Source: Gracilariopsis chorda
Taxonomy: Eukaryota; Rhodophyta; Florideophyceae; Gracilariales; Gracilariaceae
Length of the DNA: 64,000 bases
Direction: 5' to 3'
Assembly: GCA_003194525.1 (NCBI GenBank)
Contig: NBIV01000038.1
Coordinates: 310,001-374,000, forward strand
Under the pieces are notes generated by a model. The model made no database searches. It saw only the letters and a list, made by a program, of their open reading frames with translations, and was not told where the DNA came from. Position 1 is the first letter of the stretch. Every line of letters begins with the position of its first letter. Position numbers and translations under genes: made by a program. Below, one piece after another: positions 1-64,000 of the stretch.

Positions 1-187
1 TGGCAGAGACGAGCCGAGTTCAGTGACATGAAAGCGTGGGAGGCTCCAGGATCGAGGTGGAAGGCAACCTTATGGCCATTTAAGGCACCTTCGTAGATGA
101 TTTCGCCCTTCGGAGCAGTGTCGATGGCTGAGAGCTTCGGTGGAGCCGTCGAACTGCTTGGATTCGCACTTGTGTGCGAAGTTCCTA
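1..187 (-). CDS. Protease start of element A pol (partial)
   Basis: In the frame reached by a -1 shift, about 60 residues are open to the window edge. They include a H-L-D-P-G-A-S motif, matching the D-S/T-G-A active site of retroelement aspartic proteases with Pro in place of Ser/Thr. About 45 residues of Ser/Pro-rich linker separate the shift site from the motif. The rest of pol lies outside the window. The DPGA variant may be an active form or a substitution; the sequence alone cannot tell. Confidence 0.7.
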
Positions 188-1417
188 GTTTTTTGCCCTG
201 TGATTCGGTGAGCGCTGGGCTGCGGAATCAGCTGCAATGTTGCGGCAAGGGTGACGAGGGTCGCTCCAAGGCTTCTTGCCACATTTCATGCAGCGATCGT
301 TGGCGCGATACACACCATTCTCGACAGCGTTTCGTACGTCGGCGGGTCCCCAAGAAACAGCATCGGGATCCTTACCGATCAGACTCGGATCTGGATGCTT
401 TGAACTTGCGTTTTTCTGCCACGGTTCCTTGTTCTTGTGAGAACGTTTGGATTGAATGGGTTGGAAAGAGCTCGCATTGTTCCACTTCTCCGAGATATAG
501 ATCGTCCGGACATAGTTGTAAACCTCAGACATCGATATAGGATTACCGTCTGGAAAGCGTTCGGATAACTTCTTACGGAAAAGCAAAGGTAGCGAGAGCT
601 GCATAAACGTAAAAGCCTCAGACACAGGGGTGTGACAGATGTCGACCAGTTCTCTAAAGCTCGCGATATGTCTCTCTATGGAACCATTGAGTCGCAGTTG
701 GATCAAAGCAACACGAGCCATTGCACGTTCGTTTGCAGGCACAAACTCGGCTAGCATAGCCTCTTGCAGAACTGAGAGGTTCGGGAACGAAATGCCATCG
801 CGAGTTGCGCGAGCGTACCACAGATCTGCGTGGTCACGTAATAAACAGACGGCAATGTCAACTTCTTGAGCGTCAGAAATGCTAGAGCACAAGTTTGTCA
901 CTTTTCTGATACCTGAGATAAAGGAACGAACTTTGACCGAAGTCCGCTCAGATTCCTTCCCATGATAAGTGGCAAAGTTTGACGATTTCAACACGCTCAA
1001 AAGAAGGGGTGGTCTTCCGGGTTGGTGCTGGGATGGTGGGTCCACCGGAGTAGTGTCCAAAGGGCGGGTGGGTGTGGCAAGAACTGTAGTCCCGGATGCG
1101 GGAGAAACAGCTGCGACCGCCTCGGTCAGGGAGCTCACTTGGGCGGCTAACGCATCCAATGAAGCTTGCTGCTGCTGGATCATTTTGAGAAGGGATGTTG
1201 GAAGTATTCCTTGTGGTCTCGGAGATGATGAACGGGAGGTAGCTGCGTCATCCGTATGCGGCAATTCGGCGGTCGGCTGGTGTAGTGGGGACAGAGCGGC
1301 AGGTGGCTGATGGCCGGTTGCACCGTTTTGAGCCGACGGATTTGCTGTACGGGAAGTTGAGCTGGCTGTCTGTGCTCTGAGGCGTGCTCTGGAGCAAGTC
1401 TCGCTTGCGGGGGGCAT
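185..1417 (-). CDS. gag: Gag polyprotein of element A
   Basis: A 410-residue uninterrupted frame. The N-terminal 70 residues are rich in Ser, Thr, Pro and Ala, followed by a Gln-rich probable coiled coil (about 75-105). The middle (about 160-320) has the helical, Trp-containing look of retrotransposon capsid proteins. A zinc-knuckle-like cluster lies near the C-terminus with Cys376, Cys379, His389 and Cys391; the spacing is not the usual CX2CX4HX4C. The frame ends AAA-AAC-TAG, exactly on a slippery heptamer, and the -1 frame continues into a protease. The ATG at 1417 is the first in frame after the LTR and primer site. Gag would assemble the particle that packages the element RNA. Confidence 0.8.
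   Translation of the reverse strand: MPPASETCSRARLRAQTASSTSRTANPSAQNGATGHQPPAALSPLHQPTAELPHTDDAATSRSSSPRPQGILPTSLLKMIQQQQASLDALAAQVSSLTEAVAAVSPASGTTVLATPTRPLDTTPVDPPSQHQPGRPPLLLSVLKSSNFATYHGKESERTSVKVRSFISGIRKVTNLCSSISDAQEVDIAVCLLRDHADLWYARATRDGISFPNLSVLQEAMLAEFVPANERAMARVALIQLRLNGSIERHIASFRELVDICHTPVSEAFTFMQLSLPLLFRKKLSERFPDGNPISMSEVYNYVRTIYISEKWNNASSFQPIQSKRSHKNKEPWQKNASSKHPDPSLIGKDPDAVSWGPADVRNAVENGVYRANDRCMKCGKKPWSDPRHPCRNIAADSAAQRSPNHRAKN
188..194 (-). promoter_or_regulatory. -1 ribosomal frameshift site A AAA AAC (gag/pro)
   Basis: The minus strand has the heptamer A-AAA-AAC in the register required for tandem slippage, directly followed by the gag stop TAG (187-185). Slipping back one base opens the -1 frame, which runs with no stop into the protease motif. 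This heptamer is a textbook simultaneous-slippage sequence (X XXY YYZ). I did not fold the downstream RNA for a pseudoknot. Confidence 0.75.
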
Positions 1418-1464
1418 CGTGGTCGTAGCAGGACTGTAAAATGCGCACGAGAGGGGATCGAAAT

Positions 1465-1477
1465 GCAGATGCTACCA
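1465..1477 (-). other. primer-binding site of element A
   Basis: Two bases inside the LTR the minus strand reads TGGTAGCATCTGC, starting with the TGG expected opposite a tRNA CCA end. TGGTAGC would fit a tRNA ending GCTACCA, as initiator Met tRNAs of several eukaryotes do. Identity of the primer tRNA is inference. Confidence 0.55.
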
Positions 1478-1479
1478 AA

Positions 1480-1748
1480 TGTAATAAAGTGATGGTGAAT
1501 AAGGTCTGGCCTTCTCCCAATGAAGGGGAAGGTCAGTTGACCTCATTTTATACAGGTCTTGTAGCAGTCTGGAGACTTCTATGACTACGCTACAAACTAG
1601 ATACTGTCTGTGACCATGACAGCTACAAGCTAGCTACTGTCTGTGAACATGACAGCTACAAGCTAGCTACTGTCTGTGAACATGACAGCTACAAGCCGAT
1701 CACGGTGTTCAGGCGTGACTTGGCTTGTAGGCTGTCTTCTGTGTTACA
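1480..1748 (-). repeat. 5' LTR of element A
   Basis: A 269-bp unit with inverted ends TGTAA...TTACA, lying just upstream of gag on the minus strand. A second, shorter copy of the same sequence is at 2862-3062, which confirms it as a dispersed terminal repeat. It contains three head-to-tail copies of a 33-bp unit where the other copy has one. Confidence 0.85.
1589..1687 (-). repeat. 33-bp tandem repeat in LTR A
   Basis: Three consecutive 33-bp units start at 1589, 1622 and 1655, followed by a partial unit. Units two and three are identical and unit one differs at a few bases. The solo LTR at 2862 has a single unit. Repeats of this kind in LTRs often sit in the U3 enhancer; that role is inferred here. 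Confidence 0.8.
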
Positions 1749-2861
1749 AACACAGCACGTTGCAAAGCGTAGAAGCCACATTTTGTTTTCGTCTGAAGCC
1801 CAGAAGTTTTTGTAGCTATGCGAACAACACCTGAAGTCATCTGCATGCTCTTGTTGGTTGAATGTGTCATTCGTTTTCCAAAGTGTACGAAAATAAACGG
1901 AAATCGAAACTTTTTAATTCACAGTTACCGTTCACAGATTAACCAAAGTCATAGAATGACCCAAAGCGCTGAGGCAACGGCTACTATGATTTGGCGCCAA
2001 CTGTAGATTATGCTGCAACAAGAATTGTGATTCAAACGAGGGTACTTCCGCCGCAGTTGTCGCATTTTTTTTGGACCTGACTTAACTGCTACGGTAGTAA
2101 ATTGCGATTGCAGGAGTGCTCCAATGTATGCGGCATTTTAGGCGGATCTTATCACCATCTTTGGGGATGGGTGAGAACAGAAAACGCTTGCTCATGATAT
2201 CGAAAGATGAAGAGATGATCAAGCCGATCTCGTTTTCCCCTAATCCCGCACAATATTGGATAATTAGTCTAACACTTCCTTCTACTGTCGTATTTCTTAC
2301 AATTTCCGGGACGAGTCACGGATAACCAGCTGTTCAATCTCTGAAAGGCATTTGTTGCTGCTGAAAGTGTGTTCAAGACATCACAGCATTTAATCCTGGG
2401 AGAAGAAATCCTCTCCCGTCACGAGTTCTAACACCCTATCCGGCCATTTCTTCACGGCTGCTATATCTCCTATTCCTTGCCTTTCTCTTGCAGACAAAGC
2501 ACCATTTAGTCGAGGTTTGGAAGGTTTTCTACACCTCATTACAGATATATGAGGGGGCTTTTCGACTCTACGTCGAGCTCTAACGGACAGTAGCTCCGTC
2601 TGTTCAACGTATAAGTAGAGACGGGATGCAGCCCCCACGGCATGTCCGTCGAAAATCGTGCAAGAGAGCCGTTTATGTAGTTTGAACGGCACTGTCTTGA
2701 GCTGTACGCTCGATAGTAGAGCGAAAAAACCACTTCAAGATCTTATCTTAGAACTGACAGTTTTACTTGACAGCGTTTACCCATGGCATAGAAATCCAAA
2801 TTTACATCTGTGTGAGCTTCGCTGAGAACGTCTAAGAATATATTTTTTAATATGAATACAC
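1749..2861. other. interval without a recognised gene
   Basis: Non-repetitive sequence between the LTR of A and its solo LTR. The best open frame is a 100-codon minus-strand ORF (2692-2390) whose last 45 residues look protein-like (charged, ending in a short acidic-aromatic tail). I recognise nothing in it and see no supporting start context, so I leave it uncalled. Confidence 0.5.
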
Positions 2862-3062
2862 TGTAACGTAGTGATAGTGAATGAAGTCTGACCTTCTCCA
2901 AATGGAGAAGGTCGGCTGACGCGCATTTTATACAGGTCTTGTAGCAGCCTAGAGACTTTTATGACTACGCTACAAGCTAGCTACTTTCTGTGAGCATGAC
3001 AGCTACAAACTGATCACGGTGATCAGGCGTGACTTGGCTTCTAAGTTGTCTTCTGTGTTAGA
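2862..3062 (-). repeat. solo LTR of the element A family
   Basis: About 200 bp aligning end to end with the LTR at 1480-1748: same TGTAA start, same central block and same 3' end with TTAGA in place of TTACA. It holds one 33-bp unit instead of three, which explains most of the length difference. No gag lies inside it, as expected when the two LTRs of an insertion recombine. I could not find a clear target duplication. Confidence 0.75.
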
Positions 3063-3179
3063 TATACTTTCCCGGAAAGAGTGCCCTGGTCGAGTAGAGG
3101 TCCGTTGTCCAGCATGAAGTAGATTGCTAACGATTTTCTCGTTTTTCCAACAAATAAATGCGTAAAAGAAAATGAGCAC

Positions 3180-4198
3180 TCACAAACCAAATCGAACCAA
3201 AGAGGTCAAGACTATTTCTTCTATACGAGAGCCGTAGCGAGCAGCGTGAGCTGTAAAGCTTAAAGCCATCGAGCGCGACTCAACTCTCAATCCCACTCGA
3301 TAGCGAGGACTGTTCACCTTTCTTATAGCTTCGGTGCACCACTGCATTTCGCAGTACGACTTCATCATCATCACGTTTCCTTCGTATTCAAATATGTGAC
3401 CGCCCGTCGCACAGCTTCCGCTGGCATCACACAGCACGCGCGCAAGTCTGTGACTCTCGTATACAAAGTCGTCTCTCTCAAAATTGTTCAACACTTCCAC
3501 AGCAATGCATGCGGAACTGTTTTTTTCAAGAGGCTCTTCTGGTTTTGATGAAGGAAGCTCCTCCCTGTTGATGGAAATCTGATCTGAGACGCACTGCTTG
3601 ATCCCCGAGAAATCTCTGCAGGACTCAGCAGAAGCGCAATCTAAGTCTGTTTTGCAAGATGGATCAGCCGCCAGACACATACAGCGCCCGCTTTCCAGCT
3701 CACACGCTTTCTGCGGATCTTTCTCTTCCACGCATTGTCTCGGCGATACACTTCGTGTTGCTTCAGCACGGTTCATGGCTGTAACCTCCCATTAAAGGCA
3801 AAGAGTATACCGATACGCAAAACGGATTCGGACTGTCGAACGAAAGTCTAATGCAATGCTCAAAGACCGAACAATCCGCATGAATTACGCATGTGGGATT
3901 GCTTGATGAACAGCTATTTCGTGCAAATACGTTCGCCTATGCAGTCGTCATTCAATTCAAAGCGGTCAAAGTTGTATCCAGTCTGTTGTCGTTCTCGTGT
4001 GGGCATTGACAGAATAACTAGATCCCCAACATCCACGGAGACTAGTTCAGCTTGTATATTCCGTAGGCTGGCAAGCGTTTTCCATTTCGGTTGCTGTGCA
4101 TGGTGTTTTGTTGGTTGCTCAGAATTATAGGCTGTCTCAATACTATTTTGTGCGAAAGAAAAGCCTAAAACCACAAAGAAGACCAAAAAGATGTGCAT
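3180..4198 (-). CDS. secreted cysteine-containing protein, probable two exons
   Basis: Two minus-strand open frames, 4198-3914 and 3776-3180, probably form one gene. The first begins with a clear signal peptide (hydrophobic residues 3-16, then FAQ). A GT donor at 3930 and an AG acceptor at 3779 (preceded by TTAC) would remove a 152-bp intron and join the frames in phase, giving 288 residues. The central part has closely spaced cysteines (about 10 in 75 residues, including a C-x3-D-x-D-C pattern), like small disulfide modules. The C-terminal 110 residues, with an arginine-rich NSPRYRVGLRV stretch and a FTAHAARY motif, resemble a protein family I recall from the red alga Chondrus crispus. Function unknown; secretion or wall association is inferred. 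The intron is a prediction, and the two frames could instead be separate genes. Confidence 0.55.
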
Positions 4199-6588
4199 AA
4201 TGGAATGGATAGACTGATGAACAGAGCAGCTAACCTCGAAGGGAATGAAGAAGTGACACTGGCAAGTTCGTTCTTTTCACTGAATCTCTCATGTCAAATA
4301 AATCAGCCGTCATTAGGATGGCTCAATCGCATCACATGGGGCAATTATTTGAACCAAGATTCGAGTTTGTTATGCGATTTCTACACGAGTATCGGTTCCG
4401 TATCGAAGAAGGACTTCGAAGAGTAAAAAGGGTATCGAAATAGTTTCTCTTCCTTCCGCAGAAGCTTTTACTAAAAACCCAGTTTAATCTTTCATCCGCA
4501 TCGAGAAGTAAGGTAGAGAGTTGACGTCGAATTGCTTTAATTTGTTACCCGTTTTCCATTCGGGTGCTACTTTCATCCAGGTCTTGGCGTTTGAAAAGAG
4601 AAAGTTTCTTTTTCGCTCTGCCCAGGTCTCGTCGAAAGCTGTGCATGGTCGTTGAATTGTACCTTTGGTATGTTTTGTGTTGTGTTCTAAGCCGTCAGCA
4701 ATGCGATGTGCGAGAAAAGTTTTGGTTTTACCCCTGCGAACCTAGAGGAGACCAAGCTTCGCAAATTTTCTCTGACATCGTGACAAATGCTTTCTCCACT
4801 GCTGTATTCCTAAACGTCAATGCCCTGATCTTGCTGTTGAACGATCTACAGGTTTTGTGGTACCAAGCTATCTTACATTTCGTGGAAACGGGAATGTTTC
4901 CGTGTTTTGAGAGTTCACTGCTCTCTGCCACAAGGGTCTATGTGGCATCTGCGTTGCACCGAGCGCTGAAACAAATATCTAAGGCATCATCGCGTTGTAC
5001 ATTGTCACTTCCAATTCAAGAAAATAGATTTTCCGTGGAAGGATTAATACTAGACTTTAATATTGAGTTTCAGTTGCGAAGGTCTTTAATAGCCACCAGT
5101 GGATTATCAGTGACCGTGCGATGACTACATGGCAAGGATTTTCTCGATACTTCTAGATACATTCTCAGACACGCTCCGCCTTCTCGCCCTACTAGCCAAT
5201 AACGGTAATCGCCTACAGCAAACTACAGGCACCCTTGGTAGATCCGCTTATCGCTCCGGACGAGTGAGGATTGCTTAGTGGCCTATGGTTATCACAGTCA
5301 ATGCGTGTTGATTTCTTACGGGGGCAACCTTTACAACAATATTAGTCCCTTGATCTCGATATCCTTCTTCTTTAATTCATTTCTCAAGCATTCCTGCCTA
5401 ACAGTAACTGCTCTACTCTCGTCTCTGTGGGAGAGCAGCCAGTTGTTCGTGTCAACCTCGTCCCCTCTTCAACCCAGCTCCTTCCCGTCCACTACCCTCT
5501 CTAGCTCAGTACAGAGCGCCGTCCTAGTCCTTTTAGCAGCTTTATGTATACCATACTACTCCGAAGTGAGTATAATGTATACGAAAAAAGGCGAAATTCG
5601 GCAAGATAATATTCATCATGGCAGTGACAGTCGTCGGCGAGCGTTTTCCTCGTACAAAAATGCTGCGGCTACCGGTCCTGATGTCGATCCATCCGGTTCC
5701 ACTTTCCTGTTGATCGATGACTATTGGGTCTTTCCTGGAAATTTTCTGCTGTACGTGATCACCGGTGTGAATGCGTGCGACTATTTGTTAGTTCAACAAG
5801 TATAGACCTTGGAAAGGCCACTTGTAGGACTCTATGAGCAGGGGATTGGTGGCAAAGTCGAAAATTCCCCGGATGCCGTGGGACCTAATGGCGATTGGAA
5901 AGGATTCGAAAGCAGAATTAGATCAGCATACATTGTACGGATTCTGTCTTATTTCTCGTTTGGCTTCCCTATTGTTTGATCTACCAAGGGTACACTGAAA
6001 ATGTTGTATTCTGTAGAGATCGTATGGGCTACGAGAATGTATGAAGAGTAGCTGCCGATTGTATCTAAACTTAGCTAGGGGTGAACGCTTTCTAAGACGA
6101 TGATTTGAAGGTACTAAAACGAAGGCACACTTCTCTGCAGACGTGATATAAATGCGGACTACGACGCTTTGGTTCGAAGCTGGAAGGCAGTTCGTAGCTT
6201 GAAGGCGCATATGCCAAGCTCATGAAACCCGTACGTGAATGGTGAGCTCAGGGAACGTCCACGTACACACGTAGCAATTCCGTCAAATACTGTAAGCTCT
6301 CCGCATTGTATCGTCAGAAGTGTACTGCACCCGATGTAACTCCACGTAGTGTGCATGCACCCACTGGGTGCATGCAGAAATAAACAAAACGCCAGCTCGC
6401 CAGAATTTTGGCATTCACATGTAGTAGGTTTTAGAAATTGCCCGTCAAACCACATCGCCAGTTATTGGCGCCAAAGCAGCAACCGAAACCCCTTCACTTC
6501 CACCGCTGTGTGGAATGGGAAACGCAGCTGGTGGGAGCTTGTAGGGTTTCCAGTGAGCCTTCAATCCTCCACATCCCGTTTCGCAACC
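4199..6588. other. interval without a confidently called gene
   Basis: Open frames exist at 4564-5124 (+, 186 codons) and 5278-5805 (+, 175 codons, with a hydrophobic Ser/Thr-rich middle). Neither has recognisable motifs, good start context or a codon pattern that separates it from chance. A perfect 25-bp palindrome lies at 6352-6376. The rest is featureless to me. Confidence 0.4.
6352..6376. repeat. perfect 25-bp palindrome
   Basis: Arms TGCATGCACCCA and TGGGTGCATGCA flank a single central C. It would form a 12-bp stem in RNA or a cruciform in DNA. It lies about 210 bp upstream of the ATG at 6589, so a protein-binding site is possible; nothing else supports this. Confidence 0.8.
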
Positions 6589-6780
6589 ATGGCACAAGCT
6601 AGTACACCCTCACTTTTACCACTTCGTTCTCTATCTCAGCCACCAACCCCAACGGCAGTTGCCGATGCTGCAACATCTAAGAAGTCTTCAAAAAAGGCTA
6701 CTAAAGGTCCCTCTGGTGCTCCGAACTACAACAAAATGGACTTCACTGCTATGCTCGACACTATCTGTACCATGAGCTAA
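6589..6780 (+). CDS. SANT/Myb-like protein N-terminus, probably truncated
   Basis: An ATG in good context (ACCATGG) opens 63 codons. The product is Ser/Thr/Pro/Ala-rich, then has a lysine-rich patch (KKSSKKATKG) and ends in a G-A-P-N-Y-x5-F-x2-M-L-D segment. That segment matches the start of a SANT/Myb-like DNA-binding domain (G-x2-N-Y ... L-L-D) that I know from many oomycete and algal transposon-associated genes. The frame stops just where the first helix should continue, and retrotransposon B sits 57 bp downstream. It is probably the remnant of a longer gene. An upstream in-frame extension to 6349 lacks support. Confidence 0.4.
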   Translation: MAQASTPSLLPLRSLSQPPTPTAVADAATSKKSSKKATKGPSGAPNYNKMDFTAMLDTICTMS

Positions 6781-6833
6781 AATGCGCTGCCACGGTGTCG
6801 GTTGGTGGCTTAAGTTAGGATGTAGAAGACCAT

Positions 6834-6837
6834 GGCG
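6834..6837. repeat. target-site duplication of element B (GGCG)
   Basis: GGCG precedes the left LTR and is found again directly after the right LTR at 35255-35258. Four bases is a short but usual duplication length for this class. Confidence 0.65.
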
Positions 6838-7101
6838 TGTTATCAGGTACCGACGTCATTGCCAAGATGGCCCAGTAGCATGGCATCAGACTATCTTGTC
6901 AGATCCGACTTAGACATGACTTGTAAGTTCAGTACTAACAATCAGGTAGCTTAGCAAAGCAACTGACCAAGGAGCGCGTAGCTTAGCACAGCTGCCTACT
7001 TAAACGCCCAAATAAAAGCAAGACTCTGATGGAAAAGAGATCATCAAAGATTATTGTGCCGTCCTCTTTTGTTGCGCAACGCTACGCTGTGAGTTGTTAC
7101 A
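6838..7101 (+). repeat. 5' LTR of element B
   Basis: 264 bp, starting TGTTATC and ending TTGTTACA, matched by the 3' copy at 34991. It carries an AATAAA signal on the sense strand at 7011. I see no tRNA-type primer site directly downstream, so the priming mode is unclear. Confidence 0.92.
7011..7016 (+). terminator. AATAAA polyadenylation-like signal in LTR B
   Basis: AATAAA in sense orientation inside the LTR; the 3' LTR has the same hexamer at 35164-35169, where it could direct 3' processing of the element RNA. Confidence 0.5.
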
Positions 7102-7137
7102 GATATATCTTTGCGCATTAACCGCATTTGTTGAATA

Positions 7138-8216
7138 ATGAGCAACAAAGAGGAATACAAAACCAATCGAAGTGCAACAGTACCGCAAACTGTTGTCGCA
7201 AGCTTAGAAGCGCCCAGACTACAGGGCGTAGAAACGAAGCATTTTACAACTTTTCTAAAGAACCGAGAACTATACGAGAAGCAAATCAAGGAGAAAAACG
7301 AGGAGCCCGGCTTCGTGATTCCTTTGACATCGTATAAGGCCTCAGTAGATGACTCGCTTCTCCGCGTTTTTATAACCTTCCAATGGGTTGATGTGGCCAA
7401 CATTGCCGAGATCACGGATGATCAATTGAAGAGATGTGTGCACGACCGTGCACACTTTCGGGCAGACTCTCAAGATCTTTTATAAGTACAGCGCATCACT
7501 CAAAAGGTGCATATGGACACGTCCATCAAAGGGGCCGAGGAAAGGGTACTTGCACTCAGCCATCGTTATATGACGGTTCTTGAAGCAAGTGGGATGTAGG
7601 ACTTGCCGACGAGTAAGTCACACATTGCTATATGTCATGTCTTGAAGTGTATGAGGCCTAGAGCGCTACAGCAACGCATGAAGTATCTCGTAGAATGGCG
7701 AAAAAACGAAGAATCTAGCAAGGACTTCGGAGCTTTCATGTGGGAGCTGATAAAGCAGGCATGCAAATACGATGCCAACCGTGGAACAGCTTTGTGTGAA
7801 TCTGATTCCGATTCCGTCACCAGTTTCGACACCGACGCGCAACCACGCCGGTCCTTTCGCAAAAAGAATTTTGTGAGGAAAAAAAAGGGTCAGAACCGTC
7901 GCAATCGAAGAAGAGACCATAATCACAGAACCGAAACTGAGGGTAGCACTGAGAGAACAGCAAGAGACCTACCCCCTTGTTTGCTACCTGAATGCGATGG
8001 ACGGCATTTTATTTCAGATTGCCCGTTAGCCACGGAAGAACAGAAGAAACAGCTTCGTAAGGAGTACCTTGAGAGAAAGAAAGCGCGGCAAGAGGCCACG
8101 AAAGGCAAAAGCGATCGAATAGGTGCCATTAACCGAATTGGTGCTGAAAAGATTGATTCTCATTCATCGCTGTTTAGCGCTTATTTTGGAAAAGGTGCTG
8201 TAGAAGTCGTGGTCTT
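7138..8216 (+). pseudogene. gag: gag of element B (two stops, cut by element C)
   Basis: A single frame from the ATG at 7138 to the insertion point at 8216, broken by in-frame stops TAA (7483-7485) and TAG (7597-7599). The first 115 residues are mixed charged and would form the matrix/capsid start. The C-terminal part is very basic (RNRRRDHNHR) and is followed by a zinc-knuckle-like CX4CX3HX4C near 7973-8025. Protein-coding sequence resumes in frame after element C at 31301 and enters protease, so gag and pol appear to be one fused frame in this family. Confidence 0.8.
8212..8216. repeat. target-site duplication of element C (GTCTT)
   Basis: GTCTT directly precedes the left LTR of element C and directly follows its right LTR at 31301-31305. 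A perfect 5-bp duplication fixes both ends of the insertion. Confidence 0.92.
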
Positions 8217-9116
8217 TGTAGTGCAATACCCGCAAGCGGGACAACACAATAAGACGTTCGGATCTTCCCCTCTGGAGGGTAACACAGCGAACGGAGCCTC
8301 TCCGGATGAGCACGACGAATTCGGGTTGTAAAGCCGAGGCTCACCCTCACGCCAAGCGGGGAGAGTTGAAACGGTAGGATTAGGACCACCACGAATGGGA
8401 AAACAGCCCTTCCAAGGAGTACGAGTCCACGTAAGTCGGGGAAGACGTCACGGGATACCGGCACGAGAGACACGCGTCAGCGGTGACGAGCAACCACATA
8501 AAGGGATAGAAACCACGAGAGTGGGGTAAGGGAAATACGGGGGATGCCCGATTGGGGCGACGGGGGTGTGGGCCAACGGGACCACGGAAAAAGGTACAGA
8601 AGAACCCTATACAGGGGCGAGAACACGGCGGTGGTGAATTAAGTGACAAGTGCCCAAGGCGGTGATACTCCTAATGACGCAGGGGGGATAGGTCTACCGC
8701 TAGTAACGCGGCTTTACCTCCGAGGAGCGTAGAAGACTCGCGAAAGCGGAAAAGACTTAGAGCCAAGAACCCTGGTTGGGGAAGTTTACTCAGTGTCAGG
8801 GCGAGGTCGCCGAGGCACTATATAGTGTAGTAATCTCCCTACTGTAGCGTAGATAAATAATAAATAATAAATATAAGTTAACTAAATGTCCACACCGTGG
8901 TGCCAACCTCCTCTTGACTATCCGTGTCACACGTGGTCCACTCACGCCTTGGGCGGCACACGGCGCATGCACAGGTGTGCACCTGGTGCACAGTGCAGAT
9001 CCGCTGAGGGCTGAGACACCCGTTAATAGCGGTAGTAATCATAAACACGCGAAAGCGGCAAAAACATCAAGTTCACAGGGCATCGCTGAGTCTTCCTCCT
9101 TGAGGATTGCACTTCA
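8217..9116 (-). repeat. 3' LTR of element C
   Basis: About 900 bp, TGTAGTGCAAT...GCACTTCA, matching 30400-31300 with roughly 2-3% differences by eye. It is dense in short hairpins, for example CCCGC-AA-GCGGG at 8229-8240 and CCCTC-TG-GAGGG at 8268-8279. An AT-rich island lies at 8851-8880. Because the antisense ORF begins 36 bp beyond its inner edge, this LTR is the obvious place for an antisense promoter. Confidence 0.93.
8851..8880. promoter_or_regulatory. AT-rich AATAAATAATAAATA island in LTR C
   Basis: The only AT-rich block of the LTR, repeated in the other LTR at about 31035-31064 and with counterparts in LTRs D (about 11269-11289, 21873-21893) and G (about 60009-60029). Read on the minus strand it could be a TATA-type promoter core for the element RNA. 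On the plus strand it offers either overlapping AATAAA signals or a TATA-like box upstream of the antisense ORF. Which role applies is not decided by the sequence. Confidence 0.4.
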
Positions 9117-9128
9117 TATCCCCCTCCT
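9117..9128 (-). other. polypurine tract of element C
   Basis: The minus strand reads AGGAGGGGGATA immediately before the 3' LTR. The same block precedes the 3' LTRs of elements D and G. It is the expected primer for plus-strand DNA synthesis and confirms that the element runs right to left. Confidence 0.8.
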
Positions 9129-9151
9129 GAGGTGGAAATACGACATCCACG

Positions 9152-10645
9152 ATGGCGACGGAAGCACCGGACAAGGTCCTTAAATGTAAGTCCGGCTCGC
9201 CGGTTCTCCATCCCACTCTGGGTAACGAGCACCTAGCTGCGAACAGCGAATCTGCGACCAACTCTTCCGAGGTTGTTCCAACAACACATACGCTTTCGCG
9301 GCCTTCGTCTCTGATTACTCGGCTTCCTTCATCTACGATGAACAACAACAATGGCAACAACAACGGCAACGCCGGCAGCAACACACCGTTACAGTACTTC
9401 TCCGGATTTCATTCCGTGCCTCTACCGCAGAGCGGTCTCTCGACTCCGTCGCAACAAACAGGCGCAAATGCTAGTGCGGCTCCCACGAGAGGGTATTTAA
9501 TGGCAGCGTGGCCGTCGTACGACATGCTGGTCGGGCTGCAGCCTTCGCAACATGCGATGACTCTCCGGCTGGCGCCGTGGTTCCACCCGACTGCGGTGTT
9601 CAATGATGCGCTTCTGGCGATGTATACCGATGGAAACGGGATGCTCCCGGGTGACGTTCCGGCATTCGTGACCACTTCGTGGGATTGGCCCAATCGCGTA
9701 GCGATACCCGTGCACACGGTAATCCGACGGGGTCGGGAATCAACAGCTTCCGCGCACGCGTCGTTGGTCTTACTTGCTCATTAACGGCTTCGCCGGGCTC
9801 CCTTCGAGTGTCCCATCCCCGATGGTATGGGCTCCGGCATCGGATTGTATCGCACCCAAGGTGAAATGGGGTACCTCGACCGCCTCGTGGGTTTAGAACC
9901 ACTCTCGTGGAGAAGCAATCCCGTGGCGCGCCAAGACGAGGTGTGCTGGACACGACCGATCATTCGGGCTGAATTCTGCTATATGCATCACTTGGCGAGG
10001 GCCAACTTCTTGTCGATGATACGCTTTGAGCGGCGAGCACGGTCCCGATTCGGGTATTTGATTCCGTATCAGAACGTAGAAGTCGAACGCGTCCGCGTGG
10101 TCAACCGACGGGGTCGGTACGTTCCGATTCCACCGTGGTGGTCGCATCTCGAAGCGTGCCGAGGTTGCTACATCGAGTTGCCTCCCGTGATCACGTATTA
10201 CGGCTCATACCTCATCGAGGATCCTCAGTCCGGGCTCTGGTCCGTGGTGGTCACCGAATGGGCGGTCCGCATGGCGGCTTTCATCCTCTGGGAGGTTTAT
10301 GACCAGTACAGACTGTGGTTCATCCCGTTGCCAGTCCGTGCTGCCATCCGAGCGCTGGACTTACGAATCCCACTAGGTGGTGAGGCAAACGCTGACGAAG
10401 TAGCGGGGGTCCTCGATTTCATCGACCAGGTTGACTGGGCTTCGGTTCCTCTAGAGCAGAGTGGGCGTACTGCCGGTAGCAGGATACAGGACCTGTCGCC
10501 AGGGCGTCGACCTCCGCTCGCGGGTGACTTCATCTACTTCAACCCCTGGGAGGGGCATGAGATCTCCGCGGAGGAAGCGAACGAGCTCCGGTTTGCACCG
10601 AGATATATCCCCGAGGGCCATCCGACCGGTTTCGTTGACGCCGAT
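9152..10645 (+). pseudogene. antisense ORF (aORF) of element C, 5' part
   Basis: First 498 codons of an ORF on the strand opposite gag-pol, starting 36 bp inside the 3' LTR. One in-frame stop (TAA 9782-9784) breaks it, and element D interrupts it at codon 498; the frame resumes at 22083. The first 90 residues are Asn/Ser/Thr-rich. Then come R-L-A-P-W-F-H-P, a T-T-S-W-D-W motif, an aromatic/Arg-rich core (Y-Q-N-V-E, C-R-G-C-Y-I-E-L-P) and an EVYDQYRLWF helix-like segment. Copies in D (11528-13315) and G (60264-62057) align along their whole length. I recognise no known family: it is not gag, pol, an envelope (no signal peptide or membrane span) or a chromodomain. Function unknown. Confidence 0.75.
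10641..10645. repeat. target-site duplication of element D (CCGAT)
   Basis: CCGAT ends at 10645 before the left LTR of D and recurs at 22078-22082 after its right LTR. Removing D plus one copy restores the reading frame of the aORF of element C exactly. Confidence 0.93.
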
Positions 10646-11472
10646 TGTGGTGCAATGCACCAAAGGGGAAAAACACCGAAAGACGTTCGGGATCTTCCTC
10701 TCACGAGGTGAACCCAGTTGGGTAGAGCCCTCCCAGAGGTGTCACGGCGAAGCCGGTTTGTAAGACCAGGGAAACCTGTCGCGACTCGCGCAGGGAGGTG
10801 AAGGCGAAGAATCGGTATCCGCGTGAGCGGGGTGTGATCCTCAGTAGAGGTAAGTTTCCACGTTAGTGGGGGGGTGTGAGCGGATGCGCACACGAGGGCC
10901 GCGGATAGCGGGAGGTGCTACCCTAAACAGCGGAAGAAGGAAGGGCGAAGAGGAGGAAGAGAGGACAAAGTGAGTCGCGAGAGCGACGAACAGATATGGC
11001 GATGCCGGTGGACAGGACTCCCTATACAGGGCGAAACACCAATGCAATTGGAACAATTATACTACCAGTGATGGGTCCCTTTAGATGTGCAAGGGGGTTA
11101 GATGTCCCGTGGTTCACGGCGTTTCCCTCCAAGGAGGAGTAGAGCACGTGCGCAAGCGGTAACAACTAGAGCCAATTCCCCAGGTTGGGGTCCCTTGTTG
11201 GGGAAGGTTTACTGGTGCGACGGCAGTGCGCCGTCGCACTAAGTACTAGCTTCCCAGAAATGGGTGTGAAAATAATAAATAATATTAACTAAAATACTCC
11301 ACATTTCGTGGCAACATCCACTACTGTGGCCAACCACCAATTGACCCAAAACCGTGTCCCACATGTCCATACCCACCATTGTGGGGCGTAGTTCATATAC
11401 ACACTACACAACCGATAATATCGGGAAAACGATCAAGTACCAGGAATCCCTCCCTGAGGGCGTTGCACTTCA
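10646..11472 (-). repeat. 3' LTR of element D
   Basis: 827 bp, TGTGGTGCAAT...GCACTTCA. It is rich in short hairpins, the longest a 10-bp perfect stem at 11215-11239 (GTGCGACGGC / GCCGTCGCAC, 5-nt loop). The part 11106-11472 is identical to the other LTR of the same insertion, while 10646-11105 differs at about 26 positions. Confidence 0.94.
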
Positions 11473-11484
11473 TATCCCCCTCTA
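11473..11484 (-). other. polypurine tract of element D
   Basis: Minus strand TAGAGGGGGATA directly before the 3' LTR, equivalent to the tracts of C and G. Confidence 0.8.
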
Positions 11485-11527
11485 AGACGGGAAAACGACC
11501 GCGGACGCGGAGGATTCCCAGACGAAA

Positions 11528-13315
11528 ATGGGTGATAAAAGCGCGTGCTCCGTCTCCGGTTCTCCGGTAAATCCCTCTGCATCAGAGTCACCAAGCGCAC
11601 AAACGACAACAACAGCCACCCTCGACAAGGGAGAAATGAACGACGACAACAACATCAACAACCACAGCCAACCTCCGAGGCTTCTCGGGCGATACACCAC
11701 TGGTTTCCGGTCAGTTCCGCTGCCTCAGGGCGATCGACATCTGGTACAACCGGGAAATATGGCTGCTGCAGCCGACCATCCCTTCGCACTACCACCTTCG
11801 GTGGTGTCCTCCGGAGCCACTGCGATGTCCAACTGGCCAACCTACAACACCCTGGTGGGGCTCAATCCGATGAATCGGAATCATGCGTCGCGCCTGCGCC
11901 TTGCCCCGTGGTTCCACCCGGTCGCTGTCCTCAATTAGGGATTGGTCACCGCTTATGCGGATGGCTCAGACACCCTTCCGGGGGATCTGCCCAGAGCAGT
12001 CACCACATCGTGGGATTGGCTTCACCGGATTGCGATTCTGCGTCACCACCTCCGAAGAAATTAGGGCGAGACCGTCGCTGCGGCGCAGACCGCGTTGACG
12101 CGCATGGCGTACCAACGGCAGAGCCGGACTCCATTCGATGTACCGGTCCCACCGGAGTTTGGCTTCGACGTTAGCTACTTCCGCACTCGCGGGGAGATTG
12201 GGTACAGCGAGATCCTGTTCCGCCTCGAGACCCTCGCTTGGAGGAATTTCCCCGCAGCGCGGCAAGAAGCCCTCTGTTGGGAGCGACCGATTATTGGAGC
12301 GGAGTTCAGGTACCTTCCCCAGCAATACCGGTCCAACTTTCTCCAAAACTTCATCCGCTACGAGCGGCGTTGGCGATCCCGATTCGGGTATATCATCCCG
12401 TATCAGAACGTGGAGATAGAGCGGATTGCGCCGCCTCACCGACTAGGTCGTTATGCAGCACTCCCCGAGTGGTGGCGCTTCCATAAAGCCTGCCGGGGGT
12501 GCTACATAGAACTCCCGCCGGTATTTACGTACCTCAGTTCGCTGCTCATGCAGGATCCCCGGTTGGGGTTGTGGTCCGTGGTAGTTACGGAGTGGGCGGC
12601 CCGCACTGCGGCTTATATCCTCAACGAGGCGTACGACCAGTACCGTCTCTGGTTCCTTCAACCGCGTGTGCGGGCAGCGATCCGAAACCTGGATCTTCGC
12701 ATCCCCCTTGGGGGCCAGGCCAACAATGAAGAGGTCCTCCAATTACTTGGGTACATCGACAGCGTTAGCTGAAGTGAGGTCCCGATGGAGCAAAGCGGTC
12801 GTCTGGATGGCGGCAGCGGTAACACCGGTGGTCCGGGAATGGGTTGACACACCGCCCTTGCGGGGGATTCTATCTACTTCGACCCCTGGGAGTTCCGGGA
12901 AATTTCCTTCGAGGAGGCGCGCGAGCTTCGCGATACGCCCCGGCATGTGCCGGAAGACCACCCAGTGGGGTACGTCAATTCTGACGACTACTATCGCGCA
13001 TACGGTGGGGATGACCCAATGGTCGATAACGAACCGGAAGAACCCGGGGAGATGGACGTAGAGGAAACTGGCGCTAGCGCGGAAGCTTTCCCAGAGGGGG
13101 TATCTCCGGCCGAGCCGGCTGGTGACCCTTCGGCGGCAAGTGCCGGACCTTCTATCCCCAGCGGGGTGACGGCGAATGAAAACGAGATCATCGCACGTTT
13201 TCTCCGGAGTGCCGGTCTTAACGCTGCCGAGGTATTGGGGGATGTCACCACCATGGCGGACGCGTTGGCCTACCGCCTTGCTGGTGGTTATGCCCCGGGC
13301 AACGGCGAAGAGTGA
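11528..13315 (+). pseudogene. antisense ORF (aORF) of element D
   Basis: A 596-codon frame on the strand opposite gag-pol, starting 56 bp inside the 3' LTR and ending about 190 bp from the convergent chromodomain ORF. There is no frameshift. It is broken by nonsense codons including TAG at 11936-11938 (GAG in copy G), TAG near 12054, TGA at 12770-12772 (TGG in G) and TGA near 12844. Layout: Ser/Thr/Asn-rich N-terminus; R-L-R-L-A-P-W-F-H-P; W-D-W; a PYQNVEIERI and CRGCYIELPP core; an LNEAYDQYRLWF segment; an acidic stretch (DDPMVDNEPEEPGEMD); and an Ala-rich C-terminus. No signal peptide or membrane span is visible. No family recognised. Confidence 0.78.
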
Positions 13316-13506
13316 GCCCCTTTTGTCCAGTTTCCTGGTGTTCCTTCCCTGGCTTTGCCAGTTAGTGTAGTGTAGTAATGTGGGGAGCTAGCTGCTCCCT
13401 TGAACAAACTTTCCCGTTTAGAACGGTGCTTCTCGGTTGAGTTCCCCGTCTTCGACGGAACTTGCCTTGTTATCCTTTCCTATCGCTCTCCGCTCGCTCG
13501 GCAACG
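13316..13506. promoter_or_regulatory. convergent intergenic spacer with TAGTGTAGTGTAGTA motif (element D)
   Basis: About 190 bp between the 3' ends of the antisense ORF and the chromodomain ORF. It holds a TAGTGTAGTGTAGTA motif near 13365-13378, also present in element G (about 62105-62119) and in shorter form in element C (about 22473-22482). Its fixed position between two converging ORFs suggests 3'-end processing or a strand separator; that is inference. Confidence 0.4.
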
Positions 13507-14256
13507 TTACCCAACTTGGGCATTAACCAGCGTGGCTGGGGCTGCAGTTCCCGTTTGACGGTGGTATCGCAGGACCTGCGACCGTGGGAGGTGTTCAATT
13601 GGCTCCCACGTATCCCCATTGGGGCCGTACCCGTACCAGCGGACGCGGTATTGTAGAATACCATCCTGGTCCCAGGTGTGTCCGACAAGTCGGTCTACTA
13701 CGAACTGTCGTTCGTAGACCTGCCGGCCGTGCCGGGTGGTGGTTGTACTTCCCTGCGGGGGCTGCCCGCTGTGCGGTATAATGTCCCTTAGCAGGGTGTT
13801 CGGCGATAACTCCGGCGTTGCCGTGCGCTGTGATAGCGGCCGCTGCTCATGCGGGAAGATATCCCTCAAGAAGGTGTGTGGTGCCACGGTTTTCACCGGC
13901 AAGTCATTCCCCATTGGGGCAGGTTCATTTCCGCTTTCGCGGTATTGCGGGCGAACCGCCGGTCGGCGGGGGACTTGGGCTCCGCCTTCGCGGTTGAGCT
14001 CACGAACCGCGAGTTTGCGCGAAGATGACCGCTCCTGCGGAATAGGCATTTCCACAATCCCCTGGGGGGTCCCGTGCGACACGGTGATTGGGTGGCAAAC
14101 CGCATCCCTGCCAGGCGCACGAGCGCTCTGCACCATACGTTCCGGCGATGCCGTGGTGTCCCCGGCTACTGACGGGTTGCCTGGGGCTAACTCCGGTACA
14201 CTGGTATTTTGGTCAAAATTCCCCTTTGGGGGGTGCCGGGCAGGTTCCGGTGACAC
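13507..14256 (-). CDS. chromodomain ORF of element D (C-terminal end of pol)
   Basis: 249 open codons. The first 170 residues are a Pro/Arg/Thr-rich linker with no recognisable fold. The last 80 contain a chromodomain: Y-E-R-Q-F-V-V-D-R-L start, an I-L-Q-Y-R-V-R-W-Y-G strand and G-D-T-W-E-P-I-E-H-L. In chromoviruses this domain follows integrase and directs insertion to particular chromatin. It lies in a different frame from the integrase part. Comparison with C and G suggests that the shifts between the two parts are separate indels rather than programmed frameshifting. The antisense ORF converges on its 3' end. Confidence 0.75.
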   Translation of the reverse strand: MSPEPARHPPKGNFDQNTSVPELAPGNPSVAGDTTASPERMVQSARAPGRDAVCHPITVSHGTPQGIVEMPIPQERSSSRKLAVRELNREGGAQVPRRPAVRPQYRESGNEPAPMGNDLPVKTVAPHTFLRDIFPHEQRPLSQRTATPELSPNTLLRDIIPHSGQPPQGSTTTTRHGRQVYERQFVVDRLVGHTWDQDGILQYRVRWYGYGPNGDTWEPIEHLPRSQVLRYHRQTGTAAPATLVNAQVG

Positions 14257-17200
14257 CCTTTTCAGGGGCTTGGCCGCTAAGTGCGGTGCACCGTCTCCAC
14301 GTGGAGGAGCAGCGTCCGGTATGACCGGTTTCGAGCGTGCGCTTTTTCCAAGTTCCTTGGTTCTTCCCCGCAGCGTTGCGGGAGGTGGCGCAAATTATTC
14401 CCCAGAACCGGGGCTTCAATTCCGTCGACGACGAGAGGTGTTTCCGGTGCTTGCAGGCCAGGGCCTGAAGCGTCGGCTGCGGCTTGGCTGCCTTTTTCCC
14501 CACTATGGCTGTGGGGATTTCCCAGCGGCGCTGGTGTATCTGGCCGCCTCGTCTCCAAAAGGCGCGGGTCTGATCGACCTGATTGAACCGCTTCCGCGGG
14601 GACTTCCGCCAACGGCGGCTTCGAGGCATCGCCCTGCTCAGGGGATTGAGGGCGATCGTCGCCGTACTCCCGTAACGGGGATCCCTCCCTGACAGGGGTG
14701 TGCGGTAGCTGCGTTTCAACCTCCCGTTTTGACGGCGATATCGTTCCTCGAAAACGAGTGTTCTCCTCCCCCTTCTTAGACGGAGCGGCGGGATAAGGGA
14801 TAGCATTCCCCGCCTGGCGGGTATAAATGCGCGCCAGTGAAGCAGACGTGGTAGGGGCGGGCGTGAGAGGCCCGAATTACCCGGCTGAGCCGTTGAGTCC
14901 GACAGAGTCGGTAGGTCTGAGAGTCCCCGGCTGGGGTGTGGTAGTACCGTGGGCCTAGTACTCCCAGAAGATTCCGGTGTTGCAGAGTCCGTAGAAACGG
15001 GATGTTCTGAATCCAGGATTACCTCTGAGGAGGGAGGGGGGACGAGTACGACACGATCGCGGGAGATCCGCTCGTGTGCTCCACCTATCTCTACAACGAC
15101 AGTGTCGGCATTAACAGAGATGACCTTGAAGGGTGCGTCCGCCACAGGCGAGAGTTTGTGACGCTTCTCCCGTTCCGGGTTGAAGTACTCCTTCTTGATG
15201 AAGACGTAGTTATTTCCCCGAATGGGGGGGTCTTTCCGCGCAAGCCAGCGTCAAAATCCCACTTGTAAGCAGCTTGGGCCCGTGCCATAGACTTCCGCGC
15301 AGCGGGGACCAGCTTGGAAAGCCATTGCTTCCATTTCTGCCCGTAGATACCCACAGATGGGAAATTGTCCAAGGTAGCTTGGGGTTCCAGCGCCACAGGC
15401 AAGGGTGTTCTAGATAGAACCAACTCGAATGGCGAAACTCCGGTAGTCCGGTGTACCTGCGTATTGTACGCGTAGGTTACCGCATCAGCGTACATGTCCC
15501 AGTTCTTTGGGTGGTCTGCGATGTAGGAACGTAACGCCGCGAGTAACGTCCGGTTAAACGGTTCAACTTGCCCATTACACTGGGGGTGGTAGGTAGTCGT
15601 GAACAAGTTCTTGACATCCAGGATGCAACAAACATCCTGGAAGAACTTGCTCACGAACTGTTTCCCGTTATCGGAGAACACCTCCACAGGGGGACCATAG
15701 ACGAAAATCCAGTGCGTCACCAGAGCCTGGGCCACCGTGAGAGCGGTTATCCTCCGAAGAGAGACAGTCCGTACCAGCTTAGAAAAGCGGTCGGTAATGA
15801 CAAGTAGAAACTTGTTTCCACGTTTCGTGGTGAGTTATGGTCCGAGAATATCGATCGCGATAAACTCGAGCGGCGCCCTTGCGGGGAATTGTTTCATCTT
15901 CTTTGCATTTTTGCGGAGCTTGACGCGATTCTTCGCGCATTCGCTACAAAACCGCACGGTTGCGTAGCAATCCACCGCCATGGCGGGCCAATAGAAATCC
16001 CTTCGCAGGGTTAGGTAGAGTTTCCTCCCACCTGGGTGACCTCCAATGGGGGCGTAGTGTGATAGATGTAACACCCGCGACTGCAGGGAATGAGGTACCA
16101 AAATCTGTGGGCGGGCTTCGACCTTCCTTACGAGGTAGCCTTTGTCTTATACCCCGAAAGGGAGATCTTCACCACCGTTGATACGGGCACGAATCCTCAT
16201 ACAGAATGGGTCACCGAATTGTTCTCGGATCATTTTTTCCGGTGATACCGGTACAAAGTTTCCCGGTAACGGGTTCTCAGATTCATCTTGCGATGCGAGT
16301 AGTTCGTCAAAGTCAGCATCCTCGTCCCAGTTTTCTGGCCCAGCCTCGACGGCACATTCCGGATCATCCGGGTCCATGGCCATGAAGCATGGGACTTCAT
16401 CATCCTCCGTTGGGAGTGCTTCCTCACTTGTGGGTAACCGCGACAAAGCGTCGGCCTGGGTGTTCTGCGCGCCCTTTTTATAAATGACTTGAAAGTCATA
16501 TTCCGCAAGGCGGAGTCTCCAGCGCATGAGGCGTCCCGACGGGTCGGAGATATTCATTAACCACCTCAATGAGGAATGATCCGTGTACACGGTGAAGTGA
16601 ACTCCCATAAGGTAGGGGCGCAGAGTGGTCATCGCCCATACGACGGCGAGGCACTCTTTCTCCGATACGGAGTAGTTCCGCTCATGAACATTGAGCGAGC
16701 GCGACCAATAACCAATTGGATGTCGTTCCCCCTCGGGGGTGGTTTGATAAAGAGCATACCCGACTTGGTAGTCGCTCAAGTCCGTATCTACGGAGTATGG
16801 CAACACAAGTTTTGGGAGATGTAGGATTGGTGCTGATGTGACAGCCTCCTTCAAGGAGTTGAAAGCTTCCGATTGCTCGGGCGTAAATGTTCCCAGTTTT
16901 GGGGGGTCCCCCTTTCGCAACAACGCGTTCAGGGGCGCCGCGGTATCCGAAAAGTTCGGGATAAACCGTCGATAGACGATGACCAGCCCCAAAAAGGAGC
17001 GCAGTTCCGTTTGAGTACGGGGCTCTTTTGCCTGAACGAGGGATTTGACTCGAGCTTTCTCGATCGCTAACCGTCCAGGACGGGTAATGTGACCCAGATA
17101 CTTCACAGTATCTGTGAGAAACTCGCATTTCTTCAACTTGAGGGTAATTCCCGCATCGCGCAGTATGGTCAGCACGTCTCAGACGTGAGTGAGATGGTCG

Positions 17201-18973
17201 TCCAACGAGTTGGAGAAGATGATAATATCATCAAGGTAGACCAGACAACTCCGCCACTTAAAGCGGTTGAGTAGAATATCTACTGCACGCTGAAAGGTGG
17301 CGGGGGCGTTGGTTAACCCAAATGGCATCCACTTGAAGCGGTACGTTCCTGCGTGGCAGGTGAATGCGGTTTTGTCGCGATCCTCCTGTCTGACAGGTAC
17401 TTGCCAATATCCCCAATTGGCATCAAGGGCCGTGAACACGGTGGCGTCTCCAAGGGAGTCAATGCACTCGTCCATACGAGCGATAGGGTACGTGTCCCTA
17501 ACGTTCACGGCATTGAGCCGGCGGTAGTCGACACAGAACCTCCAGGCTCCGTCGGCCTTTAAAGCCAGTACAACTGGGGATGCCCAGGGTGATTCAGCGG
17601 GCTCAATCACACCTGCGCGGAGCATCTTGTCCACTTGGGACTGCTCCTCTTCCCGACCTTTCGGACCTGCCCTGTAAGGGGGTTGTGCAACCGGTCGCGC
17701 ACCGGGGACTAAATCGATCCGGTGTTCCGTTGCGTTAATCTCGCCAAGCGAGCCATCCCACATTGTGGTGAATTCCCGTAACATGGTACGGAGTTTGTCG
17801 CGGTGCGACTCTGGCACGTGGCTAAAGTCCAGCGCTTCAAATGCCTTTTCCGGATGAATCCGGTCGTTGCTCGATGGAGCATTGTCCTGTTTGGAACAGG
17901 TGTGGTTCGCAATTCCGAGTTACTCGGTATGTTCGACGCTCAAGTAGCGGTTTCCTTCCCCTCCTTAGACTTGACGTCTTCGGACGGCGGGGCGAACTCC
18001 TCAGAAGAGGCGGTAACTCCGAGTACATCGGCGGCTGTCATCTTTGTTGGCAGCATTCCCATAGGATGGGGGGTTACACTCCCAAGTACTTGGTGTTTTA
18101 CCAGATACTGGGGGTGTTTGCCAAGGTGGGCAACCAATATCCGGAAAGGAACATCCGGGGAAATGGAGACAATTCCATTAGCCAACGCCAGCTGGGATTT
18201 CTCGTACAAGGAGGCGAGGGGTTGTATAACCCGAAGACCGTGTTGACGGGAATTTACCTGCACCCAGACTTGGGACTCAGCCGGTATAGAAACCGAAGCA
18301 GCGACGCGGAGCTTGGTGGACTCGCGGGACGCGGGCGGTGGTTCCTGCGCAGCAGGGAGCGGAACTTGTTTCCGAGAGGACCGCTTTAGCGGGCGGCGAA
18401 CAATCGGAACCGACGATCCGTTGTCAAGTTCTACACGCCTGAGGCGGGGCCTGATTGCGTCGACAAATCTGTCGCAGTAATCACATCCCAGTATGACTGG
18501 TGCTGCCAATGAACGGCAAACGATGAAGTCCAACTTCACCACAGAGGTACCAAGTCTCACGACGAGGTCTACTGTGCCCACCGTTTCTAATGGATTGTTG
18601 TTCGCATCCGAAAGGTCGAGGACCGCGTCAGAGCGGATGCGAGTCCGCACAAGCGGGGGTAACAATGATTCCACAACAAAGTTGGGGCCTGCACCTGTAT
18701 CCAGGACGGTGAGAAACCTCACCATAAACTGGGGATCAAGGCCAAGGTCGGCATAGACCTTATAATTGCGCTTGGCCAAGACCAAGACTCTACCGGGAAT
18801 CCGGGGATTTTTACTCCGTACCCACGGGCGACGCAACACACCGAGGTTCGTAGAGTCCGCTTCAGCGGTGTTTTTCCTCGAGAGGACTTTCACGGGGGAG
18901 CGAGGCGAGGACGCCTCGGGCGCCAACAGCCTCGTTTTTGAGGACGCCTCTCCCAAAGGGGAGACTCCCTCAG
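14213..18973 (-). pseudogene. pol: pol of element D (protease, RT, RNase H, integrase)
   Basis: Minus-strand pieces align in order with the intact pol of element C. Protease has an L-D-T-G-A-G-P-N active site (piece 18956-17940). RT fingers and palm lie in 17817-17179, including VYLDD. RT thumb and RNase H are in 17175-16147 (DTDLSDYQVG, then the TDHSS region). The integrase HHCC part is at 16101-15835, the core with S-D-N-G-K-Q-F and N-G-Q-V-E-P-F-N at 15735-15091, and the C-terminal domain at 15145-14213. In-frame stops occur at 17178-17176 (TGA where C has Arg), near 16149 and near 15837, plus frameshifts near 17940 and 15145. It would be entered from gag by a -1 shift. Catalytic residues mostly survive, but the frame is destroyed. 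Confidence 0.85.
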
Positions 18974-21144
18974 TTAGTTTTCCGCCTTCGGCGGTGGGTT
19001 GGTTTCCTCGACAACGAGTGCTTCATCCCGTTGACGGTGGTTCCTATCCGCCTAAGCAGGGGTTGCAACGGATGGTTGCGTGATCTCCCGAATCGGGGTG
19101 TATGAAGCTTGCCACACACGCGGGATCTCAGGTAGGGCATGGGAAAAGTCCGTTTTAGCACCGAGGTAGGAAGCCGTCGGGACGGCACGTTTCTCCTCTG
19201 GAGTCAGGGCCTCATAATTTGCCACTACCTTGGCCATATCCTTCAGTGAACAAATACACTGAGGTGAGGTATGGCCATGGGCATAGCACAGGTGGCAAAT
19301 GAGAGCCAATACCGCAACACGCGGATTATTATTCCGAGTATCGGAGAAGCGAACCGCAGGGCGGGTGTGAGTCCATCCAGGCCGTTGATAACGGGAATGA
19401 CCGTTTGAAAACGGGAGTCGTATGGGTTGGACCCGACCGTTACCACCGTATAGAACGGGATCTTCTGTTCCCGTATCACGGGTCATCTCCGTCGTTGACG
19501 GTAAATCGTGGGTATCGACACACCATCCCTCTGCACTAAATGCACGGTATCAAATCCCTGTCCAGGGTTCCCATCCACGGTGAGCGGGAGAGAGGAAGCT
19601 TCGCTTTCCAGCAACAACGCCTTGGCGGACTTAGACCGATGGTTCGGAGTTCTTGCACGGAGTGCATCCCCTTCCGCTCGAGCGTGTTGAACCAGCTCGA
19701 GATAGGTGATCCTCCGCTTGTCCTCCCGATAACGGGTAACTAAACTCCGGATTGCCGGGTCAAGACCATCGATGAACATGGTACTGCGCTCCCCAGCGGG
19801 GTACACGTTACCACATCTGTGGAAAGCCTTGTTAAGGTGCACCGAGTAATCGGTCTCGGTCTCTCTAGCACGCTGGCGTGTATCTCGCAAAGCGAGGACA
19901 TCCTGCTGAATAGCGGTGTTTGTGGCGTAGGAGCGCAGTAGATACTGCACAGCCTCCGGCCAGCAAGTAACTCCTCCCTCGGAGGCACGAGAAGATCCTC
20001 TGACAGAGTTGTATTGGTCCTCCGCCACTCCCCGTAAGAAATACGGTAAAGCCAAATAGGCTTGTCTCTCATTCATACCGAGGATATCGGCCTCCGCTAC
20101 AAAGCGGGATAGGAAATCCAGTACTAGGACTGGGTCCTCTCCAGTAAAATACTGGTTGCGGAGCGAGAGCTGCATTCGCTTAATGCATTCTCGCACCTTT
20201 CCCGTACCACGGGGCGTGCGTCCAAGTGACGAGTCTTCGAGCCGGTAGTACCGGTATGATAAAAGCTTCCGGTAATCCGGGTTTGTCGGGTTCAATTCCC
20301 GGAGACAGGGGTGTCTTCTCCCCTTCTGGCGGGTTCGGACCACACCTTCAGTGGCCGATGACCGCTTCGAGTGGGAGGAGTAGCCCTGCTTCTCGTCCTC
20401 CGAGCCGGAGTCCGAGGAGCTCGAGCACAGCGAATGGTTTCGGGATGAGTCCGACGATGTCGAAGAATCGGAGTCCGAATATTTTCGGTGGTGTTTCCGT
20501 CGATGACGGCGTTTCTTCTTCCCAGCAAGCTGGTCGTTGTGCGATGCCTCATTTACCGGATCATCCGGGGATGGTTTGTCCATGAGGACGAACTGCTCCA
20601 GCGTCTCCAGGCGGGCACCAATCCGATCAAATCGGGCTTCAACTCCTTCGATGAAGGTGGCGGGTTGTCCCAAACTCTCCAACACGGAGTTGACGTCATA
20701 CCGTAAAATACGGAGTTCCTCGGCGACCTCCTTTACGGGGGTTGCCAAGACCACCTCTTGGAGGGATTTTAGTTCCCCTACAAGGGTGTCATGGGCGTTC
20801 CACAGAGCGCGGACCTGGGATTCCATGGGAGTCCCCTGGGGGTTGTTATCGTCCGTTCTACGGGAGTTTGAAGCCGCGACAGCGGGAGCGGGCCGGGGTG
20901 CCTGGGGCACTGCACCAACAGCCGGAGTGGATGCTGCATTCCCCTGAGGGAGTGATAACGAGGGCAAAAGGAGGTTCTGGGGTTCCCGGTCGGGGGTATC
21001 ATTCCGTGATGAGGTGGCGCCAGTACGGCTGGAACTTGTCCGTATAGGGATACGGGGTACGAACCGAACTTCGGAAGTGTCCGCGTTGTCGCGGGAGCGA
21101 CTACGCGTAACCACTGGCTCCGCATCGGAGGGATTTCTCGACAT
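18974..21144 (-). pseudogene. gag: gag of element D
   Basis: The first 553 codons (21144-19483) are open. A frame change follows at 19485, the rest continues in a second frame to 19052, and after an in-frame TAG it runs on to the true end at 18976-18974 (GAA-AAC-TAA). Parts in order: a disordered Ser/Pro/Ala N-terminus, a short coiled-coil region, a Lys/Arg and Asp/Ser-rich stretch (HRRKHHRKYSDSDSS), and the capsid core (L-S-L-R-N-Q-Y-F-T-G-E-D-P ... F-L-R-G-V-A-E-D-Q-Y). It ends with a zinc knuckle CX2CX4HX4C (CHLCYAHGHTSPQC). The start ATG lies 105 bp inside the 5' LTR. Confidence 0.85.
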
Positions 21145-21228
21145 GAGAAAATACCGTTACGACGGGAAACGATCACGGAACTTCTGGTGAATGAAAACAA
21201 ACCTCGTAAGAGTGAAAACAAAAACCGC

Positions 21229-21246
21229 TTCTAGGTCGGGAGACCA
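21229..21246 (-). other. primer-binding site of element D
   Basis: Minus strand TGGTCTCCCGACCTAGAA, three bases inside the 5' LTR, identical to that of element C (30379-30396). Starting with TGG it would pair with a tRNA whose 3' end is GTCGGGAGACCA. I cannot assign the tRNA. Confidence 0.7.
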
Positions 21247-21249
21247 CTT

Positions 21250-22077
21250 TGTGGTGCAACGCCCCAAAGGAGAGAAACACCGAAAGACGTTCGGGATCTT
21301 TCCTCCGTGGAGGTGAACCCAGTTGGGTAGAGCCCCCCCAGAGGTGTCACGGCGAAGCCGGTTTGTAAGACGAGGGACACCTGTCGCGACTCGCGCAGGG
21401 AGGTGAAGGCGAAGAATCGGTATCCGCGTGAGCGGGGTGTGATCCTCAGTAGAGGTATGTTTCCACGTGAGTGGGGGTGTGTGAGCGGATGCGCACACGA
21501 GGGCCGCGGATAGCGGGAGGTGCTACCCTAAAAACGGGAAGAAGTAAGGGCGAAGAGGAGGAAGAGAGGACGAAGTGAGTCGCGAGGGCGACGAACAGAT
21601 ACGGCGATGCCGGTGAACAGGACTCTCTATACAGGGCGAAACACCAATGCAATTGGAACAATTATACTCCCAGTGATGGGTCCCTTTAGATGTGCAAGGG
21701 GGTTAGATGCCCCGTGGTTCACGGCGTTTCCCTCCAAGGAGGAGTAGAGCACGTGCGCAAGCGGTAACAACTAGAGCCAATTCCCCAGGTTGGGGTCCCT
21801 TGTTGGGGAAGGTTTACTGGTGCGACGGCAGTGCGCCGTCGCACTAAGTACTAGCTTCCCAGAAATGGGTGTGAAAATAATAAATAATATTAACTAAAAT
21901 ACTCCACATTTCGTGGCAACATCCACTACTGTGGCCAACCACCAATTGACCCAAAACCGTGTCCCACATGTCCATACCCACCATTGTGGGGCGTAGTTCA
22001 TATACACACTACACAACCGATAATATCGGGAAAACGATCAAGTACCAGGAATCCCTCCCTGAGGGCGTTGCACTTCA
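21250..22077 (-). repeat. 5' LTR of element D
   Basis: 828 bp. It shares the second half (21711-22077) without a difference with the 3' LTR, but its first half is clearly diverged, including a different perfect hairpin (CCTCC-GT-GGAGG at 21302-21313) where the other LTR has CCTC-TCAC-GAGG. Confidence 0.94.
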
Positions 22078-22082
22078 CCGAT

Positions 22083-22406
22083 GAGTACTACAACGTCTAC
22101 GACGGTGAGGATCCGATGTTCGACAACGAGCCCGACGAAGGTGCCGGTCACGCCGAGACAGAGGGAGAACCATATGGTATGGATGCTCCTGGAGTCGCCC
22201 CTGCCAGTCAGCCGTCCAATCCGTCGGTCGGTCTTCCCACTGGTGGGTCCTCTACGCCAGGTGAGGCGAACGTGGCCCCTGTGGGTCAGGCTGCCGTGAT
22301 CTCTCAGTTCCTCCGCCAAGTAGGGCTGGGAGGTAACGAGGCCAGTGGCGATTTCACCGCGATGCGGGATGCTCTGATAGCCCGACTCCAGAGAAATAAC
22401 CACTAA
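22083..22406 (+). pseudogene. antisense ORF (aORF) of element C, 3' part
   Basis: The last 107 codons and stop of the ORF begun at 9152, resuming in frame right after the duplicated CCGAT. This part is acidic (D-G-E-D-P-M-F-D-N-E-P-D-E), then Pro/Ser/Gly-rich, and ends in a short helix-like segment (VISQFLRQVGLGG) matching the C-termini of the D and G copies. Whole length across both parts is 605 codons, with one internal stop. Confidence 0.75.
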
Positions 22407-22621
22407 GGTGGGGGCGGTTCCAACCCGTAAGGGGGCGTGTTCCCTCACCAGGGGGGGGCAAACTTGTGAGGTAGTGTAGTCCTTCGACTAGTCGGTGTTC
22501 CATCGATCGTATCGAATAAAATCCAAGTTGACTTGTGTTCCTTCTTCTTTCCTTTCCTTTCTCTTCCTTTCCACACCACAACTCGATCCTTCATTTCCTT
22601 CCTTCCACCGCAGTGGCTTGC
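22407..22621. promoter_or_regulatory. convergent spacer of element C
   Basis: About 215 bp between the 3' ends of the antisense ORF and the chromodomain ORF. It contains a GTAGTGTAGT motif near 22473 (compare elements D and G) and a pyrimidine-rich run (22541-22610). No ORF. Confidence 0.4.
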
Positions 22622-24115
22622 TTATCCCACTTGGGCGTTTATCACCGATGCCGGGATTCCCGTTCGCGTTCTGCGACGATATGACACCACATTCGAACGT
22701 GGGAGGTGCTCTATCGGCTTATCCGAATCATATTCGGGCCCGAAACCGTACCAGCGTACGCGGTACTGGATGTAACCATCTGGATGGTAAGAATGTTCCA
22801 CAATGTGGTCAACAACAAACTCCTGTTTGTAGACTTCCCGGCCTCGCCGTGTATGCATTATCGCGTCCTGCACGGCAGGCTCTACCACCACTGGTGGGTG
22901 TTGGACAGTCTTCCCCGGAAAAGGCATGGCTTGGTACTGCCTTTCCATGCCCATAGAAAGGTCATTAACTGGTTTCCGAGTAGGTTCATCCGCTTCGCGG
23001 GCCTGGAGGTCCTCGGCACGGCCGTTTGCGTCGACCACTTGATGGTTCGTATCAGGACCCTTGCTGTGGGTTAAAGTATCCCGCTTCGCGGTTTCTTCAT
23101 TCCTTGAGGGGGCGTCTATTGACGATACCCTTTGAGGAGCTTCTAACGCATCTGAAAGATGAGCATCTGGGTCGCAAACCACAGGTTTGTGTGTAGATAT
23201 CCGTCTTGACGGGGGTACGTCAGACGACGAATTCGGTTGCACCACGGTGCGTCGTACAGTACGCGTCGACTCGCCTAGGGCGGTAATTGGTCCCTTTGCC
23301 TTCCGTACGGTGTCGGGGTCACGTGCCGTTTGCAACGGATGGTTGAGGGTTGTCCGCGCCGTGATGCGTTCCACCTCCTCACGTGAGGGCGGTTGCAACG
23401 GCGCTGCCGGTGTGTTGTCTCGCTTTGGCGACAAAGTATTTCCGTCTTTGACGTGCTTTCCTTTTGGAGTGACCGGTGCGACTTTGGTGACACTGTCGGG
23501 ATCTACCGAGACACTCGGAGTGAGTTCGCGACTGCGCGATGGTCCTAAACCAGAATCCAGCTTGCTGGTCGTTTTCCTTCCGTCCTGTACGGTGTGCTTG
23601 CCCGGCCTGGCCGGTGTGTTCTGCCATGCAGTAGGAGCTAACACGTCCGGTGTAGTCGGTTCAGAGGATCCCGCAAGGGCCTGCTCTGCATTATCCAGCG
23701 TAGCTGTTGTTGACGAACCGTGACCCATGGAATGCGGATCAACGCTCGACGGCACAGCCGGTTCAGTATTGCGAACGCGATTAGTTTCCTGCGACGATTT
23801 CACTTTGGCGAGAGACTTCCCACTGCGTGGTGCATTTTGACGACTAGAATCCCGGTGGGGAGTGCGATCTGGCGCAGATGCGGTAGAACGTCCTCGAGAG
23901 GGTTCAGCGGTAGCTGTAGCGCGCAAATGCGAACATGGCACGTCAGTAGACGGAACTCTCGGTCCACTATTATCCTCTTCGATGTGTCCGGAGGTCCGTG
24001 CACCACGGTTGTCATGACGCGACGAAGCGGTTTCAGTGTTAGGGTCCTCCTTCCCCCTCCTTAGATGGAGCGGCATGGAAAGTGGTAGAAGCGCCCAAAC
24101 TGCGGGGATAGACAC
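22622..24115 (-). CDS. chromodomain ORF of element C (C-terminal end of pol)
   Basis: 497 open codons overlapping the end of the pol frame by 77 bp in another frame. About 400 residues are a Ser/Thr/Pro/Arg-rich, low-complexity linker, much longer than the one in D and G. The last 80 residues form a chromodomain (Y-K-Q-E-F-V-V-D-H-I, I-Q-Y-R-V-R-W-Y-G). The usual T-W-E-P is S-D-K-P here, so an aromatic residue common in the domain is missing. D and G suggest that this ORF was once continuous with pol and that one indel near 24060 separated them. Confidence 0.7.
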   Translation of the reverse strand: MSIPAVWALLPLSMPLHLRRGKEDPNTETASSRHDNRGARTSGHIEEDNSGPRVPSTDVPCSHLRATATAEPSRGRSTASAPDRTPHRDSSRQNAPRSGKSLAKVKSSQETNRVRNTEPAVPSSVDPHSMGHGSSTTATLDNAEQALAGSSEPTTPDVLAPTAWQNTPARPGKHTVQDGRKTTSKLDSGLGPSRSRELTPSVSVDPDSVTKVAPVTPKGKHVKDGNTLSPKRDNTPAAPLQPPSREEVERITARTTLNHPLQTARDPDTVRKAKGPITALGESTRTVRRTVVQPNSSSDVPPSRRISTHKPVVCDPDAHLSDALEAPQRVSSIDAPSRNEETAKRDTLTHSKGPDTNHQVVDANGRAEDLQAREADEPTRKPVNDLSMGMERQYQAMPFPGKTVQHPPVVVEPAVQDAIMHTRRGREVYKQEFVVDHIVEHSYHPDGYIQYRVRWYGFGPEYDSDKPIEHLPRSNVVSYRRRTRTGIPASVINAQVG

Positions 24116-27100
24116 CGCGCGGTGGCGTTAGAGAAGAAAGGCCATTCGGGCCTGCGTCCGATAAGGACGGTATATCTGAGAGTCCCCTTGAAGGGTGTGG
24201 CAACACAGAAGGCCTGTTAACCACAGATGTGGGTTGTTCCACTGGGGTGTGTTGGTTCTCATCTTGGTAAGCAACCTCTACGGAGGGTGGCGGTGCCATA
24301 ACAACGCGATCGCGGGAAATCTGCTCCTGAGCGTCGTTCATTTCCACCACTAAGGTGTCGTTATCCACTGATATGACCTTGTAGGGACCGTCCGCGACGG
24401 ATGAGAGCTCATGCCGTTTCTCCTTATCGGGGTTCCAGTGCTCCTTACGCATGAAGAGGTAGTCACCCTCCTTAATTGGCGGTGCTGTACCTCGTACACG
24501 AGAGTCAAAATCACGCTTGTACGCGGCCTGTGCTCGTGCCATGGAGCTCCGGGCGACCGGGATTAACTTCGTAAGCCACGCTTTCCGTCGTTGGCGATAA
24601 TCCTTCACGGAAGGGAAGTCTGCCAGTGTAGGCTGGGGTTCCAACGCTACGGCGGGCGGATGACGCGAAAGTATCAATTCAAATGGAGTCAAACCCGTTG
24701 TACGGTGTACCTGTGTGTTATACGCAAGCGTCAAGGCGTCAGTGTACAGGTCCCATGTTTTGGGGTGATCAGCGACGTAAGAACGGAGAGAGGCCAACAG
24801 TGTTCGGTTAAACCGCTCGACTTGCCCATTACACTGGGGGTGGTAGGTCGTTGTGAACAGATTCTTGATATCGAGAATCCGACACACGTCCTCAAAGAAT
24901 CGCGATGCGAATTGCTTTCCGTTATCGGATAGAATGTTAACCGGTGGTCCGTAGACAAATACCCAATGGGTAACGAAGGCTTGCGCCACCGCGAAAGCGG
25001 ATATCTTCCGTAAAGGTACGGTGCGAACCAACTTGGAGAAACGATCCGTGGTAACGAGTAAAAACTTATGTCCACGCTTTGTGGTGAGCAGCGACCCCAA
25101 GAGGTCAATTGCGACAAACTCGAGAGGGGCCCGTGCTGGAAATAACTTCAACTTCGTTGAGTGCTTCCGGAGTTTGACCCGGTTCTTGGCACACTCCGTG
25201 CATGACCGCACAGTCGCGTAGCAGTCTACAGCCATGGCTGGCCAATAGTAACTCCGTCGCAACGTGAGGTAAAGTTTCCGTCCACCGGCGTGTCCACCAA
25301 GTTTCGCATAGTGCGACAAGTGCAACACTCTAGATTGTAGAGTATGCAATACCACTACCTGTGGGGTTGTTTGAACCGTCCTGACGAGGTATCCAACATC
25401 ATTCACCTCGAAAGGGAGTTGCGCACCGCCATTAAGTCGGGCGCGAATCTGAGTACAGAAGGGATCACCTTGTTGTTCTCTGACCATCTCCTCCGGGTGC
25501 ATTGGCACGAAATTACCCGGTGGGGGTTTCTGAGCATCGTCCGAGACGAGTAGTGCGTCCAGTTCATCATCCGATTCCGGTTCTTCATCCGAGTTATCAG
25601 GTTCACGGTCCGGGTTCTCCGGTTCTCGACCGTCGACGACGAAGCAAGGAATGTCCTCGTCCCCAGCGGGTAGAGTTTCACCATCCGTGGGTAAACGCGA
25701 CAGCGGGTCCGCCTGAGCGTTCTTTGTGCCCTTCTTGTAGATCACCTCGAAGTCGAATTCCGCAAGGCGGAGCCTCCAACGCATTAAGCGGCCTGACTGT
25801 TCAGAGACTGTCATGAGCCATCGTAATGACGAGTGATCCGTGTAATCGGTGAAGTGCACACCCATAAGATAGGGGCTGAGAGTGGAGAGTGCCCACACAA
25901 CTGCAAGACACTCTTTCTCCGAAACGGAGTAATTCCGCTCGTGAACATTCAGTGAGCGTGACCAGTACCCAATAGGGGTTCGTTCTCCCTCGGGGGTTGT
26001 CCGAAAGAGAGCGCAACCTACTTGTGAGTCACTAGCATCCGTGTCTACGGTAAACGGTAGTCCGGGTTTCGGTAACGATAAGATCGGTGCTGATGTTACA
26101 GCCTCCTTGAGGGAGTTAAATGCCTCCGTCTCGACGGATGTAAAGGGTTCCAACTTCAGTGGTTGGCCTTTCCGCAAGAGCGCGTTCAAGGGTGCTGAGA
26201 TATCCGCACAATTCGGGATAAACCGTCGATAGACGTTGACTAATCCTAGAAAGGAGCGTAGTTCCGTTTGAGTGGCGGGTTCCTTCGCTTGAAGGAGCGA
26301 CTTAACTCGAGCTTCCTCGATCATCACACGCCCAGGGCGGATTATGTGGCTCAGATACTTCACTGTATCTGTAAAGAACTCACATTTACTCAACTTGAGA
26401 GTAACTCCAGCCTCACGTAGCGTGGTCATGATATCTCTCACGTGTGTGAGGTGGTCATCCAGATTATCTGAGAATACTATGATATCGTCCAGGTAGACGA
26501 GGCTTGTACGCCATTTGAAGCGAGCCAGTAGTATGTCGATAGCACGCTGGAAAGTAGCGGGAGCATTGGTCAAACCAAAAAGCATCCGTTTGAAACGGTA
26601 GAGTCCGGAGTGACAGACAAAAGCAGTCTTGTCGCGGTCCTGTTCCCTGACGGGCACCAGCCAGTATCCCCAATTGGCGTCTAGAGCCGTGAAAACGGTA
26701 GCATTTCCGAGTGAATCGATGTACTCATCCATTCGTGGGATCGGGTACACATCCTTGATGGTTACGGCGTTCAGTCGACGGTAGTCGATGCAAAAGCGCC
26801 AAGATCCATCCGGTTTCGGAGCCAGTACCACTGGGGATGCCCACGGCGACTGAGCCGGTTCTATTACTACAGCTCGGAGCATCTTTTCCACTTGGAATTC
26901 TTCCTCTTCTCGAGCGTTAGGGCCTGCCCTGTAGGGGTGCTGAGCGATCGGCCTGGTATCAGGTAGCAATTCAATCCGGTGCTCTGTTGTAGTAATCTCC
27001 CCTAGGGAGCCATCCCACATCGTGGTGAAATTACGTAGCATCTCACGGAGACGTTCACGGTGCGATTCCGGCACATGACCGAGGTCAACTTCCTCGAGTT

Positions 27101-28162
27101 CTTTCACAGGATCAATCCGGTCGTAACTCGTTGGAACGGGCTTAGCATCCGAGAATTTCGGCATTTGGACGGCAGTGTCCTCCCCCTCCTTAGAGTGAAC
27201 GAGACCGAGGACATCGGTGGCGGTCATTCTCGTGGGAACCATCACGGTGGGGTGGGGCATTACCGAACCAATGACTTTGGTTTTCACCAGTGACTGGGGC
27301 GTAGAGCTTAGATTGGCGACCAGCACGTTGAACGGTTTATCGGGCTCAATTTGAGCTACTCCATTCGCCACGGAGAGTTGATACCTATCATATAAGGATG
27401 AAAGGGGTTGAATTACTCGTAAACCGTGTTGAGAGGAAGTGACTCGTACCCAAACTTGGGATTCCGGTGGAAGTTGGACAGACGCGGCAACGCGCAGCTT
27501 TGTAGAGTCCCGGAAAGCCAGTGGGGGTTCCTGCGGAGCAGGTAATGGAACGTGCTTCTTCGAGGCACGTCGTAGAGGACGACGTACGATCGGAACGGAG
27601 GAGCTGTCTTCCATTTCCACACGTCTTAGACGGGGCCTGATGGCATCGACGAATCTGTCACAGAAGTCGCATCTCAAGATCAAAGGGGCGGCAAGTTTCC
27701 GACAAACAATAAAGTTGAGTTTCACAAGAAAGGAGCTAAGGCGCACTACCAGGTCGATTTTCCCAACCGTTGATAACGGGTTATCATTGGCATCCGCGAC
27801 ATCCGGTATCACGCCATGGCGGATCTGAGACTGCAACGACGGTGGCAGGAGCGACTCAAAGATGAAGTTTGGGCCTGCACCTGTGTCCAAAAAAGTAAGA
27901 ACTCGCACCATAAACTGGGTGGAAAGGCCAAGGTCAGCATATACCTTGTAGTTTCTCTTGGCCATTACCAAAACTCTGTCCGGGAACCGGTTGCTTCGAA
28001 CACGTTTTCACGGTCGACGCAGAACACTAAAGTGTTCAGAGTTCACGTCTGAGACGGCCTGTTTCCTAGTAAGGATTTTGACCGGGGAGCGAGGCAGTGA
28101 CGCCTCGGGCGCCTTCAACCTCAACTCTGAGGGCGCCTCTCCCGTAGGGGAGACTCCCGAAC
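24039..28162 (-). CDS. pol: Pol polyprotein of element C
   Basis: From 27971 the frame is open for 1310 codons. Protease active site D29-T-G-A; RT with W-A-S-P-V-V-L, F-T-A-L-D-A-N-W-G-Y-W and Y-L-D-D at about residues 492-496; RNase H with D-T-D-A-S-D and T-D-H-S-S. Integrase has an HHCC region (HLSHY ... CTEC) and catalytic residues in V-A-I-D-L-L-G, S-D-N-G-K-Q-F and N-G-Q-V-E-R-F-N at about 955, 1014 and 1052. It ends in the G-P-Y-K-V-I integrase C-terminal fold. Upstream the same frame extends to the gag stop at 28165-28163 but holds one TGA (28010-28008) where element D has TGG. It would be reached by a -1 shift from gag at GAA-AAC-TGA. All catalytic residues are present. Confidence 0.9.
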
Positions 28163-30284
28163 TCAGTTTTCCTGAGCCCGTTCCGCCTGAGGCGGGGTCT
28201 CAGAGTACTGAACCACTAGCAGTGGAGCGCTAGCGGGGGTGTCTTGTCGAACAAGACGGGGGTTAGTGACCTGCTCAGCAGGGGAAAGCAACGCGTGTGG
28301 CGGGTTCGTATCCGGGATATTCCGGGGGAAGTCCGTCTTCGCTCGTAAGTACGATGCAATCGGAACGGTCTGCTTCTCCGCTGGAGTAAGGGCTTCATAG
28401 TTACTGATCACTCGGGTTACTTCTCTCAAAGTGAGGATGCAGTCCGGTGAAATGTGACCGTGTTCGTAACATATGTGGCATATGACTCCAGAGCGTGGGG
28501 GCGGCTGACCGGAACGAGCATCCGTGTGTCTCACCGCTGGGCGGGTATCCTTCCATCCGGGACAGCTCTGCCGGAGGGGAATATTTGCATAGGGAATGCG
28601 AGGTCCGTGAACACGGGGTACGTCAACATACAGCAGGGAGTTCTCCTGAGCTGTGTCGTAGGACGCATCCTTCGTGGACGGCAGTTCCCTGGTCGGAATA
28701 GACCGAGCACCGGCCTGAGCGAGGTACACGTTATCGTAGTCCCTTGAAGGGCGTCCACTCCCTGCTAGCGATAAAAATGGTGAACTGACTTCCATCATCA
28801 ACGCCTTGGCGGAACGAGACTTCGATGCAGGGATACGAGCTCGAAGTGCATCACCTTCCGCTCGCGCGTGTTGAATCAACTCCAGGTAGGTGGTGTTACG
28901 ACGATCCTCCCGATATCGGGCCACCAGCGTACGGATTGCCGGATCCAATCCATCGATGTACATGGTGCAGCGCTCTCCAGAGGAGTAAACATTGCCACAC
29001 CTGTGGAAAGCCTTATTAAGGCGTACCGAGAATTCGGTTTCCGTCTCTCCAGATTTCTGTCGGGTATCGCGTAAAGCGAGAATAGCCGCTTGAATAGCGT
29101 TGTTCGTCGCGTAGGATCGCAAGAGGTACTGAACCGCTTCTGGCCAGCACGTTACACCTCCTTCGGAGGCTCGGGAAGAACTTCTTACAGAGTTGTATTG
29201 ATCCTCGGCGAGGCCACGTAGAAAATACGATAAGGCAATGAACGCCTGTCCTTCGTTCATACCAAGTATGTCCGCTTCGGAAACGAACCTTCCGAGGAAG
29301 TCCAACACCAATATGGGATCCTCTCCAGAAAAGGACTGGTTACGAAGGGAAAGCTGCATACGCTTGATGCAGTCCTTCACCTTACCCGTACCACGGGGTG
29401 CACGATCCAATGAGGAGTCCTCAAGCCGATAATATCGGTACGATACCAACCTCTTGTAGAGGGGATTAGTACATTTGAGTTCCCTCAATCATAAGTGTTT
29501 CCTCCCCTTCCTCCGGGGGCCAATCACACCTTGGGTGGAAGAAGACCGTTTAGGATGGGACGGGCGTCGGCGACGATCATCGTCCGACGAAGAATCCGAC
29601 GACACCGAACCATCAGAATGGTGAGAATCCTGTGAAGACAGGGAGGAATCCGACGAGTCGGGATCGTGCTTGGGCTGCTTCTTACGAGTGCGGCGGGTAG
29701 AATCTTTCTTCTCGCGCTTCGCTTTTTGCGAGACAGCAGCGGCCTCACCCGGGACGTCGTCATCCATCAAGATAGTTTGCTCCAACGTCCTCAGACGGGC
29801 ACTGACACGATCAAATCGGGTTTCCACATTCTCAACATAGTTGGCAGGACCACCAAAACATTCCAGCACAGTGTTGACATCCGCCCTTAAAAGGCGAATG
29901 TCCTCAGCCAAATCCTTCATAAAAGAGGTATCAAACCTTGCACGCAGGACTTCAAACTCCTCCACGAGGGTATTGTGTGCTTCACGCACCTCATCAAGCT
30001 GCGCTTGGACACTAGGGGGGGCGTCGGTATCGGGGTCTCCCCTCCGGGGTGCAGCTAAATCGGCAGAAGCCGGGTCGACACCAGAGTTGGGAGCGTCCTT
30101 CAACGCCTTAGGCGGGGGTTTCTGGGCTCTCGACGAGTCTTGGCGCTTCGACTTGCCTTTCAAAGTGGCACGTCGAGGGTGGCCAGCGGGGACCTTCGAG
30201 ATCTCTGCCTGTTGCCTGTTTTACGTCACTGACGGAACGACTCCGCGTGACAACGGGTTCGGCGGAGGATGGTCGCCGAGACAT
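28163..30284 (-). pseudogene. gag: gag of element C
   Basis: The start ATG (30284) and the first residues (MSRRPSSAEPVVTRSRS) match element D. A frameshift lies between about 30270 and 30165. The remaining frame 30163-28163 is interrupted once by TGA at 29491-29489 where D has a Cys codon (TGT). Contents: Pro/Asp-rich N-terminus; a coiled-coil region; a basic/Ser-Asp-rich segment; a capsid core (L-S-L-R-N-Q-S-F-S-G-E-D-P); and a zinc knuckle CHICYEHGHISPDC of type CX2CX4HX4C. It ends GAA-AAC-TGA, the same context as in D. Confidence 0.85.
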
Positions 30285-30378
30285 GTGTAGACCAAAAACT
30301 CCCACGAAGTGGTAACAAACCAAAAGTTTGGACTGTGAATCTCCGAGGAGAGGTAATACAAAACCTAACCGTCTCCGA

Positions 30379-30396
30379 TTCTAGGTCGGGAGACCA
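30379..30396 (-). other. primer-binding site of element C
   Basis: Minus strand TGGTCTCCCGACCTAGAA, three bases inside the 5' LTR, identical in element D. Conservation between two diverged families supports function. The primer tRNA is not identified. Confidence 0.7.
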
Positions 30397-30399
30397 CTT

Positions 30400-31300
30400 T
30401 GTAGTGCAATACCGGCAAGCGGGACAACACACGAAGACGTTCGGATCTTCCCCTCTGGAGGGTAACACAGCGAACGGAGCCTCTCCGGATGAGCACGACG
30501 AAGTCGGGTTGTAAAGCCGAGGCTCACCCTCACGCCAAGCGGGGAGAGTTGAAACGGTAGGATTAGGACCACCAAGAATGGGAAAACAGCCCTCCCAAGG
30601 AGTACGAGTCCACGTAAATGGGGGAAGACGTCACGGGATACCGGCACGAGAGACACGCGTCAGCGGTGACGAGCAACCACATAAAGGGGTAGAAACCACG
30701 AGAGTGGGGTAAGGGAAATACGGGGGATGCCCGATTGGGGGCGACGGGGGTGTGGGCCAACGGGACCACGGAAAAAGGTACAGAAGAACCCTATACAGGG
30801 GCGAGAACACGGCGGTGGTGAGTTAAGTGACAAGTGCCCAAGGCGGTGATACTCCTAATGACGCAGGGGGGATAGGTCTACCGCTAGTAACGCGGCTTTA
30901 CCTCCGAGGAGCGTAGAAGACTCGCGAAAGCGGAAAAGACTTAGAGCCAAGAACCCTGGTTGGGGAAGTTTACTCAATGTCAGGGCGAGGTCGCCGAGGC
31001 ACTATATAGTGTAGTAATCTCCCTACTGTAGCGTAGATAAATAATAAATAATAAATATAAGTTGACTAAATGTCCACACCGTGGTGCCAACCTCCTCTTG
31101 ACTATCCGTGTCACACGTGGTCCACTCACGCCTTGGGCGGCATACGGCGCATGCACAGGTGTGCACCTGGTGCACAGTGCGGATCCGCTGAGGGCTGAGA
31201 CACCCGTTAATAGCGGTAGTAATCATAAACACGCGAAAGCGGCAAAAACATCAAGTCCACAGGGCATCGCTGAGTCTTCCTCCTTGAGGATTGCACTTCA
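30400..31300 (-). repeat. 5' LTR of element C
   Basis: 901 bp, the partner of 8217-9116. Differences include a broken first hairpin (CCGGC-AA-GCGGG instead of CCCGC-AA-GCGGG). On the minus strand it should carry the promoter of the genomic RNA; the AT-rich island at about 31035-31064 is the only TATA-like block. Confidence 0.93.
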
Positions 31301-34300
31301 GTCTTAGGCGATCAGGGTGCGGACACCAATATCATTCCCTCCACGATATTTGATCTCATCAAGCAGAATGAAGTGCCCTGCCAGCCGGTCACATTGGATC
31401 CGCCACACACATACACCATCACCACTCCACATACAAATTCGAAGTCACCCTCACCCTGCGAGCTTGTGTGCAAGAAGAAGGTAACCCTCGATGTTAGTCT
31501 GCGTATTCGACATGGAACGACACTAATTTTACGCGGAGTGTCTTGGAAGATTGCGGATGCTAATCTGGAGTACGTGATCATCGGCCATCAGGTCCTCGCT
31601 GCTGTGGGTTGTGACAATAAGGCCATCTTGGCGGCGGCTTGTGACAAGAATAACGACGTTATTAACGTACCTGAGGCTTTGGCGCGGAATACTACAGTCG
31701 AGAGTCAACAATCTGGCCAAATTGCATCACTTCTGAAAGGTGCCACATTTCACAGCAGTGCGTCGGAGGGTGATGATGGGCTAGCTGACGCCAACGTCTA
31801 CATCGATTTAGGCGGTGACGAGCCTGAAGATGTTGATAAAGCCTTAAGAGATCTAATCTCCGACGCCCAGCGAAACGGTATCTCTGAACAAGGGGCAGCA
31901 GCATTGGATCGGATGTTGAAAGAGTTCAAATCGGTTTTCGATTGAGGCTGGGCAAAACCGACCCAGCCAGAATGCCGCCTATGGAGATCAAGCTTGATCC
32001 CACAAAGCGGCCGGTGAAAGTTAAGTCGCGACGTTACCCAGCGCCGCAACGAGCCTTTCTGAAAGCATACGTCGCCAAACTAGTAGAGTTGGGATTTTGG
32101 ATACTCAATGCTCACGCAGAGTGGCAAGCGGCACCATTGCTAGTGCCGAAGGTCGGTTCAAAGGCTAAGTACCGCTGCGAAATAGACTTACGTGCAGTTA
32201 ATGCCGCAACGATCAAGCAGGCGTGGCCAATGCCACATTTGGACTCAGAGATACAGGATTTTTCTGGAAGCACATGCTTTGCAGTGATCGATTTTGTGCA
32301 CGGCTACTGGCAGTTGCCACTACACCCAAATTCATACTCCGCTTGTGGAATCGTCTGCCCAGAAGGTACATACTCCTCGAACCGTGTTATTCCTGGTCTC
32401 ACCAACGCCACCGCCTACTTCCAGTCCTCCGTCGGGCCTCTCTTTAAAGAACTGAGACACAATCTAAAGGCTTGGTTAGATTACTTTAACTTACATGCCG
32501 ACAACGAGAGAAAACTTCTGGACGTGATGCGGAGATTCCTCGAAATATGCAAAGAGAAAGGACTGTACATATCAGCGAAGAAAAGCGTATTGTTCGCAAA
32601 ATAAATCCCATGGTGTGGTAGAAGGTCAACAAAGGAGGGTACAAGCTGGACCCGGCAAACGTAGGAGGACTAAAAGATATGCACCTTTCCGAGACGGCGG
32701 ATGAACTCTGTGAATTTATCTACTGCTGCCGCTGGATGTCCAGCGCGATACCAGACTTTGAACGTCGTGTTGCACCGCTGGTAAAGAACCTAGAAGAGGC
32801 ATATGCCAAATTCAGAAGGCGCACTAAACGGTCAATCAAAGGAATTACATTGCACAGTTTGTATTGGGGCCGAGAGCAGGAAACATCTTTCCAGGATATA
32901 CAAGAAAATCTTCGCAATGCAATTGAGTTAGCATACCCTCGCAAAGGAAATGTTATCTGCGTGTATACTGATGCCTCCAACAATCATTGGTCAGGGGCTG
33001 TCACGCAAACGGACCCTTTATTCCTAGACATGCCGTTCAACCGACAGCGCCACGAGCCATTGGCATTCTTGGGTGGCAACTTCAAGGGGGCACAACAAAA
33101 CTGGAGTACCTACGAGCAGGAAGCGTTTGCGATTGTGCAGACATTTGAGAAGCTGGACTACATTTTTCTCGACGATCACCGTGTGCACGTATTCACGGAC
33201 CACCGCAACCTTCTTTTTGTGTTCGCCCCTATTGCTCTGGAACCCACATTAGGGCGCCATGTGGTCGCCAAAGTGCAGAGATGGGCAGTATTTCTTTCTC
33301 GATTCCAGTACAACATTGAGCACATCCCTGGGTCGGATAACGTATGTGCGGACATGCTCACCCGCTGGGCACGAGGATACCGAAAGCAGGCTCTTGCGAC
33401 TCGAAGTATTTGTAGCCTGGTACAGACAGCTGCTCAAGTGCCCCCACCAACTAATGAGATTGAATGGCTGGACTTAGATGATTATCGTAGAGCCCAAGCG
33501 TCACAATCAGTACCTAATGATCTCAAAAGGGATTCAAATGGGCTATGGAAACGAGGCAAGGCAATTTGGATACCACCAGGAGCCACAGAGCTGAAGCTAA
33601 AGGTGCTTATCCTTTCTCACGCAGGAGCGATTGGACATCGCGGCGCCGAAGCCACAAAGAGCATTCTAAAGGAAAACTTCATATGGACCACTCTCAGCAA
33701 CGACGTCTCTGAGTTCGTGAGCGGCTGCCTACACTGTATTGTAACCCGCACTGGGGAAGTACTGCCCCGGCCGCTTGGCTCTGCGCTGCATGCTCAAAGG
33801 CCAAATGAGGTGGTGCATTTTGACTTCTTGTATATGGGACCAAGTTCAGGCAGCGAACGGTATATCCTCATCATCAGAGACGATCTGAGCTCTTTTGTTT
33901 GGCTTTGGCCTACAGAAGAAGCTACCAGCCGCGCAGCGGCTGATGACATAACGACCTGGATAGCTACATTTGGAATAATGAACTGGTTTGTTTCAGATAA
34001 AGGACCGCACTTCAAGAATGAGCTGCTTCGCCTATTGGCACATGAACTGAAGATCAGTCACCACTTCACTAGTGCCTATTCGCCGTGGGCAAATGGCACG
34101 GTAGAACGCGTGTGTCGCGAAGTCTTGCGAGCTTGCAAGGCTTTGATGCACGAATTTGGACTTGGCGTGGTCGACTGGCCTGCAGTCACAGAATGTACCC
34201 AGGCAATTCTGAACAGCGCACCGTTGAAGCGCCTAGGGACACGAAAGAACAGTTCCGGAGTGTATCGGTCACCACTTGAAGTGTTCACAGGCATGAAGAC

Positions 34301-34976
34301 TTCTCGACCACTGATCCATGCGCTTCCTATTGAAAAGTATATGTCGTTACCTCGTATCGATGACATACGAGCACGGCAGCTCGTGAACATTGACAGAACT
34401 CAAACCGCTCTGGAGTCCATGCATCGTGATGTATCCGACGTGGTTTCGAAGCAAAGAAAGCAGGCAATCCAACGCCATAACATGCGCACAAATGTCGTCA
34501 CGGCAGATTTCGACATTGGCGATTTTGTTTTAGTGCGTAAGGCTGCCAAACATGGTCATATGCTTCAATTTAGATGGCAGGGACCGAAAAGTATCATCGC
34601 ATCACAATCAAAATGGGTCTATGAAGTTCAAGATCTATTGAGAAAGAAGAAGGAAGTTGTGCACGCTAAGCGATTAGTGAAATATCGTCCCGGGTTAGAA
34701 AACCAAGAGGTTGATCCACAGCTTTTCCGCTTTGCAGAACAATCTGAGACGGTCTATCAGACCGCTGAAAGTTTGCATGACATTCGAGAGAAGGACGGAC
34801 TACTGCAGATAATAGTACAATGGCAAGGACTACCGGACTCAGTGGATCAGACTTAGGAGCTCCTGACAACGGTACATGAAGACTTGCCAGGCATGCTCGA
34901 AGACTTTCTACTTACTGCCACCAAACGAGACCTGAAAAAGAAGGCTATGACGTTCGTGGCCCCACCGAATGGCTGA
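31301..34976 (+). pseudogene. pol: pol of element B
   Basis: Resumes in frame after element C with a protease motif L-G-D-Q-G-A-D (Gln where Ser/Thr is usual). A one-base loss at about 31938 shifts the frame. RT follows (31942-32604) with V-I-D-F-V-H-G-Y-W-Q-L-P, but the catalytic Y-x-D-D is W-L-D-Y, so the second Asp is lost. After another frameshift, 32679-34856 holds RNase H (Y-T-D-A-S, T-D-H-R-N) and integrase: H-x4-H ... C-L-H-C, then D, D, E in F-D-F-L, S-D-K-G-P-H-F and N-G-T-V-E-R. A C-terminal chromodomain is cut by TAG at 34854-34856 where Trp is expected; the frame then continues to TGA at 34974-34976. The R-W-A-R-G-Y segment after RNase H is typical of gypsy elements I know from oomycetes and red algae. 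Confidence 0.85.
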
Positions 34977-34990
34977 TTTTCATGGGGCCG

Positions 34991-35254
34991 TGTTATCAGG
35001 TACCGACGTCATTGCCAAGATGGCCCAGTAGCATGGCATCAGACTATTTTGTCAGATCCGAATTAGACATGACTTGTACGTTCAGTACTAACGGTCATGT
35101 AGCTTAGCAAAACCACTGACCAAGGGGCGCGTAGCTTAGCACAGCTGCGTACTTAGGCGCCCAAATAAAGGCAAGACTCTGATGGAAAAGAGATCATCAG
35201 AGATTATTGTGCCGTCCTCTTTTGTTGCGCTACGCTACGCTGTGAGTTGTTACA
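34991..35254 (+). repeat. 3' LTR of element B
   Basis: 264 bp, TGTTATC...GTTACA, partner of 6838-7101. The stretch before it (CATGGGGCCG) is only a weak polypurine tract. AATAAA lies at 35164-35169. Confidence 0.92.
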
Positions 35255-35429
35255 GGCGGGTGTGGTGAGCAGAGTTGTGCGAGGGGTTTTTGTGGTTGCG
35301 GCCTTTGAATAAAAGGTGTGAGCACGCCAGGGTAGTTGAGTAGAAAGCGACACAAGCCGCTACCGCCGCTCTCTGAGATCTTGAGTGCATTCTCGGTTGA
35401 GTTTCGTTCGGAGGAGGTTTGGCGGACGG

Positions 35430-35478
35430 TTTGGCGATCAGAAAATAGACTCGTGAAGGGTCCATTCTGATCGCCAAA
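35430..35478. repeat. 14-bp perfect inverted repeat, 21-bp loop
   Basis: TTTGGCGATCAGAA and TTCTGATCGCCAAA flank 21 bases. Possible transposon terminus, binding site or RNA hairpin; no partner seen. Confidence 0.75.
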
Positions 35479-36012
35479 TCTGAAATACAGCCGGCCAAAT
35501 TTAAGTGACTTGGCCTATATTCATTGGCTCATATTTGACCAGAAGCCCAACTGGTAATTTCTGCATGCACCCAGTATCTATAGTACAGTTGTAAGAGAAA
35601 TTAAGCGATAATGCACTGCCAATCCGCCGTGATTGCGTAACGCGAAGAATTGTCAGCATTTGAATTATGCGTGGCCAAAGCAAAAGGTCACAACTGCACA
35701 CGATAAAAGCGGATAGACGGCTCAGTAAAGATGAAGGAAGCACGAGAGGGAAGCGAGGAGCGAGTGTCCAGCTTTGTTGCTGAATGTTTTGCCTGACCGC
35801 TGCTTCTGTAGACCGTTTCCTACGTTATCTTAACAGCAATGAACTCGCACAATCTTATAACAGTACAAAGGTGAAACCTTCCCAAGACTACATACGCGCA
35901 TCGTTTATCGTTGGCGGTCGCAGTTGGCAAGATGTTATCGATGGTGCAAACTGTGGAAGAAGGGTCGGTCTTCGACTTGGGTGTTTGTTTTGTGAGAAGA
36001 CTGCGCTACCAA

Positions 36013-36071
36013 AGTGTCCGGCCAGACACTGATGCGAGCTTGTCCAGCGATACTTGTAGTGAGCTCCCACA
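36013..36071 (-). repeat. 59-bp dispersed block, copy 1 (inverted relative to copy 2)
   Basis: The minus strand of this block matches 40601-40659 on the plus strand with four mismatches. In one shared frame both translate as G-A-H-Y-K-Y-R-W-T-x-S-H-Q-C-L-A-x-H; two mismatches are silent and two change Ser/Arg and Gly/Arg. Confidence 0.75.
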
Positions 36072-37649
36072 TGTTTGACACCGTACCACGGGGAATGCCG
36101 TTGCATAAAGCCGTCTCTTCTCTCGCCTACAGTGTATTACCGAAGGGTACATATGTAGTTCACAAGTGCGTGTGGCAGCCATGCACGGCGTTTCGCTCAT
36201 GCGTGCGGCCACGCTATTGTTTTCTCTGCAGGAATTGTCCTGTTTAAGCGGGATACTAAAGGTATTGTAGCTTGAGATGGTCAGTAACCCTTTATCTCGT
36301 CGGACATACTGAAATGCAAGGGCTATTATGGTAACTTTCCGTACCAAGATGGTGAGCCCACCCGAGCTAAAGTAACCCTTACGGTTTATAAGTCGTCGAG
36401 AATTGCGAGGACCAATCTGAGTATCTCTTCCTTGGGTACCGTTGGTACCAAAGGTACCTCGGTAGGTTCTCCACCTCCCTACCAAAGGAAGGGTTACTGT
36501 GCCGTTGGTAGCCTTTCACCGTTCGGCGCCTTGCAGATATATTGCGGCAATCCGCTGTAAAGAATGTGCTTCCATTGCTGAGAATGGACGGCGAATAATC
36601 GGCGAATCAATCAGGGTTCCTTGAGCGGGAACGAAGCTACTTCAGTGAACCGGATTCATTCACAGTATTCAACCATCATGAAGGAAGCAGTGCGTATCTC
36701 ACGAGCAACTCCAAATTTGTTCTGCTCTCGTAGCCTTTATCTCTAGTAGATACCCAAAGGGTAATTGGAGTTTAGAAAATCGGTGAAGATGCTCTGCTTT
36801 TCACGTGACATGATGTCGGGATAGTACTGCGGGGACCCGCTTCTCGTCCAATAAGCATTGAGAACGCGGGCATGAATTTGGGTTGCGGCAACGACGACAC
36901 CAATTCTCATTTGCATAGCCCAATGAGAAGCATACTTGCGAGCTCGAGCCGGATGCGTTCAACAGTGAACCTATCAGCATCATGCTTGCGAATGCCAACC
37001 CGCCAGGCTGCCAGCACTTCAAAGCTGTATGCGTCCATCAAGCATCTCCCCGCTCGCGCACTGACCTCCAATAAGCCTTATCCCGCGGTTAAAATGTCTT
37101 TCACCAACGAGAGGCACCTCCTTCGCTGGAATACACCATCCTCTCCACTCCAATGGTCGTCATTCCGCAACAACCACCCCAACGCGAGGATAATCCTGAC
37201 ATCCTGCGTACGAATTTCGTACTACGAAGTTACTCCGGTCGATTACCTCGCAAATGACGCCTGCAGATTCATCATCCTCCGCCAAAATGGCTGTCGGTGG
37301 AACGCACTGTTTCATTGAATAGCTGTCGCGCGACTTCACCAAGACTTTTTACAGAATCGACGGTTTTGAAGCGCTAAGAGGGATACAGAGATACCAGGAT
37401 ACATCCCAGCCATGCACCATATCTCCCTGTTGAGACATCAACTCGCTCCTGTGAGACTCTTGTGATGTACATCACTCATCGTCGAAACGCTCCACCAGAC
37501 GGAAACGGCGTAATCGAAACGGCGGATACAACAGATTTGCTCCGATTATATATTGCACCACATTTCTCGCTCTTCTCGTCCAATTGCTCTCGATTCCCGT
37601 CGGCCACTGTCCGCAACAACTCTTGTGTCTCCATTTGCCGATTCCCATC

Positions 37650-38396
37650 ATGACTCGAGGTGCCCTGTTTCTTGCGTGCGTATTCGTGCTGCTGAGCGTC
37701 GCCACTGCGGGCTCGATGAACCCCTGCCATGGACAGAGAGGGAAGGAAGGAGATGGCGTTAAATGTGAGAGAGTGGTTATTCCGCCGAATATGTGCAACG
37801 CCTGCAGAATGAGACCTTTCAGGAGCAATGGAGAGTTTGTCAAGTGTACCAATATCTACCATATCGACACGCCCGAGTGCCGGTCCGAGCTGATCGCATA
37901 CGCAGAGTACAACAAACATTGTGATCCAGTACGCGCCCGTCTCGTCAAAGATTTCAGCCGAAGAAACATCCAGTCGTTGGACTACTTCATCTACTCCATA
38001 TGCGAGCAGTGTTGCGATTGCATTCCGGCCGGCGCGAGGGAAGAGCAATACCAAGAGCGTCTGGTAAGTGGCGAAGATGTGGCGATTACAAGAGGGAACT
38101 GTCCTGCTCATCTTGGCTTTGATGTCTGCAAGGCGTTGCCGAGGGTCAAGTACTTTGTTTCACCGGGCAGTGATGAGAATCATGACGACTGGCCGAGTGG
38201 ATGTCACTGGAAGTATGGCATTGCCAAGCAGTGGTTGAAGTCACCCTATTCAAAGGATTGGGCAAGCAAGTCCTCAGCTTTTGTAAGCCCCGAATTGCAG
38301 CGGCTGCTGCGCAACTTGTGGGACAAAGCTGGCTGCACTGCTGAAACCGTTTGGAAGAACTGCACTAGCCTTGAGAGAGCGCAACTACGTGTATAG
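37650..38396 (+). CDS. secreted cysteine-rich protein
   Basis: 248 residues from the ATG at 37650; an upstream in-frame ATG at 37584 would put 22 residues before the signal peptide and is rejected. Residues 1-20 are a classic signal peptide (positive start, ACVFVLLSVA core, Ala-Thr-Ala end). The mature part has 16 cysteines, an even number suited to disulfides, including C-x2-C near the start and a C-E-Q-C-C-D-C cluster in the middle. The second half has W-P-S-G-C-H-W and several aromatic residues. The whole protein is in one exon and shows no stop or frame break. I do not recognise the family. An extracellular or cell-wall role is inferred from secretion and cysteine content only. Confidence 0.75.
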   Translation: MTRGALFLACVFVLLSVATAGSMNPCHGQRGKEGDGVKCERVVIPPNMCNACRMRPFRSNGEFVKCTNIYHIDTPECRSELIAYAEYNKHCDPVRARLVKDFSRRNIQSLDYFIYSICEQCCDCIPAGAREEQYQERLVSGEDVAITRGNCPAHLGFDVCKALPRVKYFVSPGSDENHDDWPSGCHWKYGIAKQWLKSPYSKDWASKSSAFVSPELQRLLRNLWDKAGCTAETVWKNCTSLERAQLRV

Positions 38397-38989
38397 ACAG
38401 GCGGCTAGCATGCAAAATACCTTATCCTTACCGATGCGCTACGACATAGGCTTCAGCGAGAAGTTATGGGACCGCTTCTCGCAGTGAGGACCGGCCAAAC
38501 GTCAAACCATGATGTAAAGTTATCTTCGTGCAGTGCTTTCGCTGCTTAACGTGTAGACGGCGCCTGTCTAAGATGTCACCCTCGCCCGTCTTGACTCACA
38601 CACGATGTACATACCTTTGGTATATCCGCATCCGCGGGCTGGAATTATCGCAGACGCTGCGATCTGAAGTCAACCATGCTAGGCGCACGACGAAGAGGTA
38701 TCCCTGTAACCCTTTATCCAGATCAGTCGTGATCAGCCCACTCGAGATGGGGCTTGTCTGTTTCAGCTCAGAAGTGTACTGTATGCCTGCAACGCCTAGA
38801 ACAAGAGGAGAATCTGACGGAAACGCTGCGGCACTATTCATTGGCGCCGATAGTGCTCCTGAGGCAGGTGCGTCTTTTCTGAAGAATGCAAACCGAATGC
38901 TGCGCGAACCTACCCTTGTAGTCCACCTTCGAAGGCACGAAAAACCGGAACACGTACATTGTCAGTCAGCTATCGCGTGCAGAAACCGG
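38397..38989. other. interval without a called gene
   Basis: A plus-strand frame (38528-39025, 165 codons) overlaps an equally open minus-strand frame. It has no recognisable motifs, so neither is called. Confidence 0.4.
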
Positions 38990-39420
38990 AGACATGAAGC
39001 CCCGAGTAGCCCAAGGGTCGCGTAGGTAACCTTATATACCCCACCAATCTACCGGAGCTACAGGGCGCGAAATATCTAAACGACACCCCATTGAAAGGAG
39101 GAACCAGCACACATGGAATCAGTACTGTGCTGGTACTCAATCGGGGATTCGTAGTACGGCCTCGTGAAGGCCGATCGGCATGTACGAATTTCGTACATGC
39201 CGATCGGCCTTCACGAGGTGTACCCAGCTTCCCTCTACTGACGGGGGAAGCGAAATGATCAGGCCATTTGGTGTCTAACGGAGACCAACATTCCCGATAT
39301 CGGGGGTGAGACCACTACTAGCTAGTAGAGATGATCTTGTGATCTCAAGGCTACGCGGGGTTTCGAAGGAAACAAGGCTAATACCTTGAGGGACGGTTAC
39401 CATTCACGTTGACCTTCTCA
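38990..39420. repeat. hairpin-rich island resembling an LTR fragment
   Basis: This 430-bp stretch has the short-hairpin texture of LTRs C, D and G but no clear alignment to them: CCCGATATCGGG at 39293-39304, CTACTAGCTAGTAG at 39315-39328 and a 59-bp palindrome at 39160-39218. No internal element sequence flanks it. It may be a solo LTR of another family; that is inference. Confidence 0.35.
39160..39218. repeat. perfect 59-bp palindrome
   Basis: Two 29-base arms, perfectly complementary, flank one central T at 39189. The left arm starts CCTCGTGAAGGCC and ends ATGTACGAA. Complementarity stops abruptly at both ends. Confidence 0.9.
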
Positions 39421-39956
39421 CGTCGGTATCCCTGCCAATTCTCAAGACAGCTGTTCGATGTGTAAAGGCTACCAGTGGTAACAAGTGCGGGACCCTTCCT
39501 ACTGCTAAGCTGTAAACTTCACAGTACAGTAATAAGATACAACAGAAGGACATTCTAGCTGGCTGAGTGCATCCAAGCTTACTGGTGGTCACACGTGTAA
39601 TGCGTGAGGAGGTTTGGAAAACGTCACGAGACAGTTTACAAAGCGATAAGCACATGATGATGCGGCGCGCGAATCATTGGACGCAGGATGCCGGTTCGTG
39701 ACTTCTGAACGACCTGATCGAGTTTCCCGGCTCTCAAGGAGACAAGAGTCACCTAGCCATACTTCGCGACTACTCACTCTTGACGTAGCAAAGGTTTATC
39801 GCTCAAGCATAATCGTACAGTAGCTAAAAAAGAAGCGGTCGAGATGAGGGGACTGGTGGGTGGTGACCTTCATCAGCAGCATCAACGCCTCAGTTCCCCA
39901 CACAAGTACCCTCGGCGAGAAAAGACGTCCAGAAACATGACTGAAACCACGACGTC

Positions 39957-40292
39957 CTAGCAGCAGCAACGTTTCCTGCAGCACCTCCTACGATAACAGC
40001 ACCTTCTCACGGGAGGGCACGGTTCGGGCTCCGGGCACGGCTCCGGTTCGGGGCATGGCTCCGGCTCTGGACACGGCTCAGGCTCCGGGCAAGGTTCCGG
40101 TTCGGGACATGGCTCGGGTTCCGGACACGGCTCTGGCTCCGGGCATGGTTCGGGCTCAGGACAAGGCTCCGGCTTCGGACACGGTGGGCAGCACTTTTTC
40201 ACGACGACGCATGTGGTGTCGCATCCGCAACGGCGACGGCAGCAACGTCCCATGTCTTTTTCGAGCAGCTCTTTCGCACTTCTCTTTGACAA
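39957..40292 (-). CDS. Cys/Pro repeat protein (CPEPEP repeats)
   Basis: 111 residues. A charged start (MSKRSAKELLEKDMG) leads into a Cys/Arg cluster (C-C-R-R-R-C-G-C), then nine C-P-x-P-E-P hexapeptides (one CPKPEP, eight CPEPEP) and a Cys/Arg tail ending in three cysteines. About a quarter of all residues are Cys. No signal peptide. The composition suggests metal binding or a cross-linked structural protein; neither is shown. The opposite strand has a Gly/Ser/His-rich open frame through the same repeat, but only the minus strand gives a start and matching Cys-rich ends. I know no family for it. Confidence 0.55.
   Translation of the reverse strand: MSKRSAKELLEKDMGRCCRRRCGCDTTCVVVKKCCPPCPKPEPCPEPEPCPEPEPCPEPEPCPEPEPCPEPEPCPEPEPCPEPEPCPEPEPCPPVRRCCYRRRCCRKRCCC
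40020..40181 (-). repeat. 18-bp minisatellite encoding CPxPEP
   Basis: Nine 18-bp units, all in phase with the minus-strand frame. Units differ mostly at codon third positions, as expected if the peptide rather than the DNA is conserved. Confidence 0.8.
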
Positions 40293-41946
40293 GAGGGGGA
40301 GGGTCAGGAAGATTTGGCGCGGTGCGGACCTGGAGCAGAGGGTACGAGAAGCGCAAGGAGATTCGGGTTGTGAAAGTAAGGCCTCTTTATAGCGCTTGCG
40401 CTGACGACAAGTGACGTTTTCTGTGTGGAGTGCGTGGTGATGTTGACGAGATGCTTGAAGCTGTAAACGTTTTTGTTGTGATGCTGTGACTTACCATATC
40501 GACTGTTGTTTGACGCGTTTTTGTAGACAGGTGGAGGCACTGGCGTGGTCGTGAGACTGTGGAGCCGCACGGCGCTGATGCCCGTGTTCCATCTGTTCCT
40601 TGTGGGCGCTCACTACAAGTATCGCTGGACACGCTCGCATCAGTGCCTGGCCCGACACTCCTGTAGCCCATTCGTATCACATTCCTTTCCCCCATTATTG
40701 GCCGATCCACACTGCCAATCGCGATCTCCTTACAGATATTTGTATCTAACATCCAAAGCGCAGGCCGTGGTCCATGATTGCGTATGCTCAAGTCCTCCAG
40801 CATTCTCGCATCCTGTTGTAACGAGAAAGGTTGGGTTACTGTTAAGAGCAAGTCAACCAGTGGGGCAAAGCAATAAGAATACCTTTTACTTGTGGCTTCA
40901 AGACAGCTTATGCTCGATCTTTATTCTTGGTCAGGTGTGAAAGGCAGACATAATCAGCCCTTCCTGTAGTCAGTCGAACTGAGCTACAAACAGCAACCCC
41001 TAGAAGGACAACGTGCTCCTAGAAGGGCCGAGTGCCAGGGTGTCAGAGACTTGGGGGGGTTGGAAAACAAAGCCCAAGAGACAGAGCAGATGAGCTGTGG
41101 GGGCGAGCGGGTGTCGATCGCTGGGAGAAGCAAAACGACTGCTCCTACGGGAGCAGAACTCGCAGTGGCTCGTTTACGGCTTCAGCGATCAGCGCCCGCT
41201 TGCCTTTCCACTGCCAAATAAATACTCTTCTGCGCGCCTGGTAATTCCAATCGCACATCGCAATATGATCCGATGCATTAATCGGGTCGGCGTCGCATCG
41301 TCCACTGTACTGTTGTATGACAGCGGAAGCTGGCACTTATGGTAACTAGAGGCGAGTATGTTGCCAAGCGTCTGGATAGATAAGGATGAGTCAGGACAAA
41401 CTTCCTGCGCTGGGGGGCTCTTTTCTCGCTCCTCTGCCATCGCTTTACTCTGGGGCCTGTTGTTTGCCCGCTTCTTATCCTTCTGGCTCAAGCCCGTTCG
41501 CATGCTTGCATCTCTGTCTTTTGCACTCAACTGCTCTTTCGTAACCTTTTGCATTCACGGTGTTGCTGACAATGTGTGACTAGGCTCTATGCATTAATCT
41601 CAGTAGTGAAGACATAGCTTAAGTCTCCACCACGTCTTACAACTGTACTTTTTATAACTGTACGGTGTTCTCCAGTAGCACGAACCGTCGCTTTGTAGAT
41701 ATGCCACCTACACAGCGTAGACACTCGTTCCAAGTAGAAGTAGTCGCGTTCTTTTTAGTCTACGTTGGGAAAAAACCATTGATTGCATGAAAACTACTGA
41801 TGTAGCTATTTGCCCGAGTCTTAGAGCAAGTCTATTCGCATGATTAATTTGCCTGGTTAAATAGCCAAAGTACCCACGGAAAAATAAACACCACTGCGCG
41901 CATGTCTATCAGCGGCGGTGGCTACATTTTATTTATATCATATGTC
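40293..41946. other. interval without a called gene
   Basis: Holds the second copy of the 59-bp block (40601-40659). No open frame here has motifs, a good start or a length beyond chance. Confidence 0.4.
40601..40659 (+). repeat. 59-bp dispersed block, copy 2
   Basis: Matches the minus strand of 36013-36071 at 55 of 59 positions. It lies inside an unsupported 131-codon frame (40545-40940). Confidence 0.75.
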
Positions 41947-42195
41947 TCAACGTGTAAAATTTTCATTGGGACCAGCGAGGTACTTCTGCGTGACGCGCTG
42001 CAGGAGCGTCCAGCGGCACCTTAGACTAGCCTGCGAGCGGGGGCCGACAACTTTCAGCTGGTTGGAGAAGGCGAGGGCGACGTCGGCCCAAAAGGTTTCG
42101 GCGTTCTGGTCGAGCGTGCGGCGAGAGCAGCTCAGCCACGCTTTGGCTAAGGCCAGGTCTTCTTCGGGCGTAAAGTTGTTGCCCTTTCCCGCCAT
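41947..42195 (-). CDS. SANT/Myb-like DNA-binding domain protein (short)
   Basis: 82 residues, almost all one domain: N-F-T-P-E-E-D-L-A-L-A-K-A-W, a central F-W-A-D-V-A and a C-terminal R-x5-L-R-C-R-W-T-L-L-Q-R helix. This is the trihelix/SANT-like domain found in plant and algal proteins related to Harbinger transposon Myb-like proteins. Such proteins are normally longer, so this is a truncated copy or a one-domain protein. An inverted ACGGAAAA/TTTTCCGT-type repeat lies on both sides (about 41872-41884 and 42306-42318), so it could be carried by a small transposon. Confidence 0.5.
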   Translation of the reverse strand: MAGKGNNFTPEEDLALAKAWLSCSRRTLDQNAETFWADVALAFSNQLKVVGPRSQASLRCRWTLLQRVTQKYLAGPNENFTR

Positions 42196-42349
42196 TTAGA
42201 TGCAAAGGAAGGTTGCAGATAGATTCACGGGGATAGTCCGGAAAGGGCCAAGAGAGAGGAGAGCGTATTCAAAGGTTGGGGGCGATGAAGGTTGAGATAG
42301 TACTATATTTTCCGTGGGAAGGGTTCACGAACTGCGTGGGGTCATTGCT

Positions 42350-42475
42350 GTGATTGCCAATTGGTGGCTTCTTGTTGGTACAAAAAGTAGCATGCCAGTG
42401 GCCAAATGAGTAAATCCATGTGTATTTCAGCCCACTTTTACATATAAATTTACTCATTTAGCCACCAAATTTGGA
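42350..42475. repeat. nested foldback repeat
   Basis: GGCCAAATGAGTAAAT at 42400-42415 pairs with ATTTACTCATTTAGCC at 42448-42463 (one mismatch). Outside these, TTGGTGGC (42361-42368) pairs with GCCACCAA (42461-42468). The arms can fold in more than one way, as in MITE-like foldback DNA. Confidence 0.6.
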
Positions 42476-44305
42476 GATAACCTCTCGAATAGATACTACC
42501 TGTGAAGCTATATTTTCAAAAATACAAGTTTACCACGACGAATAGACATGCTCTTAGCTCCTTTCATTTTTCCGCTATTTTGTTTTTTTGAACTAGCAAT
42601 TTACCTACGCTTGTTCTTTTGAGCACCAACAAAGTGTTGTTTGTCGACAGTTAAGCAAACTTAAAGCATGTAAACTGATGTCAACACTATAGTTACGGCA
42701 AGAATATGCCTTCAGATCCATCTAGGGCTTGGCGCAACAACAAAAGCTCTGCATGCTGCACCAAAGCCAAAATTTTGTGAATGGATCCAAAATGAGAGTG
42801 ATGATACAACTCCAAATTCCAGTTAATTTTGCAGCGACAGTTTGTGAATGCCTAATTTGCCACAGTGGGGAATGTGATGAACTAACTCTGCAAAAGCAGT
42901 CATCATCCTATTTTGTGATTATTATTAAAGGTGTTTGACTACCAATTTTGGAGTATTGAATAATGTCTACTTCATGTGGCAGTTAGTCATAAATACGCCT
43001 CTGTATTTTTATAGAATACGTAAGCCATCCAAATGAATGTAATTACAATTACCCTGAACTGCAAAAGAGACCGCTTTGCCAGTCAATTAGCAACAATAAC
43101 AGTCACCATGCAGCACCACCCAACAAGCTGATCCTTTTGCTTACTATGAAGCTGTTGCAGACGTTTTTGAGCATAAGAGAGCCATTTTGCCAGCTTCTGC
43201 TTTAAACTATCTGAATCTGAATTGCAAGACGTTAGTTGGCAAAGCAACTCCTTTCAATGGACTTAATCCTTTGCATCTTTCAGAAGGTAATATAGAACAG
43301 AAAAGCACAAAAACCTTCAGTTGCCATAATTGCTGCGATTAACAGTGTTAAAGTACCAAAAACGCATAGAAACAAACCTTGAAAAGTAAGAAAAAGTAAA
43401 ACATCAATACGTACCACAAACGTAAAGATTAATGCATAAATTACGATAAATTTGACAAAAAATCATAATTGAATGGCTAAAAGGAAAACTGGATTCCAAA
43501 TACACACATGTATAAGATGACTGTTTTCTGCATTAATCAATCTAATTTATGAGATATGCAGAAAAACAATCATTAGGTTAGAATTTCTAACATGGTACAA
43601 ACAACTCCAAAAAAGAAAAAAAGGTCATCTCAGATCTCCAACAAAGGCATTCAATAGCTTTCTGTTCTTTAGGTAAGGGTGATGCAACGGAGAGACGAAT
43701 GGTGAACTGGGTTTCTACCATACAAATCTCTGCAGCAAAAAAGTTGACGTGGATACAATCTAAGAGCGAACGCACCATTATTTGTCTTCCTTGGTTACAT
43801 ATGCAAATTAAAGGCCCTTGAAGAGTTATGTTTCGCACTTGGTTGACTTCTAGAAGGTTTCGGTAATGTGGTTATTTCATGAGCTAGGACTGCTCATAGA
43901 CGATTTCACACGTAAACCACGGAAGATTCAATTGTCTTTTGGCCACAGGAGCGGGCATGCACCACCAATTGGGATTGATTCTAGTTCATTTAATATATCT
44001 CTTTTTATTTTTTATTTTACACCCTGTTCCAGAGAGTTAGTACTTATTGCGCGGGCGAGTTGCCGTTGCATCAGTAACCAATTTCCAATAATGGACCCCA
44101 ACCTGAGAAATTAGCTTTAGACCTCGCAGCCTTCTCTTGATCTCTACTCTTTATTTGAGTGAGGTACCCTACCCTGTAGGACATCTATTCTTCTTGCTAA
44201 TCTAAAGGATCCCAAGTTTTGAACTTTTGTTCCAACTGCTTTGGTGTTAGTCTTTTTAAAAGGGTTACTCAACGGCACTGCCGTTCATCTCCAGCAATAC
44301 TCTCT
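42476..44305. other. AT-rich interval without a recognised gene
   Basis: Clearly more AT-rich than the rest of the window, with many short frames and none longer than about 80 codons. The minus strand near 43000-43260 gives protein-like fragments with stops. Old non-coding DNA or a decayed transposon is possible. Confidence 0.4.
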
Positions 44306-45566
44306 TGTATTGCAATTTCCGGTGACGGAAAACACCATGAAGATGTTCTTGAACTTCCTTTTAAAAGGTAAACTCAGTGGGAGAGCCCCTCCAAAGATAA
44401 CACGACAAATTTGGTTGTAGGCCGAGGTCACGTTTCGTGACAGGCGCAGGGGAGATAACAAAACAGCTGGCTACTGCAGTGTATTACTCCAACAAATGTG
44501 GTTCAGCTAGTGGTAAGCAAAACGTTTGTAGAATAGGACTTTTTGATTTGGCCTAACAGATAACTTCAATATGTGGTGGTCTCCTTAACATAGCAGCAGC
44601 AACCAGGGGGATCCTGAAAGGAGATCCGCAGGCACCAAGTGGAGAGCGGGTAAACTGGGCAGACGATACTCCTACAAGCGCTGCTATGTGACGCACTGTG
44701 TATCGGCGGCTCAGAAACCACACCTAGAGGATGACGTAATAGTGTACCTGAAGGTGAGTATCACGAGGTTGAACCAGACGAACTAGAACAAGCCTCGAGG
44801 GTGCTTGGTTTACTTCCCCGGAGGTGGAGCTCCAACGGCGCACTACATACAGTGACAGGAGCTGACCTCGACGGAAACTATCTACTGTACCCTATAAACA
44901 TCTAAGTAAGTTAGGTTATTCTACCTAATCTAATTACATTCTGCTGGAATGATTCCTCTGGAGGGGTGTGCTACGTGGCACTAGTTAGAAAATACAGATA
45001 CTCCGTTAGGAATCTTCCGGAACAGCCCATCCTTAGGAGCGTATATAGTAGCCATTGCACTCCATACACGCTTTCTTGGACTGCACCAAGTCCTAGAGGT
45101 ACATCACGTCTAAGTGCTCGTCTCCTTCGGTGATTCTGCGAATCCTCCAGGGGTGCTCCTCGTACTGGCGAGTCTTGTTGCCTCCATCGCAGGTGCTGCC
45201 GTCGCATACGCTTTCCTTCCGCGCGGTCTCTGTTCGGAACCCCTAAGGCAAAGAATCGGACCTGATCTTACGCCTATCCACTCGCGTCCCCTTACACATC
45301 AGGTGTAACTCCTTCTGGTGACCGGGTGCATTTCAGCCCCGTTATTACACTTCTTCGTGCGGGCGATTTTCATATCCTGGAGAAACGCCAGAACGTGGAA
45401 CTATGAATCGGTTCCGCATAATGGAGCGGCCTACGTCTCCTGCATCTTCCAAGGCGTCATCCACACAAATTCCTCAACGGCTTTGTGGTAGCCCCAATTT
45501 TTGAAGGACATATAAGTGGCGGCATTCCTCTGCAGGTATCTCCCTCCTTTTCTGGTCTCAACACAC
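44306..45566 (-). repeat. 3' LTR of element E (right boundary approximate)
   Basis: Starts TGTATTGCAAT, equivalent to TGTGGTGCAAT of D/G and TGTAGTGCAAT of C, followed by A-A-C-A-C-C and other blocks in the same order. Its first hairpins have different sequences at the same places: TTCCG-GTGA-CGGAA (44317-44330) and CCTTTTAAAAGG (44357-44368). The inner end is uncertain; a pyrimidine run at about 45569-45603 (purine on the minus strand) may be the polypurine tract. Confidence 0.5.
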
Positions 45567-45607
45567 AAATTCCTCCTGCTTTTCCTGCTTTCTTCTTCTT
45601 CTTTGGA

Positions 45608-47505
45608 ATGTTTCAAGCTTACGACGATCAATCTTTGACTCCCGTGGATCCTCAGGTGTACCACACCTCTACTGGTGCGCCACTCCAGCCTGGGGAGCAT
45701 CTCGATCATCGCGCCACTCGGGGGTTCTTGCCTTTCCAGGATCGGCGGGTCAGCCTACTGTGCTCCGTCGGTGAATACCTTCATCATTTCGCGACTTACT
45801 CTCATGCGGGGCGCTTCGCGCAGTTCCCGAAACTCCCTGGAGTGAGGGCAAACAGACTAGTGATGTTTCGTATTGCGCCCATCGGCTCCATGTTCGGGTG
45901 CATGGCGATAACGCTCGGACAACCATGGGATACTGCGATACCCCCTACCTTAGGTGTATCGAGTAACGCAAAATCTAGCCGCGTCTGCAACTTCTCCTTA
46001 GAATGAATCCATTCACCATGTGTAGCACCATTCCGGCAGCATCTCTGATGGCCGCTCTCCTTTGGCGTTGCTTCCTTAGGACCCTCTCTAAAACGGCCTC
46101 TATTGGTTAGACCGCAGTCTCTGGGGTACCAGCACTGCGGACGAGGCCCGTATCAGGAACACATTTGTATTCTTCTTCGGATGGCACAACACGGAGTTCC
46201 ATGATATGCCTTCAGATCAGCGTTCCAAATACTAGGTTTCCATCTTCAACTCCTGGAGGTACCATTGGGTGGCGCCTCACCTGCGTGCGGCGACGCCCCT
46301 CGTCTTTGCATATCACATCTCTGAGGTACTGGATACCCACGGCACCCTGAGGGGTTTCGTTATGTTGATTGCCTCTACGGAGTTCGCTGTGGGGGCCATT
46401 ATGGCGTACTTTCAGGAGGCGGACGAGAGTGTCCTTTCCTATACGCGGAGCTGCAATGGTCGCCTTTATTGGGATTCGTCATACCAGCCTACAACGGGTC
46501 GTTTACTTCCCCTTTCGGTGGCAATGATCCAGTACATTCGCTCCTTGGGTGTCTAAAACCTTGTCCGGGGCACCACGTGGAGTGCGGACGAAGCGGAGGC
46601 TCGTCTTGAATACAATCTTCAGGTGGACTGCTCTGAAACCCCTGGTTTTCTTTGGTATGACTATGGGGAAGAAAAGTTCTAACCCAACAGGCGAGGTCCG
46701 AACGGTGACGATGACGAACGCGCATACGTTGCTTTTCCTCGCCATATTGAAGGAAGGGCGCCTAGGGTGCCACGATTTCAGGTCTCCGATTATGATCCTA
46801 AGTTGGAGAGTCTGTTGTTCCGCACGCCAGTTCCTTCTCCGGTTGGGGTATTAGCCGTAGCTTCTATAGTTTGTGGTGATACTTCTCCTAATCCTGCAGT
46901 TGGTGCTGCAGCTCTCGTCACCGTCACTATGGCGTCGGTGCCTGCGGTTCCTGCAGTGGGGATGGATGTTTTGCCCAAGGAGAAGGATGCGACCGCTCCT
47001 GCCCCAGTGGTTCCACCGCCTTCGGTCCTTTCGGCTCCTGCGGTTCAACCGGCATTCAGGACTGTGCTACCGCCGGCTTCTTCCTCACCTCCAGTGTCGG
47101 CCCCTGCGGCCGTTTTCCGGCTTCTCCGTAGCCATCGCCTTCGGTGGCTGGACCTGCTCATCCTATTTAGGCTAGTGCGTCTGCCCCAATGCTGGTATCA
47201 GCAGCTCCTTCGGTGGTTGCCACCGCCGTCAAGCAGCAGAGAGTGCGATGGCAGTCGCCTTTTAGGAGTTTGTGCAAGCCTGCCTGGTGGTGGACATCGC
47301 TGCACCAGCTTCTCCCGCTGAGGCTATGCGCGAAGCTCGCCGCTGGGTTCTGGAGCTCCGGAAGGCACGTACGAATAACGAATACCTGAGGGCAATGCGT
47401 GACAGCCTGAAGATGTTCATGGATAACCAGGCCACGGTGGCGAAGGCGCGCTTGGATGCGAAGTATGCAGAGGCTCTGGTACTTCTGTCACCCGTTCTTG
47501 TATGA
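45608..47505 (+). pseudogene. antisense ORF homologue in element E
   Basis: Pieces in three frames follow the order of the aORF of C, D and G. 45608-46006 contains R-L-V-M-F-R-I-A-P, compared with R-L-R-L-A-P-W-F. 46269-46556 contains T-P-L-V-F-A-Y-H-I-S ... G-R-L-L-P-L-S-V-A-M-I-Q-Y-I-R-S, compared with P-P-V-F-T-Y-L-S-S and the L-L-G-Y-I-D-S-V segment. 46767 onward has F-P-R-H-I-E-G-R followed by an acidic D-Y-D-P and a long Pro/Val/Ala-rich tail. Position and strand relative to pol are also the same. Similarity is weak and judged by eye; homology is likely but not proven. Confidence 0.45.
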
Positions 47506-50500
47506 CGATGTCGCGGAGCCCGCCTACCTGGATGGCGATCGTATCCTTATAGGTGGCGAGGACCTTGTATGGCCCCAAGATGTTTGGTGCCAATCCGCGG
47601 GTGACGCCTGGCGGTTCATCTGACGTCTCCTAGGGTTTGTCGACAAAGATTTCATCCCCTTCCTTCAGGTGAGGGCCTTGATTCACCTTCACGTCGAAGT
47701 TCAGTTTTCATTTTCTTTGAGAGGTGTTTGACCTAGCCTTTGCAAGCGCGAGTGCGTTCTCATACCACCTGACGGTTGCTTTTTTTGATTGGGCTGCCGT
47801 GGGCGACTGAGAACCGTCCACAGTGTGCGCCGTGGCGCGCGTGGCAATCACCGCGCTTGGCAGAAACCGTGACAGCACTAGACTGAACGGTGAAGCCCAT
47901 GTAGAGCGGTGAACCTGAAGGTTGTCGGCATACGTGAGCGCGCCCACGTACGAGTCCCAGTCCTTCTGGCGGTCCGCAATATAGTTTCTTAACCTCAAGG
48001 CAATGGTCTTATTGAACCTCTCCGCTTGGCCATTCGTTTGAAGACGATAGGCGGTGGTACACAGCTGTTTCATCCCCAGCATTTCTGAGATGGGGCCGAA
48101 GAGTTCCGTTGCGACTTTTGGACCATTATCCGTGAGAAGTTACACTGGTTTCTAGTAGGGGTAGACCCAATTCTCCAGAAAGGCGTCTTCAATAACTCCA
48201 GCCGTTGTGCTTCTCAGAGGAATGGCGCGGGTGAGCTTCGAAAACCGGTCGGTGATAACCAGAATATAACAGTATCCTCGCTTCAACTTCGGTAGAGGGC
48301 CCAATGTATCCATGGCTACAAACTCCAAAGGAACTGAACGAGGAAAAAAGGTATAGGGGGTGCTATGCTTCCTTATATTACCCCTAGTGGTGGCGCATGA
48401 ACGGCAGTCTGCCACTGTTTGGTAAGCATCGTTGTCCATGTATGGCCAATAGAACTCTCTCCTCATGATCAAATACATACGGGACCGCCGGGGTGTCCGG
48501 CGAGGGGTGGATAATGCGAAAGATACAGAACCCTAGCCTGCAGGCTGGCTGGGACCACCTTCTGGATTGGGTCTTCAAGGAGTGCGCGGTGCACCAACAC
48601 ACCGTCCCGGTCCATATCGAAGAGAGATGTGGTGTGTCTAATGGTGGCGAGGCTCTCCTTACAGAAAGGATCCGAGCTCTGCTCCTTCAGGAATTCCTCC
48701 ATGTTTATGTGGATTACTTCCTTCTCCTCCTCAACTAGGGCCATCAACTCAGGAATACCGGCATATTTTCCGCTGGGGTTATTACATTCTACAGAATCTC
48801 CTGCAGGCTCGCTTCCTTTCTCCGTGCCACATAGCGTAAGGCACGGAACGGTTTCCTTCAAGGGGGTTATATCTTCTCTATCGGTATGTATACCGGACAG
48901 AGCGTCCACTGCCTGGTGTTTCACGCCTGGGCGGTGGACGATATTAAAGTCGTACCTCAGCAGGCGCAACCTCCAGCGTCGTAGGCGTCTGGATACGTCC
49001 GGCGAGGACAATATGCACTTCAGTGGAGCATGATCAGTCCTCAAGGTTAAGCGCGTACCCTCCAAGTAAGGTTGCAGTAGTAGTACTGCCCACAAGATAG
49101 CGAGACATTCCCGCTCGGAGGTGGAGTAGTTCCGCTCTGCCGGGGAGAGGCTACGACTCCAGAAACCTATTGGCTGCCGTTCACCTTCTCTTTGTTTCTG
49201 TAGGAGAGTGCATTGCACCTGGTACTTACAGACGTCCGTTTCCAAAACCATGCGTCCGTGCCGTTTCGGTAGAACCAATATCGGAGGCTCAATCAGTTTC
49301 CTTTTCAGGATGTCGAAAGCTTCATACTCCTCCTTCTTTGAGGTCCTAGTTTTCGTCGGATTATCTTTCTCCAAAAGGTGGTTCAACGGGGCCGCTATTC
49401 GGGAGAAATTAGAAACAAATGTGAGGAAGACGTTGCACAAACCTAGGAACGAAGGTAGTTCCGTCTGGTCCGTGGGCGGTTTGGCTTCCTTGATGGGGTC
49501 TTGGGTCTTGCTTGATACCTATAGGCGAACGGGAAGCACTACGTGTCGCAGGTAATCCACATAGGACTTTAAAAAGAAACTCTTCTCTAGCTTCAGAGTT
49601 AGGCCAGCATCCTTTAGTAGTTGGAGGACGTGTCTCACATGCGCGAAGTGCTCCTCTACGGTGCGCGAGTAGTTAATGACGTCTTCAATGTATAACAGGG
49701 CGTATTGTCAGTTCACCTTTGACAGTATTATATCCACTGCACGCTGCAATGTGGCGAGGACGTTTTTCAATCCAAAAGACATCCTCAGGAATCTCAATAT
49801 GCCATAGTGAGTGGTGAATGATGTCTTTTCCTTATCAGCTTCGTCCATCTCGATTCTCCAGTATCCAATATTGGTTTCCAGAGTAGAAAATACCAACGCA
49901 TCGCCTAAGGAGTCGATACATTCATCCATGTGGGGTATCGGGTAGGAATATCGCACGGTTATCTCAATCAGGCGCCTGTAATCGATACAAAGCCTCAGAG
50001 ATCCATCTTTCTTCTTAGCAAACACCACCCGGGAGGCTCATTTGGAGGTGGACGGCTCAATCACGCCTTTGTCCAACATTCATTGGATATCCTCACGCTC
50101 GAAATCGCGTGCATGGGGTCCGGCTCTCCTTGGGAGTTGATGTACTGGTTTTGACTCAGGTGTAAACTGGATCCGGTGCTTGGTCAACTTCACTTGGCCC
50201 AAACTGCCGGACCACATATCCTCAAATGTGGATAACATTTCTATTATCTTTTGCCGATACTTTAAAACTTCTTCGCCAATTTGGAGCTTCTCCTGCCATG
50301 GTGCAGGGGTTTTCTCCTTAGGAGGCGACGGAGAAGAATCAGTCTCCATTGCAGTGACAGTGTTCTGTATGGCGAGGTATTCCTGTGGCGGGATCTAGTT
50401 CAGTCATGTAAGAGCGGGCAAAGCTATCCCCACTACGGTGCCCTTGTGGAACCTTAAAAAAGAATTCTTAAGGTTGGCAACGATAACCCTGAAGGGGATT

Positions 50501-51182
50501 ATTGGCACTATTTCCTTGACACCATTCGCCATCATGGAGTGTTGCCCCGTATTAAGGTTAGGGCACCCCTGCAAGAAGGACAAACCTGATGTGGATGATT
50601 GCACCCGGACTTGGCCTGGCTCCTCGCGGGTATCTGAACACTTTTCACTACGCAGAGTTTGTTTGACTGCTTCTCTTTTGGAAGTGTACCCACTTGACGT
50701 GCATTTGCTTCGGGTCCCGGAGATGCAGACATAATACCTACAGGAGCGGCATTATGAAATGTCACCTTCCGCAGGCGTGGGTACATGGCACGCACATACC
50801 GGTCCACAAAAGAAGTCTCCAGTATGCCGCGTTTGGCCACGTTTGTCACCACCAGGAACCGAATTCTCACCTTAAAGGATCCGGCACGGAGATAAAAAGG
50901 CAGAGCCCCGAGGATGTTTAACATTCTCCGCGAGGCATCGCGCATCGCTGGTCATTCTTCCGTCCTTAAGGAGTTTAAGGCCGAGCTGAGGATCATGTCA
51001 ACATGTATCAGGTTTGGAATGGCGCCTGTGTCCAAGATGGTACGTGCAGTGGTTGATGCGAGAGGAGCGCATCTTAAGGAAACAAATACTTTATAGTTCT
51101 CGCATTGGAGCACATATACTGATGCCTCGAAGGTGATAGATGGGTCCGCTGAAAAGGGGGGTTCCACCAATTCCATTCCCAC
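47500..51182 (-). pseudogene. pol: pol of element E
   Basis: Protease L-D-T-G-A-I-P-N (51182-50952). RT lies at 50028-49640 with R-L-C-I-D-Y-R-R-L; the catalytic box is Y-I-E-D instead of Y-x-D-D. RNase H is at 49440-48830 (L-E-T-D-V and T-D-H-A-P-L-K). Integrase runs from about 48620 with a C-x2-C (CRSCA) and D-T-L-G, a stop-broken core, then G-Q-A-E-R-F-N-K-T near 48010. The C-terminal G-P-Y-K-V-L ... E-R-V block is at about 47510-47580. Stops or shifts occur near 50951, 50532, 49707, 49441, 48152 and 47708, so it is long dead. Confidence 0.75.
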
Positions 51183-51421
51183 TTAGCGTACGGGTTCCTC
51201 CCCTTTCCTAGAGGTGACTTCCGTTGGACTGGGCCTCGACGAAAAGGAGCCACGCGGAGCCTCTACGCGCGGTCCTGGGGGTTTTCCTGGGTGGAGGATG
51301 TCGGAGTTATAGGCGCTGCGTTCTTTTGCAACGGTGCAACTGGGGCCACAGCATTCCCTTGCAAGGTGATAGGAGCTGTAGCGGGGACGGCCAATCCCTG
51401 CGTAGATGGTGTTGGGACTGG

Positions 51422-51910
51422 TTAAGCGGCTTTCCCGGATGGGGTGCGGTATTCATAACGACCTTGAGGGGAACGGAAATCCCCATAAGCGGTATGGTAA
51501 CTACCAATCTCCGAATAGGTGTCTTTCACTGCCTCGAAATTCTTCTCCCTCTCCTGAAGGATTACAGCCCTTATTGCTGGGGTGAGAGTGGTGCAGTGCA
51601 CTGGTTCTCGGTACAAACAAATCCTACAAGGTGGTGGGTAACTTAGAGGGTTTGCGAAGCGGACGTCCCTAAAGGATCCCGCTGAGGTGTATGATGTGGG
51701 TGAAGACAGTGTCCGTGAACGGGACGGTGTCCTTTGATGTGACGCAAAGCTGAGAGCAAGTGCGTCCTGCTCCTGTTCGATCGTTAGATCTTCCACGTCT
51801 CCTGAGGTGCTGGTGTCCAACTTAAAGGCCGTAGCTGTGCGATTCCTTAAGGCGGAGGGTTTCTCCGAAAGTGGAGCGTGGCTTCGCCGTGCACCGTAAT
51901 GGGTGTCCAT
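51422..51910 (-). pseudogene. gag: gag 3' end of element E
   Basis: 162 open codons, Ser/Thr/Arg-rich, with one C-R-I-C ... H-C cluster (PPCRICLYREPVHC) where related gags have the zinc knuckle. It ends with TAA and no slippery site. The 5' part of gag is missing because the element E sequence stops at about 51911. Confidence 0.55.
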
Positions 51911-51915
51911 GTAAG

Positions 51916-54373
51916 ATTCCGTGAAGTGCGCTATACGATACCGAACTCGAACACCGATAAGCGCGAGCTCAAACGCATCAAGCGACCGGAAGGTTCAGTG
52001 ATCTCCAAAAGCCAGCGGAGACACGCGTGATCCGTATATTTCTTAAAGTGAGTACCCAAAAGCAAGGGTCGGAGCATTGTCAATGCCCATACAACAGCAA
52101 AACACTCTTTCTCAGAAACCGACTATTCACGTTCGTTTAAGGTTAAAGTTCTCGACTAGTATCCGATGGGATTTCTCACACCGTATTCTGTGACCTGAAA
52201 TAGTGCACAACCAACCTGGTTATCATTGGCATCAGTGTCCATTTCATAAGGAAGCCCAAGTTTGGGAAGAGCCAAGATTGGTGGTAAGGTCACAGCATCC
52301 ACAAGCTTCGAGAAAGCAGTAGGTTCTGCCTCAACAAAAGGTACCAAGTTCACTGATTGTCCCTTGGTTAGGAGCCTGCTAAGGGGAGTTGCGATGCCCA
52401 AAAAGCGGGTCCGCAATGTTCGTATGCGTTACACAATCCATGAAAGGATCTCAGTTCTGTCTGCGTTACCGGATGCTCCGCATTCTTGAGCGATTTAACT
52501 CGAACTTCATCCTCAGAGAGTTGACCAGGACGAATGATATGCCCAATATATCTCACAGAATCTGTAAAGAACTCGCATTTCTTCAACTTGAGAGCTATTC
52601 CTGTATCGCGCCGTACACGCATGACGTCTTGTACATGGGTTAAGTGTTCATCCACGTTATCGGAAGACACGATGATATTGCCCAGGTATACCAAGAAGGT
52701 TTTCCTCTTGAATCGAGATAACAATATATCGATAGCACGTTGAAACGCAGTGGGTGCATTACTAAGCCCGAACGGCATCTGTTTGAAGCAAAATATTCTT
52801 GGTGACACAAAAATGCGGTTTAGTCGTGTTCATCCTCTCGGATTGGAACCTGCCAATTTGGCTTCTAAGGCAATGAACAGCGTAGCACTCCCAGTTGAAT
52901 CGAGATATTTCTCCATCCGAGGAATTGGATAAACTGCTTCGACGGTAAGTGTATTAAGACGTCAGTAATCACTACAGAACCTCTAAGATTCATTGGGTTT
53001 CGGAACCAACACGACTGGTGAAGCCCATGGCAATTGAGCGGGCTCATCACGCCAGCGCGTAGCATCTTCTCGACTTGAAATTTCTTTTCTTCCCAAGCCT
53101 TAGGCCCCGACCGATATGGGTTTTGTGCAATTGGCCTCGTATCTGGACGAAGATCAATACGGTGTTCCGTTATTCCTATTTTTCCGAGGGAGCCATACCA
53201 CATGGATGTAAACTCCCGCAGCATTTCTTGCAATCTTTTGCGATGTGTCCCAGAGGGATGAAGTGAATACAAGCTTTTCAACTCCTCGATATGGTCTTTC
53301 TGTTGATATCCGGGCGGTGCAGTACCCTCTCCGGGTTCTATTGGTACTGAATACGAGTATTTGGTCTTTGATTGCGCAAGTTCTACTTCGTCAGCATTCT
53401 CCCCATCCTTAGGTTCTGCAATACCAAAAACCTCAGCATCAGGTAGCTTCGTCGGAACGATTGCTGCTAGGTGCGCAAGAACGGAACCAAGTACTCGGTT
53501 TTTTACTAACCATTGGGTGGTTTGGCCAAAGTTAGCAACCAAGACCTGAAAAGGTTTGTCGGGTTCAACCGAGACAATACCATTCGCAAGTGTGAGTTGA
53601 CGATTGTCATAAAGTGAAGGTAACGGTTGAATGACGTGCAAACCATGCTGTTTGGTACAACTGAAACTCAGGTCTGTGCCTTCTGTGGTATTGCAACGGA
53701 GTTGAAAATACAAATCATCGTAGAAACTGGACTCATATCGTTAACCTCCTGTGCGGCAGGTATTGGAAAGCACTTACGCGTAGTGCGTTTCAATGGTTTT
53801 CGTACAATCGGCACGGTGGACCCGTTTTCCATGTCCACTGTTTTCTCACGAGTGTGAATAGCTTCAAAAAAGCAATCACAGAAATCACAACGGAGTATTA
53901 ACGGTGCTGCGAGCTTATCGTATACAACGAAGTTCAGTTGTACCAGACAGGTTCTTAATCTCACCAGAAGTGATATCTACCCACAAGTCTTCAGCGGGTT
54001 GTTATTCGCGTCTGCTATATCCATCGTGGGTCCAAAGCGAATGTTACCACAAAGTGTTAGTTGTACCACATCTGCGTAGATCAAGTTTGGTGCTGCTCCA
54101 GTGTCAAAAAAAGACAACTGTTGAACCATGAACTGGTTGGAGAGGCCAAGGTGGGCATAAAATTTGTAGTTTCTCTTGGCCATCACCAATCATCTATTCG
54201 GGATACAGGAATGAAGGGAACGTACCCAAGATCGACGTAAAACCATTAACTGCTCTGAGTCAACGTCGTTTCAGCCATCATCAGTGTCAGGATTTTAAAA
54301 CCTGGGGAGTGAAGCTGTTCTACCTCGGGCGTCTTCAGCTTCGGCTCAGAAGACGCCCCTCCCGAAGGAGAAA
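51916..54373 (-). pseudogene. pol: protease-RT-RNase H part of element F pol
   Basis: Protease F-F-D-T-G-A-A-P-N (54189-53977), linker (53964-52865) and RT (52808-52368) with F-G-L-S-N-A-P-T-A-F-Q-R-A-I-D. The catalytic box reads Y-L-G-N instead of Y-L-D-D. The start of RNase H is in 52416-52156 (D-T-D-A-N-D-N-Q-V-G) and continues to about 51916. Several stops and shifts. The protein is closest to element C. Confidence 0.75.
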
Positions 54374-54983
54374 CTTCCGAGATTAGTTTCTTAAAGCGGG
54401 TTGCACCAAATTCGGTAGCTAGACCACATTGGGGATCCCCATTGAGCCCAATTCCCAGGAACTTCATCTTCAACCTGGCTACCAAGGTTTGGTGCTCGAC
54501 CAGCATCGTCTGCTGACACCTGATGCAGGTATGCTTGCTGTTCGTATGACGCACTCCGAACACGAGTCTTCTCCTCAGGCGTGAGGGTTTCGTACTGTGA
54601 GATGCTCTTCAACCCGTCCTACATGGGGAATGTGCATTTGGGTGCAACATGACCATGTAGGTAGCAGATAAAACATATCAGCTGGGCTGAAGCATCGGAT
54701 TGTCGATTGTCCACCCAACGTTGTGTTGTATCCTTCCAACCCGAATGGTTGTGACGCGTACTGCTTTTCTCATAAACGAGCGGAGCGGCCGGAACTCGAA
54801 AGCCTCCATAACACGCAGGGTCTCCATCCGCGGTCGCAGTCAATGTTCACGGGTGATCTGTAGTTCCCAACGAGTCTGGGTCACTTCCAGCAAAACGTAT
54901 GGTGTCGTTATCACCAGTTGTGGTTCCATCTAACCTACCTAAGAATTGCTCTGACAACGAGCAAGTTAACCCCTTAGAGTACA
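54374..54983 (-). pseudogene. gag: gag 3' part of element F
   Basis: Includes a D-N-D-T-I-R-F-A segment matching gag of C and D, and the zinc knuckle CX2CX4HX4C near 54650. The end of gag has AAG-AAA-CTA in the pol frame, like the AAC-stop junctions of C and D. Upstream gag sequence is found again at 58979-59382, beyond the Helitron. Confidence 0.65.
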
Positions 54984-55065
54984 TCAATAAACGCACATTT
55001 ATTTCCCTCCAAACGACTAGCCAATGGTAATCAAAGGATTTGCCCTACTGGCGCGAATCAGTCGA

Positions 55066-55372
55066 CTACGTGTATGATCTGTCACTCTCGACAGCCTCAA
55101 CTTCTATCAGCCCCGTTAAACCAGTCTCACACTTAGATATCTCTGACGGCCAGCCAACAGGAAAATCCTTGCTGCGTCCAATCAGGCGGTATTCTTCCAA
55201 TTCCGTGTACACGGTGTCGATTTTTCGGCCAATGGCGCACAAAATCTCTTCCAAAAAAAACCCAATTGACACCGCCACGGTGCACATCAATGTGCTTCAA
55301 TGCAGCCTGTATTATGCACAATTTTTGCCCAAGCGTGGTAGAATAGCATCCTTGCCGTCGCGCAAATGGCAT
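55066..55372 (-). pseudogene. protein-like fragment of unknown origin inside the Helitron
   Basis: Minus-strand frames 55372-55133 and 55290-55066 overlap at a run of eight T and together give about 100 protein-like residues (G-F-F-L-E-E-I-L-C-A-I-G-R-K ... W-P-S-E-I-S-K-C-E-T-G-L-T-G-L). A one-base change in the run may have split one frame. It lies in the Helitron on the strand opposite to Rep, where captured host gene pieces are often found. Not recognised. Confidence 0.3.
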
Positions 55373-56450
55373 AGTTGTAGGTAGCGAACCTCTGTTTGGG
55401 ACATATCAGCCAGGTGTTGAACGATACTTGAAACGAAGAAGTAGAGTGATATTAGTTGTAAGTGGCTGCTTGAAGAGAAGTTTTCTGCAACTTTAGGGTA
55501 CGTTCTAGCTTAAGTACGCAATCGTCAGTATATTAAACAATAGCTGGAATAGAAGCGTATCCTATGCAAACAACATATTAAATAAAGTATAGTACAACCT
55601 ACGTATACCCTTCTAACAAAGATAAGTATAGTTTACCTCTGCGTACACAGGCTGCGCAGTACTGCAAACATATACCCTTCTAACAAAAATAGTTTTAATC
55701 TATGTAATGCATACGTAGGCCATACAGTTCTACAGACATAGAACGTTGTTACAAGGATAGGAAGTAATTATACGTTTCATATGTAGGTGAGTCGTACTCG
55801 ATATGTATTGACGTCTTAAACTAAGACCGAATAAGAATGCAATGCATAGGTACTTTGTAAAGTACTACGTATGTAAACTATCAAGGTACTGCTGGTGTCA
55901 GAAACATATTTAGACAATGAATACAATACTTTTAGGTATATATCAGGCGGGAAACTATTGTGCAACACCAGTTCTCTACTGAAGGGACAGAAACGGTACA
56001 TGTTCCATCGAAAGGTGATAACTAAACCTCTCAATCTCTCTCCGGTTCCCGTAGTTCGACATGAGCTCTTCTCCGCATCGACGGCCATCACGACGTGACG
56101 AATGCCGGTCAGGAGCAGGCGGTCGTCCAAGGCAGATTGTACAGCCCGTGTATAATCGGGACATAACCAATGAGCTTGCGCAGGTGGACTTAGGAAGTAG
56201 AACCGAGCTTCCACAAGATGTTATGGAACCTCATAACCCTGAAGAGATTTGCTTGAACTCTTATCATTCTTCCGGCACTCAACAGGAACGAGAGAGGACG
56301 GTTATGTGGTTCGCTGGGAGACGTCGCCAAGGCAATCACTACGGAGCAAAGTATGTCTAGGATGTAAGGGCAGAAAATATTCGTCAAGGCCGAGCAAGTC
56401 TGAGGTCTTCATATCTGGAGTATCAACGAATCACTGGTACACTTCCAGTG

Positions 56451-58860
56451 TGTTGTAGGACGTGCGGTGCAAACGGCCATTGAGAAACTCGGTGTCCTCT
56501 AAAAGATTCCGAGTGGCTGCTTCGTATTCGTACGTGCAAATATTTTGGCGCAGTTCTGCTTGGTGCAGTGACCGAAGGAACATGCTGTGGATATAAAGGC
56601 TCCAGATCGCTTAAAGGTTCTTTCAGAAAACTTCGTATCGATTCGCAACTTGAAGACATACACCGCTTGCGTTCTTTTCAGACGCTATCAACACACTTAT
56701 ATGTGTTATTTGCAACCGTTGTCACATTCATGGACATGAAGTACGTTCGGGGTGAAGGTCCGTCATTTCTTCGACTTCAAAGAAATGTGTGTCTTTCTGC
56801 TCCAGGTCAGGACGTGCGCTACACATATTTGTGGTCGGAAGGTCCTCCCAGTCTTAATTCACGGGATTATTATTCTTCTTTCACGAGAAAAATTGTGTTT
56901 AACCCCAATGTTTGATACTTGGTTCCAAAGTTGTACTATCTCATGCAACCAAGACCAGATATTGTCCGACAGAGATATAGATATTTATTCAGACCAGACG
57001 AAAGTGTTCGCAGGAGATCAAACGCGGACGAGTCTACTCTGAACATCTCTCCAGGACCGTTACCAGAAGACAGCCGAAGCAGACCTCTTGCAATGACAGC
57101 TTTCGTCGTAGAGCTAAGTGGACCTGTTCAGGTCGGAAGCTCCAGTTGCCCAGCTGGCAGGGGGAAGAGAATCACATCACATGTCACCCGGAAATCTTCG
57201 ACGTCGAGTTTTCAAGTACAAGCCTTTGAATCCTGATTCAATGGACGCTGAGAAAGGAGCTTTTCCCCTGCTCTACCCTTTTGACGAGATTCACGCCTCG
57301 TATGATACAGCAACATATATTTCATCAATGGATGCAAACAACCGAGACGTAAGGAGCCTAACATGAGCAGAAGACTCTAAGCGAAGACTGTACACAAATA
57401 ATGTGCCACTGAACTCTTTTAATCTTTTTCAGAAATGGTTGCTTCGTACTAGCACAAACGTTGAGGACTTGAGACTTTGCTTCTTGGAAACCGAACAGAT
57501 GAGAATGGTTGAAGAACGAGAGCTGCGAGCTAGAACCCATACCGGAACCGATGAACTTGGCCCTACAGGTAAACTCTTCCTGCCAGGTAATCACAAACAC
57601 TCTCCGGCGTACTGGAGACAAAAACGACTGGATGTGCAAGCAATGATCGCTCGACTGGGCTCCCCGACGCTTTTCATCACAATGACAATGAACGTATGGC
57701 GGTAATAGATGAAAAGGCTTAGTATGGACAACGAAAACACCGGAGAGTTTTCTCCACAGGTAGACAGAAGCCGTCCTTTTGATAGGCCAAATCGTATTGC
57801 AAGAGTGTACAACCAATATGCAAATTCAATCATGAAGGATCTACAGAAAGTTTCCGAAGAGCCCTTTGGTTTGAAATACATTCGGATTGCCACCAAAACT
57901 GAGTTCTAGTAGAGAAATACCCCACATCATCACATTCTTCTTTGGTTGGAGGGGGGGCGTAATTAAAGATCCTGAGATCATTGAAACTTTGATCAAAGCC
58001 GAACTGCCTCGGGGTGACTTGACAGAGGACCAAGAACACAGAAAATTGGTGAAGAAATTCAATATGCGCAGACACTCTCCATATTGCCGTGGTCGTACCT
58101 CTGACGTAAGGTGCGGATCTGGGTATGATTGACAAGATATTGTGGCTGAAACAACGATAAATGAGTACAAAAACCGAGTGAACTACCGGAGAAGAAGGAC
58201 AAAAGATTTGAAAGTGGTTCCCTACAATCCAGATCTTACAATGAAGTACAAGGCTCACATGAATGTTAAGAGAAACCAAGGTGGCAGCGCTGTAGCATAT
58301 CTGATGAAGTATGCTTTCAAGAGTGCCAAAGAAAATGATTTGGTTGTATCAAGTCGAACGAAAAGCCAATCAAGTTCACAGAGCAACATGCTTCAAAATA
58401 AGATCAGGGCGTACATGAGGGCGAGAGTGGTGCGCACGGTTGAAGCTGCATAGAACCTCTTTGAGTTCAGGCATGTTCGAATCAATCAAACTGTACAGGC
58501 ACTTGACATACATCTCCATGGGGAGCGACAGGTTTTGGTTCGAAACTTAAGACTGCCCAGACGTCTGAAGTCTTCCATGCTGGAAACATATTTCAAACGA
58601 CCCTTACGGTACATGGACTTGGACCACATGACATACTACGAGAAAAACGCTGAAGTAAATGATAATTGACGTTCGAACAAACTCTTTTTCGTCGGGCCTG
58701 TTCTATGTTCGACTCTCGCATGTGAGAAAATCTGATGATGTATTACTGCTTCATAATGAAGAAGAAACGCTGCAAAATGCGCATGACTTCCATGCAATGC
58801 CGGTAAGCATCAAAACCCCTGTTCTACAAGAAGCTGTAGACTTTGTAGATGGGTGTCATT
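56451..58860 (+). pseudogene. Helitron Rep protein (HUH/Y2), decayed
   Basis: Successive pieces show a Cys/His N-terminal segment (CRTCG..., 56451 on) and the Helitron N-terminal region (C-C-G-Y-K-G-S-R-S-L, 56568-57060). A-Y-W-R-Q-K-R-L-D-V-Q-A-M-I-A-R-L-G-S-P-T-L-F-I follows at 57605-57680, then R-P-N-R-I-A-R-V-Y at 57780. The HUH motif P-H-H-H-I-L-L-W-L is at 57922-57948, just after two stops. V-V-P-Y-N-P-D-L at 58215 leads to the Y2 motif Y-L-M-K-Y (Tyr codons 58298-58300 and 58310-58312), and V-E-A-A ... F-E-F-R-H-V-R-I to 58660. Nuclease residues are still present, but many stops and frame changes show it is inactive. No helicase domain follows. Confidence 0.75.
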
Positions 58861-58946
58861 AATTTGATATAGTTTATTTTATGCGTAAATCAAAATTTGT
58901 GCGGATATCTTATGCAAACCTTCCACCGCGGCGCGAAGTGCCACCT

Positions 58947-58978
58947 GCGGCCGAAGGCCGCTTTCCCTTGTCTCCTAA
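58947..58978 (+). other. Helitron 3' terminus (hairpin + CTAA)
   Basis: GCGGCC-GAA-GGCCGC stem-loop, then 13 bases and CTAA, followed by T. Hairpin placed 10-15 bp before CTRR is the diagnostic 3' end of Helitrons. Confidence 0.8.
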
Positions 58979-59382
58979 TAACCATAAAGAGGATGATCCT
59001 TCTACTTAAAGAGCTCTCGACGCCCGCGTTTTCAACGGATGTTGAGCATTACACGTATCTCCCTCGGCTTTGGCAAAATTAAACCAATTCGAGGTAGGTA
59101 GCTCTCCGTTTCTCTTCACGATAGCGGGAAACCAAAGCTCTGGTAGCAGCACCAAGACCATCAACAAACATGGTGCAGCGTTCCTAGGTGGAATAATAGT
59201 TACCTCAACGGTGAAACGCCTTATTGAAACCCTGCGAATAAACCGTTTCATCCTCTCCAGGCTTCTTCCTTGTATCGCGCAAAGCGAGTATCGCATTCCG
59301 TATAGCATAACCAGTTGCGTAGGACCTGAGAGGGTATTGAAACGCCTCCGGGCAACAAGTTACCCTACTTTCCGATGCACGG
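58979..59382 (-). pseudogene. gag: gag middle part of element F
   Basis: The minus strand encodes V-T-C-C-P-E-A-F-Q-Y-P-L-R-S-Y-A-T and F-N-K-A-F-H-R, matching the capsid core of C and D, and runs to K-A-E-G-D then A-L before the Helitron end. Stops and shifts are present. It is cut at 59382 by element G. Confidence 0.75.
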
Positions 59383-60214
59383 TGTGGTGCAATGCCCCAA
59401 AGGGGAAAAACACCGAAAGACGTTCGGGATCTTCCTCTCAAGAGGTGAACCCAGTTGGGTAGAGCCCTCCCAGAGGTGTCACGGCGAAGCCGGTTTGTAA
59501 GACCAGGGACACCTGTCGCGACTTGCGCAGGGAGGTGAAGGCAAAGAATCGGTATCCGCGTGAGCGGGGTGTGATCCTCAGTAGAGGTATGTTTCCACGT
59601 AAGTGGGTAAGTGTGAGCGGGTGCACACAGGAGGGCCGCGGGTAGCGGGATGTACTACCCTGAAAGGGGAAAAGGAGGAGAGTGAAGGGAAAGGAGGAAG
59701 AGTGGGCAAGGCTGAGTCGCGAGAGCGACGAACAAATATGGCAATGCCGGTGGACAGGACTCCCTATACAGGGCGAAACACCAATGTTATTGGAACAATT
59801 ATACTACCAAGGATGGGCCTCTTTAGATGTGCAAGGGGGTTAGATGTCCCGTGGTTTACGGCGTTTCCCTCCAAGGAGGAGTAGAGCGCGCGCGCAAGCG
59901 GTAACAACTAGAGCCAATTCCCCACGTTGGGGTCCCTTGTTGGGGAAGATTTACTGGTGCGACGGCAGCGCATCGTCGCATTAAGTACTAGCTTCCCAGA
60001 AATGGGTGTGAAAATAATAAATAATATTAACTAAAATACTCCACATTTCGTGGCAACATCCACTACTGTGGCCAACCGCCAATTGGCCCAAAACCGTGTC
60101 CCACGTGTCCATACCCACCATTGTGGGGCGTAGTTCATATACACACTACACAACCGATAATATCGGGAAAACGATCAAGTACCAGGAATCCCTCCCTGAG
60201 GGCGTTGAACTTCA
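59383..60214 (-). repeat. 3' LTR of element G
   Basis: 832 bp, TGTGGTGCAAT...GAACTTCA, aligning with the LTRs of D throughout. Stems are kept with altered loops, for example CCAC-GTAA-GTGG (59595-59606), and a different second hairpin (CCTCT-CA-AGAGG at 59434-59445). Confidence 0.93.
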
Positions 60215-60226
60215 TATCCCCCCCTA
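60215..60226 (-). other. polypurine tract of element G
   Basis: Minus strand TAGGGGGGGATA directly before the 3' LTR, as in C and D. Confidence 0.8.
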
Positions 60227-60263
60227 AGACGGGAAAACGACCGCGGACGCGGAGGATTCCCAG

Positions 60264-62057
60264 ATGAAAATCGGTGAAAAAAGGGCATGCTCTGTCTCCG
60301 GTTCTCCGGTAAATCCCTCTGCACCAGAGTCATCGAGCGCACAAACAACAACAACAGCCACCCTCGAAAAGGGAGAATTGAACAACGACAACAACCTCAA
60401 CAACAACAGCCAACCTCCGAGGCCTCTTGGGCGATTCAACACCGGTTTCTGTTCAGTTCCCCTGCCTCAGGGCGATCGACATCCGGTACAACCAGGGAGT
60501 ATGGCTGCTACAGCCGACCATCCCTTCGCACTACCACCTTCGGTGGGGTCCTCCGGAACCGCTCCGGCGTTCAACTGGCCAACCTACAACACCCTGGTGG
60601 GGCTCAACCGGATGAATCGGAATCACGCGTCGCGCCTGCGCCTTGCCCCGTGGTTTCACCGGGTCGCTGCCCTCAATGAGGGATTGGTCACCGCTTATGC
60701 GGATGGCTCAGACACCCTTCCGGGGGATTTGCCCAGAGCAGTCCCCACATCGTGGGATTGGCGTCACCGGATTGCGATTCCGCGTCACCACCTCTAAAGA
60801 AATTCGGGCGAGACCGTCGCTGCGGCGCAGACCGCGTTGACGCGCATGGCATACCAACGGCAGAGCCGGGCTCCATTCGATGTACCGGTCCCACCGGAGT
60901 TCGGCTTCGACACTAGCCACTTCCGCACTCGCGGGGAGATTGGGTACGGCAACAACCTGTTCCGCCTCGAAACCCTCGCTTGGAGGAATTTCCCCGCAGC
61001 GCGGCAAGAAGCCCTTTGTTGGGAGCCACCAGTTATTCGGGCGGAGTTCAGGTATCTTCCCCGGCAATACCGGTCCAACTTTCTCCAAAACTTCATCCGC
61101 TACGAGCGGCGTTGGCGATCCCGATGCCGGTATTTTATCCCGTATCAGAACGTGGAGATAGAGCAGATTGCGCCGCCTCACCGACTAGGTCGGTATGTAG
61201 CACTCCCCGAGTGGTGGCGCTTCCATGAAGCCTGCCGGGGGTGCTACATAGAACTCCCGCTGGTACTTACGTACCTCAGTTCGCTGCTCATGCAGGATCC
61301 CCGGTCGGGGTTGTGGCCCGTAGTGGTTACGGAGTGGGCGGCCCGCACTGCGGCTTATATCCTCAACGAGGCGTACGACCAGTATCGTCTCTGGTTCCTT
61401 CAACCGCGTGTGCGGGCAGCGATCCGAAACCTGGATCTTCGCATCCCCCTTGCGGGCCAGGCCAACAATGGAGAGGTACTCCAATTACTTGGGTACATCG
61501 ACAGCGTTAGCTGGAGTGAGGTCCTGCTGGAGCAAAGCGGTCGTCTGGATGGCGGCAGCGGTAACACCGGTGGTCCGGGACTCGGTAGAAACACTGCCCT
61601 ACCGGGGGATTTTATCTACTTCGACCCCTGAGAGTTCCGGGAAATTTCCTCCGAGGAGGCGCACGAGCTTCGCGATGCGCCCCGGCATGTGCCGGAAGAC
61701 CACCCTGTGGGGTACGTCGATTCTGACGACTACTACCGCGCATACGGCGGGGATGACCCAATGGTCGATAACGAACCGGAAGAACCCGGGGAGATGGACG
61801 TAGAGGAAACCGGCGCTAGCGCGGAAGCTTTCCCAGAGGGGGTATCTCCGGCCGAGCCGGATGCTGACCCTTCGGCGGCAAGTGCCGGACCTTCTATCCC
61901 CAGTGGGGTGACGGCGAATGAAAACGAGATCATCGCACGTTTTCTTCGGGGTGCCGGTGTGAGCGCTGCCGAGGTATCGGGGGATGTCACCACTATGGCG
62001 GACGCGTTGGCCTACCGCCTCGCTGGTGGTTACGCCCCAGACGATGGGGGTGAGTGA
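60264..62057 (+). pseudogene. antisense ORF (aORF) of element G
   Basis: A 597-codon frame opposite to pol, starting 50 bp inside the LTR, with only two in-frame stops: TAA at 60795-60797 and TGA at 61629-61631 (TGG in D). There is no frameshift relative to D. The stops are at different places from those in D and C, so the common ancestor was open. Motifs as in D: R-L-R-L-A-P-W-F-H, T-S-W-D-W, P-Y-Q-N-V-E-I-E, C-R-G-C-Y-I-E-L-P, Y-D-Q-Y-R-L-W-F, an acidic D-D-P-M-V-D-N-E-P-E-E and an A-L-A-Y-R-L-A-G-G-Y C-terminus. No known domain. Confidence 0.8.
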
Positions 62058-62244
62058 AACCTCTAGTCCAGTTTCCTGGTTCTTCTTTCCCTGGCTATGC
62101 CAGTTAGTGTAGTGTAGTATGGAGCTTGCTGCTCCACTAGGTAAACTTTCCCGTCTCGGACGGTGATTTCCCATTAGAATTCCCCGTCTGGGACGGACTT
62201 TCCCTTGCTATCCCTTCTTACTGCCTTCCGCTCCCGAGGCAACG

Positions 62245-62994
62245 TTACCCCACCTGGGCATTAACCAGCGTGGCTGGGGCTGCAGTTCCCGTTTGACGGT
62301 GGTATCGCACGACCTGAGATCGTGGGAGGTGTTCAATTGGCTCCCACGTATCCCCACTGGGGTCATACCCGTACCAGCGGAAGCTGTATTGTAGAATACC
62401 ATCCTGGTCCCAGGTGTGTCCGAAAAGTCGGTCTACTACGAACTCTCGTTCGTAGACCTGCCGGCCGTGCCGGGTGGTGGTTGTACTTAATTGCGAGGGT
62501 TGCCTGCTATGCGGTATGTTGCCCCCCATGTGGGTTGTCGGCGATGTCTCCGGCGTTGCCGTGCGCTGTCCTAGTGGCCGCTGCTCATGCGGGAAAATAT
62601 CTCCCAAGAGGGTGTGTGGCGTCACGGTTTTTACCGGCAAGTCATTCCCCAGAGGGGTGTCATTGTTCCCGTCTTCACGGTAGGCCGGGCGAACCGCCAG
62701 TCGGCGGGGGACTTGAACTCCGCGAGTGCGGTCTTCTTCGCGACCCGCGAGCTTGCGCGGTCCTTGCCGCGTATGCGGGAACGGCGTTTGCGACATCCCC
62801 TGCGGGGTCCCGTGCGACACGGTGATTGGTAAACGTTCCGCCTCCCTGCCAGGTGCACGAGCGCTCTGCACCATACGTTCCGGCGACGCCGTGGTGTCAC
62901 CGGTTACTGACGGGTTGCCTGGGGTTAACTCCGGTACACCGGTATTTTTGTCAAAATTCCCCTTTGGGGGGTGCCGGGCAGGTGCCGATGACAC
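62245..62994 (-). CDS. chromodomain ORF of element G (C-terminal end of pol)
   Basis: 249 open codons, the same length as in D: a Pro/Arg/Thr-rich linker, then a chromodomain (Y-E-R-E-F-V-V-D-R-L, I-L-Q-Y-S-F-R-W-Y-G, G-D-T-W-E-P-I-E-H-L). It ends N-A-Q-V-G like C and D. The 190-bp spacer to the antisense ORF holds the same TAGTGTAGTGTAGTA motif. Confidence 0.75.
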   Translation of the reverse strand: MSSAPARHPPKGNFDKNTGVPELTPGNPSVTGDTTASPERMVQSARAPGREAERLPITVSHGTPQGMSQTPFPHTRQGPRKLAGREEDRTRGVQVPRRLAVRPAYREDGNNDTPLGNDLPVKTVTPHTLLGDIFPHEQRPLGQRTATPETSPTTHMGGNIPHSRQPSQLSTTTTRHGRQVYEREFVVDRLFGHTWDQDGILQYSFRWYGYDPSGDTWEPIEHLPRSQVVRYHRQTGTAAPATLVNAQVG

Positions 62995-62999
62995 CCTTT

Positions 63000-64000
63000 T
63001 CAGGGGAATTGCCGCTAAGCGCGGTGCACCGTCTCCTTGAGGAGGGGCAGCGTCCGGTACGACCGGTTTCGAGCGTGCGATGGCGCGCGTTTTTCACGAG
63101 TTCCTCGGTTCTTCGCCGCAGCGTTGCGGAAGTTGGCGCAAATTATTCCCCGGAGCAGGGGCTTCCATTCCTTCGACGATGGGAGGCGTTTCCGCGCCAT
63201 GGCCTGAAGCTTCGACTGCGGCTTGGCTGCCTTTTTCCCTGATAGGGTTGTGCGGTAGTTGCGCTTCAACCTCCCGTGTAGCACGGTATAATTGCCGCTT
63301 TTTGCGGGGCCTGCGCGTCTGGCTCTTGTTGCGCAGCACTGCTCGAGAACGGGGGATTAGTGTCGTGTGACATACTCCGTGCTCCTCGGTCAGTGTTCCG
63401 TGTTTCCCGTTGCGACGGCGATAGCGTTCCTCGAAAACGAGTGTTCTCCTCCCCCTCCTTAGACGGAGCGGCGGGATAAGGGAGAACATTCCCCGCCTGG
63501 CGGGTGTAAATTCGCGCCAGGGGGGCGGGCGTGGTAGGGGCGGGCGCTGAGAGGCCCGAATTACCCGGCTGAGCCGGTGAGTCCGACAGGGTCGGAAGGT
63601 CTGAGAGTCCCCGGCTGGGGTGTGGTAGTACCGTAGGCCTAGTACTCCCGGATGATTCCGGTGTTGCAGAGTCCGTAGAAACGGGGTTGCCTGGATACAG
63701 GACTACCTCTGACGAGGGAGGAGGGGCAAGGACAACACAATCACGGGAAATCTGTTCGTGGGTGTCGCCCATCTCTACCACGACAGTGTCGGTGTTTACA
63801 GAGATGACCATGAATGGTCCATCCGCCACAGGCGAGAGTTTATGGCGCTTCTCCCGTTCCGGGTTGTAGTACTCCTTCCTGATGAAGACGTAGTTATTCG
63901 CCTGAATTGGGGATGGTTTCCCTCGCAAGCGAGCATCAAAATCCCGCTTGTAAGCGGCTTGGGCCCTTGCCATAGACTTCCGCGCAGCGGGGACCTGCTT
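63000..64000 (-). pseudogene. pol: integrase C-terminal part of pol, element G (partial)
   Basis: 63973-63266 is open for 235 codons: A-R-A-Q-A-A-Y-K-R-D-F-D-A, then G-P-F-M-V-I-S-V-N-T-D-T-V-V-V-E and I-S-R-D-C-V-V-L (Cys where C and D have Arg), followed by a Pro/Ser linker that stops at 63266. The chromodomain ORF resumes in another frame at 62994, so a frame break separates them. The catalytic part lies beyond the window. Confidence 0.75.

What the first reader, a model, noticed from the sequence alone, without database searches (positions are those of the whole stretch)
11528..13315. A conserved ~600-codon ORF on the strand opposite gag-pol in a retrotransposon family
Elements C, D and G each carry, between the chromodomain ORF and the 3' LTR, an ORF on the opposite strand of 605, 595 and 597 codons. 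In each copy one frame runs the whole length. The interruptions are isolated nonsense codons at different positions (C 9782; D 11936, about 12054, 12770, about 12844; G 60795, 61629), with no shared stop and no frameshift. That is the pattern of a once-intact gene decaying separately in each copy. The protein has a disordered N-terminus, an aromatic/Arg-rich core and an acidic C-terminus, with no domain I recognise. Antisense ORFs are known in some plant Ty3/gypsy elements; I know of none with this sequence. Candidate roles, all inferred: control of the sense RNA, nuclear export or silencing suppression.
Basis: partly seen in the sequence, partly recalled or inferred. Interest (0 to 1): 0.88.

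Follow-up and report, generated by a model that had tools for sequence, protein, structure and literature searches.

The report
Antisense accessory gene in red-algal retrotransposons
Retrotransposons in this red-alga genome carry, on the strand opposite their own genes, a conserved protein-coding gene of unknown fold; such backward genes are known in plant and fungal elements, but this protein family looks new.

Summary
Elements C, D and G carry one open frame of 605, 595 and 597 codons antisense to gag-pol, between the chromodomain ORF and the 3' LTR, broken only by nonsense codons at different sites. C's copy is also split by element D.
The genome (Gracilariopsis chorda, inferred from a 100% match to a G. 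chorda protein over 491 aa) holds many copies: 60 of 74 scored D-type rows have no stop. Selection is on this frame: pN/pS 0.29 in 30 D-type copies, with synonymous divergence near LTR divergence, and saturated third positions between D and C at about 53% amino-acid identity; C-type copies give only 0.57. In 58 of 60 loci a chromodomain lies beside it, always on the opposite strand. A distant relative sits behind the diverged pol of element E. The core folds confidently (pTM 0.84) without a known structural match.
A copy type deleted for the gene occurs at 8 places, so it is not needed in cis.
Best reading: a trans-acting accessory protein from an antisense mRNA started in the 3' LTR. Transcription and function are untested. 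New protein family, known kind of arrangement.

The parts
11528..13315 (+). antisense ORF (aORF) of element D, 595 codons, 4 nonsense codons (11936, 12062, 12770, 12845)
   Evidence: homologous copies
9152..10645 (+). aORF of element C, first 498 codons, 1 nonsense codon (9782); cut here by the insertion of element D
22083..22406 (+). aORF of element C, remaining 107 codons and stop, on the far side of element D
60264..62057 (+). aORF of element G, 597 codons, 2 nonsense codons (60795, 61629)
46059..46841 (+). part of a decayed, strongly diverged aORF relative in element E, antisense to its pol; 5 nonsense codons; relatives without stops elsewhere in the genome
10646..11472 (-). 3' LTR of element D (element sense is the - strand); 55 nt between its inner edge and the aORF ATG
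21251..22077 (-). 5' LTR of element D (96.9% identical to the 3' LTR)
10641..10645 (.). target-site duplication CCGAT of D in C's aORF (second copy 22078-22082)
8214..9116 (-). 3' LTR of element C (outer end approximate); 35 nt between its inner edge and the aORF ATG
30397..31300 (-). 5' LTR of element C (98.2% identical; ends approximate)
59383..60214 (-). 3' LTR of element G (approximate)
11473..11483 (-). polypurine tract of D beside the 3' LTR (sense AGAGGGGGATA; the name rests on general knowledge)
13507..14256 (-). chromodomain ORF of D (Pfam Chromo 3.3e-10)
22622..24115 (-). chromodomain ORF of C (Pfam Chromo 20.4 bits, below the 25.1 cut-off)
62245..62994 (-). chromodomain ORF of G (78% identical to D's)
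24039..27971 (-). pol ORF of C: RT, RNase H, integrase
16147..17175 (-). RNase H part of D's broken pol
19483..21144 (-). gag ORF of D, assigned by position and 74% identity to C's gag over 266 aa (no Pfam match)
28163..29488 (-). gag ORF of C (assigned by position; no Pfam match)
47471..51113 (-). broken pol of element E (pieces 34-41% identical to C pol by tblastn; no chromodomain found for it)

Best explanation
The aORF is a real gene of a large group of red-algal Ty3/gypsy elements, mostly with a chromodomain. It is read from an antisense mRNA that starts in the U3 part of the 3' LTR, because its ATG lies only 35-55 nt inside the LTR edge. It makes a roughly 66 kDa protein with a disordered N-terminus, a folded Arg- and aromatic-rich basic core without a known structural relative, and an acidic disordered tail. 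The protein acts in trans as an accessory factor; I think it most likely binds the element's RNA or chromatin and keeps the element expressed. Shown: protein-coding selection, antisense position, linkage to chromodomain elements, a confident predicted fold, dispensability in cis. Inferred: the LTR antisense promoter (about 0.8 if the gene is expressed), trans action (about 0.7), nucleic-acid or chromatin binding with a positive effect on expression (about 0.35).
For: Pooled pN/pS 0.292 (SE 0.015) in 30 D-type copies; pS 0.059 near the LTR p-distance 0.065; core codons 86-255 ratio 0.14-0.17; chromodomain-tail control in the same loci 0.62. D-C codon-position identity 0.63/0.71/0.37, dN/dS about 0.16 with saturated dS (bootstrap upper bound 0.26). 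58 of 60 fetched loci show a chromodomain beside the aORF, all 58 on the opposite strand, and 60 of 60 an LTR edge within 60 nt of its start. Homologues in Gracilaria domingensis and Agarophyton chilense and behind the pol of element E. Core model pLDDT 84.3, pTM 0.84 from 20 sequences. Basic core, acidic tail. A deleted derivative at 8 places, as expected if the product acts in trans or is dispensable.
Against: No transcript or protein evidence was available. The 30 D-type loci are the best protein matches of 74 scored among 1902 first-look candidates, which biases pN/pS downwards. C-type copies are less constrained: 29 copies 0.57 (SE 0.045), the 16 without a stop 0.66 (SE 0.09). Copies lacking the gene exist at 8 places, so it is not strictly needed, at least in cis. 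No DNA/RNA-binding domain or fold match supports the proposed role.
Confidence: 0.68

Rival explanations
1. Silencing suppressor or host-factor antagonist: the protein is an adaptor that disables or degrades a host silencing factor, and its lysine depletion keeps it from being ubiquitylated itself.
For: In five family representatives lysine is 0.5-0.8% of residues against 2.9-4.5% in gag, pol and chromodomain ORF of elements C and D; D has 4 K against 14.0 expected (P 0.0016), C 3 against 13.8 (P 0.0005). The four lowest-lysine of 64 open frames of 150 or more codons in the window are aORF pieces. Lysine deserts are prevalent in ubiquitin-ligase receptors and other ubiquitin-system proteins (PMC10169902 abstract; PMC10665810 passages).
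Against: Within families lysine gains are not rarer than matched changes (E>K 6/42 against D>N 5/32 columns in D, 6/26 against 5/20 in C). Depletion is not significant alone in the other three families (P 0.06-0.13) and absent in the E-type relative L073 (3.4%) and in P0012 (3.1%). No ubiquitin-system domain match.
Confidence: 0.15
2. Copy-number control protein: it restrains the element, as a self-encoded restriction factor does in yeast Ty1 (recalled), and copies that lost it are cheaters.
For: A shared deletion derivative without the aORF occurs at 8 places.
Against: The derivative is rare next to 64 C-type rows with all or part of the aORF; purifying selection across families is easier to explain by benefit to the element.
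Confidence: 0.1
3. Structural or particle component made in small amounts and packaged with gag (a capsid or intasome cofactor).
For: Carried together with pol and a chromodomain; basic core; trans supply would explain the deleted derivatives.
Against: A structural part would be expected on the sense RNA; no gag-like or capsid fold match; no membrane span (best 19-residue hydropathy 0.95), so not an envelope protein.
Confidence: 0.1
4. The antisense RNA itself is what matters and the frame is a by-product.
For: Regulatory roles of antisense retroelement RNA are discussed in PMC7264820 (passages).
Against: In D-type copies nonsynonymous sites change about 3.4 times less than synonymous ones, which evolve near LTR speed; the frame is kept across 38-56% identity; the translated core folds confidently.
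Confidence: 0.03

Closest known systems
aORF-3R of plant LTR retrotransposons (Grande gene23, RIRE2, Retand, PvRetro13)
   Same: An extra gene between pol and 3' LTR, antisense to gag-pol, in most copies of a family, conserved, function unknown (PMC7264820, sections 5 and 7 and passages; PMC11963269, passages).
   Different: Here in red algae and in chromodomain elements; no Transposase_28 or SMC match. Retand is described as a non-chromovirus lineage (PMC11963269, abstract).
Boty-like elements of Botrytis with antisense gene brtn (Zhao et al. 2011, cited in PMC7264820 and PMC8365987; the paper itself not seen)
   Same: Antisense gene between pol and 3' LTR outside plants; that Boty is a fungal chromodomain element is recalled.
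HBZ of HTLV-1 (antisense gene started in the 3' LTR)
   Same: Antisense coding RNA that would have to start in the 3' LTR (here by position only).
   Different: HBZ is a bZIP protein (recalled); no bZIP match here; no relation claimed.
Lysine-desert proteins of the ubiquitin system (PMC10169902, abstract; PMC10665810, passages)
   Same: Long lysine-free stretch: none in core residues 96-475 of L002.
   Different: No ubiquitin-system domain found; depletion limited to part of the family.

Membership tests
aORF-3R (antisense extra ORF between pol and 3' LTR) | between pol and 3' LTR, opposite strand | tested here: met
   58 of 60 loci with chromodomain, all 58 opposite; 60 of 60 with LTR edge within 60 nt
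aORF-3R (antisense extra ORF between pol and 3' LTR) | present in most copies of a family | tested here: met
   23 of 35 scored C-type pol copies have a scored aORF downstream; of the other 12 one is element C itself (aORF split by D), 4 share the deletion, 1 keeps an N-terminal part, 6 unresolved
aORF-3R (antisense extra ORF between pol and 3' LTR) | conserved as protein | tested here: met
   weaker in C-type copies
aORF-3R (antisense extra ORF between pol and 3' LTR) | antisense transcript | not testable with these tools
   no RNA data held
Retand TRP28 aORF | Transposase_28 domain PF04195 | tested here: not met
   no such match among 16 members scanned in Pfam-A at E <= 1
Chromovirus (Ty3/gypsy) | RT, RNase H, integrase, chromodomain after integrase | tested here: met
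   elements C and D: D Chromo 40.2 bits (cut-off 25.1), C Chromo 20.4 bits (below cut-off). Element E: no chromodomain found
HBZ-like antisense gene | bZIP domain | tested here: not met
HBZ-like antisense gene | start of transcription in the 3' LTR | not testable with these tools
   position only: 35-55 nt between LTR edge and ATG
Boty brtn family | sequence homology to BRTN | not tested
   no BRTN sequence was available
Lysine-desert proteins | lysine depleted beyond base composition | tested here: inconclusive
   significant alone in D and C, P 0.06-0.13 in three other families, absent in L073; no purging within families
Envelope-like ORF | membrane-spanning segment | tested here: not met
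   maximum 19-residue hydropathy 0.95 in L002

The most novel reading that the evidence does not exclude
Red-algal Ty3/gypsy elements have evolved, apart from plants, fungi and retroviruses, an antisense-encoded trans-acting regulator with a new protein fold; part of the family shed its lysines to escape host ubiquitin-dependent removal, and elements deleted for the gene survive as parasites that borrow the protein from intact relatives.
Probability: 0.22. Interest if true: 0.85.

Novelty: new variant of a known kind. Interest (0 to 1): 0.62.

Why it matters
Antisense extra genes between pol and the 3' LTR turn up in plant and fungal elements and in HTLV, and the function of those in LTR retrotransposons was reported as unknown (PMC7264820). 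This one is unusually testable: a constrained protein with a confidently predicted fold, 138 scored copies in two families and more in others, a relative behind a second pol lineage, and naturally deleted derivatives. It also gives proteins annotated only as hypothetical in Gracilariaceae a home in mobile elements.

Tried and rejected
Shadow of gag/pol: rejected, the aORF frame is the conserved one and the other frames carry stops. Known domain: Pfam gave nothing at E <= 1 for D and C and two weak unknown-function matches among 16 members; PDB sequences one at E 9.7; no fold match. The first whole-length model was poor (pLDDT 54.7); the core alone folded well. Viral contigs: 18 pattern hits, none confirmed. 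A dip in synonymous change at codons 331-420 in D was looked at as a possible overlapping signal; C is only mildly low in about the same part; left unexplained. Purging of lysine gains inside families: no sign. P0011 (E 2.6) dropped as noise. alone did not settle E: controls in other frames reached single z-scores of 4.3 and 5.2; one search did. A chromodomain for E was looked for and not found. A SAP-like reading of the C-terminal helices was considered by eye and has no Pfam support. Paper searches behind 'not in print': an open-access library only; I saw listings, of which 58, 104 and 117 show only part (20 of 86, 12 of 23, 10 of 19); none listed a title or abstract start about antisense genes in red-algal elements.

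Full report
What is there. The window holds several Ty3/gypsy elements in minus orientation; C, D and G have a chromodomain (RT, RNase H, integrase and Chromo matches for C and D; G by identity to D; repeats). Element D (LTRs 10646-11472 and 21251-22077, 96.9% identical) lies inside element C (LTRs about 8214-9116 and 30397-31300, 98.2%), flanked by the duplication CCGAT, and the insertion falls inside C's antisense ORF. Element G runs off the right end. In C, D and G one plus-strand frame of 605, 595 and 597 codons fills the space between the chromodomain ORF and the 3' LTR; the only interruptions, apart from D's insertion, are nonsense codons at different places.

Where it is. A protein search with the three copies gave 5 hits, among them hypothetical proteins of Gracilariopsis chorda (BWQ96_03215, 617 aa) and Gracilaria domingensis; a second search added Agarophyton chilense.

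How common. The D protein had 1902 first-look candidates in the genome, 74 of them scored; 60 of 74 have no stop, 0.50 stops per 1000 codons. For the C query 88 rows were listed; I left out 22 D-type rows (54-56% identity) and 2 short fragments. Of the 64 C-type rows 30 have no stop; of the 42 full-length ones 21 have none, 1.53 stops per 1000 codons. C-type pol is similar: 9 of 35 scored rows without a stop, 1.24 per 1000. Further families answer to the P0002, P0006 and P0012 queries, mostly with open frames of about 580-690 codons.

Linkage. Of 60 fetched loci, 58 have a detectable chromodomain ORF beside the 3' end of the aORF, all 58 on the opposite strand; the two exceptions are C itself (cut by D) and L038. 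In 60 of 60 a D- or C-type LTR edge lies within 60 nt of the aORF start. A far relative (L062, about 41% identical to D) also has a chromodomain-like and an integrase frame on the opposite strand behind it (L065, judged by eye; integrase confirmed by BLAST). Of 35 scored C-type pol copies, 23 have a scored aORF 1.2-2.6 kb downstream, always opposite; of the 12 others one is C itself, four carry a shared deletion, one keeps an N-terminal part and six are unresolved.

Selection. Between D and C (472 codons aligned) identity by codon position is 0.63, 0.71 and 0.37; dN 0.43, dS 2.8 (saturated), ratio about 0.16 (bootstrap upper bound 0.26); the aORF frame stands alone among six. Among 30 D-type copies, the window's D included, pooled pN/pS is 0.292 (jackknife SE 0.015); pS 0.059 is close to the LTR distance 0.065; the chromodomain ORF tail in the same loci gives 0.62; codons 86-255 give 0.14-0.17. 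Less clear: 29 of the 30 C-type loci (the window's own left out) give 0.57 (SE 0.045), the 16 of them without a stop 0.66 (SE 0.09), and D against G 0.55 (0.38-0.86). Decay after insertion explains part of that, but the C family looks less constrained of late. The D-type loci were picked by protein score, which lowers pN somewhat; the D-C comparison is free of that bias.

Age. Element E in the window has a broken pol whose pieces are 34-41% identical to C's; no chromodomain was found for it. Behind it on the opposite strand lies a decayed frame (46059-46841) that the aORF profile meets weakly. The genome holds 147 matches to it (146 candidates scored), some without stops in frames of 738 codons; their position relative to pol was not examined. 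An 801-base piece of one of these (L073) aligns to 20 aORF family members with z-scores averaging 9.2 against shuffles (1.8 to 19.0), and hhalign gives probability 96.5%, E 8.8e-10 for a single comparison. So the gene predates the split of these two pol lineages, or was exchanged between them. Identities fall in step: integrase region D-C 74%, the L062 family against C 52%; aORF D-C 56%, D-L062 41%.

Deleted copies. One pol copy without an aORF (C5) joins the stretch behind the chromodomain ORF to about codon 53 of the aORF. The same junction occurs at 8 places on 6 contigs, three of them about 8.9 kb apart on C3 (40 of 162 candidates scored). A deleted element has therefore multiplied, by transposition or, for the C3 copies at least, perhaps by duplication; the flanks were not read. 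The gene is not needed in cis. Either it is dispensable or its product is supplied in trans; together with selection in other copies, trans supply is the better reading.

Mechanism. The ATG lies 35 nt (C) or 55 nt (D) inside the LTR edge, and the polypurine tract occupies part of that space. There is hardly room for an internal promoter, so an mRNA must start in the LTR or beyond it. What the protein does is not shown. A basic core plus an acidic tail and the company of a chromodomain integrase make binding to element RNA or chromatin, with a positive effect on expression, my first guess (about 0.35). Silencing antagonist, copy-number control and particle component remain.

What is known. [quoted passage not shown] 97% of Retand clusters carry an antisense ORF with a TRP28 domain (PMC11963269, passages). 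No Pfam family matches here. In the searches listed in Tried and rejected (open-access papers, listings only) I found no report of such a gene in red algae. The arrangement is known; the protein family and its predicted fold appear new.

Noticed in passing
46059-46841 and 47471-51113: Element E, a diverged Ty3/gypsy pol lineage, carries a decayed and very diverged relative of the aORF on the opposite strand; relatives without stops, in frames of 738 codons and more, occur elsewhere in the genome.
   Followed up: partly
L072 (G000:C5) and 7 other places: A derivative of the C family with most of the aORF deleted and the chromodomain ORF kept occurs at 8 places; three lie about 8.9 kb apart on contig C3.
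   Followed up: partly
12518-12787 (aORF codons 331-420 of D): Synonymous divergence among 30 D-type copies drops to 0.013-0.030 here against 0.059 overall; could be an overlapping signal, gene conversion or chance.
   Followed up: partly
44005-44248: An LTR-like stretch about 69% identical to part of D's LTR, in the opposite orientation, of an unassigned element.
   Followed up: no
11969-12442 (-) and 60711-61184 (-): A 158-codon open frame on the gag-pol strand under the aORF is present in both D and G; probably a shadow of the aORF.
   Followed up: no
aORF tail, D codons about 496-503: The short motif DPMVDN(E/D)P stands in the acidic tail of several families (DPMFDNEP in C) and is missing from the P0006 and L064 types; a possible linear interaction motif.
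   Followed up: no
31888-34856 (+): Another Ty3/gypsy pol in plus orientation (pieces 21-29% identical to C pol); no aORF relative was found beside it with the profiles.
   Followed up: no
51934-54189 (-): A further broken pol, 42-59% identical to C pol in pieces, of an element not worked out.
   Followed up: no
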